This document shows positions 1-64,000 of a stretch of DNA of 64,000 nucleotides, piece after piece; position 1 is the stretch's first letter, and each line of letters opens with the position of its first letter. The notes under the pieces were generated by a model. That model saw only the letters and a list, made by a program, of their open reading frames with translations. It made no database searches and was not told where the DNA came from. The position numbers and the translations under genes are program-made. This stretch comes from Cliona cf. orientalis (taxonomy: Eukaryota > Porifera > Demospongiae > Clionaida > Clionaidae). Where the stretch lies: the NCBI GenBank assembly GCA_963930775.1, contig OZ005689.1, forward strand, positions 14,384,923 to 14,448,922, given 5' to 3'.

Positions 1-550
1 TCAATTAGCAGGCAATCAGCGCTTATAGCATGACACAATGCCTTTAAATACATTTTTAAGGCAGTCCTATTAAAAGTCTGAGTCGTATATATGCCCGTAG
101 TAAACTCAGCTATTCAATGCTTTATATTTTACAGTCGCTCGGGTTAGTTCAAACAAACATTTAATTCTGGGTGGCCTTTGTAATTCTGCTATCAATACAG
201 TATGTGTTTTTCAGAGCTAACCCTCAGTGCATACTTCTCAGACATGCTGGGAGTGCTCTAGCATAGCACTATAATTAAATTTTTTAGAAGGAAATGGGTG
301 GAGCTAATTATTTGGTGGAGTCAAGTATAATTGTGTGTGATTTACACTGACTAGTAATAATAGGCAGATTCTTGAGAATAATAGGGACTTGTATGCTATT
401 GGTAGGTAAAAATTAGCTTCAGAAGTGACAACTAGGTATGTATTATTAATTAACAAGTATCACTGGATTCACTGCACAACATGAAGGTGCAATGTTTACA
501 ATACCGTATAGTGGGAAATTTTCGTGGGTGCAAATTAGTATAGGTAATCA

Positions 551-694
551 CATGAATTCGAGTGCAATTTGGGAAATAATTGCATGAACCATGCATTAGA
601 AGGAAATGTAATTGCACGAGGTGAAGCCTAATACAATTTATCCTTCTAATGCATGGCGATTGCAATTATTCCCAACTTGCACAAGAATTCATGT
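551..694. repeat. Imperfect foldback repeat
   Basis: The left arm (about 551-606) and right arm (about 638-694) are imperfect reverse complements. Shared blocks are CATGAATTC, GTGCAA, TGGGAA, ATAATTGCA and CCATGCATTAGAAGGA. The short loop suggests a decayed miniature inverted-repeat element. Confidence 0.6.
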
Positions 695-1798
695 TGCACT
701 TATCTAGCCATGACCCCTTAATTTCCTTTTTCCCAAGGGGGATTGTGTCCTACAATGTGATTCCATTAATTAGCTATTTCAGTATAGGGCCCCCATACAG
801 ATCCTTATTGAAGACAACAGCTCCTTGGTACAGTAGAGTATATATGCAGGTATTACGAGACAGTCCATATTATGGGATATTATACCCAAACGTGGAAGTT
901 GCTGATTACTATAATATTGTACGTATTTTGTGGGATCTGCATGTCATCTGTTAAATTACATCCACTATCCACTGTTTTTAGTTTTGAAATTTGGATTTTC
1001 AACTTTTGACCAATACTGTTAATTATTATATCAACAAAAACACTTACTTCCTTTTGAAATTTACATCTATTCCTCACTTAAATAATGTAAAAATCCATAT
1101 GCTTCATGACTACTGCTTTGAAGCTACTCAGTCTCAAAATACAGACAGCATCCCATAATACACTTTTACTAAAACTAGCAATGCTCAAGTGAAAAGCATC
1201 AAGTGAAAAATGCCAATTGATAACAGTTGTAGAGTAACTAATTGAATATGCGACCACAACCTGCCTTTGATTTGGGCACATGTAGTGTTTGACAGTGTAC
1301 ACTAAAAGTACAGTATTAGTGTTAATGAGGCAATATCTCCTTGTAATCCATGCAATAGACACCTTGGGAAGTCTTAATAAAATTAAATATTAATGACCTA
1401 ATTAGCTACATAAAACTTGTCATCTGTTTAGGTGTCTCATGATAGGGACAATTTACTCTATATGTACCAGCAAGCCTGCTTTGCATGGTTGTGATACTCT
1501 TTAATATGGAACCTTCAGGCTCAGAGAATGGATCCCGAGGAGTATGTAACATAATAATAATAGTACATGCATAGGTGCAGGAATGGGGGGGGGGGGGGGG
1601 GGGGGAGTGGCACGTACCCCTTCAACTAAATGCATTTTTTACCGTGGTCGTAAACACAGACCAATCAGATTGCACCATATGAGGTATCTAAATCACTTGT
1701 ACCATAATGTTATGGTTGTAACACTCTGCTCGGACCATTCAGATTGCTCCATAGGAGGTGGCTAAATCACTATAACTTACCTACAAAGCAGTTGGAAT

Positions 1799-1851
1799 GA
1801 GGGATAACTTAGTAGACACCTATAATAGTAGGTGTCTATGTCATATCCCTC
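1799..1851. repeat. Short hairpin repeat
   Basis: GAGGGATAACTTAGTAGACA at the left is answered by TGTCTATGTCATATCCCTC at the right, around a TAATAG loop. Two direct copies of a ~40-bp motif (about 1969-2009 and 2028-2067, sharing GTCCCTCAGGCA-like ends) follow. No coding potential is seen. Confidence 0.55.
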
Positions 1852-2803
1852 TGGCAGTGTTGCCATGACATAGTTATAACATTGTAGGCCATGGTACAAG
1901 TTGGTTACACAGTGCCCTTGGTGGTGTAAATCGCATAGAGACCTCCACCTTGGTGTGTAACCTATACTTATACACCTGAGAGTAGGTGTATAAGTCGTCC
2001 CTCAGGCAAACTAAGTTATAATTACTATATACACCTCTGAGTAGGTATAGAAGTCTTCCCTCAGGCACTCACTGTATGGCGCGGGCTGTGATCAATTGAT
2101 CATCTCTGGTAGCTAGGCCTAACAAAAGCTCCCCGGCATGCTGTTGTACTAGGAGCAATGTGCAATAGCAGTAGCTATATAGACCAGTAGTAGCATGCTA
2201 GTGCACTGTGGCATAGCTATACATAGGGCAAACTGCCTCGTACAATTGTTTACAGTGTACTTGGATGTGTCTCACAAATCTGGCGTTGATATTTGCCAAG
2301 GAGTGAGATTGGATGTTTCACAAATGTTACTTTTGTGTCGTTGATTTACGATTCAGCCACGAAAATCAATTAGCTATAGTTTGGCCGCTGTCCCGAGGTT
2401 CTGAATAACAGTGTACCTACTAGTACTGTTTAATATGCTTTAACTAAACGTAGGACAGAGCCGTGTCTCCAAGTATAGCATGACCTTGCATTACTTCAAT
2501 GCTGTATTATTAGTGGTTATGGTACACTGAGCTCTAAATATGATTGTACTCCACATGATGTACAATGTGAGATATGAGCTACCAAAAATATCCTCAAGCT
2601 GCAGGTAACATAGCTGTAAAAATGTATGTACAATATGAACAATGGTTAATAAAAGCTTGTTGCTGCTGTGAATCAATAACTTGAGCTACGTCCATCCACA
2701 CTGTCTGTTATTCAGAGATTCCACGCAATTAATTTTCAATTTGTGTTAGTACTTATGACTACAGTAACTGCTATTTTCCCATAAACATACAATACTATTG
2801 CAG

Positions 2804-2956
2804 GATCATGTGCAAGTATTGGAGCTGCTCCTGGATGCTGTGCCCCAAATAATGCTCCACATTGCAATGCGGGAGGCTGCTGGTGTGACAACTTGTGCCT
2901 TCAACTGAACGACTGTTGCTTTGATGTTCCCAGCTCAGTGAACTGCAATCCCACAA
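2804..2956 (+). other. Exon: somatomedin-B-like Cys-rich domain
   Basis: Exon of 51 codons, phase 1 at both ends (acceptor AG 2802-2803, donor GTAAGT at 2957). It encodes eight cysteines in a pattern like C-x8-CC-x7-C-x4-C-x-C-x3-C-x6-CC-x8-C, including GCC, WCDNLC and NDCCFD. The CD..C....DCC signature is that of somatomedin-B domains, which are short disulfide-packed protein-binding modules outside the cell. It is the most N-terminal domain visible. Confidence 0.75.
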
Positions 2957-5900
2957 GTAAGTGCAATCTAGATACGTCATCTTGGGGAAGTAGCCAGGAA
3001 GTTTGATTTGGTGGGTAGCTAAGCATGTTTGATTGCTGTTCCCAATTAGACAACTGCATTAATTTGTTTACTGTTCTTTAATTTAGCTATTATTAACTGT
3101 TACACTTTGTTTCAAAATCATGAATGAAAGTTACTCTCCTGGTTACTTCCAGCTGAGATGAATATAGGGGTTGCATAACTTATGGTTACTAGCTTCTTTT
3201 GTGATCATATATAGCTACTTGTGGCTCCTTGTCGGGAATTGCCAATGGTGGAATCAGCCTCTCCAATGGCAATAATGTTGGTTCAGTGGCCACATACAGC
3301 TGTAATTCTGGATTCATTCTTCAAGGAGACTCCACACGGACTTGTTCAGCTAGTGGAAGTTGGTCCGGGTCTGTCCCAACCTGCATTGCACTCAGTAAGA
3401 TATAAATATCTCTAGGTCACATTAATATTCTATAAAATTACGAATTATACCGTAAAGGTACATTTTTATGCGTGTGAAAAATTTATGCAAATCGGTCAAA
3501 ACGGGCCTTTTGAAAAATTTACGCGATTTTTATTTATGCGTTTAAACGTTGCGTGCATTACAAACATATGGCGCGATAATATTTATGCGGATACAAAATT
3601 ATGCGACCGCCACTTGACTCGCATGATTTGCATAAATAAAACTTGCACAGAAAAAATATTACGGTACAGCTGTGTAAATATTATAGTTTGCTAATGCTAT
3701 GTACACAATAAAACTTCCAAGTCGTCTACTTTAGATATAAAAATTTGCCTTCCTGAATCTATCTCTTCTACAATATCCATCTAGTTGGCGCCTACTTACC
3801 ATAAATTTTAGACCTGGCCAATATATCAGTGCAAGCATGAAAATGTAACTTTTGTACCAATTATGAATATTGTGACACACACAATGTGAAAATTGTAGCT
3901 AATTAACCATCTAGCCTTGAAGTAGGGGCCCAATAATTAAATTTGGTTGCAATGATAACAGCTTGCAGCTCCCTGCCCCTACCTGCTAATGGTGGTATCA
4001 GCTATACCAGTGGCAACTCTATTGGCTCAGTGGCTACCTACAGCTGCAACTCTGGTTTTACTCTGGAAGGAAGCTCCACCAGGACTTGTACTGTTTCTGG
4101 GGGGATTTCCACAAGTTGGTCTGGTTCAGCCCCTAATTGCATCGCAATTGTTGGTAAGTTATCATCATATCATGTCCTTTTATTATTGGACAACTATTTG
4201 GGAGGTTATTTAGCTGATTGGAGATCAGCTTGTACTCTGCCATTTGTGGTGGAGGTATTGTACATGCTTGGTAGAGGTCGTCACATACACTTGGCATTGC
4301 GCTTCTGCAGCTTATGACAGCAAGAGAGAGCACCATCTTGTTCAAGAAATGTAGTAGCATGTTCTCTCTCTATAAGGGATGTTCTACAAGCCCCTCACTA
4401 CACTGTACTGAGCTTTTCCAACAGCATTTTAAGAAGACTATCAAGATGCAGAAATTGTGTGCAATCATGATCATACCATCTGTTGCACATGTCTATTTGC
4501 TGTTGGGTAGCTACAAACTATCATTACACTGTTATCAATTAAACTGTTACACTCATGCAGTTGCTCCCAGCCAACTTCTGGTCCGACAAGGGGGCACAAC
4601 CTCATTCCAGTGCAGTTTGGTTTCTCCAGTCAGTGGCGACTCACTAACCTGGGTGAAGCTCGCAACATCAAATATTGGAAGCTTCAGTGGAGGTGTGGCT
4701 TGTATCAACGGTGATAGTACTATCTCAGCAAGAGCACAGTTGCTGGGGAATGAAATTATTGTGGCCAATGGTGGCACTCTGAACTTTGCCCCGGTGAATT
4801 TTGGAAACGAAGGATCTTATGTGTGCACTATGAGAAGAGCAGGATCAGTAGTGTGCTATTCTGGAGCAGTCCCTGTGACAGGTAGGCAAATCCATGTATA
4901 TATACGGAGGAATCTTTGAAGACAGTGGAACCTCCAAATGGCAGACAAGTTTGGGACCTATTTTTCTGCCCTTAGAGATTTGGAACCATAGGAAAGTTCA
5001 CTTGTGGTGCCTTAAATCTTGTCCTTAGTTCAAGTTAGTTGCATTCATCACTGATATCTAGTTAGTAAGCCTCAATAACAGGGCCCTAAAAAAGTTAATA
5101 GATTTCTAAACATAAGACCTGCTCCAAGCAGCTAGTTTGATTTAATTTCCTGGGGATGCATGCTCTCAGACCCCCCCCCCCCCCCACCAATAAAAAAAAT
5201 CCTGTATGAAACCCTGAGTAAGGAATCTTTGCTTTGTGTTTTGATCAAGGCAGTAGGCTTCAAGCATGGTAGCAATATCCTCCTGCATCAAGTTCTTTTG
5301 CAAGCAGGATTTCTTGCTAGTGTAACAGTTAATTATCTATTTGCTGGATTAGTTTGTTATCAATAAATCTGTAACAATTTATCCAGTGTCTCCTGAATTC
5401 AGCGTCATGACGAATGCTCCCATCAACAGCATGAGGGGGAGGACTGAACAGCTCACCTGTTCGGCCCAGGGTGGTCCTCAAAATAGCTTTACATGGAGGA
5501 GACAAGATGACAACAGCATCGTAGGCACAGCAGCACAGACTTCGGTCACTCTAAATCAAGGGTCAGATGGTGGTATATTTGTCTGCATAGTAGCAAATGC
5601 TGCAGGAAGTGGAAGTGATGAGACAACACTGAATGGTAGTACCTATAAATATTTTTAGTATACTTAATATTGTTGCTTGACAAATCCTTCAGACCAAGAT
5701 TATTAAACGTGCATGCATGGCTTTAGAATGAATAGTATCCTTTTGCCTTTACCTTTGAAGGACAAAATGTTGACCATGCAGGCTTTTAATGACATAGATA
5801 GTGAGCCCTTTGTTCAAACACTGATATTATACAATATAGCAGGAAGTGAATTCTGATTACACAAAAGTAATGTCATCATTTATAATTCAAGGATGATATT

Positions 5901-8900
5901 AATTGACCATAATACGTCAAACCGTCCTTGTTAACTACAGACAAGCATTTTGTTATAATAGTACTGATCACCCCCACCCCCTTCCTTTTTCAGTTGCTCC
6001 ATATATTACTGAGTTCACAGTACCACAAACGGCACTGAATGGAGGGAGTACAACTCTGAGGTGTGTCGCCTCAGGCTTCCCCACACCAGCGATCTCCTGG
6101 TCTCACAATGGTACCCAGCTACTTCAGGATAACCGTATTACCACTACTACCAGTGGACAGGTGGTGACGAGTATACTGGACATTCCCATGCTAGGATTTA
6201 TAAATTCTGGTCAGTACATCTGCCAAGTGACAAGTTCAGTGCCACAGTATCAACCGGTGACAAATTCCGCAACTCTTACAGTCCAAGGTAATGGTGGAAA
6301 CTACTGTAAATCTGGAAATTTCCGTTGATACTGTAAATCCAGAAATTTTTGTGTAATGATGCTTTCGTTGGAAAATTTTTCATGTAAAAGTATTTTTGTA
6401 GGAACAACCCCATGCCACACTGAAGCATGCACGTACATTTTAATTTTCATAGCTTCTATCAACTACGAAAATATTTTTACAATGAAATTTTCCAGATTTA
6501 CGTACGGTATACACAAGTCTGCCCTATCATGTTATGTACAATAAACAAATTTCAAATAAACCTTCAGTTTGCACTCTAATTTGCTGACCTATACTGTTCT
6601 ATTATCTTTTTTCCATTCTGTCATGTATGACACAAATGAAAATTACTAATCAGTTTATAGCTACCCGGTACATACATTGCTTTTCTACTGCTCTATATTC
6701 ATTACAAACTTTACTAGTCCGAAATTGGTGACGTATACTACTTTTGCTCACCGCAGATGTTGCTGAAATGCCTGAGGGTGTGGCAGCTGCAAGCATTGCA
6801 TCACGACAAATCACCTTGACATGGGTGGAGCCTCATGACAATAATGCCCCCATTATGAACTACCAGGTGCAATACTTGCAGCCAGAGTTTGTGACTGGAA
6901 ATAGGGAGGTTACTGTGACCACCACTGTCACGATGGCCACCCTAACTGATCTCTATCCTGGAGTAACTTACATTTTCACAATCACTGCTCATAACACCAT
7001 AGGCTCCTCTCTACCCAGCCTGCGGGCTATTGTAAGGACTCTGGATGAAGGTAAGTCACTTAATGAACAAATCAATAATAATATTCTATACTACAGTTTG
7101 TTATCTATTTTCTATTCTCTGGCTAGTAGCTACCCTCTTCATGAAAGCTGTATTATTATAATATTTAAGTTATAGTTTGGGTATAATACAGTTCAGTCAT
7201 AATTACACAGCACACTATAACACTGTCATCATGCAGATTTGCTATTGATATTCTATTTAACCTTCATGCAGCTCCAGCTGGTCCTCCACAAAATTTGTTT
7301 GCACTAGCCAACTCTGCCAATATTATCGTAGTGACCTGGGATAGTGTTCTGCCCATACAACGGAATGGGATCATCACCATGTATGAGATACTCTATGAAC
7401 CACTGGAAACATTTGGTGGAACTATACACAGCCTAACTAAGACTGTATTAGGTACAGAAACGCTGACAGTTCTGACAGATTTGGAAGAATTCGTCAACTA
7501 TCGCATATCTGTCCGAGCCTACACCAGTGTGGGGGCTGGGCCTTACAGTGGTACTACGACTGATATGACAGCAGAGCATTGTGAGTATCCAACTTCCAGT
7601 AGCTATTGCATACCATGATGATAGTGCTATTTTCACCTCAGATCCTGCTAGTCCTCCAAGCAATATAAATGTGATGGCCAGCTCCTCTACCTCTATTACA
7701 GTGACTTGGGACATTGTACCTCCCATAGACCAGAATGGGATGATCACTATGTACGAGGTGCTCTACCAACCACAGGAAACATTCGGTGGAGCAATAGCTT
7801 CTGCATCCAGGACATTACCAGTTACAAACATGTCTGTAGTTCTGACTAATTTGGAGGAATTTGTCGGCTATGCCATCTTTATCCGAGCTTTTACTAGTCT
7901 GGGGGCCGGACCTTTCAGTAATGGAGTGATACAGACTACTAACACCGATGGTAGCTACCTACACATCTATTAATAATACTACTATTTATATGTTTGTCTT
8001 AACAATAGTTCCTGCCAGTCCTCCTACAAATGCCATGACCAATGTGACATCATCTACTGAGGTACTGGTGACCTGGGATATTGTCACACCCATAAACCAG
8101 AATGGGATCATCACCATGTACGAGGTGCTCTACCAACCACAAGAGACATTCGGTGGAGCTGTAGGCCCCTTGGTGGAAATGGTGGTAGCACCTACCTTAT
8201 CTGTCACCCTCACACAACTACAGGAGTATGTGGTATACAGTGTTAGCATCAGAGCCTTCACTCAAGCCGGTCCAAGTGGCTACACTGCAGCTCTACAAGC
8301 AAGAACTCTACAAGATGGTAATGATTGTATGCATCAGTGTGCAATATTAACACTCTGTATTCTTCAGTTCCATCTGCTTCACCCACCATCACCGAGGCCA
8401 CGGTGATATCCCCAACAGAAGTTGAAGTCTCTTGGGCTCAAGTGGAACCAATTCACCAGAATGGGATAATAACTGTGTATGAGGTGGATTACCAGCCACT
8501 GACTGACTTTGGGTCAGAGGGTGTGACAGTTGTGAACACTACAAATACCACCATTGTGCTCATGGACTTGCACGAGTCAGTGCAGTACGATATCACAGTG
8601 AGGGCATTTACCAGTGTGGGAGGAGGGCCGTTCAGCAACCCTGTGGCAAGTATCACTCATGAAGATGGTATTTATAAGCTTTGCAAATTAACCTATAATC
8701 TGATTTTTCACAATAATATTATGTAATATAGCTCCTGCCAATCCACCTGTTAATGTTCAAGCTGTCAGCATCTCTTCTACTGAGATTATGGTGTCTTGGG
8801 GTGTCGTCCCTCCCATAGACCAGAATGGGATCATCACTATGTATGAGGTGCTCTACCAACCACTCGAAACATTTGGTGGAGCTATCCAGACTCTAACTAG

Positions 8901-11900
8901 GAATGTGTCTGGGACAGAGATGTCAGTGGTTCTGATGAACCTACAAGAGTTTGTCTACTATAATATCTCTGTTCGAGCATACACTCGTGTGGGAGAGGGG
9001 CCTTACAGTGATGATGTAACAGTTAGAACCAATGAAGATGGTAAATGAATTTTAATTTTTTTGCCTAGGTTAATATGTCATGATGGTCTTTTTCTAGCTC
9101 CGGCCAGTCCTCCCAGTCAAATAACTCAAACTGCATTGTCACCGACTGAGATACTAGTGACCTGGGACAGAGTACCTCCCATAGACCGGAATGGGATCAT
9201 CACTATGTATGAGGTACTCTACCAACCACTGGAAACGTTCGGTGGAGCTATAGGGCCTTTGACGGTGACTGTCACATTTCCAAACATGTCAGCCATTCTT
9301 ACACAACTGGAGGAATATGTTGTCTATAATATTAGTGTCAGAGCTTTCACTGAAACAGGGCCTGGTGTCTACAGTATTATGCAAGAGAGAACTCTAGAGG
9401 ATGGTAAATGAATAACTACTCTCATACTAGTAAAAGGCTTGTTACATATATAGCATCCTGCCTCCAATCATTTGGCTGTATACTAGTCTAGCCAGCTAAA
9501 CCCTCTCTCGCTGGCCACATATAACATGTGCGAAGGATCATGTAAGTGGAAACCTTTTTGCCATGCTTATAAAAAGTGCGGTAGAAGGTCAGTTGTCTGG
9601 ATCTCCAATCATAGTAACCCAATAATTATTATCAAATTGTACAGTCCTACATGTAAGCAACAATCATTAGCATATCAGAAGCTACACCAAGTAAATACTG
9701 TACATTAGTTAGCTATTTAGTTATCTAAACACCTTCTGGTCCCAACCTGTGATATAATATGATCTATATTTCTTTGCAGTTCCATCAGGAGCTCCTACAA
9801 TTAATCAAGCCATGGTTATATCACCAACCGAAGTTGAGGTCTCTTGGTTTGAAGTAGATCCAATTCACCAGAATGGAATAATAACTGTGTATGAGGTGGA
9901 TTACCAGCCACTGACTGACTTTGAATCAGAGGATGTGACACGTGTGAACACTACAAATACCACCATTGTGCTCATGGACTTGCACGAGTCAGTGCAGTAC
10001 AACATCACAGTGAGGGCATTTACCAGTGTGGGAGGAGGGCCATTCAGCAACCCTGTGGCAAGTGTCACTCGTGAAGATGGTACATACTCATATTTACATA
10101 TCAAACTTCACTTATTGCTTAATTATTCCTTTATATAACAGCTCCTGCCAGTCCACCAACTAATGTTGATGCTGTAGGCATCTCCTCTACTGAAGTACTA
10201 GTGACCTGGGACATTGTCCCTCCCATAGACCAGAATGGGATCATCACTATGTATGAGGTACTCTACCAACCACTGGAAACATTCGGTGGAGCTATAGGAC
10301 CTCTGACTTGGAATGTGTCTGGTACAGAGATATCAATGGTTCTGACAGACTTACAAGAATTTATCAACTACACTATCTCTGTCCGAGCCTACACAAGTGT
10401 AGCAGAAGGTCCTTACAGTCAGGAAATTTCAGTATCCACCTTCGAAGATGGTAAAGTGATTAACCTTATGCTAAGTATAATAATTATCACGCTATTGTTC
10501 AGTTCCTGCCAGCCCACCTGCTAATGTTGCCACAACTGTCCTGTCATCCACTGAGATCATGGTGACCTGGGACAGTGTCCCCCATATAGACCAGAATGGG
10601 ATCATCACTATGTATGAGGTGCTCTACCAACCACTGGAAACATTTGATGGAGCAATACAGACTCAAACCAGATATGTGTTAGAGACTAACCTCTCATTGG
10701 TCTTAGTGGATTTGGAGGAGTTTGTAAGTTATGCTATCTCCATCCGAGCTTATACAAGTTTGGGAAATGGACCCTACAGTGAACCTGTGACTTCATTGAC
10801 TTTGGAAGATGGTAGTCTTGCATTTATACATGTAGAATTTAATGGTTCAACATAATACTGTATTAATTCAGCTCCTGCCAGTCCTCCTGATAACGTTAAT
10901 GCAAGTGTGGTGTCATCTACTGAGATATTGGTGACCTGGGACCCTGTCCCCCCTATAGACCAGAATGGGATTATCACTATATATGAAGTGCCCTACCAAC
11001 CACTGGAAACATTCAATGAAACAATAAGCAGCAATTTGATGATTTCAAATCAAACTTCAGTTTTGATAGCTGACTTACAAGAGTCTGTCTTGTACAATAT
11101 CAGTGTCCGTGCATATACCAGTGTGGGGGAGGGTCCTTTCAGTGAAGAAGTACTTGCTATGACTTTTGAAGACAGTAAGGTTTATTGATCAGTGTATGAA
11201 TGATCATTACAACTAGCCCCATTCATTCCCACAGATCCCTCAAATTTTCCTACAAATGTGGCATCTATGACACTTTCTTCAACTACAATTGAAGTTAATT
11301 GGGACATTGTCCCTCCCATAGACCAGAATGGGATCATCACTATGTATGAGGTGCTCTACCAACCATTGGAAACATTCGGAGGGGCTATAGGACCTCTGAC
11401 TAGGAATGTGTCCGAGACTGAGATGTCAGTGGTTCTGATGGACCTACAGGAATTTGTCAGCTACAATATCTCAGTCCGAGCCTATACCAGTATAGGGAAT
11501 GGGCCTTATAGTGAACGTTTTACTGACATGACACTAGAAGATTGTAAGTTACTTCTCAACAAGTGTAATTATAGTCAATTTTCCTCTCCTAATTCCTTCT
11601 AGTTCCAGCTAGTCCTCCAGACAATGTGGCTGCTCTAGCCAATTCCTCTACCACAATTATAGTGACTTGGGATATCATCCCTCCCATAGACCAAAATGGG
11701 GTCATCACTATGTATGAGGTGCTTTATGAGCCATTGGAAACATTTGGAGGAGCCATCCAGACTCAAACTAGGAATGTATCAGGGACAGAGATGTCAGTGG
11801 TTCTAACGAACTTGGAAGAGTTTGTGAATTACTCTATATCTGTCCGAGCCTACACCAGTGTGGGGGAGGGACCTTATACTGATGAAATAAGAGAGAAAAC

Positions 11901-14900
11901 TAATACTGATGGTATATTAATTTTTGATTTTTCACAGACGTTTAATTAAATTTCATTTTATTTGCTGCAGTACCTGCCAGTCCTCCAACCAATGTCACAG
12001 CAACTGTAGTATCATCCACAGAGATACTCACAATGTGGAACATTGTGCCCCCAATTGACCAGAATGGGATCATTACCATGTATGAGGTGCTCTACCAACC
12101 GCTAGAAACATTCAATGGGACAACAGAATCAGCTGTAGTGAACATCATGACCCCTAACACCTCAGTCATCCTCACAGACCTAGAAGAGTATGTGCTGTAC
12201 AATATTAGTGTCAGAGCCTTCACTGAAGCAGGGTCAAGCGAATATGCATCAGCTCCATTGGTCAGAACACTTGAAGACGGTAATATTTGTTAGACAGTAT
12301 ACGCGAGGACTGTATGACTCATGACTGAGTCAGCATTATGAGAATGTAATAACAAGTAACACCTAAAAGTGTTAGTTCTAAGCCTCTCATACATACATGG
12401 TGCATACAAAGGGGCCGGCTCTTACAAATTTGATGCTTGACCTGCAGAAAGAATTTCAAGGCAGTATAAATTCCAGTGGCCTTAAAGCCAGAGCTCAATG
12501 TAATATTTACCCCAATACCTAGGTTTTGGATTATAAAGCCATGCATTTAGCAACAGAGTTTCTGTTTGGTACATACTAGTGTATAATAATGCATTATTCT
12601 GTGCTTTCATTACTAACTTTCTGTCCTTTAAATTATATATAGTTCCATCCAGACCCCCTGTAGTCACTGAGGCTATGGTTATATCACCAATGGAAGTTAA
12701 AGTTTCCTGGCTTGAAGTGGATCCGATCCACCAGAATGGGATTATAACTGTTTATGAAGTTGATTATCTGCCGTTGGTTAACTTCTCTTTTGATATAAGA
12801 CGTGTTAACACTACAAATACCACCATTGTGCTCATGGACTTGCATGAGTCAGTGCAATACAACATCACAGTGAGGGCATTTACCAGTGTGGGAGGAGGGC
12901 CATTCAGCAACCCTGTGGCAAGTGTCACTCACGAAGCAGGTATAACATTCCCCCCCCCCCCCCCCCCAAATCATGTACATCGATTAATTGACAATACTAA
13001 CTCTGTTGTATTTCTATCAAAATCCTCCCCCCTCCCCAAAGTTGTCATCCTGTGTGCTAATGCTAATACAAATTTAACGTTGACGTCCAAAAAATGTATG
13101 CTGTAAAACCTCTTAATAATATGGAGACACAACCTTTATCCCTTGTGGAAAGATCTCTTGTGTACCATTAAGCAGTACTTTCAATAATTATCCTCTATAA
13201 AGTAGTTTATCCTCTTAATGTCTTTGATCAAAGATCAATTGCACTTAAATAGAGAATAACATGCATGACATAATTTAACTAGAGTGTTACTATATCATAT
13301 AGCTCCTGATGCTCCTCCTACTAATGTTCAAGCGCATAGTTTCTCTTCCACTGAGATTATTGTGACCTGGAACAGTGTCCCTCCCATCAACCAGAATGGG
13401 ATCATCACTATGTACGAGGTGCTCTACCGATCACTGGAAACATTTAGTGAATATATCCAGACGAGGAACGTTTCAGGGACAGATCAGATGGCAATAATTT
13501 TGATGGACTTAGAAGAGTTTTTTGATTACAATATCTCCGTCCGAGCCTTCACCAGTGCGGGAGTGGGGCCTTACAGTGATGAAGTGACAGCTACAACATT
13601 TGAAGATGGTAAGAATAGTTGACCATAGGCGGATCCAGCATAGGGGCACAAGGGGCACGTGCCCCCCCCCTTTTTGGAGAGCCACACATGCAAACTATAT
13701 AGCTACAAGAGAGGCACACATTCTAGGGCTATCAACTGTGGAGTAAACTTTGTGACTATCTATAAACCAACTTACTTAGTGCTTTTTAGCTCAAATGGCT
13801 GAGCCATTTCCATTTACCACGTGTCGACTAGCGTTGAGCGGCAATTTAAGGGGTGTGGTCAAGCGTTAAGGGGCGTGGTCGCAAAATTTTCGCGCGCGCT
13901 TCGCGCGCATGCCCCCTCCTATCACAAACCCTGGATCCGCCACTGTTGACTGCCATGTATGTATGTATGTATGCAATGTTTTTGTCTACAGTTCCTTCTA
14001 GTCCTCCCGATAACGTTACAGCCACTGTATTGTCACCAACTGAGATACTGGTGACTTGGGATATGGTCCCTCTCATCGACCAGAATGGGATCATCACACT
14101 CTATGAGGTGCTCTATGTACCACTGGAAACGTTTAATGAAACCATCCAGGCGATTACTAGGGAAGTGAACGGGACTGAGATGTCAATAACTCTGACTGAT
14201 GTACAGGAATTTGTCAATTATACTATATCTATTCGAGCTTACACCACTATGGGGGAGGGGCCTTACAGTGAAGAAGTGATGGTCACGACATTGGAAGACG
14301 GTATGCGCATGAATATTTGAATGTTACTAGTCAATTAATGTTCTATTCTACTCTTACAGCCCCTGCGAGTCCTCCAGATAACGTTATAGCTACTGTGCTC
14401 TCATCTACAGAAATATTAGTGAACTGGGACAGTGTCCCTTCTGTTTACCAGAATGGGATCATCACTATGTACGAGGTGCTCTACCAACCTCAAGAAACCT
14501 TCAATAATGTGATAATGAGCAACAATTACCTGACTATTGAAGATACGAGCCAAACCTCAGTTTTGATAGCAGGCTTACAAGAGTCTGTCTCATACAACAT
14601 CAGTGTCCGAGCATACACCAGTGTGGGGGAGGGACCATTCAGTGAAGAAATAGTCGTTGCAACATTTGAAGATTGTAAGTATAGTGCTCATCACATACAT
14701 GTAAAATGTTTTGCTTTAATTTGAAAACTAACAACTCAGCTTTTGTTAATTGTATTTTTATTAGATCCCTCTGATTTTCCTGCGAATGTGGTATCCATGA
14801 CTCTCTCTTCCACTGCGATTAGAGTTACTTGGGATCCTGTCCCTCCCATAGACCAGAATGGGATCATCACTATGTATGAGGTGCTCTACCAACCACTGGA

Positions 14901-17900
14901 GACATTTGGTGGAGCTATCCAAACTCTAGCTAGGAATGTGTCTGGGACAGAAATGTCAGTGGATCTGGCAGACTTGCAAGAGTTTCTTAACTACTCCATT
15001 TCTGTCCGATCCTTCACCAGTATTGGAGATGGGCCTTACAGTGAACAACATATTATTATGACAGATGAAGACAGTAAGTTGAATAATTATAATGGTATCT
15101 TGGATTGAAGTGTGGGGCAACTATACTTTGATTCCTACCTCATCCTTGCAGTTCCAGCTAGTCCTCCTGACAATGTGGCTGTCATAGTCAATTCAACCAC
15201 AACAATTATAGTGACCTGGGACAGTGTCCCTCCCATGGACCAGAATGGGATCATCACTATGTATGAGGTACTCTATGAGCCATTGGAAACATTTGGAGGA
15301 GCTATCGAGACACTATCTAGAAATGTGTCAGTGACTGACATGTCTGTGGTTCTGATGGACTTGGAAGAATTCGTCTACTACAACATATCTGTCCGAGCCT
15401 ACACCAGTGTGGGGGAGGGGCCTTACAGTGATGGAATCACCGAACTTACCGACAACGATGGTAATGAAACATTTCTGCACGAAGCTATAGCTAAGTATTA
15501 TGACATTGATGTGTGTAGTCTTTCCAACCTATATGCCTTAAAGGTTGGGTGCTAATTTTGAGTTTTGGTCAAAGTTTAGTGGTTTAATGAGTATAAATAT
15601 TCTTGGTTGTGAAGTCCTTGTATTCAATCTCTATGTATTACAATACCGATTGCAGCATTACAAATTCTGTGACTGTATTGCTATGAACTTACAGCTCCTG
15701 CCAGTCCTCCTGCTAATCCAATGGTGTCAGTTGTGTCACCTTCCGAGATTTTAGTGACCTGGGACATTGTCCCTCCAATAGACCAGAATGGGATTATCAC
15801 TCAATATGAGGTATACTACCAACCACTGGAAACATTTGGTGGAGCCATAGGGCCTATGGTGGAGGCTATCATGCCCCCTAACATTTCAGTCATCCTTGCA
15901 CAACTGGAAGAATATGTGTTCTATAATATTAGCGTCAGAGCTTTCACAGAAGTGGGGCCAAGTGACTACACTACAGCTCTGCTAGAGAGGACTCCAGAAG
16001 ATGGTAAGTATGTAGCTAATATTTATATGGTGGAACCTCCAAATGTTGGACATATTTGGGACGTCGCTATTTTGTCCTTTGTTGTTGTTTGGGTGTCCAT
16101 TGATTGGAGTGTCCTTTATTGGATATTCCACGGCAGTTGAGTGTAGACTTCAGAATCTTTCCCACGTAATTCCTACGTTAATTTTAATTCCTGATTTCAA
16201 TTTCAGTTCCATCCAGGGCACCAACTATCATCGAAGCCATGGTTGTATCGCCAACTGAAGTCGAGGTCTCTTGGCTTGAAGTGGATCCAATTCACCAGAA
16301 TGGGATAATAGTTGTGTATGAGGTGGACTACCAGCCCATGAATGACTTTGAATCAGAGGGTGTGACACGTGTGAACACTACAAATACCACCATTGTGCTC
16401 ATGGACTTGCACGAGTCAGTGCAGTACAACATCACAGTGAGGGCATTTACCAGTGTGGGAGGAGGGCCATTCAGTAACCCTGTGGCAAGTGTCACTCATG
16501 AAGCAGGTATAAATTTCTGAGTAGCGGATATGGTTTAAGACTAATGTTTTCCATCTGTTCTGTCCTTTGTTGAGAGGTTGTCATTCATTGGAAATTTAGT
16601 ATTAAACTATAATTATGACTCATTGTACATTAAATCTTGAAGATTATTTGTATTGCAATATCCTTTATGTTTACTCTAGTAGTGTAGAGTATAATAATTA
16701 TGGAGATCATAACTGTATTATCATCACACAGCTCCTCACAGCCCTCCTGCTAATATTCAAGCAACAAGTATCTCTTCCACTGAGATCCTGGTGACCTGGG
16801 ACAGTGTCCCTCCCATAGACCAGAATGGGATCATCACTATGTACGAGGTGCTCTACCGACCATTGGAAACATTTAGTGGAACATTAGAGACTCTAATTAG
16901 GAACGTGTCAATGACGGAGATGTCTGTAGTTCTGACAGATTTGCAGGAATTTAACAGCTACAATATCTCAATACGAGCCTACACCAGTGTTGGAGAGGGA
17001 CCTTATAGTGAAGATTTGACAGCTACAACCTTAGAAAATGGTATACATACGTACATAAGCTAAATAGAAGTATTATGATGATGATATTAAATTTTGGTAA
17101 CTCAGTTCCAGCTAGTCCTCCTGACAATGTGGCTGTCACAGTCAACTCATCCACAGCAATTATAGTGACCTGGGACAGTGTCCCTCCCATAGACCAGAAT
17201 GGGATCATCACTATGTATGAGGTACTCTATGAGCCATTGGAAACATTTGGTGGAACCATAGGGCCAATGTTTGTGAGAGTACCAGGAACAGAACTTTCTA
17301 CGGTACTGTCAGACGTACAAGAGTTTGTCAGCTACAATATCTCTGTCCGAGCCTACACTAGTGTAGGGGACGGACCTTTTAGTGATAGCATGATAGTAAT
17401 GACACCGGAAGATGGTAAGTTACTTACATGTATGCTATTGTAATTTGTGAATGAATTGTAATTTTTGAATGCCTCTTTTTAAATAGTGCCTGCAACTCCT
17501 CCCGTCAATATCACAATGACAGCTGCCTCACCAAGGAGTATTACTGTAATGTGGGAGGAAGTAGCCCCAGTAGACCAGAATGGGATCATCACTATGTATG
17601 AAGTGCTGTATGTACCACTAGACACATTTGGAGGAGCAATTCAGAGCCAAATGATAGATATCCCGGTGACCGATATGTCAGTGCTTCTGATGGATTTGGA
17701 AGATTATGTTGGCTATTTCATATCTATCCGGGCCTTCACCAGTGTGGGGGAGGGGCCTTACAGTCAAGGGATGATCATCAGAACACAAGAAAACAGTAAG
17801 ATCATGATTTACACACAGACAGAGCAAAAAACATATCTATCATGTATACAGTTCCAGATGGTTCCCCAGACAATGTAACTGGAATGGCCGATTCTTCCAC

Positions 17901-20900
17901 CACAATTATAGTGACCTGGGACAGTGTCCCTCTCATAGACCAGAATGGGATCATCACTATGTATGAGGTGCTCTACCAACCCCTCGAAACATTCGGTGGA
18001 GCTATAGGACCTCTGACTAGGAATGTGTCTGGGACAGAGATGTCAGTGGTTCTGATGGACCTACAGGAATTTGTCAGCTACGATATCACAGTCCGAGCTT
18101 ATACAAGTGTGGGGGAAGGGCCCTACAGTACTGAAATATCAGTTGTGACATTGCAAGATGGTATGTTATCTTTAACTTAACACACTTAACATTAACTGAT
18201 GAAATGTTTCAGGACCTGCCAGACCTCCAACCAATGTCATGGCCATGTCTACCTCATCAGAAAGCATTAATGTAGCGTGGGAGGAGGTGATACCACCAAT
18301 AGACCGGAACGGGATCATCACTATGTATGAGGTGCTCTACCAACCACTGGAAACATTTGGTGGAGTCATAGGGCCCATGACAGAAGTAGTCAATGCTCCA
18401 AGCACTTCTGTCATCCTTACAGAATTGGAGGAGTATGTGCTCTATAATGTCAGTGTTCGAGCCTATACTGAAGCAGGACCAAGTGACTACACTACAGCAG
18501 TAATGGAAAGAACTAATGAAGATGGTAAATAAAGTCAATTCTTGTAGTGTATCTAGATTTTAATTGATATAAATATTCAGTTCCTTCTGCGGCCCCTGTT
18601 ATTCAAGAAGCCATGGTGTTATCACCGATGGAAGTTGTGGTCTCTTGGGGTCAAGTGGATCCAGTTCACCAGAATGGGATAATAACTGTGTATGAGGTAG
18701 ATTACCAGCCACTGACTGACTTTGGGTCAGAGGATGTGACACGAGTTAACACTACAAATACCACCATTGTGCTCATGGACTTGCATGAGTCAGTGCAGTA
18801 CAACATCACAGTGAGGGCATTTACCAGTGTGGGAGGAGGGCCGTTCAGCAACCCTGTGGCAAGTGTCACTCACGTAGCAGGTATACTATAAACAAATTAG
18901 AGGTAGGGCATGTAAATTACATGCATCCACAACCTCACAAGATTTACTCTTCTCTCATATTAAGCCATCTCACCAGATATCCTAACAGGCACAATTTAAC
19001 TATTAATTTTATGCAGCTCCTCTCAGCCCTCCAGCAGATGTTTTTGTGATGAGTACCTCTTCTGTACAGATAGTGGTGACTTGGGATGTTGTCCCTCCCA
19101 TAGACCAGAATGGGATCATCACTATGTACGAGGTGCTATACCAACCTTTGGAAACTTTTGGTGGAGCTATCCAGACTCTAACTAGGAATGTGTCTGGGAC
19201 AGAGATGTCAGTGGTTCTGACTGACTTAGAAGAGTTTGTCTACTACAACATATCAGTCCGAGCCTACACCAGTGTGGGGGAGGGGCCGTATAGTTCTGAC
19301 ATGACTTCTCAGACTCTTGAAGATGGTAAGTAGTATGATGTGTACTACATACACCATATTAAATATTACATACCGTATTCGCTCGATCAGACGCCGCGGC
19401 TACTATTTATTTCATCGCCCGAGTTTGTGCGGCGTTTATTCGAGAGCGGCGACTATTCGAGAGCGGCGTTTAGTAGCTGCCAGAGAGGCAGTCTTTAGAG
19501 AAACTGTCGATTGACAGAACTGATCTAGGAGATTCTGGCCCTTTTGCTGATGTAGAAGAAGATTAGAACTTGTTCTATACTACCTCTCGTATACCTGCCA
19601 TCGAAAACGAGTCGCGAGGCATGTCCACGTGCTGGTGTTCTCGAATAGTAGGCGTGGCGCGGCTACTATTCGAGAGCGGCGACTATTTCGTTCGGCACTT
19701 CCGGAGGTGCGGCGACTATTCGAGAGCGGCGTCTGATGGAGCGAATACGGTACTTACATGTGGTTGATATACAGAGCCTGCCAGTTCTCCCTTGGATCTT
19801 ATGACAGTGACCACTTCACCAAGAAGCATCAATGTCATGTGGGAAGAGGTGGAACTAATAGACCAGAACGGGATCATCACCCTGTATGAGGTTCTATACC
19901 AACCACTAGAAACGTTCGGTGGACAAATTGGAGCACTAACCACAAATGTGTCTGAGCTAGCAACAAACCTTACGAACATAGAGGAATTCGTTAACTACAC
20001 TATCTCTGTCCGAGCTTACACTAGTGTGGGGGCGGGGCCCTATAGTGATGGAATGACTGTCATTACACCACAAGATGGTAAGTCCTAAATAGTGGCACAC
20101 ACGTTATACAGGAGTTTAAGAAATCACCTCTTTGAATCTCAAATAGTGCCTTCTGCTCCTCCTGAGGCAGTGTTGTTATCGGTGACCTCCGCTAATGAGA
20201 TATTAGTCTCATGGAGCGAAGTCCCTCTTATTCATCAAAATGGCATCATCACACTCTACGAAGTATTCTACTATCCATTAGAGGACTATCATAACCCACT
20301 TAGAATTCCCATGGTCCAAAACACAACAGACCTCTCCTTCAACCTGATGAGTCTGCATGAGTTTGCTAACTATAGTATCCAGGTGAGAGCTTTCACAGAG
20401 GTGGGGCCAGGACCTTACAGTGACCAGCAGTTCATCAGGACAAACACAGCAGGTACATATGAATTCAAAATGACAATGGCCAGGAGTTTATATCACTGCG
20501 GCTACTGCAATTTGCTGTATTGTAGCTAATTTGCTGTACTGCAGATACATGAGCATAATACGTATAATGTGTGGATACATTATAGTTAGCTGCTTCTTAA
20601 ATAAAATTGTTCTCATTCTCTATTATTATGCATAGCACCTGCTGTACAGCCAACAGTGGTCACGGCTATGACTCTGTCCTCTACAACCATCTTTGTACAA
20701 TGGCAAGAAATTCCAGAAATAGAAAGAAATGGGATCATCATCGAATATCAGATTATGTATAGCTTTTCCCAAAACCCTCCACAAGTAGACAGCACCACAG
20801 AACTCTCAATAGGACTCCTCAATCTTGCAGAGTTTGAGTTGTACAGTATCCATGTGAGGGGAGTGACGACCGCTGGACCTGGGCCTTACAGTGATCCAGT

Positions 20901-23900
20901 ATTTGCAATGACAGAGGAAGATGGTATGGACTTTTAACATGCACTAGTCTTGTATTTTATGCGTGATGGGCATCAAAGTTTGTATCATGACTCCTTAATT
21001 GGTGGCATTGAAACTCCATTGTACCCTTGGGGAGATAGGAGACTATTCAAAGGAGGTATACAGTATAGGTTATCCTCAGTAACTTCCTCTCACAACTATG
21101 TATAGTTGCTGGACCTGTAGGAGAACTTCCAGAGGTAGATGTGACCTCAACAACTGCTCAGCTTCAATGGGATCCACCAGATGACCCTAATGGAGTTATC
21201 ACCATGTACAGACTCAACATTGTGGCCCTCTCTACCAACGCAGCTAGCTTCATTGAGGAGGATGGGTCAGGGGCCTCAGGTGTGAATAGCAACACAATGA
21301 TTGGGTCAGGGTCCATGCAGGTGGATGTGAATGTTGACTTGGATTGCATTATACCTGGAGGGGATGTTGGTGTGGAGACATTTGTTACATTTATGAATGG
21401 AAATTTGACAACACATACCCTATATGGCCTGAGTAAGTTACTTCATAACTACAATTCAGAAATTTCAGGCCTGCATGTATGTTGGAGGGGGGGGGGGGGT
21501 GTCTGTATACCCTTTGAGTTGCACTATGTACATGAATTTATATGGTACTTGCGTAGGCCATAGCCAATTTCATGAATGTTCTATGGTATAAAAGAATCCC
21601 CTTTCCCAGAAGCAGTATAGCTACAGGCATGCATGATTTGTCTTCACATAGCCATGGATCTTTTCATACTCTTACTAATGCAGTCTATTTTAGGGGTCCT
21701 ACAAACTTCAAGGCTTTTTCAGCAGTGATTATATATATGCATATGAATCCCCCCCTCCTATAGAAATAATCTCTCTTTACTCAAGGTACATATATGCTGT
21801 GATGTATCATTTATTCAAAATTAATTTTTATCACTATAGCACCTTACACTGTCTACCAGTTCAGAGTTCAAGCAGCCACTCATGTTGGTTTTGGACCTTT
21901 CTCGCCACCAAGAGAGTTTATCATGCTAGAAAGTGGTAAGGAATACATGTCTCAGGAATTCTCTGTATGCATTTTCTAAACCTTAAACTAAAGGCTGATA
22001 AACGGCTCATTGAGTAGCCTGTTCTATATACGTGAGATTAACATAACCACACCCTTGAAGTTCTTGTAGTAGTTAATAACCAGATACTGTTATTTCCCAT
22101 GTCATCATGCGGCAGAGCCTGCTGAGGTTCTCAATTTGACAGCCACCGCAATTAACTCTTCTGTGATCAGAGTTAGCTGGGCTAATCCTCGGTGTCCATA
22201 TGGGAGCATCTCAAGATACATTGTGTTCTACAGAAAGGGAAGTAATATAGCACAGTCTACAAACATTACAAGTATTGGATACGAAAGCTCTGACATCACT
22301 CCTGATGCTGATAGCAATACACAGCTGTATGACATCTCAGGACTATCACCTTACACCAACTACAGTATCCATGTTCAGGCTGTTGTTACCCCAACTCTAG
22401 AGGGTGGGCCAGATCTCTTTGGAAGAATAGAAATGGAGGTTGTTCAGCAGACACACGGAGCTGCTGATCCAGAAAATGTTCCAACAGCCCCTCCCACAAT
22501 CACACCTACCTCTCCTCCCACTTTGACAGAAATTGTTCATCTGATTGGAGACCCACAGGATATAGATACAGGCAGGGTTATGTAAGTCAGTGTAGTATAA
22601 TTGAAGCATGGGAGTATTTATCTCTTTTGAGTTGCAATGATTAATTTATGTAGGCTAAGCCCTTTGAAAATAGAACCCTCCTTTAGCAAAAAAAAAAACA
22701 AAAAACATGGCATTTTCCCAGAAGCTGTATATAGGCATATCTATGGAAGCCGAGAAGTGCACTTTTCTGGACCTTACCCGCACGATCTTGGACCTGTCTC
22801 CGCTAGCGGAAGGTCCCTCTTCGCTAGCGGAATGTCATTCTCCGCTAGCGGAAAAATAAACCTCCGCTAGCGGAGAATGTCTCAACTTTTCGCTTGCCGA
22901 GAGTGAGTTGTGCGAGGAGACAACTTATCTACTACACGGCATATAGACGTACCTACATGCAGCTGAGAGGCCACGATGCAGACATCGCATCGAGAACTTC
23001 TTTGGTTCGTGGAGCGAGATCAGCGACCCCGTGTTATTCTAATTGAAGCGCACCATGCAACTTCGCGATCTTAGGGGTGCCTATAGGATCTGAGAAGTTT
23101 CCTGTTTATGATTATAATGCACTGATGATTGGATTGCTGTAGACGTTTACTAAGCAGGTATTTGGACATCACATCGATCAAGGACTAGTTTGGCAGTGGG
23201 CGTACAGACGCAGCCCGGGCCTCACGCCGCGAAAGGTACGAGGTGTGCTTGAATTAGAACAACACATGGTACAGGGTCGCTTTGCTCGCTCCACGAGTTA
23301 AAGTCGTCGACGCGATGTCTATATTGTGGCCTCTCAGCAGCATGTAGGTAGGTCTATATGTCGTGTAGATAGAGCGGCGTCTCCGCGCACAACCCGCTCT
23401 CTAGTCTGGGTGCCAGGGGCTGGCACCCAGACTACTCGCTCTCGGCAAGCGAAAAGTTTAGTTCCGCACGCGAAAGACAGGTCTCCAAATGCAGGGCTGA
23501 GACATTCTCCGCTAGCGGAGGTTCATTTTTCCGCTAGCGGAGAATGAATCTCCGCTAGCGGAGAGGGACCTTCCGCTAGCGGAGCGTAGTGCGGGTAAGG
23601 TCCAAAAAAGGTGCACTTCTCGGCTTCCGTACATATCATCATCATTGCATATGTAGCAAGCCTAAATCTGCTACACTGTAACATTTCATTTTAGCAATTG
23701 TGTACCATTTCCCACAGCTTGTGTGCAGTTGTAGTGGTGGCAGGAATTGCAGATCAAAACAGAACAGTGTATGACATGGCCTCCCCTTACTCCGAAGGAA
23801 GTGACTTCTACATCACAGGAGGGTGGGATGAACAAACCATCTACGCCGGCAGGGTTCCCTCAGCTATTACTGTGGGTGACGGTGATGAATACCCCACAGT

Positions 23901-25388
23901 GAAAGGGCCTGTCTACATCAATGTTCCACTGAAACCCAACTTATTGTACACAATATTCACTCGTTACGATATCTATAATGATGCAACTCCAGAACAGGTA
24001 AGTATGCATTGTTTATAACTGTATAACATTACAGCAGCGTGTTTGTTTTTACACCTCTTAGCCTCACAAAATCTATTCTCGTCCTACTTTCTCCAATACA
24101 TGTAAGTACACTGCATGCCTATGAAGTTATGCATGCAGTAAACTGCCTCTAGTCAATTAAGACCCAAATCTCATCAGGTACCTTAAGGCTACTGTTTTTG
24201 GTGGATACAAACTTTAGCATATCTTGGGTGATTTGGTGCATTTGATATTGTGGTTGAAATTAAATTTTGTGAAAATAATTGCTAAGCAAATTTTTAGCAG
24301 GCACTATATTTGGCCCATTTTGGCAACTCCAGTAGCCTTTTTTTATCTATAATACTTCTTGCTTAGCAAAGGATGCACAATAGCTGACACAAAAAATTTA
24401 ATAGTTAATCGTGTGTAGCCTTAAAATAAAACCAACAAACCTTCAGAATCAAGGGACCTGTAGCTGATTATTGGCTAGTGAAGTTTAAAGTTGGCAAGGC
24501 CTATAAATAATTATTATCTCTTTGCAGCCGCTGAAGTGCCTCCTATTGCAGTGACTATCACTGTCTCTCCAGCCATCTCTAACCTCTTCACTGGCCTGCA
24601 ACTCAATCTAACTTGCTCTGTGTTTATTCCTGAGGAACTTATTTCAGTTCCCCTCAATGTGTCAGCACAGTGGAGCAGATCGGGTTCTATTCTCCAGTCC
24701 AATAGCCGTGTGAGAGTAGTGGAGCCAGTGAGGATAGAGCCACTTCTGTATCTGACCAATGTGGTCATCAGTTCATTTGACAAGGACGAAGGAGATGAAG
24801 GTTACTATGTCTGTACAGTGAAAATCAACTCACCTCGCTTAGAAGAAGTCACAGTATCATCAGCAGAGACCATAGAAATACCAAGTGGGTATAGTTATAA
24901 TATTATTATGCTTCAACAGTTGAGTTGATCAACCTATAACATATCTTATCTTGTAGCACCTACTGCTTCTCCGGCTGGTACTGCTGTTGGTGTAGTGGTA
25001 GCAATAATATTCATCATCCTAGTGATTATTGTGATTGCCATTCTTCTACTGAAATACAGACGCCAGGAAATTTTGAAGACATTGAGGTAATTATTAGTAT
25101 TAAGGTGTAACCAATCATGTCATGTATTACTAACCTACTTACTGGTATGACCTTTGCAATTTATTAAAACTCAGGCTTCGGCCCAATGCACTGGTAGTAA
25201 TCACAAACACTCTGAATGAACAAGAAGTCAAAGAACTTGAAGATATCAACGATTCAGTTATAACAAACACCAGTGCAATATGTATAGCAGAAGATGCGAA
25301 GCCACAGCTTGACTCGGATGAGAAATCACAGAATGAGGATGAGGAACAAGAAGAGGATGTGGAGAAAGAGAATGATACATACTTATAA
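2804..25388 (+). CDS. Giant FN3/Ig/CCP transmembrane receptor, 5' partial
   Basis: Forty-seven exons, each bounded by AG/GT, splice in one frame to 4362 residues plus TAA at 25386-25388. Order: somatomedin-B-like, 2 CCP, 3 Ig, 34 FN3, an RPTP-like membrane-proximal module, Ig, TM and a ~70-residue acidic tail. Nearly every exon is one domain with phase-1 introns on both sides. The exon 2804-2956 starts mid-codon, so the start codon and signal peptide lie upstream. The architecture indicates a type I cell-surface protein for adhesion or recognition; ligand unknown. No kinase or phosphatase domain follows the TM. Closest recognisable logic is that of receptor tyrosine phosphatases (Ig plus FN3 plus juxtamembrane module) without the enzyme. 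It could instead be a sponge-specific adhesion family. Splice sites were read by eye; domain identity is strong, the exact transcript is inferred. Confidence 0.88.
3215..3394 (+). other. Exon: Sushi/CCP domain 1
   Basis: Sixty codons, phase 1-1, donor GTAAGA. It starts TCGSL, then IANGGI, VATYSCNSGF, RTCSASGSWSGSVPTC. The four cysteines, the YSCNSGF block and the W between Cys3 and Cys4 are the hallmarks of a complement control protein (Sushi) module. Confidence 0.9.
3395..3961 (+). other. Intron between CCP1 and CCP2, holding an inverted-repeat element
   Basis: Intron of 567 bases. About 3448-3666 is bounded by TACCGTAA at the left and its near-complement ATTACGGTA at the right, with TTTATGC-rich arms. 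It resembles a decayed member of the TACCGTA-ended miniature elements found elsewhere in the window. Nothing coding is seen. Confidence 0.55.
3962..4153 (+). other. Exon: Sushi/CCP domain 2
   Basis: Sixty-four codons, phase 1-1, donor GTAAGT. Encodes ACSSLPLPANGGI, VATYSCNSGFTLEG, TRTCTVSGG and a W before the last Cys (APNC). It is closely similar to the first CCP exon, so the two probably arose by tandem exon duplication. The following intron (4154-4560) shows no feature I recognise. Confidence 0.9.
4561..4881 (+). other. Exon: Ig domain 1
   Basis: 107 codons, phase 1-1, after a CATGCAG acceptor. Contains the first Cys (SFQCSLVSP), the core Trp (LTWVK) and the second Cys in EGSYVCTM, the typical Ig fold Cys-Trp-Cys pattern. 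The intron 4882-5386 has a C run near 5170 and no coding signal. Confidence 0.85.
5387..5635 (+). other. Exon: Ig domain 2
   Basis: 83 codons, phase 1-1. Shows QLTCSAQGGP, FTWRR and GGIFVCIVANAAGSG, an I-set-like Ig domain. The intron 5636-5993 shows nothing notable. Confidence 0.85.
5994..6287 (+). other. Exon: Ig domain 3
   Basis: 98 codons, phase 1-1, preceded by a strong pyrimidine tract and CAG. Encodes TLRCVASGFPTPAISW, a BC turn with HNGTQLL, and SGQYICQVTSS. This is a clear I-set Ig domain, the last before the FN3 array. Confidence 0.9.
6302..6509. mobile_element. Miniature inverted-repeat element in intron
   Basis: The left end TACTGTAAATCTGGAAATTT is answered at the right by AAATTTTCCAGATTTACG followed by TACGGTA. 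The arms are imperfect. It sits in the intron between Ig3 and FN3-1 and belongs with the TACCGTA-ended elements. No coding capacity. Confidence 0.6.
6757..7050 (+). other. Exon: FN3 domain 1 (divergent)
   Basis: 98 codons, phase 1-1, donor GTAAGT. It begins with an E-x-P-x-G lead, then ITLTWVEPHDNNAPIMNYQV, LTDLYPGVTYIFTITAHNTIGSS, the usual FN3 strand pattern. It lacks the DQNGIITMYEVLYQPLETF block that marks the later domains, so it is outside the homogenised array. Confidence 0.9.
7272..8667 (+). other. FN3 domains 2-5 (four exons)
   Basis: Exons 7272-7580, 7642-7950, 8009-8317 and 8368-8667, all phase 1-1. Domains 2-4 carry variants of the block DQNGIITMYEVLYQPLETF. Domain 4 is the subtype I call C (EEYVVYNISVRAF-like end with AGPSGYT). 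Domain 5 is subtype B (HQNGIITVYEVDYQPLTDF, then VNTTNTTIVLMDLHESVQY). A C domain directly followed by a B domain recurs five times in the array. Confidence 0.9.
8732..10079 (+). other. FN3 domains 6-8 (three exons)
   Basis: Exons 8732-9040, 9098-9403 and 9780-10079, phase 1-1. Domain 6 starts APANPPVNVQAVSISSTEI, domain 7 is subtype C and domain 8 is subtype B. Compared with the seven-domain cassettes that follow, this is a short A-C-B set. The intron 9404-9779 holds no recognised feature beyond AT-rich sequence. Confidence 0.9.
10142..12939 (+). other. FN3 domains 9-15, first seven-domain cassette
   Basis: Exons 10142-10450, 10503-10811, 10872-11174, 11235-11543, 11603-11911, 11971-12279 and 12643-12939, all phase 1-1. 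Domain-specific signatures: 11 has TSVLIADLQESVLYNISV and PFSEEVLAMTFED; 12 starts DPSNFPTNVASMTLSST; 13 has LYEPLETF; 14 is subtype C; 15 is subtype B. Each has a counterpart seven domains later. Introns are mostly 50-70 bases; the exceptions are 12280-12642 and 12940-13302, the latter starting with a C run. Confidence 0.9.
13303..16506 (+). other. FN3 domains 16-22, second seven-domain cassette
   Basis: Exons 13303-13608, 13992-14300, 14360-14674, 14765-15073, 15152-15460, 15695-16003 and 16207-16506, phase 1-1. Domain 18 matches 11 (TSVLIAGLQESVSYNISV, PFSEEIVVATFED), 19 matches 12 (DPSDFPANVVSMTLSST), 20 matches 13 (VPASPPDNVA, LYEPLETF), 21 matches 14 (C) and 22 matches 15 (B). The order is conserved, so the block arose by segmental duplication of several exons together, not by single-exon copying. 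Confidence 0.9.
13628..13941. mobile_element. GGCGGATCCAG-ended miniature element in intron
   Basis: GGCGGATCCAG (13628-13638) is answered by the exact reverse complement CTGGATCCGCC (13931-13941). The interior has a C9 run near the left end and a GCGCGCGCTTCGCGCGC stretch near the right end. No coding capacity. The family was not identified. It lies in the intron between FN3-16 and FN3-17 and is probably spliced out. Confidence 0.75.
16732..18880 (+). other. FN3 domains 23-28, six-domain derivative cassette
   Basis: Exons 16732-17040, 17106-17414, 17487-17795, 17852-18160, 18213-18524 and 18581-18880, phase 1-1. Domain 23 is the post-B type (APHSPPANIQATSISSTEI), 24 resembles 13 and 20, 27 is subtype C and 28 is subtype B. 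One domain is missing relative to the seven-domain cassettes. Confidence 0.9.
19017..20923 (+). other. FN3 domains 29-32
   Basis: Exons 19017-19325, 19775-20077, 20147-20452 and 20636-20923, phase 1-1. Similarity to the array consensus fades: 29 and 30 keep the DQNGIIT block, 31 has HQNGIITLYEVFYYPLEDY, 32 has ERNGIIIEYQIMYS. The array is therefore homogenised in the middle and diverged at its membrane-proximal end. Confidence 0.9.
19371..19752. mobile_element. TACCGTATTCGCTC-ended element in intron
   Basis: Left end TACCGTATTCGCTCGATCAG, continuing ACGCCGC, is the reverse complement of the right end (GCGGCGT to TACGGTA, ending 19752) with one mismatch in about 27 bases. The interior repeats ATTCGAGAGCGGCG several times. 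Non-coding; it lies in the intron between FN3-29 and FN3-30. Confidence 0.8.
21106..22581 (+). other. FN3 domains 33-34 and Pro/Thr linker
   Basis: Domain 33 is the only FN3 split by an intron (21106-21432 and 21840-21935): TAQLQWDPPDDPNGVITMYRL in the first exon and YQFRVQAATHVGFGPFS in the second. Domain 34 (22116-22581) has VIRVSWANPRCPYGSISRYIVFY and YTNYSIHVQAVVTP, then a linker rich in Pro and Thr. Its donor GTAAGT at 22582 is phase 2, ending the run of phase-1 introns. The intron 21433-21839 has a G run near 21486 and no element I could delimit. Confidence 0.85.
22745..23628. mobile_element. 884-bp foldback element with CCGCTAGCGG palindromes, intronic
   Basis: GGAAGCCGAGAAGTGCAC at the left is the exact reverse complement of GTGCACTTCTCGGCTTCC ending at 23628. 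Complementarity continues, with mismatches, over most of the element (GGACCTTACCCGCAC, CTGAGAGGCCAC, GTGGAGCGAG blocks all have inverted partners), so the whole element can fold on itself. CCGCTAGCGG-like palindromes occur several times in each arm. No long ORF. It fills most of the 1136-base intron 22582-23717. Confidence 0.85.
23718..24101 (+). other. Two exons: RPTP-like membrane-proximal module
   Basis: Exon 23718-23997 (phase 2 in, phase 0 out) and a 40-base exon 24062-24101 (phase 0 in, phase 1 out) restore the frame. The product starts CAVVVVAGIADQN and contains SPYSEGSDFYITGGW, VPSAITVGDGDEY and PLKPNLLYTIFTRY. The order hydrophobic strand, P-x-x-(I/F)-T-(V/L)-G-D, then a strand with Y-x-(I/F)-F, matches the membrane-proximal region between the last FN3 and the TM of LAR/PTPRK-type receptor phosphatases. 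That comparison is from family knowledge, not an alignment. Confidence 0.6.
24102..24527 (+). other. Intron, nothing recognised
   Basis: Intron of 426 bases between the 40-base exon and the last Ig exon, ending TTTGCAG. AT-rich; no inverted repeat or coding frame was seen. Confidence 0.6.
24528..24884 (+). other. Exon: Ig domain 4, membrane proximal
   Basis: 119 codons, phase 1-1. LNLTCSVFIPEEL, AQWSRSGSIL and DEGDEGYYVCTVKIN show the Ig Cys-Trp-Cys core with the D-x-G-x-Y-x-C motif. An Ig domain lying after the RPTP-like module, next to the membrane, is unlike typical LAR-type receptors, where Ig domains are N-terminal. Confidence 0.85.
24957..25086 (+). other. Exon: transmembrane helix
   Basis: Encodes a Pro/Thr/Ser lead, then a run of about 24 hydrophobic residues (AVGVVVAIIFIILVIIVIAI and LLL) followed by the stop-transfer KYRRQ. 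Ends phase 2 at 25086. This fixes a type I topology with the whole domain array outside. Confidence 0.9.
25175..25388 (+). other. Terminal exon: short acidic cytoplasmic tail
   Basis: The tail ends with a Glu/Asp-rich stretch (DEEQEEDVEKEN) and DTYL then TAA. No phosphatase, kinase, ITAM-like or SH2-docking repeat is visible; the final Tyr is the only tyrosine noticed. Signalling, if any, must go through partners. Confidence 0.85.
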
Positions 25389-26051
25389 ACAGTTAGCTAT
25401 ATTCCCTCCCCCACCTCTGTTTATGCCTTAATTTACGGTATGCGTCCATTTCCCCCTATTTTTATCCCCAACTTTGTACTATGATTGTGCCCCTGTAATG
25501 GTTCTTCTAAATAGAAAGCTACATGCAATTCATCTTGCTGTATGAATAACAATTAATAGAATGTGATTATTACAATGTCATGCTCCAACAACAGTACTAT
25601 GTCATATACGCAGCTGCAGTAAAGGCAGCATATCATCAGAAACTGCAGAAAGCTCAAAATTGATGCGGGCGGGCGGTGGTAATGGTCGTCAATATGTGTA
25701 ATTTTGATGGAAATGGTCGTCAAAATCGCTTGCAAAAAGGATGCGGTATACTTTTGCATTGTGCTCCTAATCACAAAATGCATGCGGGCGGAAATTAAAA
25801 TATAAGGGGGGATGAGAAACTACTAATTGGCTTGGAGGGGCCTAATTACTAGTTTCTCAGGCTTTCAAATTTCAAAACCCATGCGGGAGGCGGCTATTTT
25901 TTAATAAAAAATGGGCGTGGCGATAATGGCCACGCCCATTTTTGCTAGTGCTGCGTGTGGTTGATACACAAGCTAGTGCTGAAATACAAGTATTGAAGTC
26001 CAACCAGATAGAATATCTAGCCTAACAATCAAGTTTAGCTTTCTATTTACA
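25389..26051. other. Non-coding spacer after the receptor gene
   Basis: 3' flank of the receptor. It contains GCGGGCGGGC motifs, two GGTCGTCAA motifs (about 25685 and 25711) and an imperfect inverted pair GAGAAACTACTAATTGGC / GGCCTAATTACTAGTTTCTC (25812-25859). No gene is supported. Confidence 0.5.
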
Positions 26052-26533
26052 CTGTGTCTACCGTACCGGCACCGGTACCCAAGATTTAGTGCTTGGAGTA
26101 CCGGCAACTATATTATATAGCAAAAGATCCCAGCCCCCGAAGGGGGCTGGGATCTATAGCTATACTAATAGCCACTATTAAATACTGAGCGCTAGACGGC
26201 TAGTGAGGCTAGTAGCGCGTGGTTGGGTTTCGGTAATCGGTAGGAGACGAGGGGGGTTTGGTTTTAGGGTATGGTTGTTGACCAAGGGTTAGTATTATAG
26301 TGACAAGGTGTATAAAGGTGGCAAAAAACGGTATCCAGCAGCGGCGAGCCGGGTTGGTACAGTGGGCTAGGGCTGGGACTGGTGGAGCGGTGGTCGTGGG
26401 TTCGAATCCCGCTTGGATCTTTGGATTTTTTTTTTCTTCCACTTTCGAAAATTTTCTAAGTTTTTTGGCGGGCTATTATGCCGGTACTCGAAGCGCTAAA
26501 TTATCAGTACCGGTGCCGGTACGGTAGACACAG
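26052..26533. mobile_element. TIR element carrying a tRNA-like sequence, copy 1
   Basis: Perfect 27-bp inverted repeats (26052-26078 and 26507-26533), starting CTGTGTCTACCGTACCGGCA. The interior has tRNA-like promoter boxes followed by a T-rich tract, and a perfect AGATCCCAGCCCCC hairpin (26125-26155) that copy 2 lacks. Non-autonomous. Copy 2 lies at 34076-36800. Confidence 0.85.
26347..26420 (+). other. tRNA-derived (SINE-like) segment
   Basis: A-box-like TGGTACAGTGGGCTAGG (26355-26371) and a perfect B-box context GGGTTCGAATCCC (26398-26410), followed by TTTGGA and a long T tract. A proper cloverleaf with paired acceptor stem and anticodon arm could not be drawn, so this is read as a tRNA-derived promoter or tRNA pseudogene rather than a tRNA gene. 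It is repeated in copy 2 at about 34337-34412. Confidence 0.6.
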
Positions 26534-26747
26534 CCTTCTATTTAGTAGAGAAAAGTTTCATCAGTCATACTAACCTTGCAAGATGACAAGATTTAGCCTG
26601 CACCAGATGACGTCGTCATCTTTGAATAAAATAGCTAGCTAGCTGCTGGCTAAATACCACTTTCACGGAGACTTCGGTTGTGAGATGTCAACAAAACTGT
26701 CTCGAGACGCCAGAAAACAGTTAGTTTCATGAACTCCTTACCGTGTA

Positions 26748-26971
26748 TACCGTATTTCTTCTAAAAATTCGGCCCTTCTAATTATTCGGCACCCTTTACC
26801 GAATGACTGAATATAGTCTCTAATTTTTCGGCAAAGGTCGTCATGCGTATATGCTATAAACGGGAATGGAATGCGGACGCAGACAGAATGTTGAATACTA
26901 ACCTCTAAAAATTCGGCGAAGCTAAAGCAATATTATTATTTTCATGCCGAATTTTTAGAAGAAATACGGTA
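26748..26971. mobile_element. Miniature element with perfect 26-bp TIRs (TACCGTATTTC)
   Basis: TACCGTATTTCTTCTAAAAA (continuing TTCGGC) at 26748-26773 is the exact reverse complement of 26946-26971. The interior repeats CTAATT/ATTCGGC and contains AAAGGTCGTCATGCG. Length 224 bp, non-coding. Confidence 0.9.
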
Positions 26972-27209
26972 TTCCTGTTAATTAAAATAATTAGCACATG
27001 ACTGCTTACGTGAAAAATAAATAAAAAAAGTCTTGCTTTCTCAAAATTTGATGCGGGCGGGCCTGAGAAACTATAAATTAACTTTGCTTGGCCTAATCAA
27101 GACTTAGAAGCACTGAGAAGCACTGTTGGCTGAACTTCACGTGTTTTCTTGGCTTACGTAATGCCGTGGATAGCCTTGCGCTATATATAGCACACATCAT
27201 TGTCACAAG

Positions 27210-27558
27210 GGGCTGACCTAGTTGGGCGGAGCCCAACCTTCGCGGGGAGAGGGGGAAGGTTGGGAATCACGCGTATACCCGGATTTGTTCCACTGCCACT
27301 TACGTAACTTGTAATCTCAAGTATCGTCCTACTGGCAGCAACAGCCGCTTCCCGAACTGCGTTCGCCGTGAACATCACCAACCAGCCGATTCACGCTTCT
27401 CGCTAAGCTCGCGGTTAACAGCCACTTGAGCCACTTGAATCCTGCAATCTGATTGGACTGCAATTTTTCTGCAGTTGGAACAAATCCGGGTATACGCGTG
27501 ATTCCCAACCTTCCCCCTCTCCCCGCGAAGGTTGGGCTCCGCCCAACTAGGGCTGACC
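27210..27558. mobile_element. Mutator-like miniature element with 9-bp target duplication
   Basis: Element 27219-27549 has perfect inverted repeats of about 73 bases, starting TAGTTGGGCGGAGCCCAACC. It is flanked by GGGCTGACC directly repeated (27210-27218 and 27550-27558). Long perfect TIRs plus a 9-bp target duplication are the hallmark of Mutator-superfamily elements. With no transposase it is non-autonomous, and the perfect arms suggest a recent insertion. Confidence 0.85.
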
Positions 27559-28022
27559 CGCGCGCGACTGTAGCAGCGTGCATGACCAACCTGAAGTTCG
27601 GAAGGAATACTGTGCTGTTGAGTTCGTCTCTGTGATTGAAGCATCCAAACTTGTCGCTATCAAGATTGAGAGTCGATCTTAGACGCCATCTCCATGATTT
27701 CTGGGGCCAGCATCGATCGATGTGTACGCATTCTATTGACGACCTTTTACCACATGCACCATTACACTGTGCAGCTACTGGGGAGATGGTCAAGGGTTCA
27801 TTAATATTAAATGCCACAGCTATGGCTATGATTAAAAATTCCCGGTGGTTGGATAGCTCATGTGACTCTTACCTACATAGCCCAGCACCATGGTGCATGA
27901 TGCACAGGAAAAAGCAAGGAATGAGTTGCATATCATAGTTGGAGACTCAACCACTGGGGATTTCATGCATACAAATGTTTATAGCTACTAGGATGAAAGG
28001 GGGGGGGGGGGGGGGGAACTCC
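27559..28022. other. No gene recognised
   Basis: Open frames here run across the neighbouring element's TIR and show no domain. Contains a TTGACGACCTTTTACC motif at about 27736 and an 18-base G run (27999-28016). Confidence 0.5.
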
Positions 28023-28208
28023 TGTGGCTACTTTTCTTGTGGTTGCCCCACCCCCTAAATGGACAATACATGCATATTAAGTCATGTTTAGAGGCTCTAA
28101 ACATGACTTAATATGCATGGCATTGTGTTGTCCATTGCTCTAAACATGACTTAATATGCATGTGTTGTCCATTTAGGGGGTGGGGAAACCACAAGAAAAG
28201 TAGCCACA
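28023..28208. mobile_element. Foldback miniature element
   Basis: TGTGGCTACTTTTCTTGTGG at the left mirrors CCACAAGAAAAGTAGCCACA at the right, and the inner parts mirror as well (CCACCCCCTAAATGGACAA; CATGCATATTAAGTCATG). The core holds an extra copy of CTCTAAACATGACTTAATAT. Non-coding. Confidence 0.8.
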
Positions 28209-28864
28209 GAAGTTAGAGGGAGAGATGTAGTGTAGTCTCGTTCCCAGCCGCAAGAGACTAAGCTGCAGTGCAACACAATTATACAGACAATAATAAGCTC
28301 CAATCCTATCAGGGTGTGTAAGCTCAAAGCATGTGAACTGGGCGTGTTATTTGTGTGTGCACTGTCGTGGCATGCATATGGCTGCAAGTTAAGTGGCTAG
28401 CATGAGTGCATGTCTGCAGGGCATGTTTGCAGGGTGAGATCAAGAGGGCTGGGGCACTTTCAGCAATTGCAACTGCATGCTCAAGTAATTCTTTGTAAGT
28501 AATTAAAGCAGGAAGTGGCAATGGCTGAGGAAAATGATCAAAATTAATGGGGGCTGCAAAATCGGACAGAACTCATCAGAGAAGCATGAAATTGACTCAT
28601 TAATTTTTCCGGTGATTTATTTATTGTATCCCAATTATTGTTTTGGATAGTAATTTTATGTCAGTAGAATCAATGGTGAATGCTAGGATCGTTATTAAAT
28701 TTTCATGTATGAGTCACGAAATAATAGGGTAATACTTCATGTAAGAGTCACAATTAATGAATATCATTAAATTTTTCTTATAATAATTATAATAATATTG
28801 TAATACTCATCTTCTACTACTACACATGTTATATTATTATTGCAATTATGTTATATCAAGAACT

Positions 28865-28984
28865 ATAGTCCAATCAGTAACTAAAGTCTCAATAGTCACT
28901 ACTGTCAACTACAGTCCCACCAGTCTCCACTGTCACATCAGTAACTACAGTCCCATAGGTCACTACTGTCACATTAGTAACTAC
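28865..28984. repeat. Minisatellite next to a TIR element
   Basis: Two to three degenerate units built on CAGTAACTACAGTCCCA and GTCACTACTGTCAC. It abuts the left end of the 1.5-kb element at 28985. Confidence 0.55.
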
Positions 28985-30498
28985 TACGGTGGCCGAGAGA
29001 GACACACACGCACTATGATTCGACCTTAAGTGATTCGACCGTAATTCATGCCACTGTAAGCGATTCGATCCTAAGCGATTCAACCTTAAGCGATTCGTTG
29101 GTAAGCGATTCAACCTTAAACGATTCGCTGGACCAGGTAAGCGATTCAACCTTAAGCGATTCGCTGGTAAGCGATTCGTTGGTAAGCGATTCAACCTTAA
29201 GCGATTCGCTGGTAAGCGATTCAACCTTAAGCGATTCGCTGGTAAGCGATTCAACCTTAAGCGATTCGCTGGTAAGCGATTCAACCTTAAGCGATTCGCT
29301 GGTAAGCGATTCGTTGGTAAGCGATTCAACCTTAAGCGATTCGCTGGTATTAAGCGATTCGTTCACGGTAAGCGATTCAACCTTAAGCGATTCGTTGGTA
29401 AACGATTCGTCACTAAGCGATTCTTTGGTAAGCTACCCACCGCTTCTACCTTCATTATTGCGTTAAAACATCAGCCACACCTCTTCTTTGCTAGTTATCC
29501 CGCGCGCGCATACGCAGCAAGGTGTGAATTAAGCGATCGGGTTTATCTGTCGTCAACACGAAAATCGCCAGATGTGATGATCTAGGCATGTGAGTGAGTC
29601 ATAAGCACAGGGAATCCGTAGGAATCGTCGAATAATTGGCTGAGCCTCCAGTATGCCTCTAATTGTTTGATGAAGCCCACGAACGTCGTAAATACTGTGT
29701 TTTATGGCCACGCCTATCAACCATACCCAACATCAGGCCATGTACGCAAAACTATTTTGCATATGTAGGTAAAGATCGTCAATAGGCGATCTGCAGCTAC
29801 AGATGCAGCCATCAGCACGCGGGTACACTGTAAACAGAGCTCTAGTTATTTGGGCGGTTCCAGGAACGAATCCGCCGTTTAATATAATATTATAGCTTAC
29901 AGTCAAATTGCCTGCGGTGGAATTGCTTTCCAAAGAAAATCGCTATACGGTTAATAAATCGCTTATCAGTCGCAAAGCTTATCAAAGAATCGCTTACGAA
30001 GAAATCGAATTGCTTAAAGATGAATATTTAGCCTACCAATGAATCGCGTAGGATTGAAATCGTTGCCCAATGAATGGCCTATGGTCGAATCGCGTACCAA
30101 CGAATCGCCTAGGGTCGAATCGCTTACCAACAAGTCGAATCGCGATCGCGTACTTACCAACGAATCGCTTAAGGCTGAATCACTTAGTATCGAATCGCTT
30201 ACCAACGAATCGCTTAAGATTGAATCGCTTAAGGTTGAATCGCTTACCAACGAATCGCTTACCAACGAATCGCTTACCAGCGAATCGCTTAAGGTTGAAT
30301 CGCTTACCAACGAATCGCTTAAGGTTGAATCGCTTACCAACGAATCGCTTACCAGCGAATCGCTTAAGGTTGAATCGCTTACCAACGAATCGCTTAAGGT
30401 TGAATCGCTTAGGATCGAATCGCTTACAGTGGCATGAATTACGGTCGAATCACTTAAGGTCGAATCATAGTGCGTGTGTGTCTCTCTCGGCCACCGTA
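28985..30498. mobile_element. 1.5-kb TIR element with 15-bp subterminal repeat arrays
   Basis: The ends TACGGTGGCCGAGAGAGACA and its complement (ending 30498) are followed inward on each side by arrays of a 15-bp unit GCGATTCNNNNNTAA: about 29030-29430 in one orientation and about 30030-30440 in the other, as mirror images. The core (29460-29980) carries no transposase. Because the unit is a multiple of three and lacks stops, long Ser/Asp/Leu or Asn/Arg/Leu ORFs appear in several frames; these are artefacts. The terminal TA could be a target duplication. Confidence 0.85.
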
Positions 30499-32906
30499 TC
30501 AAAGGCTTCTACTCCAGTGTATGAAGATGGTGGGTGATCCAGAGTGATAGTTGTCGTTGCTGAATTTATACACGTGTTTATGCTCCTGGTCAGATTAATG
30601 TTGTATTCACTAAATCCAGTTAGCACCACCATACATCCACTGGCAGTGGATCCTGTTATAAATTCACACTGTATGATGGATGCATTCACACCTGCCATTA
30701 ATATAGCTGTTACAACTTGGACATCCGTGGTGTCTGCATGTACAAGAGAGTTATGAAAAATGCGACCACTATACTCACTACACTGGGTTCATAGTGAGCA
30801 TAATCAATCAACAGTACTGTCCAAAAAAATAAATCGTTAGCTTGCTTGTAGCTCGCACGACTTGAGAACGCAAGATATGTGAGAAGTCAATACTTGATGC
30901 AAAGTTGGAATCTACTACCTCCGTGATGACCACTTGGATAGTAATATCTCTTCTCACGAGTCAAGCTACTTGAATAACTGCAGACAACCCTGGATGTTTG
31001 TTGCTTACAGTCCGTCCAAGAAGCTAGCTAGTGGTTATGCCTGTAATTTAAGAGTGAAACGGCTGGCACTCAGTAGTCTTGTGCACCAGCCCCTCCTACG
31101 CACAGAGAGTAGAAAAGTTCTGTGTGCACTGCTAGCTGTATGATGATCAATTCATTGAAGCTTTTCTGTGCAAGTGATGCACTTCATCAGGTTTGATGAA
31201 AAATCATCACTAGCTATCTTAACAGAAGAAGAGGAAAACGGAGTGAGACAGAAACTGAAAACAGAGAACAAGAAAACATGACTCCAGCAAAAGAAAAACA
31301 GAGACAAAAGATGTCAGGGCTACCTAGTCAAATGCAACGTTGTATTTTTTGAAATGTATATTGCAGGGACACACAATAAAATCTTATATTAAATAACAAT
31401 AATTATTGTGATCAAAGCTGAGGAACACATGCATAAGTCAATATTATACATAATCATCACTGCATGGTCAAAACAACATCCTCGTAGAGTACAACTCAAG
31501 CAACCTTATAACTCTTTCTCATTTGCAAAGGTACATAAACTGATGGCATTGCTGGAATATTATTGTAATAGAATAATTAAGCAACTAAATTTAGCAGAAG
31601 TTGTACTATTTAATAGTACAATTTCTGCTAAATTTAATAAAGTGAAATACTCACAAAATGTTCTTCTTTTAGTTGAAACAACACCAACAATATTTGAGAC
31701 CAGGATTGTGAATGAGAAAGCAGAATCTTTAGAGATGTTCTCAACAATAAAATTTTCACCCGATATTGAAACAAATGACTGCACTGTCATGTCAGGTAGT
31801 GGTCCCTTCATCTCTAGCGTATAGTTGGATATTGGAAACCAATCACAGTGACAAGCTGGCTACAAGAGGGTGAGAGAGGAGAGAGAATAAAGAGAATCAT
31901 GATCATGAGCGATCAAGGGAGCAATGTACACACACATATAATTATTATAATATATTGGGAGGATTAATACATGGACTGATCCAAGGGTGGGTGTATTATT
32001 TGAACTGGGTCAGTTGCTATACAAAAGGCGATGGTGTGCCATTGTTATAGTCACCACCCATCACTGTGCAGCATAGCATAGTTCAGTACTAATAGCCCGG
32101 CACGGTGGCACCCGCCCTGTAAAATTTTTATATGAGCCGCTGAATTATGCTGATACCTAACTCACCTCAAATGAAATATCTAGGACAAACTGCTCAGACT
32201 GGTGTACTAAAGAATACATAAGAGAAGACTCCATCCTTTCTATGTTTGATCCAGTGTAGGTGGCACCAACATAAGTGGCAGTGACAGAGAAGATGTAGAA
32301 ATCACAGAGTGCATGGGGCACCTTCAGGAGCAGTATAGTGGTAGGTGGACTCATTGTGCACTATTAGTGTTTCTTGAAACCTTAACCCACTGCTGATTCT
32401 CAGTGAGAATATCATTGCAGCATCATCCAGGCCTTGTGGTTCGTGACGCCATGAAATGTTGATACCCATGCCCACAATAGCAAAACCAGCAAAACCAACA
32501 AAATATATCCTTACAGGATCTACAATTTCAATTGGTGACGTCAAAAATCATTGTGATGATAAACCAAAATACCTTACCAACCACAAAGAGGGTAGTATTA
32601 GATTCACTAGTTGCAATTCTATCGCATTGTATTTTTGTCTGATTATTCCGCACTGTATATCATTGATCAATAGCCTGGCAGTGGGTGGCATTCCTGGAGT
32701 CTCTATCTGAGGTAATTGGTATACATTGTGAGCGTTGAGCTGCTCTTCTTGGTTAATAAATTGAAGAGAAAAGTTCTTTGTAGCATTTGCTAGGTCTATT
32801 AACCAGAAGAGTGAGTAGCTCCTCTCTCTAGCTGTGCAGTTTATTTCCACAGTAGACTCTTTTGGTACAAACAAATACGGCACTGGCCATGGCTCGTCAA
32901 CAGACA
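30499..32906 (-). pseudogene. Decayed sponge-type receptor gene, copy 1
   Basis: Four exon-like blocks in minus order. Ig-like (32906-32578: STVEINCTARERSYSLFWLI, ARLLINDIQ), FN3-like (32513-32166: INISWRHEPQGLDD, then CDFYIFSVTATYVGATYTG after a frameshift at GAP), FN3 end (about 31813-31656: AFSFTILVSNIVGV, donor GTGAGT) and a Cys-containing block (30733-30499: IIQCEFITGSTASGCMVVL). I associate the last two-Cys pattern with sponge receptor gene models. Splice phases clash between Ig and FN3 blocks. A TIR element abuts the last exon. No TM or tail was found. Copy 2 lies at 52590-53528. Confidence 0.65.
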
Positions 32907-33567
32907 CTAAATTGATCATTACAATTTCAAGTTTGAAAAGTGTAAAGTGAAAAATGAAGGCACTCAATGTCAAAAAATAAACACTGATTGTCGAAGTGAA
33001 AAATATAATCGGATAATTATATTATGTAGGTACACTTTACTGAAAAGTTTACCTTGACAATCATATTATGTGCCAATGACTCGTCAGGGAATGGCTATTA
33101 GAAGCAGAACAACAATTAGAGACTTCAACATTATAATTGTAGTTTGGCAAGACATCAGTACATTGGTATTCCACCAAAGGTCTTAGGAAACGATCTGTTA
33201 ACATCTCAATTATAACATGACCTTATTATAATATCATAGTAACTAACTCAGTGTTGTCCTATGTTATATTTCCTGGATGCATTTTGTATTATAGCTATTA
33301 TGTATCCATGCAGAGTATAATATGCAGAAACAAATTTTGTACGATAATCATAGAGTCGGTAGACTCTATAAGTAGGGATGGCCCGGATGTGCCATATATG
33401 TAGTACATTACAAATATCCAAATATCTCAAAATAGGTAATTTTGTGAAATTTCTAAGTGTGAAAATCAGAATCTCCAGCAAATTATGAATCTAACAAGAC
33501 CAAGATCATTCATCAAAACAATTGTACACGTCAGAACCAGATGTTAACTAGAGCTCTATAGAGCACA

Positions 33568-34066
33568 TACCCCGCGCGCACATTGCGCAATCTATAGGTC
33601 TGCTTTTGTTGTTGCTTGATTGTATCCAGATTTAGACTAGGTATCTTAAATTCTGATTCGATGGGGGTTTGTATTCCAGTCCGCGGATAGCCACCATGCA
33701 GCCAACCGTGTGCCACTAGCATTATTGACGACCTTTACCATCCATAATTATTCAATGTTATGCGCATGAGCAGAAAGCACAAGGCCAGCATGCATAATGC
33801 ATTGAGTGGGCACTGTCGATAGGCGTGGTTACGAAGGCTAACAAAAAGGCACTATTTGTGACGCTCGTGGACCATATCCCTCGATTCGAAGCACACTGAA
33901 GCCCGTTTTTCGCCAAATTCGACTGATTGATTGTGCTTACTAGTCGCTCAGGTGCCTAGACCTCTAGATATGGCGATTTTTCTGCTAACAACAACTACAA
34001 CAACAACGACAACGCCAACGACGACACGACCGATTACTTTACCCCCTTTCGCATGCGCGCGGGGTA
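33568..34066. mobile_element. TACCCCGCGCGCA-ended element, copy 1
   Basis: TACCCCGCGCGCA (33568-33580) and TGCGCGCGGGGTA (34054-34066) are exact inverted repeats. Interior has TTGACGACCTTTACC at about 33725 and an ACAACAACGAC-type stretch near the right end. It shares end sequence and left flank (ACTAGAGCTC..AGAGCACA) with 61967-62652. Confidence 0.75.
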
Positions 34067-34075
34067 AAAAAATCA

Positions 34076-36660
34076 CTGTGTCTACCGTACCGGCACCGGT
34101 ACCCAAGATTTAGTGCTTGGAGTACCGGTAACTATATTATAATATAGCTATACTAGTAGCCACTATTAAAATTTAATACTGAGCGCTAGACGGCTAGTGA
34201 GGCTAGTAGCGCGGGGTTGGGTTTCGGTAATCGGTTAGTGACGAGGGGGGTTTGGGTTTCAGAGGATATGGTTGTTGACCAAGGTTATACTGACAAGGTG
34301 TATAAAGGTGGCAAAACGGCATCCAGCAGCGGCGAGCCGGGTTGGCACAGTGGGCTAAGGCTGGGGCTGGTGGAGCGGTGTTCAGGGGTTCGAATCCCGC
34401 TTGGATCTTTGGGTTTTTTTTTCTTCCACTTTCGAAATTTTTTTAAGTTTTTTGGCGGGCTATTATGCCGGTACTCGAAGCGCTAAATTTTCAGTACCGG
34501 TGCCGGTGTCATATGAAAATAGGGACCCCCAAATTTGGGACCCCAGGTCCCCGTTTTTATAGAAAAATGGGGACACGGGTCCCTATTTTCATAATATTTT
34601 AGGGACCCCTGGGTCCCCATTTTCATAGGATTTTGGGGACCCTCTTATGAGAATGGGGACCCCCAGTCTAATACAGTTGTAGGCATATAGACAGCACATG
34701 ACTCAGCCTGCATGGTATCCATTAGCTAATTTTGTAGTTAGTCTGAGACACTTCACATGTCTTCCTTGTGGTGAGATTGTCACAAAAAGGATAATTACTC
34801 ATGCGGCCATGAAATACAAATACAATGTTATGAAGATCCATAGCTATACCTATAGGATCTGGCACCCAGACTAGCAAGCTATATAGGGTCCGTTGTGGTT
34901 ACATGCTGTATCTGGCCATCATTGGACTCCACTTTTTTTTTGTTTCTAGCTATTAGCTATTCTGCCAACAAGCAGTAGCTATGTTCAATATCGTCTCAAG
35001 CTCTGAGCAAGCAGTAGTTATGTTATAAGCCAGAGTAGATTTGTAAAGAGATACCCTGGCACAGTCATAAAATACTGTATCACTACATTATAAACTTGAA
35101 TGTCTGAAGAGTAGATTGGCTTTTCAAACTGTAGGTAATTGTAAAGCGCTGACGACCTTTACCAATAAAAGATCGCTGAATCGCTACTTGCATCGTGTAT
35201 AGACTTTTATACAAGTAGGCTAGTGGCTAAGCCATACTTTTCTAGCCAGCCACTAACAATAATGAACTCTTCTGACCCCAGTAAATTCATGGTAATCGCC
35301 GATTCTTCAAGTTTTACTATGAACATCGAACTAAACTGGGTGTCTTTATTCAGCGGAATGGAACGATGGAATGGAATGGTGGAATGGAACGGTGGAATGG
35401 AATGGAATGGAATAGTGGAATTACCACGCCCACCGAGTGTGCGTGTACGTGTGTGTGTGTGCGTGTTTTGTGACGACCTATACCTATTATTCAGTGCCCA
35501 ATGGCGGACACGCAGGTCTTCTCTTCTCGATCGAATTATGGCTAGCCAGTGGCAGTAATTAAAAGAAGGACGAGCACTAACTGATGCAGGAGAAAAATAG
35601 ATAATTATGGGCACCACAAAATGTGTATAGGCTTTCAGCTTCCAACATTGATTGTTAACCTCATGCTGTAGGTACTTTGTGCAAGAATTATTTGGTGTGT
35701 TGCCTTTTTCATGGGCCAGATTGTGCCTCTTTGGGCTTCATATGTAGGCTAGCCTTTACCGGTATACTAACAGGAGAGGTAGCTATTGGCACCTGCATTC
35801 CAGCCACACCAGACTATCCCCCCGCTTCCCAAATGGCTCCTGAACAGAAGTAGGTACTAGACCTGGGTGACCCCCATTTCGCTAGCTAGCCTAGGGGAGG
35901 GTGTCTTCAGTACTGAGGGCCCCTGCTAGCTATTGGACTAAAATAACCCTGTATCACACATTTCACATGAATGGGGACACCATGCACTCTATAGCCAGGA
36001 ACATGGGGGGTCCCATATCACACATACACCGGACATTCGAAGCTTTCATTGAGAGTAGAGCTAGAACTGCTTCAATTTCAATACTGCAGAATTTGAGGAG
36101 ACTTGTATGATGTTTAATACACCAAGTATCAGAGTAGGGGCCGGGATAAAAGAGGGGTCTGAGCTTTGGCACTGAACATTGATTATTATCGGTATTATTA
36201 AAATGAGGTTACTATTATGCCTGCTATGTGATGCAATTATAAATACTTAATAAGCACAGTGCTATCACTAACTTTAAAACAACTGTAGCTGAACTTGGTG
36301 ACTCTCTTTCAAATTAGCTACGACCAACTTTCATCACAGTTCAAGTTCAGGTGACTGGTCACTAGCCTCGTACGCGTGGCCTGGGTAGCTACGAAGCTAA
36401 GTTTCAGGGTAAATCTTGAGCCCACACTTCTGATCTCTACTCTTGCTGGATCAGTTCAAGGATTCACTAATACTATTGGCTTGCACTAGTTTGTTTGAGA
36501 AGACTAGCTACTGTGTCTCAATATAATCGGTATAGGTCGTCACGGAACGCGCTCGGTGGGCGTGGTCATTCCACTATTCCATTCCATTCCATTCCATTGT
36601 TCCATTCCACCATTCCATTCCATCGTTCCATTCCGCTGAATAAAGACACCCAACTAAACT

Positions 36661-36694
<34 letters not shown>

Positions 36695-36800
36695 CCCATA
36701 TTCACGGAAGGGTCCCTAAAATCATAATGAAAATGGGGACCCGGGGTCCCCAATTTCATGGGGTCCCCAATTTTTTATGACACCGGGACTCTAGACACAG
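34076..36800. mobile_element. tRNA-carrying TIR element copy 2, split by a nested insertion
   Basis: Left part 34076-34507 matches copy 1 from its left TIR through the tRNA-like segment (B box GGGGTTCGAATCCC at about 34387) to CAGTACCGGTGCCGGT. The rest of the right TIR (ACCGGGACTCTAGACACAG) reappears at 36782-36800. The 2274 bp between is a different element, and the CCGG at both junctions is consistent with a short target duplication. Confidence 0.75.
34508..36781. mobile_element. Nested GTCAT-ended element with GGGGACCC subterminal repeats
   Basis: It begins GTCATATGAAAATAGGGACC and ends with the near-complement (GGTCCCC to TTATGAC). GGGGACCC/GGGTCCCC words recur near both ends (34530-34665 and 36695-36775). 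Inside, arms about 35337-35490 and 36525-36652 are inverted copies containing GGAATGGAAT-type repeats, a GGTGGGCGTGG box and TATAGGTCGTCA. A 33-base G run (36661-36693) lies next to the right arm. No transposase found. Confidence 0.7.
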
Positions 36801-36996
36801 CGTACAATAAAAATGATCGACTGAAAAATATTTTTCGTTGTATAGTACAAGTATGTTTGATGTCACAATCATGGGATAATGTAACTGAATACTACTAACA
36901 GCATGCTATTGTACAATCGAGTGCCAATTAGTACAGCGCATGCGCAGATGAAGACCACACCCCTCACTGCAGGCCAAGAGTATAGCTGCTCGTGTA

Positions 36997-37284
36997 ATGG
37001 CGACGTTCTCACTCCGCTCGAACGTCGAATCTACCACCAGACCATGTCAAAGAGCAGACATCGCCTCTCGCTTCGCTCGAGGCTCGGTGGCCTGCCGAGC
37101 AGGCCTATCGAAACGCGCGATGCTTGCGCCGCTCGCTCGAGAATGCATCTCTATGGCCCTAGGCCCTGGCAACCTTAAAGTTGTTTGTGCACACGGCACA
37201 ACAATTCTGACCAACCAAGAGTCTTCAAAACTTGTAGGAGAGCGCATCTTTTATGCCCTCCAGGTTAGGACACGGACTATATAA
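36997..37284 (+). CDS. Doubtful 95-codon ORF
   Basis: Open frame starting MATFSLRSNVESTTRPCQ, with CAHGTTILTNQESSKLVGER later. I recognise no family. The segment is GC-richer than its surroundings and other frames on both strands are open too, so openness may be compositional. It lies between direct repeats of a CTGAAAAATATTTTTC motif (about 36822 and 37300). Could be a first exon, as a possible GTTAGG donor follows TTTTATGCCCTCCAG. Confidence 0.2.
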   Translation: MATFSLRSNVESTTRPCQRADIASRFARGSVACRAGLSKRAMLAPLARECISMALGPGNLKVVCAHGTTILTNQESSKLVGERIFYALQVRTRTI

Positions 37285-37730
37285 GAAAATTGATCGTCTG
37301 AAAAATATTTTTCATTGTATAAATACTCTAGACCACCAATGAAGTAAATTGTATACATGTATACACATTAATGAATCATGGCTGAATAACATCTCTCTAG
37401 TAAGTCACCACATCTTGTTCATATAATATTATGGTACCTGTAGTAAAATGCACAAGAGATAATCACAAGCTAAAGAGCGGAGGGTGCATGCTTACCAATT
37501 CATTCGCCATGCTAGAGATGTCAATTCAGAATCACAAGTGAGTCACCATGTTCATGTACTTGTTACCTGTAGTAGCATCCATAAAAGACTATTACACTGT
37601 GGCATAAGATAAAATAGAAAGAAAGAGGGATCAGATGGAGACATTAGAGAGAGAGAGCTAGAGGGAGAGATCGAGATCAGAGAGGGGAGGGGGGGGGGAG
37701 GGAGTTGGTATGCAAATACTTGCCATGGCC

Positions 37731-38154
37731 GGCCACAGCAAAAACATGTGGGTTATGTTGACCTATAATGTGGGTTGCCTCAGTTGCACACACTACTTGT
37801 TCCATGACAATTCTCAAAAATTTAATAACCCAAGTAATTGTAGTAATTAGTGCAGTATTCACTCCCCTATACATAACTATGTCAAACATGCCAATTTATT
37901 AATAACAAAGGGACATAATATTACTAAATCTTGCACCAAGCTTGCACTTGCACTACTTAATTATTGTCCCATGATAGTTTTCAAGAAGGGACAAGAAGTA
38001 CCTGCAAATATGCCAGACTGGCATGCACACTTGACATAATTATGTGTAGTAGAGTACTATAATTAACTGAACTATGTTGAGAACTGTCATGGGAGAATTA
38101 AATAGTATGTGCAACTGAGGCAACCCACATTATAGGTTAACTTGTTTTTGCTGT
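37731..38154. mobile_element. GCAAAAAC/GGGTT-ended miniature element, copy 1
   Basis: CACAGCAAAAAC, GACCTATAATGTGGGTTGCC and TCAGTTGCACA at the left mirror the right end (TGTGCAACTGAGGCAACCCA to GTTTTTGCTGTG). Arms of about 60 bases, non-coding. The same end pattern recurs at 43552-43993. Confidence 0.75.
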
Positions 38155-38903
38155 GCAATGCAGAATTGCAATTGAGTGACATGTCTTGTTCATACATACC
38201 TGTAGTAAAATGCACATGCAAGGTAAAGATCGAAAGGAGGGTGCGTGCTTACCAATTCATTATTACAAGTGATTCACCATGTATGTTCATATTATTGTGG
38301 TACCTGTAGTAGTGATTTTCCATGTTTAGAGTAAAGAGAGAGAGAGATTGAAACAGTGAAAAAGGAACTACCCTAGTGTTAGTTTACCTGCTTTTAAATA
38401 GTAGCTATTTAGGCTCGACCTTCTGTAAATGGTGTACCTTTTACAGCAAACAAAGATTGCACAGTCATAGCAGGCAAAAACTAGAGTACGGATTGTTATT
38501 AAGTAGCTAACTTAGTAGAGATATAGAGTGCTTGATAACTTACCAATCGTAGGAGAGGCATCCATTTCTCTCTAAAATGTAGCCAGGCAGAGACTTTGGT
38601 AGCCAGGAGACTTGTAAAAATTTCAAAAATGTGAAAGGGTTAAAGCCGGGAGCAGTGTCACCTTCAGTGCTAGAATGCACATGGTCATTAACACAAATGC
38701 CACACCCTCTCTAGTGTCCAAAGAGAATAGCACCCCCAAGGTGTTCAGTCAGCACCCCACCATCATGGTGGGGTGTTACAGCAGCACCCTGCTAATCAAG
38801 CTGCAAACATGGGGTGCTGGGACAGCACCCCATTTTTAACAGTGTAGCTAGCTATATTATATAAACTTATAGTTAGGCGAAATAAATTTAAAATAAGATA
38901 CAT

Positions 38904-39557
38904 TTAGTTACAGCACCTCCGGTTGTCTCTGGGCAATGGTGGCTGAGGCATAATTTGTATAGGCTTTGAATTTCCTTTAGTGACACCTTGCCATCCTTCT
39001 TCAAGAACAATATCCCCTATGCGCAATTTCCAATACACTCTACTAGCTAGAAATGGGAGCAGTTCGTCTACATTCTGCCCAGTTCTAGCAGATGTTTCAA
39101 TGTAGTCCATTCCGAAATGTTGCGCGAACTCCTTAGCCTCCGTCTGACTGACAACTCTTGGCTCATTAACATCTTCTTCTATCTTATTTCCAACCAATAC
39201 GAACGTAGGTTCGCGAGGATAAGCACCCTCCTTTGCATCTTCCACCCAGTTGCTCAACTCATCAAACGATTTTCGATCCTTTACATCGAAAACTAGGAAA
39301 CCGCCAACCGCACTGCGATAATAAGCCTTAGTTATCGTGCGATATTTCTCTTGACCTGCTGTATCCCAGAGTTGAATTTTGATAGTTTTATCTTCGACCT
39401 GGACTTTCGTTACACTGAAATCCATGCCCATTGTGGGCATGGGATCAGTGAGGAACTTGTCAGGGTCCTTTATGCGGCCGAGGATACACGATTTACCGAC
39501 CCCGCTGCTACCAATGAGAATCATTTTGAAGTCATAATGGTAATAGTCGTCAGCCAT
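38904..39557 (-). CDS. Rab39-like small GTPase, single exon
   Basis: 217 residues, the usual Rab length, with no intron. The start (MADDYYHYDF) lies just before the first beta strand. Motifs: P-loop GSSGVGKSC (about residues 17-25), switch I PTMGMDF, switch II WDTAGQEKYR, AYYRSAVGG, FVLVGNKIEED, ETSA, and C-terminal RRCCN, whose two cysteines should be geranylgeranylated. The stretch EEGWQGV after the last helix resembles the EGWEGV of Rab39, so Rab39-like is the best guess. Rabs switch between GTP and GDP forms to direct membrane traffic. Oddity: the NKxD guanine-specificity motif reads NKIE. The intronless structure in an intron-rich region could mean a retrocopy, but the frame is intact. 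Confidence 0.93.
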   Translation of the reverse strand: MADDYYHYDFKMILIGSSGVGKSCILGRIKDPDKFLTDPMPTMGMDFSVTKVQVEDKTIKIQLWDTAGQEKYRTITKAYYRSAVGGFLVFDVKDRKSFDELSNWVEDAKEGAYPREPTFVLVGNKIEEDVNEPRVVSQTEAKEFAQHFGMDYIETSARTGQNVDELLPFLASRVYWKLRIGDIVLEEGWQGVTKGNSKPIQIMPQPPLPRDNRRCCN

Positions 39558-40084
39558 GACTACAATCGAAGACAGTAATGCTCGAGATTATGACTGCCTC
39601 CTGCGCATCCAGCGCACTTATATATTATTATTAAGTTTAAATGTCTGACTTGTGTCTGTATACTATCATCATACTTCATTCATTAACTACACGTAATTAT
39701 TTAAGGCTAAGCTTTGTAGATTCCTTGTTTCCTGTCACCCGCCCGCATCCTTTCTAGGCTACCGCATCTACAATTATTATTGAATTTTCAGGCTTATGAA
39801 TCTCATTAGCAGGTGGCCCTTAATGATATTCATGGAGAAAGCAGTCGTATAATAATTCTGCAGTATTGTGGCCTATGAATAATAATTTTTTTAGGCATTA
39901 ATAGATAATAACCGCCCGCCCGCATGCTCTTGGCATCTTGATGGTGACGGGAAACAAGGATATTATTACTACTGGCCTAATTATAACTATATTATCACCT
40001 ATGTTTAGTTACTATAATTCTGGGTACATTACAAGTTAGCATTGTTGCTATTTATGTATCCATGCTTTTATGCAGAATTATTAT
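39558..40084. other. Upstream flank of the Rab gene
   Basis: Promoter side of the minus-strand Rab. No TATA-type element can be asserted. CCCGCCCGCAT motifs occur at about 39738 and 39912. No gene seen. Confidence 0.4.
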
Positions 40085-40099
40085 ATACATTATATTATA

Positions 40100-40500
40100 T
40101 TATACACTAAGTTATACACTAAGCAGAAATTAAACACTAAGTAGAAAAAAAAATAAAATAAAAATTCACGGGGGGTTTGGGAGCACTTGGGGAGATAATT
40201 TTTACATGCGCACGCAGAATGGGTCGAAACTAGAGATTTGACCCTGGGGAATTTTGATTCACGCCTTAGAATTAAAGTTACGGCCCTTTTGAAGTTACCC
40301 CATATGTTTGTATAGGAAGCCATGCATTTGCAATGTTTTCTACGTGAGGGGCGGGGCCACGCGCGCACATTAACGTGACGACCATTACCCACTTTGGTCA
40401 AAATTGATGTACAGGCTACCTGCTTGCATTGTGTGGCTCTACTATTAGCGATGTCCAACCAAAATTGAAACCTTAGAAATGCACTTTAGTCGTACATCTC
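40100..40500. repeat. Dispersed ~400-bp repeat, copy A
   Basis: Shares with 41381-41832 and 44130-44560 the blocks GAGCACTTGGGGGGATAATT-like, GCAGAATGGGTCGAAA, AATTAAAGTTACGGCCC, AGGAAGCCATGCATTTGCAA, CTACGTGAGGGGCGGGGCCA and GTGACGACCATTACCCAC. Begins near ACACTAAGCAGAAA. Non-coding; ORFs across it appear in parallel in the other copies and decay by indels. Confidence 0.75.
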
Positions 40501-41380
40501 ACAGAACCAAAAATGTCTGCTGATCATTATGGTGAAAATTTCATCTTCATATCTTGTTCCTGAGCAAAGTTATGATGCAAAGTGTGCATCGAGGTCTGGA
40601 AATTCTATTACAGAAACTTCAATACAAAATATGGCACCGTGAACCTTATAGCATAGTTGATTTGAAGATCATAAGATCTGTTGTAACTTTTGTTTGGAAT
40701 AAGATATTGAAATGAAACTTTCACTAGCATGATGAAGATGAAATGCACATTGAAACGCCAGCGACGATTGCGGGGTCAAAGGTCAAAACGCGATACTTGC
40801 TCTTGCAGAAAATTCGCCTATCAAGTTAAATCTCGATTCCGACACTACAGCTACTATATTTGGCTTGAGTAGGACCATGTACATATAATATTTTTGCTGC
40901 TGATTCTAAATCTGCTTGTAACACCCATTTATTTGTTGTTTTTCTATCAGTTTTCAGCGACATTAGTTTTATTATCATCAGTATGGCGATACAGGAGTTG
41001 CATTTAGTGACAAACAGACTCCAAATTCGGATTCAGCGCCTCAACTTACCCTAGAGACGGTCAAACCTTCTGTCTTAGCCTTATATACACGCGGAAATTA
41101 TTATTACCAATAGTACACTGCGCGGTGCCAAAATCGCCATAGAAAATTCCGTAAAAATTTATTGCCATACGTTTGTATGGCATTTTTTTCAATGATAATC
41201 TTTGCGCATGCGTAACTAGGGAATTATTTGACCAATTTTCATGGAACAAACGCCAAAATGATCGCCAAGAAATATACTTTTTAGAAAATAGATTAAAACA
41301 AAAACTAATTTGTAAAAGAAATGTGATGGTTAAGCAGTTTTGAATCAGCCCTATATTTCTGGAGGTTGAACATTGCTACT
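40501..41380. other. No gene recognised
   Basis: AT-rich sequence between two copies of the ~400-bp repeat. No domain-like frame and no clear inverted repeat were found. Confidence 0.4.
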
Positions 41381-41832
41381 ACTATGCATCCAGCTCAACT
41401 ATGTGGTGGTTTTCGGACAATTTTTTTTTTTCTGCTTAGTGTTCTGGTCTCCTTGAAAAAAGCAAATTTAAATAAATAATCTAATTCATGGGGGATTTGG
41501 GAGCACTTGGGGGGATAATTTTTACATGGGCACGCAGAATGGGTCGAAACTAGAGATTTGATCCTGGGGAATTTTGATTCACGCCTTAGAATTAAAGTTA
41601 CGGCCCTTTGAAGTTTTCCCATATATTTGTATAGGAAGCCATGCATTTGCAATGTTTTCCGCCCACGCGCTACGTGAGGGGCGGGGCCACGCGCGCACAT
41701 GAACGTGACGACCATTACCCACTTTACTATATAGGCTGCCTGCTTGCATTGTATGGCTCTACTATGCATCCAGTTCAACTATGTAGCGGTTTTCGAACAA
41801 TTTTTTTTCTGCTTAGTGTTCTGGTCGCCTTG
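41381..41832. repeat. Dispersed ~400-bp repeat, copy B, flanked by ~75-bp direct repeats
   Basis: Same core as copy A. Here the end block (CTACTATGCATCCAG to TTCTGCTTAGTGTTCTGGTC) occurs on both sides, at about 41381-41456 and 41759-41832, as if one and a bit tandem units are present. The third copy (44130-44560) ends in the same block. Confidence 0.7.
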
Positions 41833-42085
41833 AAAAAAAAAAAAAAAAAAATAGTCGAGCCACTTCCTAAGGTCGTTTTTTTTTTTTGCACATGCCATGG
41901 GCAAATAATTCCATTCATTTTTTTTTTTTTTTTTTGTCTAATATTTCTGATGCCAATAAGAGCAACAAGGTTGACATGAATAGCTAGGAGCTAATACAGA
42001 GCATGTAACCTTCTAAAACTACAATACATAAATTAATTACTATTATTATTATTATTATTATCGTTTGCTCGCGCGCGTGCTATAA

Positions 42086-42421
42086 TTAGGCCACTTTAAT
42101 GAGATTCATTGTTTCTCATCACCTCAGTATCTCCTGGAGGATGCGGGAGGGCGGACATTATTATCATTCATTATCCAATTTAGCATATTCTTTACCATAC
42201 CATCACACAATACTTGGCGCTTGTAGCGTTAGGTTTTGACGACCATTACCTAAAATAGTACTCTTGAGCATGCGCAGTAAGAATTCACAGTGCTCAGGTG
42301 GCTCAATGGCTTCAATCGTAACCAACAGGAATCAAATAATGAGTAATGAGTTTAAAAGTGCTGCTCAAAAAAAGTAGGTGGATGGGTGATGAGAAACAAT
42401 GAATCTCATTGGGGTGGCCTT
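42086..42421. mobile_element. Miniature element with 36-bp inverted repeats
   Basis: AGGCCACTTTAATGAGATTC continues to ATTGTTTCTCATCACC at the left and is mirrored at the right (GGTGATGAGAAACAATGAAT to GTGGCCT) with only a few mismatches. The interior holds TTTTGACGACCATTACC and a GCGGGAGGGCGG box. A half copy of the end lies at about 44613. Confidence 0.8.
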
Positions 42422-42918
42422 ATGGGTCGTGGTGAAAAATCATAGCTACTTAAGATGGAAGAAAATCCCATGAGTGACTCATGGGAAGGATTTATGTCAC
42501 TTTTACCATGAGTCACTCATGGGAAGGATTTACGTCTCTCTTGAATGACGTAAATTCCCCGAAATGTGTGACCGTCCATGACAAAAAGAACCATAATAAT
42601 ATGGTTGGTTTTGTCATTATTGCGCTGGATATCAATCTGAGATACAGGCCTATTATTATTATTATTATTATTGATTAATTTTGATAAATACACCATCATA
42701 TATTATAGGTGCAGCATAAATTAAGTATAAAGGTAATAAGTATAGAAAGAAAATGGAATGTTAAGCTGTATAGACATAGATTTATTTATATCTTCACTTA
42801 AATGAGAGTTCTCATCTGGTGCAAGTCTGACGTTTCGAATAAAGCTTGCACAAAGAACATCTTGATCTGAGTAAATCTTAAGCTTCCTATGACGGGAGCC
42901 ATAAATTAAGTTATATCC

Positions 42919-43314
42919 TTGACTTGTATAAGCATGCAGTCTCTTGAACAAACACAAAAATTTGCTCTGCACATGTGCTTCAGAGATTGGTCCTGTTCTT
43001 ACCAAGAGCTATTAGTCAAAGCAGAAACCCCATCGCTTGCTAAGCGTCGCGAACGAGCAAAACTTTGGCATCTCTATAAAATCGTACATGATTTGACAGA
43101 TTAATTGCCAGTCAGCTCCTGTCCAAGTCAAATCGCCTGCCTACAACATAAGGCAGGTCACCGACTTCACACTAGAGAATATCAGAGCAAATAGCTACTT
43201 CTCAGTTTCTGTACTCTTTCTTTCCTAAGTCCATTTCTTTTAGCATGGAATTTTCAATCTACAAATACTCAAACTGCTATATCATTACACACATTTCAAC
43301 AGTTGTTATAACCT
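42919..43314 (+). mobile_element. Fragment of a non-LTR retrotransposon reverse-transcriptase C-terminus
   Basis: The frame reads QSLEQTQKFALHMCFRDW, then LAKRRERAKLWHLYKIVHDL, a stop, and in the same frame HTREYQ, with LAWNF further on. This order (LExxQKFAL, LxxRRxxxxLxxLYKI, a His/Arg-rich block, then a W near the end) is that of the region after the reverse transcriptase domain in jockey/CR1-type LINEs. Two in-frame stops and loss of everything upstream show a dead 5'-truncated fragment. Confidence 0.7.
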
Positions 43315-43551
43315 AACTTATCATTAATTTATGTTGTTGATATATTATTTACCTTAACTAGTTACTTGTATGGTGTCATGCCAGTATTAGCCTCAGCTAT
43401 TCATGTACACCACTGATGTATATTTGTCAAGTATCAGAAAATATTATAGACAAATTACACACTAAGTAGAAAAAAGCATAATATTTTTATTACATCCAAA
43501 GTGGTAAAACACTGCCATGAATGTGCCCATGCATAATGTAATGTTTATAAC

Positions 43552-43993
43552 TCTGCAAAAACCGGTGGGTCATATCAACCTAACATTGGTTATCTGATTT
43601 TTGCTTCTAGCACATGCGAGTCAACAAAAGACTGACAAGAAATCATCAGATCCTTTCCTTCACTTGCCATTGTTACATGATAGCAATTATAATGTTTTCA
43701 TAGTTACGTATTGATCAGTAATCACAATACTGCAGTCCATTAATTAAATTTCAAAAACATATGAATTATTTTAAGGCAAATCACACTCTTACAGAATGTA
43801 GATAAAATGATGCCAAGTATAGAAAGCATGCAGTATTGTGCTTATCGATCAACTTGTACTACGGAAACAATCATTATCATGTATAACAATGGTATTAAAG
43901 AATATGATGATTTCTCATTTTCACGTGACTAGAAGTGAGTGCGACTGAGATAACCCATGTTAGGTTAATATGATCCAATAGTTTTTGCAGAGT
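43552..43993. mobile_element. GCAAAAAC/GGTTATCT-ended miniature element, copy 2
   Basis: CTCTGCAAAAAC, ATCAACCTAACATTGGTTAT at the left are mirrored by ATAACCCATGTTAGGTTAAT and GTTTTTGCAGAG at the right. The end pattern matches 37731-38154, so the two are one family. Confidence 0.7.
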
Positions 43994-44129
43994 AGAGCAC
44001 TAGGAAGGGTTCCATCCAATAATTTTTATAATTTCTTGGAGAAAAAAAAAATATAAGTATTTTGATCACGGCAGATTTTCTGGTATCGCTTTAGCAAGAA
44101 GATATTATGAGCCGTAGTAAGTTTTAACC

Positions 44130-44560
44130 ACAACTATAATATTACAGGCACAGCAGTGTAGTAGGTAAGAGCTCTGACTGCCAAGCAATTCATGGGGGGG
44201 GGGGGGGGGGGGGGTTGGGAGCACTTGGGGGGATAATTTTTACATGAGCATGCAGAATGGGTCGAAATTAGAGATTTGATCAGACAGATTTTTGATTCAC
44301 ACCTTACAATTAAAGTTATGGCCCTTTGAATTAAGTTTTCCCATATGTTTGTACAGGAAGCCATGCATTTGCAACGTTTTCCGCCCACGCGCTACGTGAG
44401 GGGCGGGGCCAAGCGCGCACATCAGCGTGACGACCATTAGCCACTTTTGTCAAAGGCTGCCTGCTTGCATTATATGACTATACTATGCATCCAGCTCAAT
44501 TATGTGGCAATTTTCAGACAACTTTTTTCCTGCTTAGTGTGTGGTCTCCTTGGAAAAACA
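44130..44560. repeat. Dispersed ~400-bp repeat, copy C
   Basis: Same core blocks as copies A and B (GCAGAATGGGTCGAAA, AGGAAGCCATGCATTTGCAA, GTGACGACCATTAGCCAC, CTGCTTAGTGTGTGGTC end). A 21-base G run (44194-44214) replaces the GGGGG at the start of the core. Confidence 0.75.
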
Positions 44561-45159
44561 GTAAGGGTTGAACTCTGAGCAAAGACATCGCAAACCAGCA
44601 AAGATTGACATTTTAGGCCACTCCAAATTAACTCATTGTTTCTCATCACCCCTGAGCCAAAAAACTGATCAGCTACTTTCTTTGGTGATACATCACTGTA
44701 GTAAAGATTTCCAGATTTTGTTTGTGAACATTACGCATTATGAAAGGGTGTATCACAAATTCAATACATCAGTAAGTTCTATAACTGTCTTGTTGGGCCA
44801 TTGTCATTGTTGGCCATCACCCATAGCTACCCCTCTGAAACGGCTGGCAACCTGTAAAAACTATGTGTGCTATAGCTATAATATAGGCAATGGCCATGCA
44901 ATATCTTGTATTCACGGTCTTCTATTTATATGATGATGGAGCCTGAGTGGGAGGGAATTGAAATGTGTCAACATACAGAATATTTTTTATATCAACAAAA
45001 TAATGAAATATCGAGGCAAGACTGCCTCTGGCTTAATTCTGGATAGTTCAAATCTCCAACGTGTCTGTACACGCTATACCGGTACATCGTATCCTGGATG
45101 TGGTTCAGCTAGTTATGGTGGCCCAGAAGGTCAATCTATCTTTGCAATTTTTCGAAGTT

Positions 45160-46060
45160 ATATTTTGTAAACTTGCAGTTTTTCAATTTTGCACTTTTGC
45201 AAACATGCAGTTTGTCAATCAGGCACTTTTGCAAACTTCCTGTTTATCAATTTACATTCAGTACCCCAACAGTAGGGACGTGCAGTAAGACTCTGATCTA
45301 GATAAACCATACCCAACATCACAGCCTTGATTACGATCGTCCAGAAGGGCCATTCCATACCATAACATAGGTGGCAGAACCGGGAGGGGGTGAGGGGGCC
45401 ATGATCATAACCCCCCTCCCAAGGCTGACACACCCACTTTTGCCTTGTACTAAGCAAAATACAATAAACTTGTCAATTTTACCAGTCTGTAATAGCCTTT
45501 TATCATTTCTGAGTCAAAAATATGCTAGTTTCATTGTTGCTCTCCTTGAAATCGACTGGTTTTTGCCTGTTGTCCATCGTTGTTTCTTCATTTTCACGGA
45601 CGCGTTATCGCTAACTAGTGGGCGTGGCTTAAGATTTTGCGCGCGCGCACGCACGCGCAAAGCGCGTGGATCTTGGCCCCTCACATTCAATATAATTATG
45701 CTTTCGCCGCCTATGCATAATATTTCAAAGTTGAATTTTGTTATTTTTCAATCTTGTACTTTGTATTTTTTCAATTTTGCATTTTTGCAAACATGCAGTC
45801 TGCCAACACTGCACTCTTACAAACCTTTATTTTTGACAACCCAAACCCGATCAGCTAAGATTCAGTAAAAAAAAAATGTATAGGAGATGCACATGCATTG
45901 TACAAACCTACGGTGGCCCAGAAGCCAGAGGGGCCATCCATCTTGTAATTTTTCAAAGTTGCATTTTGCAAAATTGGATTTTTTCAATTTTGTACTTTTA
46001 TAAAGTTGTATTTCAATCTTGCACTTTTGAAAACATGCAGTTTGCCAAACTATAAATCTA
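45160..46060. repeat. Dispersed TTTTGCA-rich repeat units
   Basis: Segments at about 45170-45255, 45735-45815 and 45950-46045 share TTTTTCAATTTTGCACTTTT-like and GCAAACATGCAGTTTG-like words. Between them lies a GC-rich GCGCGCGCACGCACGCGC stretch (about 45640). No gene. Confidence 0.5.
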
Positions 46061-46261
46061 AGAGCAGGTGAAAATTGTGAATATGCCATGAGATTCCCCA
46101 CACACGTACACACACACATACACAAGTTGGCTATAATATTGATAACCTTATTGTGATGACATGAGCTTGTTATTTGCGTCGTTACACTCTTGTTACGACG
46201 CAAATGCGATCTATATCAACACTTAGAAAAAATCGACAGGAAAAAGAAAAAATCAAAGTGT

Positions 46262-46340
46262 ACAGCAAGATTCGAACCCGCTCTATTCTGTCCCATACAT
46301 AAGAGCCCAACCACTCGGCCACCACTGTTGTTGCTGCTGG
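46262..46340 (-). other. tRNA-like sequence, probably SINE or tRNA pseudogene
   Basis: Minus strand reads GGTGGCCGAGTGGTTGGGC (A-box-like) and GCGGGTTCGAATCTTGC (B-box-like), followed by a T-rich tract. The start resembles a type II tRNA (Ser/Leu), and a weak acceptor pairing with wobble pairs can be drawn, but no sound anticodon stem. It is most likely a tRNA-derived repeat. Confidence 0.5.
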
Positions 46341-46477
46341 CAGTCGTTATTTCAACTATTTTATAGACAAACCCTACACAACCCAGCCCCTCCCACACTA
46401 ACCCTGCTAACCATTCACGTTACATGCCCAGCCCCCTTTCACGCACACGGCGATAAGGGATCGGGACAAACGTGTAG

Positions 46478-46888
46478 GATCTATGGCAATCCAAACGTGA
46501 CAAAATTATCAAAATTCAAACTCAAGGGTACAAAAGTACAGAGCTGCATATGGAAGCGTGCAAAAGGTCAAACCTGCAAACTCAAGGGTGCAAAAGTACA
46601 GAGCTACTTATGGCAGGGTGCAAAAGGTCAAACCTGTAAATTCAAGGAACTAGTTTATCAATTAATGGACTTTGTACTTCATAATAATAGCTTAATGTGC
46701 CATCCACAGCTTTTGAGTTTGTAGGTTTGACCTTTTGCACCCTTCCATACGCAGCTCTGTACTTTTGCACCCTTGAGTTTGCAGCTTTGACCTTTTGCAC
46801 CCTTCCATATGCAAAATTTGTACTTTTACACCCTTGAGTTTGAATTTTGATAATTTTGTCACGTTTGGATTGCCATAAGGATCCGTGT
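46478..46888. mobile_element. Foldback element with internal tandem repeats
   Basis: GGATCTATGGCAATCCAAAC (continuing GTGACAAAATTATCAAAATT) at the left is mirrored by AATTTTGATAATTTTGTCAC to GGATCC at the right. Each arm contains tandem copies of AAACTCAAGGGTGCAAAAGT / GTGCAAAAGGTCAAACC. ORFs across the arms are repeat artefacts. Confidence 0.8.
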
Positions 46889-46929
46889 TGCCCATGCAAC
46901 GTACAGTGCACGCTAATCAGATGCATGGA

Positions 46930-47660
46930 TCAAGTCACACTGTATCAGTACTTGTACTCAGTTCTACATGTCGACACATTTCAATTCTTTCCCACTCTGG
47001 CTCCATCATCATAGTAGAAGACAATACAAGTTGTTGGCCATTGCCTATAGCTAGCACCCATAGATTTTACAAATTGCCAATTTTTAGATGGGTATGGGTA
47101 ATCACAGGGTAGGCCAACAATGATGATGGGCCAATAAGACAGTTACAAGACGTTAATTGGCGTGCATTCGACTATGTATCTCATGCATCTTCTTCCAATG
47201 TACATGCATGATGACCTTTTTTCTTGTAGGTATACTGTCTATACAAGATGACTGTCTTCAATCAGAAAGTAATGATACACGACTTTGTATAATAATATTA
47301 TTATAATTGTATTGGGAATAATGTTGGTACATTAATCAGTTATTACAAGAATCGTGATTGCACTTTTGTGTCCTGCAGGGGATTTAGCTACAGTAATAGA
47401 GCCATAACCTGGATGATTTACATGCAATCATACTAATCACTAATTATTATCCCTCTATTGATAAAATAATAATCCTATAGGAGTGGCCCAGAAGGGTCAT
47501 TTCCGAGCGGCAAGGAAATGACCCTTCTGGGCCACCATAAGTATTCTTGGCCACCGATACGTAGAAATCAGACTATCAACACCTCCAGCCATCATGGCTC
47601 CAGGCAAAGACACCCACATGCTATTCTCCATGCATATAATATTATAGCTACATGCTTGTA
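46930..47660. repeat. Segmental duplication, arm 1
   Basis: Matches 54440-55010 in the same orientation over blocks such as CTCTGGCTCCATCATCATA, GACAATACAAGTTGTTGGCC, CAGGGTAGGCCAACAATGA, TTGCACTTTTGTGTCCTGCA and AGAGCCATAACCTGG, with many indels. No intact frame is shared, so it is treated as non-coding. Confidence 0.75.
47483..47535. repeat. Perfect 22-bp hairpin
   Basis: A 22-base arm (47483-47504, starting GTGGCCCAGAAGGGTCATTT) and its exact complement (47514-47535) flank a 9-base loop. GTGGCCCAGAAG also occurs singly at about 45119 and 45913. It could be the residue of a foldback element. Confidence 0.7.
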
Positions 47661-47838
47661 AACAAAACAGATCAATCCCCGAATTAAAGGTTGGTGCTGT
47701 GTTTCACCATAGGGTTTCACCCCATAACTCACTTTCAATCATATTATATTTTTACATACCTTTAGGCAATGCACGGCCAAAATCAATACTAGCTAATAAT
47801 GCTGATGTACAAGAGCAAGGGAAAGATATAATAATTAT

Positions 47839-48013
47839 TATACTCTTGGTATTTTGCTTATTGTAGCAATTGCAATGTCATGACATTGTGTTTTTAAACA
47901 TCTGTGACAGATGTTTAAAAACACATGTCAACATATCTCTGTCACAGATGTTAAAAAACCCACATGTTAAAAACACGACATTGCTACTATAAGCAAAATA
48001 CCAGTTAGAGTAT
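47839..48013. mobile_element. Foldback element with nested hairpins
   Basis: Outer arms ATACTCTTGGTATTTTGCTT and AAGCAAAATACCAGTTAGAG are complementary with mismatches. Inside is a hairpin AACATCTGTGACAGATGTT and a near copy of it. A related single arm lies near 55030-55085. Confidence 0.65.
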
Positions 48014-48326
48014 AATAATAATAAACCAGTGAGTAAAGTCAATAATGATTATTAATAATTCTTGATATACCATTGCATTATTTAAATGCTACAAAAATCA
48101 ACTTTACAATGTTGTTAATTGTGCTTACATGATTAGATTGATCTTGAGCGCAGAGGAAGGACTCACACTGAAATTGTAAACACTTCTCAAGATCAACCTG
48201 CTGAAACTGAAACTACTGTATAAAGATAATTATGCTAAGTGTATACATGATTGTACAAATTATGCACGATAATAATTAATGTACTAACTATAATAATAAT
48301 ACTGATATATACGTACATGCATGGCT

Positions 48327-51300
48327 TCACGGCGATTGTACTTGTATTGATGCTATGTCCACTCGTTGCTTAGCACTACCACCACCACCAGCCACATACA
48401 AGTCCCCACTGGGGAGAACTGTGCAGGTACATTGTAATCGTTCAGTAGGCAGCTCCCCAGCCTTGACCCAGCTCCTGCTGCTAGGTTGATAATGGTAGAT
48501 GGCTGTGCTTCCAAAAAAGAATCCTCCACCAACTGCCAGCAGTGCTCCATTAATATTAAAGGCCAAGGCAGTGGAATATTTCAGTGGTGTATCAGGTAGT
48601 GACTGCCATGGTGATGGTGTGTGTGGAGCACTTGCACTAGCTGGTTGGGAAAATGCTTGAGAGACGAGGTCATCCAAACACACACTGAACACTACTTTCG
48701 CACCTCCCTTAGTGTAGCCACCCAAGAGATAACACATATTACCAATGATAGCTGGTACTGCATAAAAAAGTGGCTGAGGTAGTGATGCAGCATGGTACCA
48801 TTGCGTTGAATCAGTGTCCAGGATCTCAACACATGCAAGAGGAGTTTTACCATCATAACCTCCCATCACCACCAGCCACCTGTTGTTATGGGTAGCTACT
48901 GAGGGTGAGTAGCATGCTGTGGTCATTGGTGGTAAGGGGTTAGTCCATCTTTTTGACTGTTCATTCCACACACCTAGCTGGTTGGTCACCTTGTCAGGTT
49001 CTATGTCCCATCCACCGACCAGTACTAGCTGGTTGTTGACAACAGCCATGGAGAACCACTTGCATGTATATGGAGGTAGTGTATCTTAGGAGTCCTGTTT
49101 AGGATCATAGACCATCACTGTTTGTCTCTCCCTGTTTGACGATGCACCTCCTCCTCCAATGTACACCTTCTCCTTGGACACCACCACTTTTGGGTATCTC
49201 CATATTTCAAAAGGCAAGTCCATCCCTCTCCTCCACTTCAGCTTCAGTGGGAGATTCAACTCTGACAGTGGCGTCTATAAGGAATCATTAATGCTACATT
49301 ATTAAGGACTTTTAATTATTATTAGTATAATCATACCTTTATAATTGGCCTTTTTGCAACAGCAGAATGCTGTATTGACTTCTGCTGCAAGGATTCCTGT
49401 GTATACAAAATAGTGATATTAATTTTATATGACTGTATCCAAGTAGTACCATACTTAATCTAACACAATGTATGGAAAAGGTCGTCAATCGCTCTATATA
49501 TACGTTATGAAATACTAATTTCTTATGCTAAATTGGATTATATATCGTATTCGATTAACTACATATACGGTATACTACTTTGAATAATATACATACTACA
49601 GGAACTCTACAGTGTATGAACCGTGCACTGACCTGTAACCTTCTTATTTCTCTCTGAAATCTGCTGATGTCAGCGTTTCTTTGCCCAAGCTCCTCATCCT
49701 TCTGTCGTAGCTCTTCCTCTCTCTGTCTGAGTCTGTCATCCTTCTCCCTCAGTTGAGCATTGAGCTGCTGGATTGCTCTGATGTGCTGCTCTTCTCTCTG
49801 CTGGGATTCTGCTTGTAGTTGGCCAATGTCAGCCTACCAAGAATAAAAGGGATAGTTGTAGTATTCTAATGACTTTACATCACAGCATAATAATAGCTAT
49901 ATATACCTGCATTCTGTTCATTTGAACATTCTTTTCGTGAATAGTTTCATCTTTTTGTTGTACATCTGCTTCCTTTTGCCGCAGCTCTGCTTCATGTCGT
50001 TCATCAGCTGCCTGTTATTATGTGAACTACTGACTTGAGGGGTGGGGGTGGAAGATACGTGTATAGTCTCCAAAAATTATACCTCTAGCTCATGTAGCTG
50101 TTGTTGTAATTGTTGTATCTCCTCCTCCTTTGCTGCCAGCTCATCAACCTTTTCTTTGCTCTTCTTCAAAGCCATGGCTGTCTTCACCTGCCTCATAGCA
50201 TCCACCGTCGTTAGCTCTCCACACGTCCCTTCAATATCTCCCTTCAGTCCCTCCAACACTCTCACCAGCTGCTCAGCTGTGGGCCTCTCTTCTGGGATAT
50301 TCTCCAGACACTGCTTGACCATACCCGCCAAAGGGTAGCCTGCATTCCACTTGTCTACCTTTCCCTCTAGACGCTCAAAGTAGTTTCCACGACGCCTCAC
50401 TTCAGACCGAGCCAAAAGTTCTCTAGGATTGTTGGGATCAGGATAAGTGTGTTCTAAGAGGTCACCAGGAAACACCTGTGTACATATAAAGGAAAGTTAA
50501 CATGTATTGTGAAAACAAAGGGTCCCTGGCTATAATATTATTATACTTATACACAGTAAAAATCTGTGTTAAAGGGGGGGGGGGGGTTAACGTTAGCCAC
50601 TGTACCTGTATGAGAGTAAAGAGAGCCAGATGACCAAACGAAAAGATGTCAAGGCTGGGGCCATAGCGAGATGATGATGAAAAAGCCTCGGGAGGCATGT
50701 AGACCAGTGTCCCTGGTAATCGAGACAGTGTCCTAGCTAGCTGGCCAGGCTGTAGGTTCACGATACGAGAGTTCCCCAGATCAGTGATCTTAGCCATGAA
50801 ATAGGAGGTCAGCAGCACATTCTTTGCCGTCAGGTCCCTGTGGATGATTTGAGGAGTATGTTTATGCAGGTAGAGAAGGCCCCTGGACACGTCCTCAAGA
50901 ATGGATCGTTTCAACGCTAGAGGGATGTTGGGGACTGTTTCAATCAGATTGTCAAGATTCCCATCCAGTCTCTCCATCAGCAACACAGGGAGTTGGCAGT
51001 CAGGGAGGAAACACACACCCAGGAACAGCGTGATATTGGGGTGACAAAGGTCAGACATCAGCTGGCATTCCTGCACGTACTTGCCAGCAACGTTTTCCAC
51101 TCCAACATTACCAGCATCAATGAGAATATCATGAATCTTCTTTCCAGCACATATAAGACCATTCACTTCAACCTGAAAGTAAATACACCAGTTAATATTT
51201 TGGCGTTCAGTGTTGCCAGTTAGAAGCATTTCCATACCTCTTCCACTAATCCATAGGAGCCAGTGCCCAGTTGTTTTCCAGTGGCTCTGCCTTGTACGAT

Positions 51301-51366
51301 AAAACGTGCCAATAGGCGATTATTCTGCAGTACATGTAGACGCTGTCTCTGCTGTTGTTCAGCCAT
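48327..51366 (-). CDS. TKL-like kinase / coiled coil / kelch-repeat protein, with in-frame TAA
   Basis: Seven exons, all phase 0: 51366-51238, 51172-50606, 50475-50083, 50011-49907, 49833-49633, 49396-49337 and 49274-48327. Start MAEQQQRQRL; the glycine loop GTGSYG spans the exon 1 end. Kinase motifs: a Lys in CAGKK, HRDLTAKNVLL, DLG in place of DFG, MPPEAF in place of APE, DIFSFG. A Gln/Glu-rich coiled coil follows, then kelch repeats (YIGGGG, LVGGWD, VMGGYDG, LLGGY, AVGGG, VAGGGG). In the last exon TAA (49088-49086) follows VYDPKQDS, so the literal product is 547 residues with one partial kelch blade. Reading past it, the frame continues to the stop at 48327. It is a pseudogene in the making, a truncated kinase or a sequence error. 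Substrate unknown. Confidence 0.85.
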
Positions 51367-51419
51367 ATTTATTTAGCCCTCCCACGGCCACTCCCAAAAT
51401 ACGCATAGAAGTCCGCCGC

Positions 51420-51597
51420 CCACCACTTTCCATCACGGTATTTTTGGGGACCGGGACCCGGGGTCCCCATTCTACCATGATAATGGGAACCCGGACCCCC
51501 ATTTTACCAGTAGAACGGGGATCCGGGGTCCCCATTTTATCTTGACACCTGTCCGAAACTAACGGTCCCCCCGGACCATCGATGGTCACCATAGTTG

Positions 51598-51638
<41 letters not shown>

Positions 51639-51660
51639 TTTGCCATCATAGATATTTATG
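51420..51660. repeat. GGGGACCC-rich repeat with 39-base C run
   Basis: Repeats of GGGGACC, GGGTCCCCATT and GGACCCCCATT match the ends of the 34508-36781 element, and a C run (51600-51638) parallels the G run there. Probably a related element just upstream of the kinase gene; boundaries unclear. Confidence 0.6.
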
Positions 51661-52589
51661 TTGCCATTTAACAGAGGCGGCGGAAACAGTTGAGTTTTGG
51701 TAAGGATCAAATAGAGTAAAAGCAGTGCGCGCGTGCGCGCAAAATTTTGGGCCACGCCCCCATTTTAAGCCATGCGCATGCGTAATTTGTGTATGGGGAG
51801 GGGTCTGGAGCGATGTACTCGCGAGCTAGATGCTTTTTGCGTTCGAGGGAACTAGCTGGAGTCTAGAAACCAAGCTAGTGAATAGCTTAATCATGTAGGC
51901 TAAGTACTGAATGATATTAGAGTGATACACTGCTAATTTTGGTATGGCTCAGCCCCCACTTGTCAAACTTTGGTACGGCTGTAGCTCGGCTGTAGCCGTA
52001 CTAGCCGTACCGTTTCCGTCGCCTATGCATTAACGGTCCCCACTATTTTCTGTATCATAATGGTGGGACCGTTGGTGGCAGAAACATAATATTATGGTCC
52101 CCTCTATAGCTCAGCCTCGGGATATTAGCAGTGTGTATGGACCGAGTCTATCACTATAGACTAGTAGGTATAATTAATAGCGCTTCAAGTTTGACTGTGA
52201 AAATTAATAGTGATCATTTCTCTTAAAGTTTTAAATAACAATAATTATTATGATTAAAGCAGAGGAATACATGCATAAATCAATATAATTATATATACAT
52301 GCTTTTCATAATCATTACTGGTCACAAACAGCATCCTCGAACTCATCAAGGATGTAGCTACCATTGAGGTAACCGAGGCAGCTGCCTCGGTCATCAATTC
52401 AGCCAGCTATATATTTATTATAATACAAACTCTTTCGTTTTGCAATGGTACGTAAACTGATGCACATTGCTAAAATATTATTGTAATGGAATAAGCCATT
52501 ACAAATTATAATTATACAAAAATTAATAGTAGCTACAACTTCTGCTAAATTTAATTGTAAGGTAAAAGAGAATACTGAAAAAATGCTCT
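51661..52589. other. No gene recognised
   Basis: Contains a GCGCGCGTGCGCGC tract (about 51727), AACGGTCCCCAC and TGGGACCGTTGG mirrored near 52030-52075, and AT-rich sequence. Right part begins to resemble the flank of receptor pseudogene copy 1. Confidence 0.4.
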
Positions 52590-53528
52590 TCTTTTAGTTG
52601 AAACAACACCAACTGTATTAAATTTGAGACCAGGATTGCGAATGAGAAAGCAGAATCTGTAGAGATGTTCTCAACAGTTAAATTTTCACCCGATATTGAA
52701 ATAAAATTGAAATGACTGCACTGTCATGTTATCAGCCGATTGTATTGCTGACATAGATTCAAGTAGCTCATTGCTGTTGATGACCAGGGTGTAGGGTCTG
52801 CATTGTGCCTGAGGCTATGGCTGTAGTAGTTACTAGCACTAACCTCGAAAGAGACCTGGAGAGATAAGCCACCAGATTTCTTACTCAACACAAAATTCAA
52901 GGAAGATTCGATCAAGTCGATCAATGTTAGGTAGAGATGGCAGCATGGTGCTGAGCACTGGGCTGGGTACACTGCAACCAGCTCCAGTGTAGGTGGCACC
53001 ATTGTAAGTAGCAGTGACAGAGAAGCTGTAGACCTCACAGGGTGGGGCACCTTCAGGAGCAGTGATTCAGAAGTGGTAGTGGGACTCATTAAGGGACATG
53101 CAATATGTTGTCACTGCTAGATCCATGGCTGATTGTTAGCAAGAATCTCAATGCAGAAATCATCCAGGCCTTGTGGTTCTCGACTCCATGAAAGGTTGAT
53201 GATAACCATGCCCACTGTGTCCCCAGTTAGCAAAAATTTAATACTTAATAATATAGGATCTACGATAATGATGTTAAAGGATGAATAACCAATAATGAAA
53301 TGATAAGTTACACCTTACTGATCACAAAGAGGGTAGTATATTATAGTAGATTCACTAGTTGCACTTCTATCGCATTGTATCCTTGACTGATTATTCCATA
53401 TAGTGTCATTGATCAATAGCCTGAGCCTGGGGGGTGACTGGCATTCCTGGAGTCTCTATCTGAGGTAGTTGGTATGCACTGTGAGCATTGAGCTGCTCTT
53501 CTTGGTTAATAAATTGAAGAGAAAAGTT
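52590..53528 (-). pseudogene. Decayed sponge-type receptor gene, copy 2
   Basis: Homologous to 31650-32790 in the same orientation, sharing an Ig-like exon (AATAAATTGAAGAGAAAAGT side), the FN3-like exon and the FN3 end. Minus-strand fragments read KVPHP/APEGAP then YSFSVTATYNGATYTG in mixed frames. There is a TGA just before ITAPEGAP and further frameshifts. The Ig exon is cut off at 53529 by a small inverted-repeat insertion. Confidence 0.65.
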
Positions 53529-53611
53529 GTCTGGCCAGCTAGACCCTTGTTCCCCTCTTCCAAACTCAGCATAATGAATAGGAGAGGGGGAGTGGGTCTA
53601 GCTGGCCAGAC
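53529..53611. mobile_element. 83-bp mini inverted-repeat insertion
   Basis: GTCTGGCCAGCTAGACCC (53529-53546) and its exact complement GGGTCTAGCTGGCCAGAC (53594-53611) bound a short purine-rich core. Paralogous pseudogene copy 1 diverges from copy 2 at this point, supporting an insertion. Confidence 0.75.
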
Positions 53612-54439
53612 TAGATTCAGATCAAAACTGACAAAAAGTCATGAGTCAGAGTAGAGCTCTTGATCCTAGGAAGAGATCTGGGGAGTCGGGACAAGAATGA
53701 ATTGTATCGGCATGGCTGCTCGTGATCAATTTTACACAGCATGCACCACTGTTGTTGTCAACAATCATTGCCTATAAGAAGCACTATACAGCAAGCTAAT
53801 CTAATTCGGTGTAAACAGTATTGCATATCGGAGCTCGGGAGCTTATGGAGTGGATTCGTGCATCGGGTGATTAAATATGATCTATGATTAATTTTGTTCC
53901 ATACATACTCATTCCGTATTTCGCTGCGTAAGCCATTGGGTATCAGTCCTTATTCGTGTGTTATGTACGTAAGTGGAAGCTGGCATTTTCAGAAGTGACG
54001 ACCTTCGTAGGAAGTCTTTGGGAAAGCTCTTACTCTTATGTTACATTTATATGATTGTGGAAGTGACGACCTTCACCTTTTCTAACATATTGTTATATGC
54101 ACATAGAGCCGTCATGTCTGCTGAAGCTCGTGATCAATACAATGTACAACACACACAACAATAACAAACATAATCCTTTGCATCATGACAATCATGTATT
54201 CACCGGTCATGATCCACTACTTAACATTTCCTGTAGTTCAAAATTTAACCGTAGGCATATGGCCCATTGCTAGGCATGCTAAGAGCATGCCTATAGTTCA
54301 TAAGCTACTTTCTTTAAATTAGTACATGAACAAGGTACATTGCTGTAAAGATTTCCAAATTTAATTTCGTTTGTGAATATGAAAGTGCTATATAGACAGC
54401 TGTATCACAATAATAATTATTATGTATTCAGTATTACAT
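53612..54439. other. No gene recognised
   Basis: Contains GTGACGACCTTCG (about 53996) and GTGACGACCTTCACC (about 54065). The right part (54300-54400) resembles 44680-44760. Confidence 0.4.
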
Positions 54440-55010
54440 GTCGATACATCTGAGTTCTCAATTCTCTTCCACTCTGGCTCCATCATCATAAGTAGAAGAC
54501 AATACAAGTTGTTGGCCATGTACGCCTATAGCTAGCACACATAGTTTTTACAAATTTAATTGCCAGCTTTCAGAGGGGTATGGGTGATCACAGCCACAGG
54601 GTAGGCCAACAATGACCTTGATTGGCGTGCATTCAATTCGACCATGCATTTTCTGCACCTTCTTGCAATGTACATGATGACCTTTTTTATTGCAGTATAC
54701 CATCCATACAAGATGATTGTCTTCAATCAAAAATACCAGACTTTGTATTATAGCTAGTTGTACTGGAAATGTTGGTGCATTAATCAATAATTAATTACAA
54801 GTCTTAGAACCTTGATTGCACTTTTGTGTCCTGCAGGGATTTTACAGCAATTAATAGAGCCATAACCTGGCTGATTTACATGTAATCATACTAATTACTA
54901 ATCATCCCTCTGTTAATAAATAATAGGAGATCAGATTGTCAGCATCTCCAGCCATCATGGCTCCAGATAGACACCCACACGCTATCCTCCATAGCTACTT
55001 GTAACTGCTG
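54440..55010. repeat. Segmental duplication, arm 2
   Basis: Counterpart of 46930-47660 (see there). A minus-strand ORF (CGCDHPYPSESWQL end) is partly conserved as VGLPCDYPYPSKNWQF in arm 1 but is broken there by frameshifts; the protein is unrecognised. Confidence 0.7.
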
Positions 55011-55165
55011 ATGCATAAGAGCAAGAGAAAAAATATTACATTATACTCTTGGTATGTTGCTTATCGTAACAATGTCAGATGTTTTTAAACACCTGTGTAT
55101 AAAAATTATACAGTGTTGTATTTAGCTGCTGCATTGCCTAAAAAATGTATAGCTACTGCATATGC

Positions 55166-55467
55166 ATATGAATGTGAGTTATGGGGCAAAACACATAAAA
55201 GCACCGGTACCAAAGCTATTACCTTAGTGTCACTAAAGTTAACTGCACTTTAATTTAGCGATTTTCAGGAGAGAGGATTTAGCTGCACTTTAATTTAGCG
55301 ATTTTGCATGTACCACAATACAATGTCATGAATAATACATCTCGAAAATATTTGGCCTCATCTTAATTTAGCGAATTAGGTAAAGGTCGCCAAATTCGCT
55401 AAATTAAGGTGTAATTAACTTTAGTGACACTAAGGTATGTGTTTTGCCCCATAACTCACATTCATAT
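55166..55467. mobile_element. Nested foldback element
   Basis: Perfect 32-bp outer arms (55166-55197 and 55436-55467, starting ATATGAATGTGAGTTATGGG) surround an inner element 55220-55437 with ends TACCTTAGTGTCACTAAAGT and complement. The inner arms contain TTAATTTAGCGA repeats. Non-coding. Confidence 0.85.
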
Positions 55468-55719
55468 TATGCATACCACTGAGCAGCAGCCTTTGTTCAC
55501 CTCCAGCATGTATACGTTTTCTTTAGGCAATGCAGCAGCCAAATTATTAAACTAAGTATGGGAAAAAGCAGCTTTGAAATAGCGAGAACAAAGTTTGCAT
55601 TAGGCTGCAGCTGGCCATTCATAATTCAGGAGAATAATTCACAGGGAAACCTAGCCGCGTGCACTGCACAGAGTATACGTGGAGAACTACGCCCGCGTTC
55701 ACCGCATAGACGAGCTTTG

Positions 55720-55990
55720 AACGGAAACTCCGATGTCCAGGACAACGAGTACCGCTGTCGCCCGTATTGGGACCACTTTTTACGGACTGTTATACTGAGT
55801 CCGCTATCAGATCCGTGCAGAGACCGTCGCAGACCGCCTACATAATTCGTTTAATCCGTCCTTGTCCGTCAAGTGACTCCGTCTCTTCCGAGTTGAGTCC
55901 GTCTCTAGCCTTTTCTCGAGCGGCCGCCACCGTCTTCTAGCACGTATCGACTCCGTCTAGCGACCCCGTTCCAGTCAGTCCTACCCCGTT
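55720..55990. repeat. GTCCGT-rich GC stretch
   Basis: GTCCGT and ACTCCGTCT-like words recur in a GC-rich island in otherwise AT-rich DNA. A similar stretch lies at about 60515-60710. Possibly transposon subterminal repeats; no gene. Confidence 0.45.
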
Positions 55991-56910
55991 CAGTATTCGC
56001 TGCTCCCTATGCCTCGCCTCATATAGCGCATGAATTATTCATATTATTAAAACTAGTGGTGATGAAAATCATCTGTGCGGGGCGAGCCTTCGCCAAAGTC
56101 ACAAAATTTCACACAGGGTATGCATGCGCGTACCCCAATAGCTAGGACTGAGAAGCTACCACAACAGTGAAAGCATCACAGATTGTAGCAAAAGCTAGTC
56201 CAATAATGTTGATAGTCTATATGCCATGACCATGCAGTACCTGTAGCCAGGCCTTAGGGGATAAGCCTCCATGCAATCATCTTCATGCTCAGGAAAGTGG
56301 AGTCTACCAGTGATGTTAATCGTGGACCTGAGCCTTGCCAGAGTGGTACAGCACTCACCTTTCCGGTTTTATGCCTTGCCTACACTCGAGTTGTCTCTCA
56401 GATCGATGGTGCAGTGCGGGCGTATGCGCATGCGCATGACGACCATTACCTTACGCGTTCAAAATTTAACTCTCTCCTCACTGAAATGATCACCCCACAA
56501 ACATATATATATATATACATATAAAACCGCTTCCTGTACCTCGTGTATTCGGGGCTCGCTCAGGCTCGCCCCGAATTAATTATTATTGGCAATAATGACA
56601 ATTTGCATAATATTATTTATTCAGGTTCACTGCTACAGCTCTCAGAGCTGCTGCCTACTAGTCTACAACAAAATTAATCACCAGCTATGCTACAACTACT
56701 ACATTGTCACTCAGCAAGTTCCATAGTCTTTAAGTTCCATAGTCTTGACTCTTGAAGTTGTTATCACTAAATATCCTCCGACGACCTTCGCAGTAGCTAT
56801 GGACTGCTTCTACAAAATTTAATAATTGATTTGCATAATAATCTGCATACCAAGTGTTGTTTATCAAACAATAATATAGCTAAACTGTAGCTATAAGTGT
56901 ACGGAGTACA

Positions 56911-57376
56911 TACCATATAGCGGGTAAATTTGGCGAATCACTCCCTTAAAGATATTTGCGAATTTAAATTTGGCGACTTGACAAATTGTGAGCACAAGCG
57001 CATGACGCAATAAACAAGTGATGTAATGCATGGATCAGCTGGCCAGCCAGCCACTCCGATTCACCTGAGTTCTCTACAGCAAGAACGCGCTTCACTTCTT
57101 TGTTCGTGTGGTCGAAGTCCTTCCTGCTGAGAGACGAGTAGGCACATGTTGATGACGAAGGTAGCGTCGGATGTTTAACCTGAAAGAACTCGAGCAGTGA
57201 CATTGATTCCTGACAAATGATTCTGTTTTACACCAAGGTTGCGAGCAGGCAATCTAATTTTGCTGAATTCGCACTGCTCTCGTTCACATGCGCATGCGCA
57301 CACGTAGTCATTACGTTATTTAAATATTGGCAAATCGCCAAATTAAAAACTTTGCCAAAGTTTCCCGCTATACGGT
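56911..57376. mobile_element. TACCRTATAGCGGG-ended element
   Basis: TACCATATAGCGGGTAAATT at the left and the complement of TACCGTATAGCGGGAAACTT at the right, followed by inner GGCGAA/GCCAAA repeats. Same terminal heptamer as the other TACCGTA elements. The interior includes a region with open frames on the minus strand (ACAYSSLSRKDF) that I do not recognise. Confidence 0.75.
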
Positions 57377-57559
57377 AATTATGCATATCCCGCGTACATA
57401 CTGAACTCGAATCTAAACAGATATGCTAATACTAACTGCCAAACTTTAACTGCATAACACTGTCTTGTAATGCAGGTGCTCATATGCATACGAGTAGAAA
57501 GCACATGGCCGGCACTGTCTATAGGCTACGCATGGCCAACAAGATGTGCTATATGTGAA

Positions 57560-59500
57560 CTGTGCCAAACGATTCTTAGCAGAGTCTTGCTGTGAAAGAT
57601 GTGCCATCTTACACCAGGCTATAATAGATATCCATCTACATGCTCGTTCACAATCACTCACCCAGACACAAACAGGCTCAAGCTCCACACACACAAAATA
57701 TCCACACATCCATCCATCCATACCCTTATGCTTTTTCAGCTTAAAGATGTGCCATCATAGCTGAGTCTTGCTGTGAAAGATGTGCCATCTTACAGCAGGC
57801 TAAATAACTACGTGCTCGCTCAAGAATCAACAACCAGACACAAACAGGCTCAAGCTCCACACACACAAAATATCCACACATACATGTACCCATACCCTTA
57901 TTCTCTTTCAGCTTAAAGATGTGCCATCTTAGCTGAGTCTTGCTGTGAAAGATGTGCCATCTTACAGCAGGCTAAATAACTACATGCTCGATCAGAATCA
58001 ACAACCAGACACAAACAGGCTCAAGCTCCACACACACAAAATATCCACACATACATGTACCCATACCCTTACTCTCTTTCAGCTTAAAGATGTGCCATCT
58101 TAGCTGAGTCTTGCTGTGAAAGATGTGCCATCTTAAATAACTACGTGCTCGCTCAGAATCAACAACCAGACACAAACAGGCTCAAGCTCCACACACACAA
58201 AATATCCACACATACATGTACCCATACCCTTATTCTCTTTCAGCTTAAAGATGTGCCATCTTAGCTGAGTCTTGCTGTGAAAGATGTGCCATCTTACAGC
58301 AGGCTAAATAACTACGTGCTCGCTCAGAATCAACAACCAGACACAAGCTCCACACACACACACAACAAGTATCCACACATACATGTACACATACCCTTAT
58401 TCTCTTTCAGCTTAAAGATGTGCCATCTTAGCTGAATCTTGCTGTGAAAGATGTGCCATCTTACAGCAGGCTAAATAACTACGTGCTCGCTCAGAATCAA
58501 CAACCAGATACAAACAGGCTCAAGCTCCACACACACAAAATATCCACACATACATGTACCCATACCCTTATTCTCTTTAATTCAGCTTAAAGATGTGCCA
58601 TCTTAGCTGAGTCTTGCTGTGAAAGATGTGCCATCTTACAGCAGGCTAAATAACTACGTGCTCGCTCAGAATCAACAACCAGATACAAACAGGCTCAAGC
58701 TCCACACACACAAAATATCCACACATACCCTTATTCTCTTTCAGCTTAAAGATGTGCCATCTTAGCTGAGTCTTGCTGTGAAAGATGTGCCATCTTACAG
58801 CAGGCTAAATAACTACGTGCTCGCTCAGAATCAACAACCAGACACAAACAGGCTCAAGCTCCACACACACACAATATCCACACATACATGTACCCATACC
58901 CTTATTCTCTTTCAGCTTAAAAGATGTGCCATCTTAGCTGAGTCTTGCTGTGAAAGATGTGCCATCTTACAGCAGGCTAAATAACTACGTGCTCGCTCAG
59001 AATCAACAACCAGACACAAACAGGCTCAAGCTCCACACACACACACAAGTATCCACACATACATGTACACATACCCTTATTCTCTTTCAGCTTAAAGATG
59101 TGCCATCTTAGCTGAGTCTTGCTGTGAAAGATGTGCCATCTTACAGCAGACTAAATAACTACGTGCTCGCTCAGAATCAACAACCAGATACAAACAGGCT
59201 CAAGCTCCACACACACAAAATATCCACACATACATGTATCCATACCCTTATTCTCTTTCAGCTTAAAGATGTGCCATCTTAGCTGAGTCTTGCTGTGAAA
59301 GATGTGCCATCTTACAGCAGGCTAAATAACTACGTGCTCGCTCAGAATCAACAACCAGATACAAACAGGCTCAAGCTCCACACACACAAAATATCCACAC
59401 ATACATGTACCCATACCCTTATTCTCTTTCAGCTTAAAGATGTGCCATCTTAGCTGAGTCTTGCTGTGAAAGATGTGCCATCTTACAGCAGGCTAGACAA
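57560..59500. repeat. Satellite array of ~170-bp units
   Basis: About eleven tandem units. Each has AAAGATGTGCCATCTTAGC, GAGTCTTGCTGTGAAAGATG, TGCCATCTTACAGCAGGC, TAAATAACTACGTGCTCGCT, AGAATCAACAACCAGA, a CACACACA tract, TACATGTACCCATACCC and TTCTCTTTCAG. Unit starts (CAGCTTAAAGATG) lie near 57738, 57909, 58080, 58241, 58409, 58582, 58741, 58914, 59087, 59259 and 59429. Units differ mainly by small indels in the CA tract and one short unit. Confidence 0.9.
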
Positions 59501-61691
59501 TATTATTTATATGCTCACTCAGAATCACTCACGAACAGGCTCAAATTCCTTACACATACATCTTATTATCCACACATAACCTTAATTAACCTTTATGCTC
59601 TTTCAGCTACATACCTAAATGATACTCTCCAACATAATAATTATTATTATACGCATATAATATTATTCTACTGTCCAGTCTAGTCACATAGTAAACACCA
59701 AGTAGAATGATAAACTATTGAGTGATTATCATCAGACAGATAACGCTTATTAGCTCAATTACAGAATCTATTGTTAGCTAACCATCATACCAGGTGCACA
59801 ATATTAGTAGCTATGTGCAGAGTGCACCTCTAGTCTATAGCTAGCAAGAACAATCAAACCAACACACATTCCCTTATGGCTTTACACACAAACACTTAAC
59901 TTTCAATCCTTTTACGAGTGATCATTGGAAATTTTCAACTGTGATCGCTTATAAACCTGTGTAGGCAGGAGGTGAAACTGTATTAAATGTTGGTTGCTAG
60001 CTAGCTTTTTAAATATAATATTATTTGGCGCGCCGGCTCTATCTTCAAACAAAACTGAACCAGCTCTATCAAGCAGAAGTATCTATGCCAGTAGCAACTT
60101 AAAAAGTATGGCCATACCTGTATTTACACATCCCATCCAAGTTATGGACCGTTGAACTTGGCTGTGCGGCGATGGGTCGTCGAGACTATCTCAGCAAACT
60201 GAAGTATGTCCAGATTCCGAGACTAGACTCTTATTCATTGGTTGTTCCTTCGGCCATTCTCGGCTATTTTTGTGGCGATATGAGGACTTGCTCTGAGAAC
60301 CCACAAATGTCCATGCTTGCTGTTGTAGCCTTCTAGTACTGTCTTCTCGATCGATCGTTAACTTCAAAACCACACCTCTTTGGTTGTCGTGTAGCGCGCC
60401 TGGCAGGCAATGCATATGCACATGCGCAGAAATGCTTGATGTGCCGGCGCGCGCGGAGGCCCAGCGTATCCTTATAATATGTAGGCGTGGCATTAGGGTG
60501 GAGTCATTCTAGGTGTAGCAACGGAGTCCGTCATTCGCCACGTACGGGGACGGTACGGTGTCCGTGCAAGCAACGGAGACCGTGGCTACCGTACTGTGCA
60601 TATACGGGGCACTGACTGAGTCCGCGTTAAAGGAAGGCCGTCCACTTGTAGTGTGGCGCCCGTTTTTTTGTCACTACGGTGGACCGCGTTAGTCCGCTTA
60701 CGTGGACTACTTTTCCTGTGATTGTTAGCATCTATCGGTGAAGAAATCTTGTTGATGGCAGGCATAGCTAATTATGTCATTATGATTAGCTGTGCACTGA
60801 TCATTATAATATGTACACTTAATATATTCATTGCAGTAGCTTTAATTTGCTTATACACTTGAATCCTGTAATACATGTAGCTATATAACCTTTTGCAGCA
60901 TCACTGACAGTAAAAAAAAAGTTAGAAAAATGGGATTTGAACCATTGCGCACATTAATTTTGTCATTGCTTGAAAGTCACTGATCTCAGTGATCTGCATG
61001 ATATGGACAGTAGCATAGTTGTGGCTTCTACGTTTTGATAAGGACATTTTGAAAGTGGAATTGAAAATTCTGAAATGTGTAAATTATGCTTTATCTGCTG
61101 GTCATTTAGCATATTCTGGGGCTGAGCTGAATTATAATACATTACATTAGGATCATGAGGTAAACCCCCCCTCCCCCAACTCCAAATATTTTCCTACGCC
61201 AATGTAAGCCATTGAAAAAGTGTGCATCTCCTATCCTGTACTTAATAGTCACCGTGCCATGGTATCTCTCCCTTAATTATTGAGTGGCCAGTACCCAATT
61301 TTGTCCCCATCTCTCTCTAGCTATGCAGTTCATAGCTATCCACATCAGTCTTAAAATTTAATTACACACCCTCTAGTACCAGACTGTTTCATGTCGGGCA
61401 AAGAACTTAGCTAAACCATAGCTGCATCATCATGGAGACAGTCAAGCTCAGACTAAAATTAATGGTCAGTATGCTCCGAGGCAACCCGGGCATTATAGAA
61501 GCACACTTGATAGCTGCTTCAGTTGTCTTTCCAATTCTAGGCTCATGTATACGTAGTGATCACTATGACCTCCGCATCGACGATCACGACTCGATGATAC
61601 AGCTAAATACAATTCTGAGAATGCAGTCTCATTGTATTACATCCCTGGCACATTATTAGAGTTCAGTAGTTCAGTTTAAAAGTTAGTTTTG
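59501..61691. other. No gene recognised
   Basis: AT-rich sequence with a GC-rich island at 60400-60720 that includes GTCCGT/ACGGAG words and GGTACGGT. Open frames within are short and lack recognisable domains. Confidence 0.45.
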
Positions 61692-61966
61692 TTACACTTC
61701 AGTTGCAACGCCACCAGTGCTGACCCCATACACCACATTGGGTGTGGTCTCAATGCCGTCAGTGCTGACCCCATACACCACATTGGGTGTGGTCTCAATG
61801 CCTTCAGTGCTGACTCCATACACCTCATTGGGTGCAGTCTTAATGATATCTGTGCAGTTTATCTCATTCGGCCAATTATTCATGGGAATTTGCTCATAGT
61901 GGTCATCAGCTTGATAGCCTTCAGGAAATGCATTAAAACTATAATAACTAGAGCTCATAGAGCACA
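61692..61966 (-). pseudogene. Orphan terminal exon: tyrosine-repeat cytoplasmic tail
   Basis: Minus frame ends in TAA (61694-61692) and reads SSYYSFNAFPEGYQADDHYE, then three repeats of a PNVVYG/PNEVYG motif spaced 15 residues apart (TTPNVVYGVST). Such NxxY repeats occur in sponge receptor tails as likely phosphotyrosine or adaptor sites; that link is from memory. The 45-bp DNA repeat is in frame and keeps Tyr each time, which argues for past selection. The 5' side abuts the end of a TACCCCGCG element at 61967, with no TM exon found beyond it, so it may be broken. Confidence 0.5.
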
Positions 61967-62652
61967 TACCCCGCGTGCCATGGCAATATCACCCATGGCC
62001 ATGCCTCTTGTTAGAGACCTCTATTCTTTGCTACTCATGAACTTTTTTGTTCCCTTCTGAGATCCATGATCACAAATGACATTAATTTTGTGCTAGAAGT
62101 ATGCTGTAGAGCAGCTCGAGCATGCACAGTAGACTCCCTAGAGCAGCTTGAGTATGCGCAATAGACTTCATGAGGTACTATAATATACTACCCTAGTAGG
62201 TGGGCGTGTCCGACATACTCGTATGATTTGTAGCTTCCCTGGATCTCTTGCTTGCTACTCATGAACTTTGTCGTTCCCTTCTGAGGTCCACGATCACAAA
62301 TTTTGAGCTAGAAGTATGCTGTAGAGCCGCTCGAGCATGCGCAGTATACTCCCTGGAAATGGAGAGCAGCTCGAGCATGCGCAATAGACCTCAGGAGATA
62401 CTAGGTGGGCGTGTCCGAAGTAGGCGTGTCCGACATACTCGCACGATTTGTAGCTTCCCTGGGTATTGCCTAGTGTTAAGAATGATACAGGAGGTATTTT
62501 TTCGCTGTCTTACATCATTCTGTCCCATTTATTGATCCTATTTTTGCCTAAATGTTGAGATTTGCCGATTTTTGTGCGGACAGACAACAGACAACAGACG
62601 ACAGACAAACCGATTGCTTTACCCCCTGCTGCGCATGCGCGCACGCGGGGTA
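61967..62652. mobile_element. TACCCCGCGTGC-ended element, copy 2
   Basis: TACCCCGCGTGC (61967-61978) and GCACGCGGGGTA (62641-62652) are exact inverted repeats. Inside, two related ~200-bp halves repeat GAGCAGCTCGAGCATGCGCA and GTGGGCGTGTCCGACATACT. Shares ends, ACAGACAAACCGATTGCTTT-type right part and left flank with 33568-34066. Confidence 0.75.
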
Positions 62653-63647
62653 ATAATATAATATACTAATGATGAAATCGTTTTACTTACTATCACTGCT
62701 GTTAGTACACTGACAGATGTTCTTCCTAACTCTGCACACAACGGGAGAATGCGATAATTAGCATTAATTTTGCTTTGTACCCAGACCTAAGTTGTGAGGC
62801 TAGATTGGTATAAACCATTCAGGGTTTCATTCACAGTGATTATTCTTTTGTAGATCACTAAAGGTTGTATTAATATTTAGAAATTTAAACCAGACTCTTG
62901 CAAAAAATATTCCGCTTGTAAATAGGTTGACTTACGTTACACAAATATTTCGCGTGTTTAACTTTCATCGGAAAGGGTCATCGATGAAAAATTTTAACGG
63001 CAAAAATTTCGCCATCTATGGTATAATTATTCATAATATAGGTTTATGTACCAAGTGTGGGGGGAGGGGGGGGCCAATGACCCCCCTCCCCTCCCTCTGA
63101 TTCCTACTCCACTGAGATTTATGTAATATCAGAAGAAAATATCCAGTATGTATTGCATTCACTATATCCCATGTCAGGACCATTCTAATTAGTTCAACGC
63201 CATTCTATATTTAATTTTATTATGCCCTTTCTTCTCTTGTACCGTATCCGTTCTGGCACATAATTAGAACGTGGAAGTTCATATTCTGGCCCAGTTGGTG
63301 CATCATAAATTTTAGAGAGGCACATTGTAATTTGAGCGAAAGTGTAGAAAACATAGCTCCTAATACTATCAAGTATCTGGTATCTGTCAAATTATGTTAC
63401 TAACCCTCGCCGCAAAGCATAGGTGGATCCGAGGGATACTGCAATCGTTACGCAATTTTTGTCTGTCTGTCTGCTGTGTCAAATGGTAAGGTTTGTCTGA
63501 GAGAAAAAAGTATTACGCATTTGAGGTATACCATGTTAGGCCACTACAAATTGCAGAGTTGTTTCCTGTCCTGGCTGTCAATTCAATAGCATGTGGGTGC
63601 GGTTATTCATTATTCGTTATCAAGGGCGGAGAACAGGTAACAAAAGT

Positions 63648-63679
<32 letters not shown>

Positions 63680-63923
63680 CTCAGACCTTTGACTATGACA
63701 ACAGTTAAGTTGTGGGCATATGCCCACGGCCCACCTAGGAGGGTCGGGGGGCATGCTCCCGAGTCCCCCAGAAAAGTTTGGAAATCTGCATTTCTGATAC
63801 ATTCTGGCAGCAGTTTTTGGACTGATTTAGTAGCAATTTTTACTCGAGCACTCTTTTATAAACATGTAGAATAATGACAAAACTATGTTGCTGTACTTTT
63901 GTAGTATGGGCTTTTGTTAAAAT

Positions 63924-63954
<31 letters not shown>

Positions 63955-64000
63955 CTGAAGCCCCCCTTACCCCCCCTATTTCTCCACCCTGGTTATTACC
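62653..64000. other. Low-complexity end of window, no gene
   Basis: Contains G-rich GGGGGGAGGGGGGGGCC (about 63060), a 32-base G run (63648-63679) and a 31-base G run (63924-63954). Between them CATATGCCCACGGCCCACC and CATGCTCCCGAGTCCCCC resemble transposon ends of the C-run type. No coding region is supported. Confidence 0.5.

Follow-up and report, generated by a model that had tools for sequence, protein, structure and literature searches.

A long FN3 array with a tandem seven-domain block in a LAR-type-related receptor gene of the sponge Cliona cf. orientalis

Introduction

LAR-type receptor phosphatases carry Ig and then FN3 domains in their ectodomain, and two PTP domains in the cytoplasm. 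In the R3 receptor phosphatases, FN3 repeats are combined with one PTP domain, and a sponge member has been reported (PMC5336234). Tandem blocks of several domains are described e.g., for complement receptor 1, whose 28 SCRs fall into four LHRs and thus seven each (PMC5736761). Likewise, positional types A, B and C are distinguished among the FN3 domains of the titin A-band, a chain that grew by duplication of super-repeats (PMC10665226).

Here, we describe a gene in a window of 64,000 nucleotides, i.e., the whole stretch of DNA that was analysed, from the demosponge Cliona cf. orientalis. Like the LAR-type (R2A) receptors PTPRF, PTPRD and PTPRS, its product combines Ig and then FN3 domains, with a putative juxtamembrane ectodomain of the RPTP kind, and the best PDB matches of a profile of 27 FN3 domains are PTPRF (3e-37) and PTPRD (4e-30). 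Unlike them, it features 34 FN3 domains, probably Sushi domains upstream and a further Ig-like exon adjoining the membrane helix, and no PTP domain was found in the window. With the R3 members PTPRB, PTPRJ and PTPRQ it shares an FN3 ectodomain in which most domains are single exons between phase 1 introns, as described for R3 (PMC5336234), but it differs from these by its Ig domains and, again, by the PTP domain. As in complement receptor 1, multi-domain repeat blocks occur within one receptor; the number of LHRs differs among people, however, whereas the blocks described here are old and give no indication of polymorphism. The titin super-repeats resemble the array in its positional types and its probable growth by block duplication, although titin, a protein of the muscle filament, has a repeat that mixes Ig with FN3 domains, and the excerpt of the source makes no mention of copying below the exon level (PMC10665226). 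The evolutionary process itself is already known from titin and complement receptor 1.

Results

Gene layout and domain types

All features listed in Table 1 lie on the forward strand. The gene model was built from splice phase alone, with the 40-bp exon at 24062-24101 as a guess needed to keep the frame, and for D2, ending at 7580, an alternative donor at 7598 scores equally. The first open stretch is presumably somatomedin-B-like, a label given by eye only. Ig stretches corresponding to the three Ig domains are also present in the paralogs on C15. An Rfam scan of the window gave no matches.

Table 1. Features of the receptor gene and its surroundings (positions within the window).
Feature	Position	Strand	Remark
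Cysteine-rich open stretch	2785..3003	+	no Pfam match; belonging to the receptor gene uncertain
Sushi domain open stretch	3205..3402	+	PF00084, E 3.8e-14; probably part of the gene, judging by strand and order
Second Sushi domain open stretch	3937..4210	+	PF00084, E 4.6e-11; probably part of the gene
Three Ig domains	4560..6325 (~4560-4895, 5386-5646, 5993-6325)	+	ig 1.7e-6, Ig_3 3.7e-8, I-set 4.7e-13
FN3 D1, divergent	6757..7050	+	by eye like the first FN3 of the C15 paralogs
FN3 D2-D5	7272..8667	+	D4-D5 are a C-B pair
FN3 D6-D8	8732..10079	+	D7-D8 are a C-B pair
114-bp identical tract (B exons D8, D22)	9934..10047 = 16361-16474	+	conversion-like
Seven-domain cassette 1, FN3 exons D9-D15	10142..12939	+	C-B at the end
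Seven-domain cassette 2, FN3 exons D16-D22	13303..16506	+	C-B at the end
FN3 exons D23-D28	16732..18880	+	cassette-like start and end; inner order not clean
FN3 exons D29-D32	19017..20923	+	
FN3 domain 33, over two exons	21106..21935 (21106-21432, 21840-21935)	+	
FN3 domain 34 and Pro/Thr-rich linker	22116..22581	+	fn3, E 1.1e-11
Putative RPTP-type juxtamembrane ectodomain exon	23718..23997	+	two relatives on C15; no Pfam match
Extra Ig-like exon between juxtamembrane domain and membrane helix	24528..24884	+	Ig_2, E 2.5e-5, under the curated cut-off
Transmembrane helix exon	24957..25086	+	hydrophobic run, then KYRR; phases fit
Short acidic cytoplasmic tail	25175..25388	+	DTYL, then stop (25386); no Pfam match, no phosphatase

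The array comprises 32 single-exon FN3 domains of phase 1-1 (D1-D32, 6757-20923), with a mean protein identity of 0.56, and two further FN3 domains which reach 22581. The limits given in an earlier note for the repeated region, 10142 and 18880, coincide exactly with exon edges. Trees recovered a C clade {4,7,14,21,27} and a B clade {5,8,15,22,28} with bootstrap values of 99 and 100%, and in all five cases a B-type domain directly follows a C-type domain (chance 6e-6), which agrees with the previous observation that a C-B pair closes each cassette and recurs at 4-5 and 7-8. The A and C types, together 24 of the 32 single-exon domains, form a clade with one domain of a paralog (support 0.89), from which D31-D32 and all five B domains are excluded. 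Structure prediction for the FN3 alignment (27 domains) gave an all-strand model that is too uncertain for use (mean pLDDT 68, pTM 0.51).

Ordered pairing of two seven-domain blocks

The in-order pairing of domains 9-15 with 16-22 ranks first among 5040 assignments, on DNA as well as on protein, and, when the C and B types are set aside, first of 120; a tandem seven-domain cassette inside one gene is real. Across D2-D31, mean DNA identity is highest at offset seven when offsets 1-22 are compared (p = 0.0004 against 5000 shuffles), and this holds when A types only are shuffled. With seven offsets tested, offset 3 stood out just as clearly among the A types (p = 0.0002; overall p = 0.034), and offsets 10 and 17 were raised too. 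No comparable period was apparent in the control arrays. Forcing neighbours to pair (9-10, 11-12, 16-17, 18-19) instead of domains at offset seven was rejected in constraint trees, from which D1 was left out (AU p ~1e-6).

The one-for-one match initially proposed for 9-15 and 16-22 stands in part. Pairs 11-18 and 12-19 are strong (bootstrap 98 and 95%) and 13-20 is good, being a reciprocal best DNA match with a bootstrap below 80%, whereas 9-16 and 10-17 are weak pairs whose constraints were merely not rejected (AU p = 0.11 and 0.30), and 14-21 and 15-22 match at the level of the class, with 7 as nearest DNA relative of 21 and 8 of 22. All seven pairs constrained jointly were borderline (AU p = 0.055). 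For 23-28, read earlier as a six-domain cassette, the ends are kept but the inner order is not clean: the best ordered fit drops 18 and ranks 3 of 5040 against 16-22 and 42 against 9-15 (DNA), and domain 24 shares more with 20 (0.80) than with 17 (0.68), which would be its partner in order. For 9-22, and partly for 23-28, domains in corresponding positions of consecutive blocks resemble each other more than they resemble adjacent domains, as in super-repeats.

We consider it unlikely that no block was ever copied and that single-exon duplications were followed by conversion and by selection on position-specific domain types. Such a course would fit the spread of identical runs of 40 bp or more over 19 different offsets, and in the 3' parts of 9-13/16-20 another order equals the in-order fit. 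Yet the in-order fit still ties for best in these 3' parts and ranks first of 120 in both the 5' thirds and the middle parts, the pairs 11-18, 12-19 and 13-20 are consecutive and followed by C and B in the same order, and the constant adjacency of C and B also speaks for blocks. Judged from the exon sequences, duplication of a block of several exons is the best reading.

Introns and age of the block copy

Homology of introns at offset seven was not found: their ordered diagonal ranks 831 of 5040, the longest exact match at this offset is 9 bp, and after trimming of the introns at both ends the diagonal is unremarkable. A repeat unit of about 3 kb of exons and introns, as had been suggested, is not visible. 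Among 465 intron pairs, introns 20 and 22 scored best, a score attained by 7 of 1000 shuffles. When global scores of 14 intron pairs were compared with 200 shuffles, some lay above, with 21-27 reached by one shuffle and 12-19 by three; for further pairs the score was reached by five (4-14 and 4-27), six (7-10), eight (6-9) or nine (10-17) of the 200. Common base composition and splice signals may account for the raised scores. A recent segmental duplication including the introns was ruled out by the intron alignments.

Since the introns lack homology at offset seven and dS of the seven pairs amounts to 0.63-1.85, the seven-domain copy is old. The earlier note had inferred unequal crossing-over of a unit of about 3 kb of exons and introns and probable differences in length between individuals, which would suit self/non-self recognition or an adhesion ruler. 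Such a process, if recent and still going on, would produce the ordered match and the period of seven, but it is quite improbable in view of these intron and dS data, of a longest identical run of only 114 bp lying inside exons, and of dN/dS values above 1 in none of 136 A-domain pairs. Present crossing-over and length polymorphism are not indicated, because the block is old and sharing is confined to exon interiors, near-identical stretches occurring there and not as 3-kb units. In a DNA search of the one assembly, no second haplotype was found. Allorecognition receptors show extreme allelic diversity and control fusion or rejection; a self/non-self role finds no support here, and the low dN/dS between domains gives no hint of one.

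Identical tracts within exons

Runs of 30 bp or more without a mismatch occur in 75 of 406 exon pairs (D2-D30), compared with 0/78, 0/465 and 0/435 pairs in three control arrays; D1, D31 and D32 were left out, and the controls consisted of domain-hit stretches rather than whole exons. The C15 control array is similar to the window array in mean protein identity (0.50), whereas the C18 array is much more diverged (mean identity 0.31), so that the absence of runs from the latter is weak evidence. Of the 144 runs of at least 24 bp, 143 lie wholly in exons and the remaining one extends 3 bp into an acceptor. In the B exons, fourfold-site identity reaches 0.94-1.00 in the 3' half vs. 0.35-0.68 in the upstream part, and silent-site identity of the 3' half exceeds the expectation from codon usage. 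A third-position permutation test for conversion, again leaving out D1, D31 and D32, singled out no more than 3 of 406 pairs after correction, which speaks against it. On the whole, gene conversion has probably carried short exon stretches from one domain to another. Searches of one library of open papers found nothing on gene conversion in tandem sponge FN3 repeats, on intragenic gene conversion among tandem-repeat domain exons, or on concerted evolution of FN3 by gene conversion.

Relation to receptor phosphatases

The window array is flanked by first and last domains that are also present in two paralogous phosphatase receptors, and comprises 31 tandem FN3 exons as against 13 and 2 in these paralogs. 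The juxtamembrane exon is homologous to both PTP-bearing paralogs (44%, E 6e-12; 38%, E 6e-6), and in the PDB it matches nothing but RPTP delta at E values up to 1, and that weakly (E 0.12). Both paralogs, on C15, carry PTP domains with the motif HCSAGVGRTG, encoded by exons that come after the helix.

By splice phase, in turn, the window gene ends with Ig, membrane helix and acidic tail, without a phosphatase. The LAR-type order of Ig and then FN3 domains is present, while the two cytoplasmic PTP domains were not found, the tail ending at 25386; the R3 combination of FN3 repeats and one PTP domain is absent as well, given that Ig domains are present and a PTP domain was not found. From its sequence, the gene resembles the ectodomain of a LAR-type receptor phosphatase in a demosponge and is best described as related to, but not a member of, this family. 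A demosponge origin agrees with silicatein-type GxCGASYAF sequences at two loci. Neither the family resemblance nor the apparent absence of the phosphatase had been remarked upon in the earlier note.

Alternative splicing or exons past the window could still join the ectodomain to a PTP domain, all the more as the PTP exons of the paralogs come after the helix and our gene model is built from DNA alone. This is nevertheless very unlikely: the tail exon is in frame and ends in a stop, no PTP motif and no convincing tblastn match (best E 1.0) was found in the window on either of its strands as far as position 64000, with the same probes giving 2.8e-18 at the locus of the other paralog, and among the PTP matches listed for the genome (150 of 373 candidates scored) none lies inside the window.

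An assembly artefact or a pseudogene is close to negligible as an explanation, as no two FN3 exons exceed 91% DNA identity, the introns are distinct, all 32 FN3 exons are open with fitting splice sites, and the 17 listed pairs have dN/dS values of 0.12-0.45.

Discussion

Altogether, with a probability of roughly 0.7, we regard the array as the FN3 stalk of a single-pass, LAR-type-related receptor that grew by nested block duplication, lacks a phosphatase and has an adhesive or spacer role. The A-C part would have expanded once the paralogs had separated, through nested tandem duplications in which each exon block closes in a C-B pair, one such block being the seven exons of 9-15 and 16-22. After this old copy, introns have diverged beyond recognition, while short exon-interior conversion would keep the domain cores alike. 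Against this explanation, weak or class-level matches make up four of the seven pairs and the introns hold no trace of the block copy; the position of the B domains outside the A-C clade lowers our confidence further.

The locus clearly illustrates how a receptor stalk lengthens in an early-branching animal, through duplication of blocks that all close with the same pair and later copying of short stretches within exons as introns drift apart. Moreover, a phosphatase-receptor-like gene without phosphatase coexists with paralogs that keep theirs, so that genomes of related sponges could date each step.

As a tentative extension, to which we give little weight, these sponge receptors could be a family built on one common ectodomain frame, with another module multiplied in every member: two types of Ig domain, roughly sevenfold each, in one phosphatase receptor, FN3 13-fold in a second and 31-fold in a third that lost the phosphatase. 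The giant could then act as a long competitor or spacer setting the contact distance, and would either hold the signalling members off cell contacts or keep them engaged there, with FN3 cores kept alike by exon-interior conversion.

The absence of the phosphatase region leads us to infer an adhesive or spacer role for the preferred single-pass receptor, whose very long ectodomain of ~34 FN3 units would be anchored by one membrane helix. An FN3 domain measures ~3.5 nm, and the extended length would be roughly 120 nm. Signalling could proceed only via partners of the short acidic tail, the end of which, DTYL, we take to fit the class I PDZ-binding pattern.

Domain order in the FN3 array

A profile made from the window's own FN3 stretches gave 33 matches, of which 32 each occupy one exon bounded by phase 1-1 splice sites (6757 to 20923; D1–D32 of one receptor gene, all covered by our pairwise identity table). 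The earlier note had proposed a tandem seven-domain cassette at 10142..18880, and these positions are exact exon edges, exon 9 starting at the first and exon 28 ending at the second. The ordered match of domains 9–15 with 16–22 that it described holds, as this pairing has the top summed identity among 5040 pairings for DNA and protein alike and still ranks first of 120 without the C and B domain types. Among seven offsets put to a shuffle test over D2–D31, offset seven reached p = 0.0004 against 5000 shuffles, overall and when shuffling A types only. Offsets 3 (p = 0.034 overall; 0.0002 for A types only), 10 (0.021; 0.008) and 17 (0.006; 0.014) also stood out, offset 14 gave 0.030 and 0.33, and offsets 6 and 13 showed no significance. 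Two control FN3 arrays (13 and 31 domains), judged without a formal test, had no conspicuous offset.

In the maximum-likelihood tree, the pairs 11–18 and 12–19, the C clade and the B clade are all supported, and a forced pairing of neighbours, the outcome that would speak against offset seven, was rejected in the constraint test. The pairs 9–16 and 10–17 are weak, and the joint seven-pair constraint is borderline with an AU p of 0.055. Four of the five domains directly following a B (6, 16, 23 and 29) form one clade with 87% support; domain 9, the fifth, lies outside, a position that may stem from the 0.96 identity of its middle part with 12 and 26.

The third block, D23–D28, had been described as a six-domain version of the cassette, which is borne out at its start and finish but not in its interior order. 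Here, 24 is similar to 20 and 26 to both 12 and 9, and in their 5′ parts 25 and 27 are alike and both similar to 30, so that the block looks like a rearranged mosaic.

Age of the block copy and probable copying inside exons

The introns of the array show no likeness at offset seven, so that a repeat unit of about 3 kb of exons and introns is not visible. Given this and a synonymous divergence of 0.63–1.85 across the seven cassette pairs, the block copy is old, and with a dN/dS of 0.12–0.26 in these pairs the domains are under purifying selection. Length polymorphism and self/non-self recognition, also put forward previously, are not supported by any measurement here.

Identical runs between different exons reach 114 bp; of the 144 runs measuring 24 bp or more, 143 are entirely exonic, and those of at least 40 bp spread over 19 offsets. 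Fourfold sites of B exons are 94–100% identical in the 3′ half vs. 35–68% upstream of it, and like residues of A exons share the same codon in 74–85% of cases in the middle and 47–66% elsewhere (codon-usage expectation 30–42%). A 30-bp identical run occurs in 75/406 exon pairs of the window vs. 0/78, 0/465 and 0/435 in three control arrays; the control on contig C15 has a mean protein identity (0.50) similar to that of the window (0.56), while the measured control on contig C18 is much more diverged (0.31). Gene conversion among exons is thus well supported by this pattern but only modestly by formal testing, as a strict third-position permutation test supported 3/406 pairs. Nucleotide-level constraint may be another cause of the shared exon stretches.

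Host gene and phosphatase paralogs

By splice phase, the array continues 3′ into two more FN3 domains, the first of them split, and then into juxtamembrane, Ig-like, transmembrane and tail exons, the last having its stop at 25386. Across the genome (216.8 Mb, 149 contigs), the juxtamembrane exon has two relatives, both on C15; each sits in a gene whose Ig and FN3 domains precede tyrosine phosphatase (PTP) domains. One paralog carries two PTP domains, their motifs being HCSAGVGRTG and HCSGGSGRTG; in the other, the first PTP has HCSAGVGRTG and a second is at least partly present. Between similar flanking domains, the window gene has 31 tandem FN3 exons and the paralogs 13 and 2, the latter also featuring two Ig types in tandem with 7 matches each. 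In a profile search, the nearest PDB matches of the array were PTPRF and PTPRD, and no phosphatase match was found within the window; its absence holds for this assembly and would probably extend to the transcript. In a joint tree, 24 of 32 window domains group with a single C15 domain; outside this group lie D1, D31, D32 and the five B domains.

Expansion and domain order of the array are shown by sequence comparison. Most likely, the A–C part of a LAR-like receptor's FN3 array expanded after the paralog split, in blocks each finishing in C-B, and the phosphatase part would have been lost or replaced, leaving a long receptor for which we infer an adhesion or spacer function. Multi-domain super-repeats as in this gene are known from titin (PMC10665226) and CR1 (PMC5736761), and FN3-rich receptors from the R3 phosphatase group, one sponge included (PMC5336234). 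The combination found here is a variation on these, and no paper on this gene was found among the open-access papers searched.

Further features

A partial copy of the two-FN3-exon paralog on C15 has two FN3 stretches that pair with that paralog in the tree, and holds further FN3 pieces on the opposite strand. A silicatein-type motif with serine replacing the catalytic cysteine occurs at two loci of the genome, which makes the animal most likely a demosponge.

Coordinates of features in the window and on contigs C15 and C18
Feature	Position	Strand	Remark
Two 17-bp repeat arrays	19429-19731		D29–D30 intron; GCGGCGTTTATTCGAGA and GCGGCGACTATTCGAGA
Fold-back element, ~900 bp	22737-23636		intron preceding juxtamembrane exon; nested inverted arms of 87 nt (94%), 68 nt (87%), 30 nt (90%); repeated CTCCGCTAGCGGA units
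Two arrays of 15/30/45-bp repeats	29017-30466		units apparently mutual complements
Open frame, small GTPase, Ras family	38904-39557	minus	
Open frame, Kelch-repeat protein	48327-49049	minus	
Open frame, protein kinase	50462-51235	minus	
Tandem Ig types of paralog	C15:4047644-4054210		
Partial paralog copy	C15:3600040-3604292		pairs with C15:4054632-4055279
FN3 arrays	C18:3245777-3257171; C18:4664016-4675544	opposite	1.4 Mb apart

The 17-bp arrays are perhaps another small mobile element, and the complementary look of the 15/30/45-bp units would have the two arrays face each other. The two C18 arrays correspond in order except for one split domain; their identity is 45–72% in 22 of 31 stretches and 83–93% in nine, six of them consecutive, which suggests gene duplication followed by local exchange.
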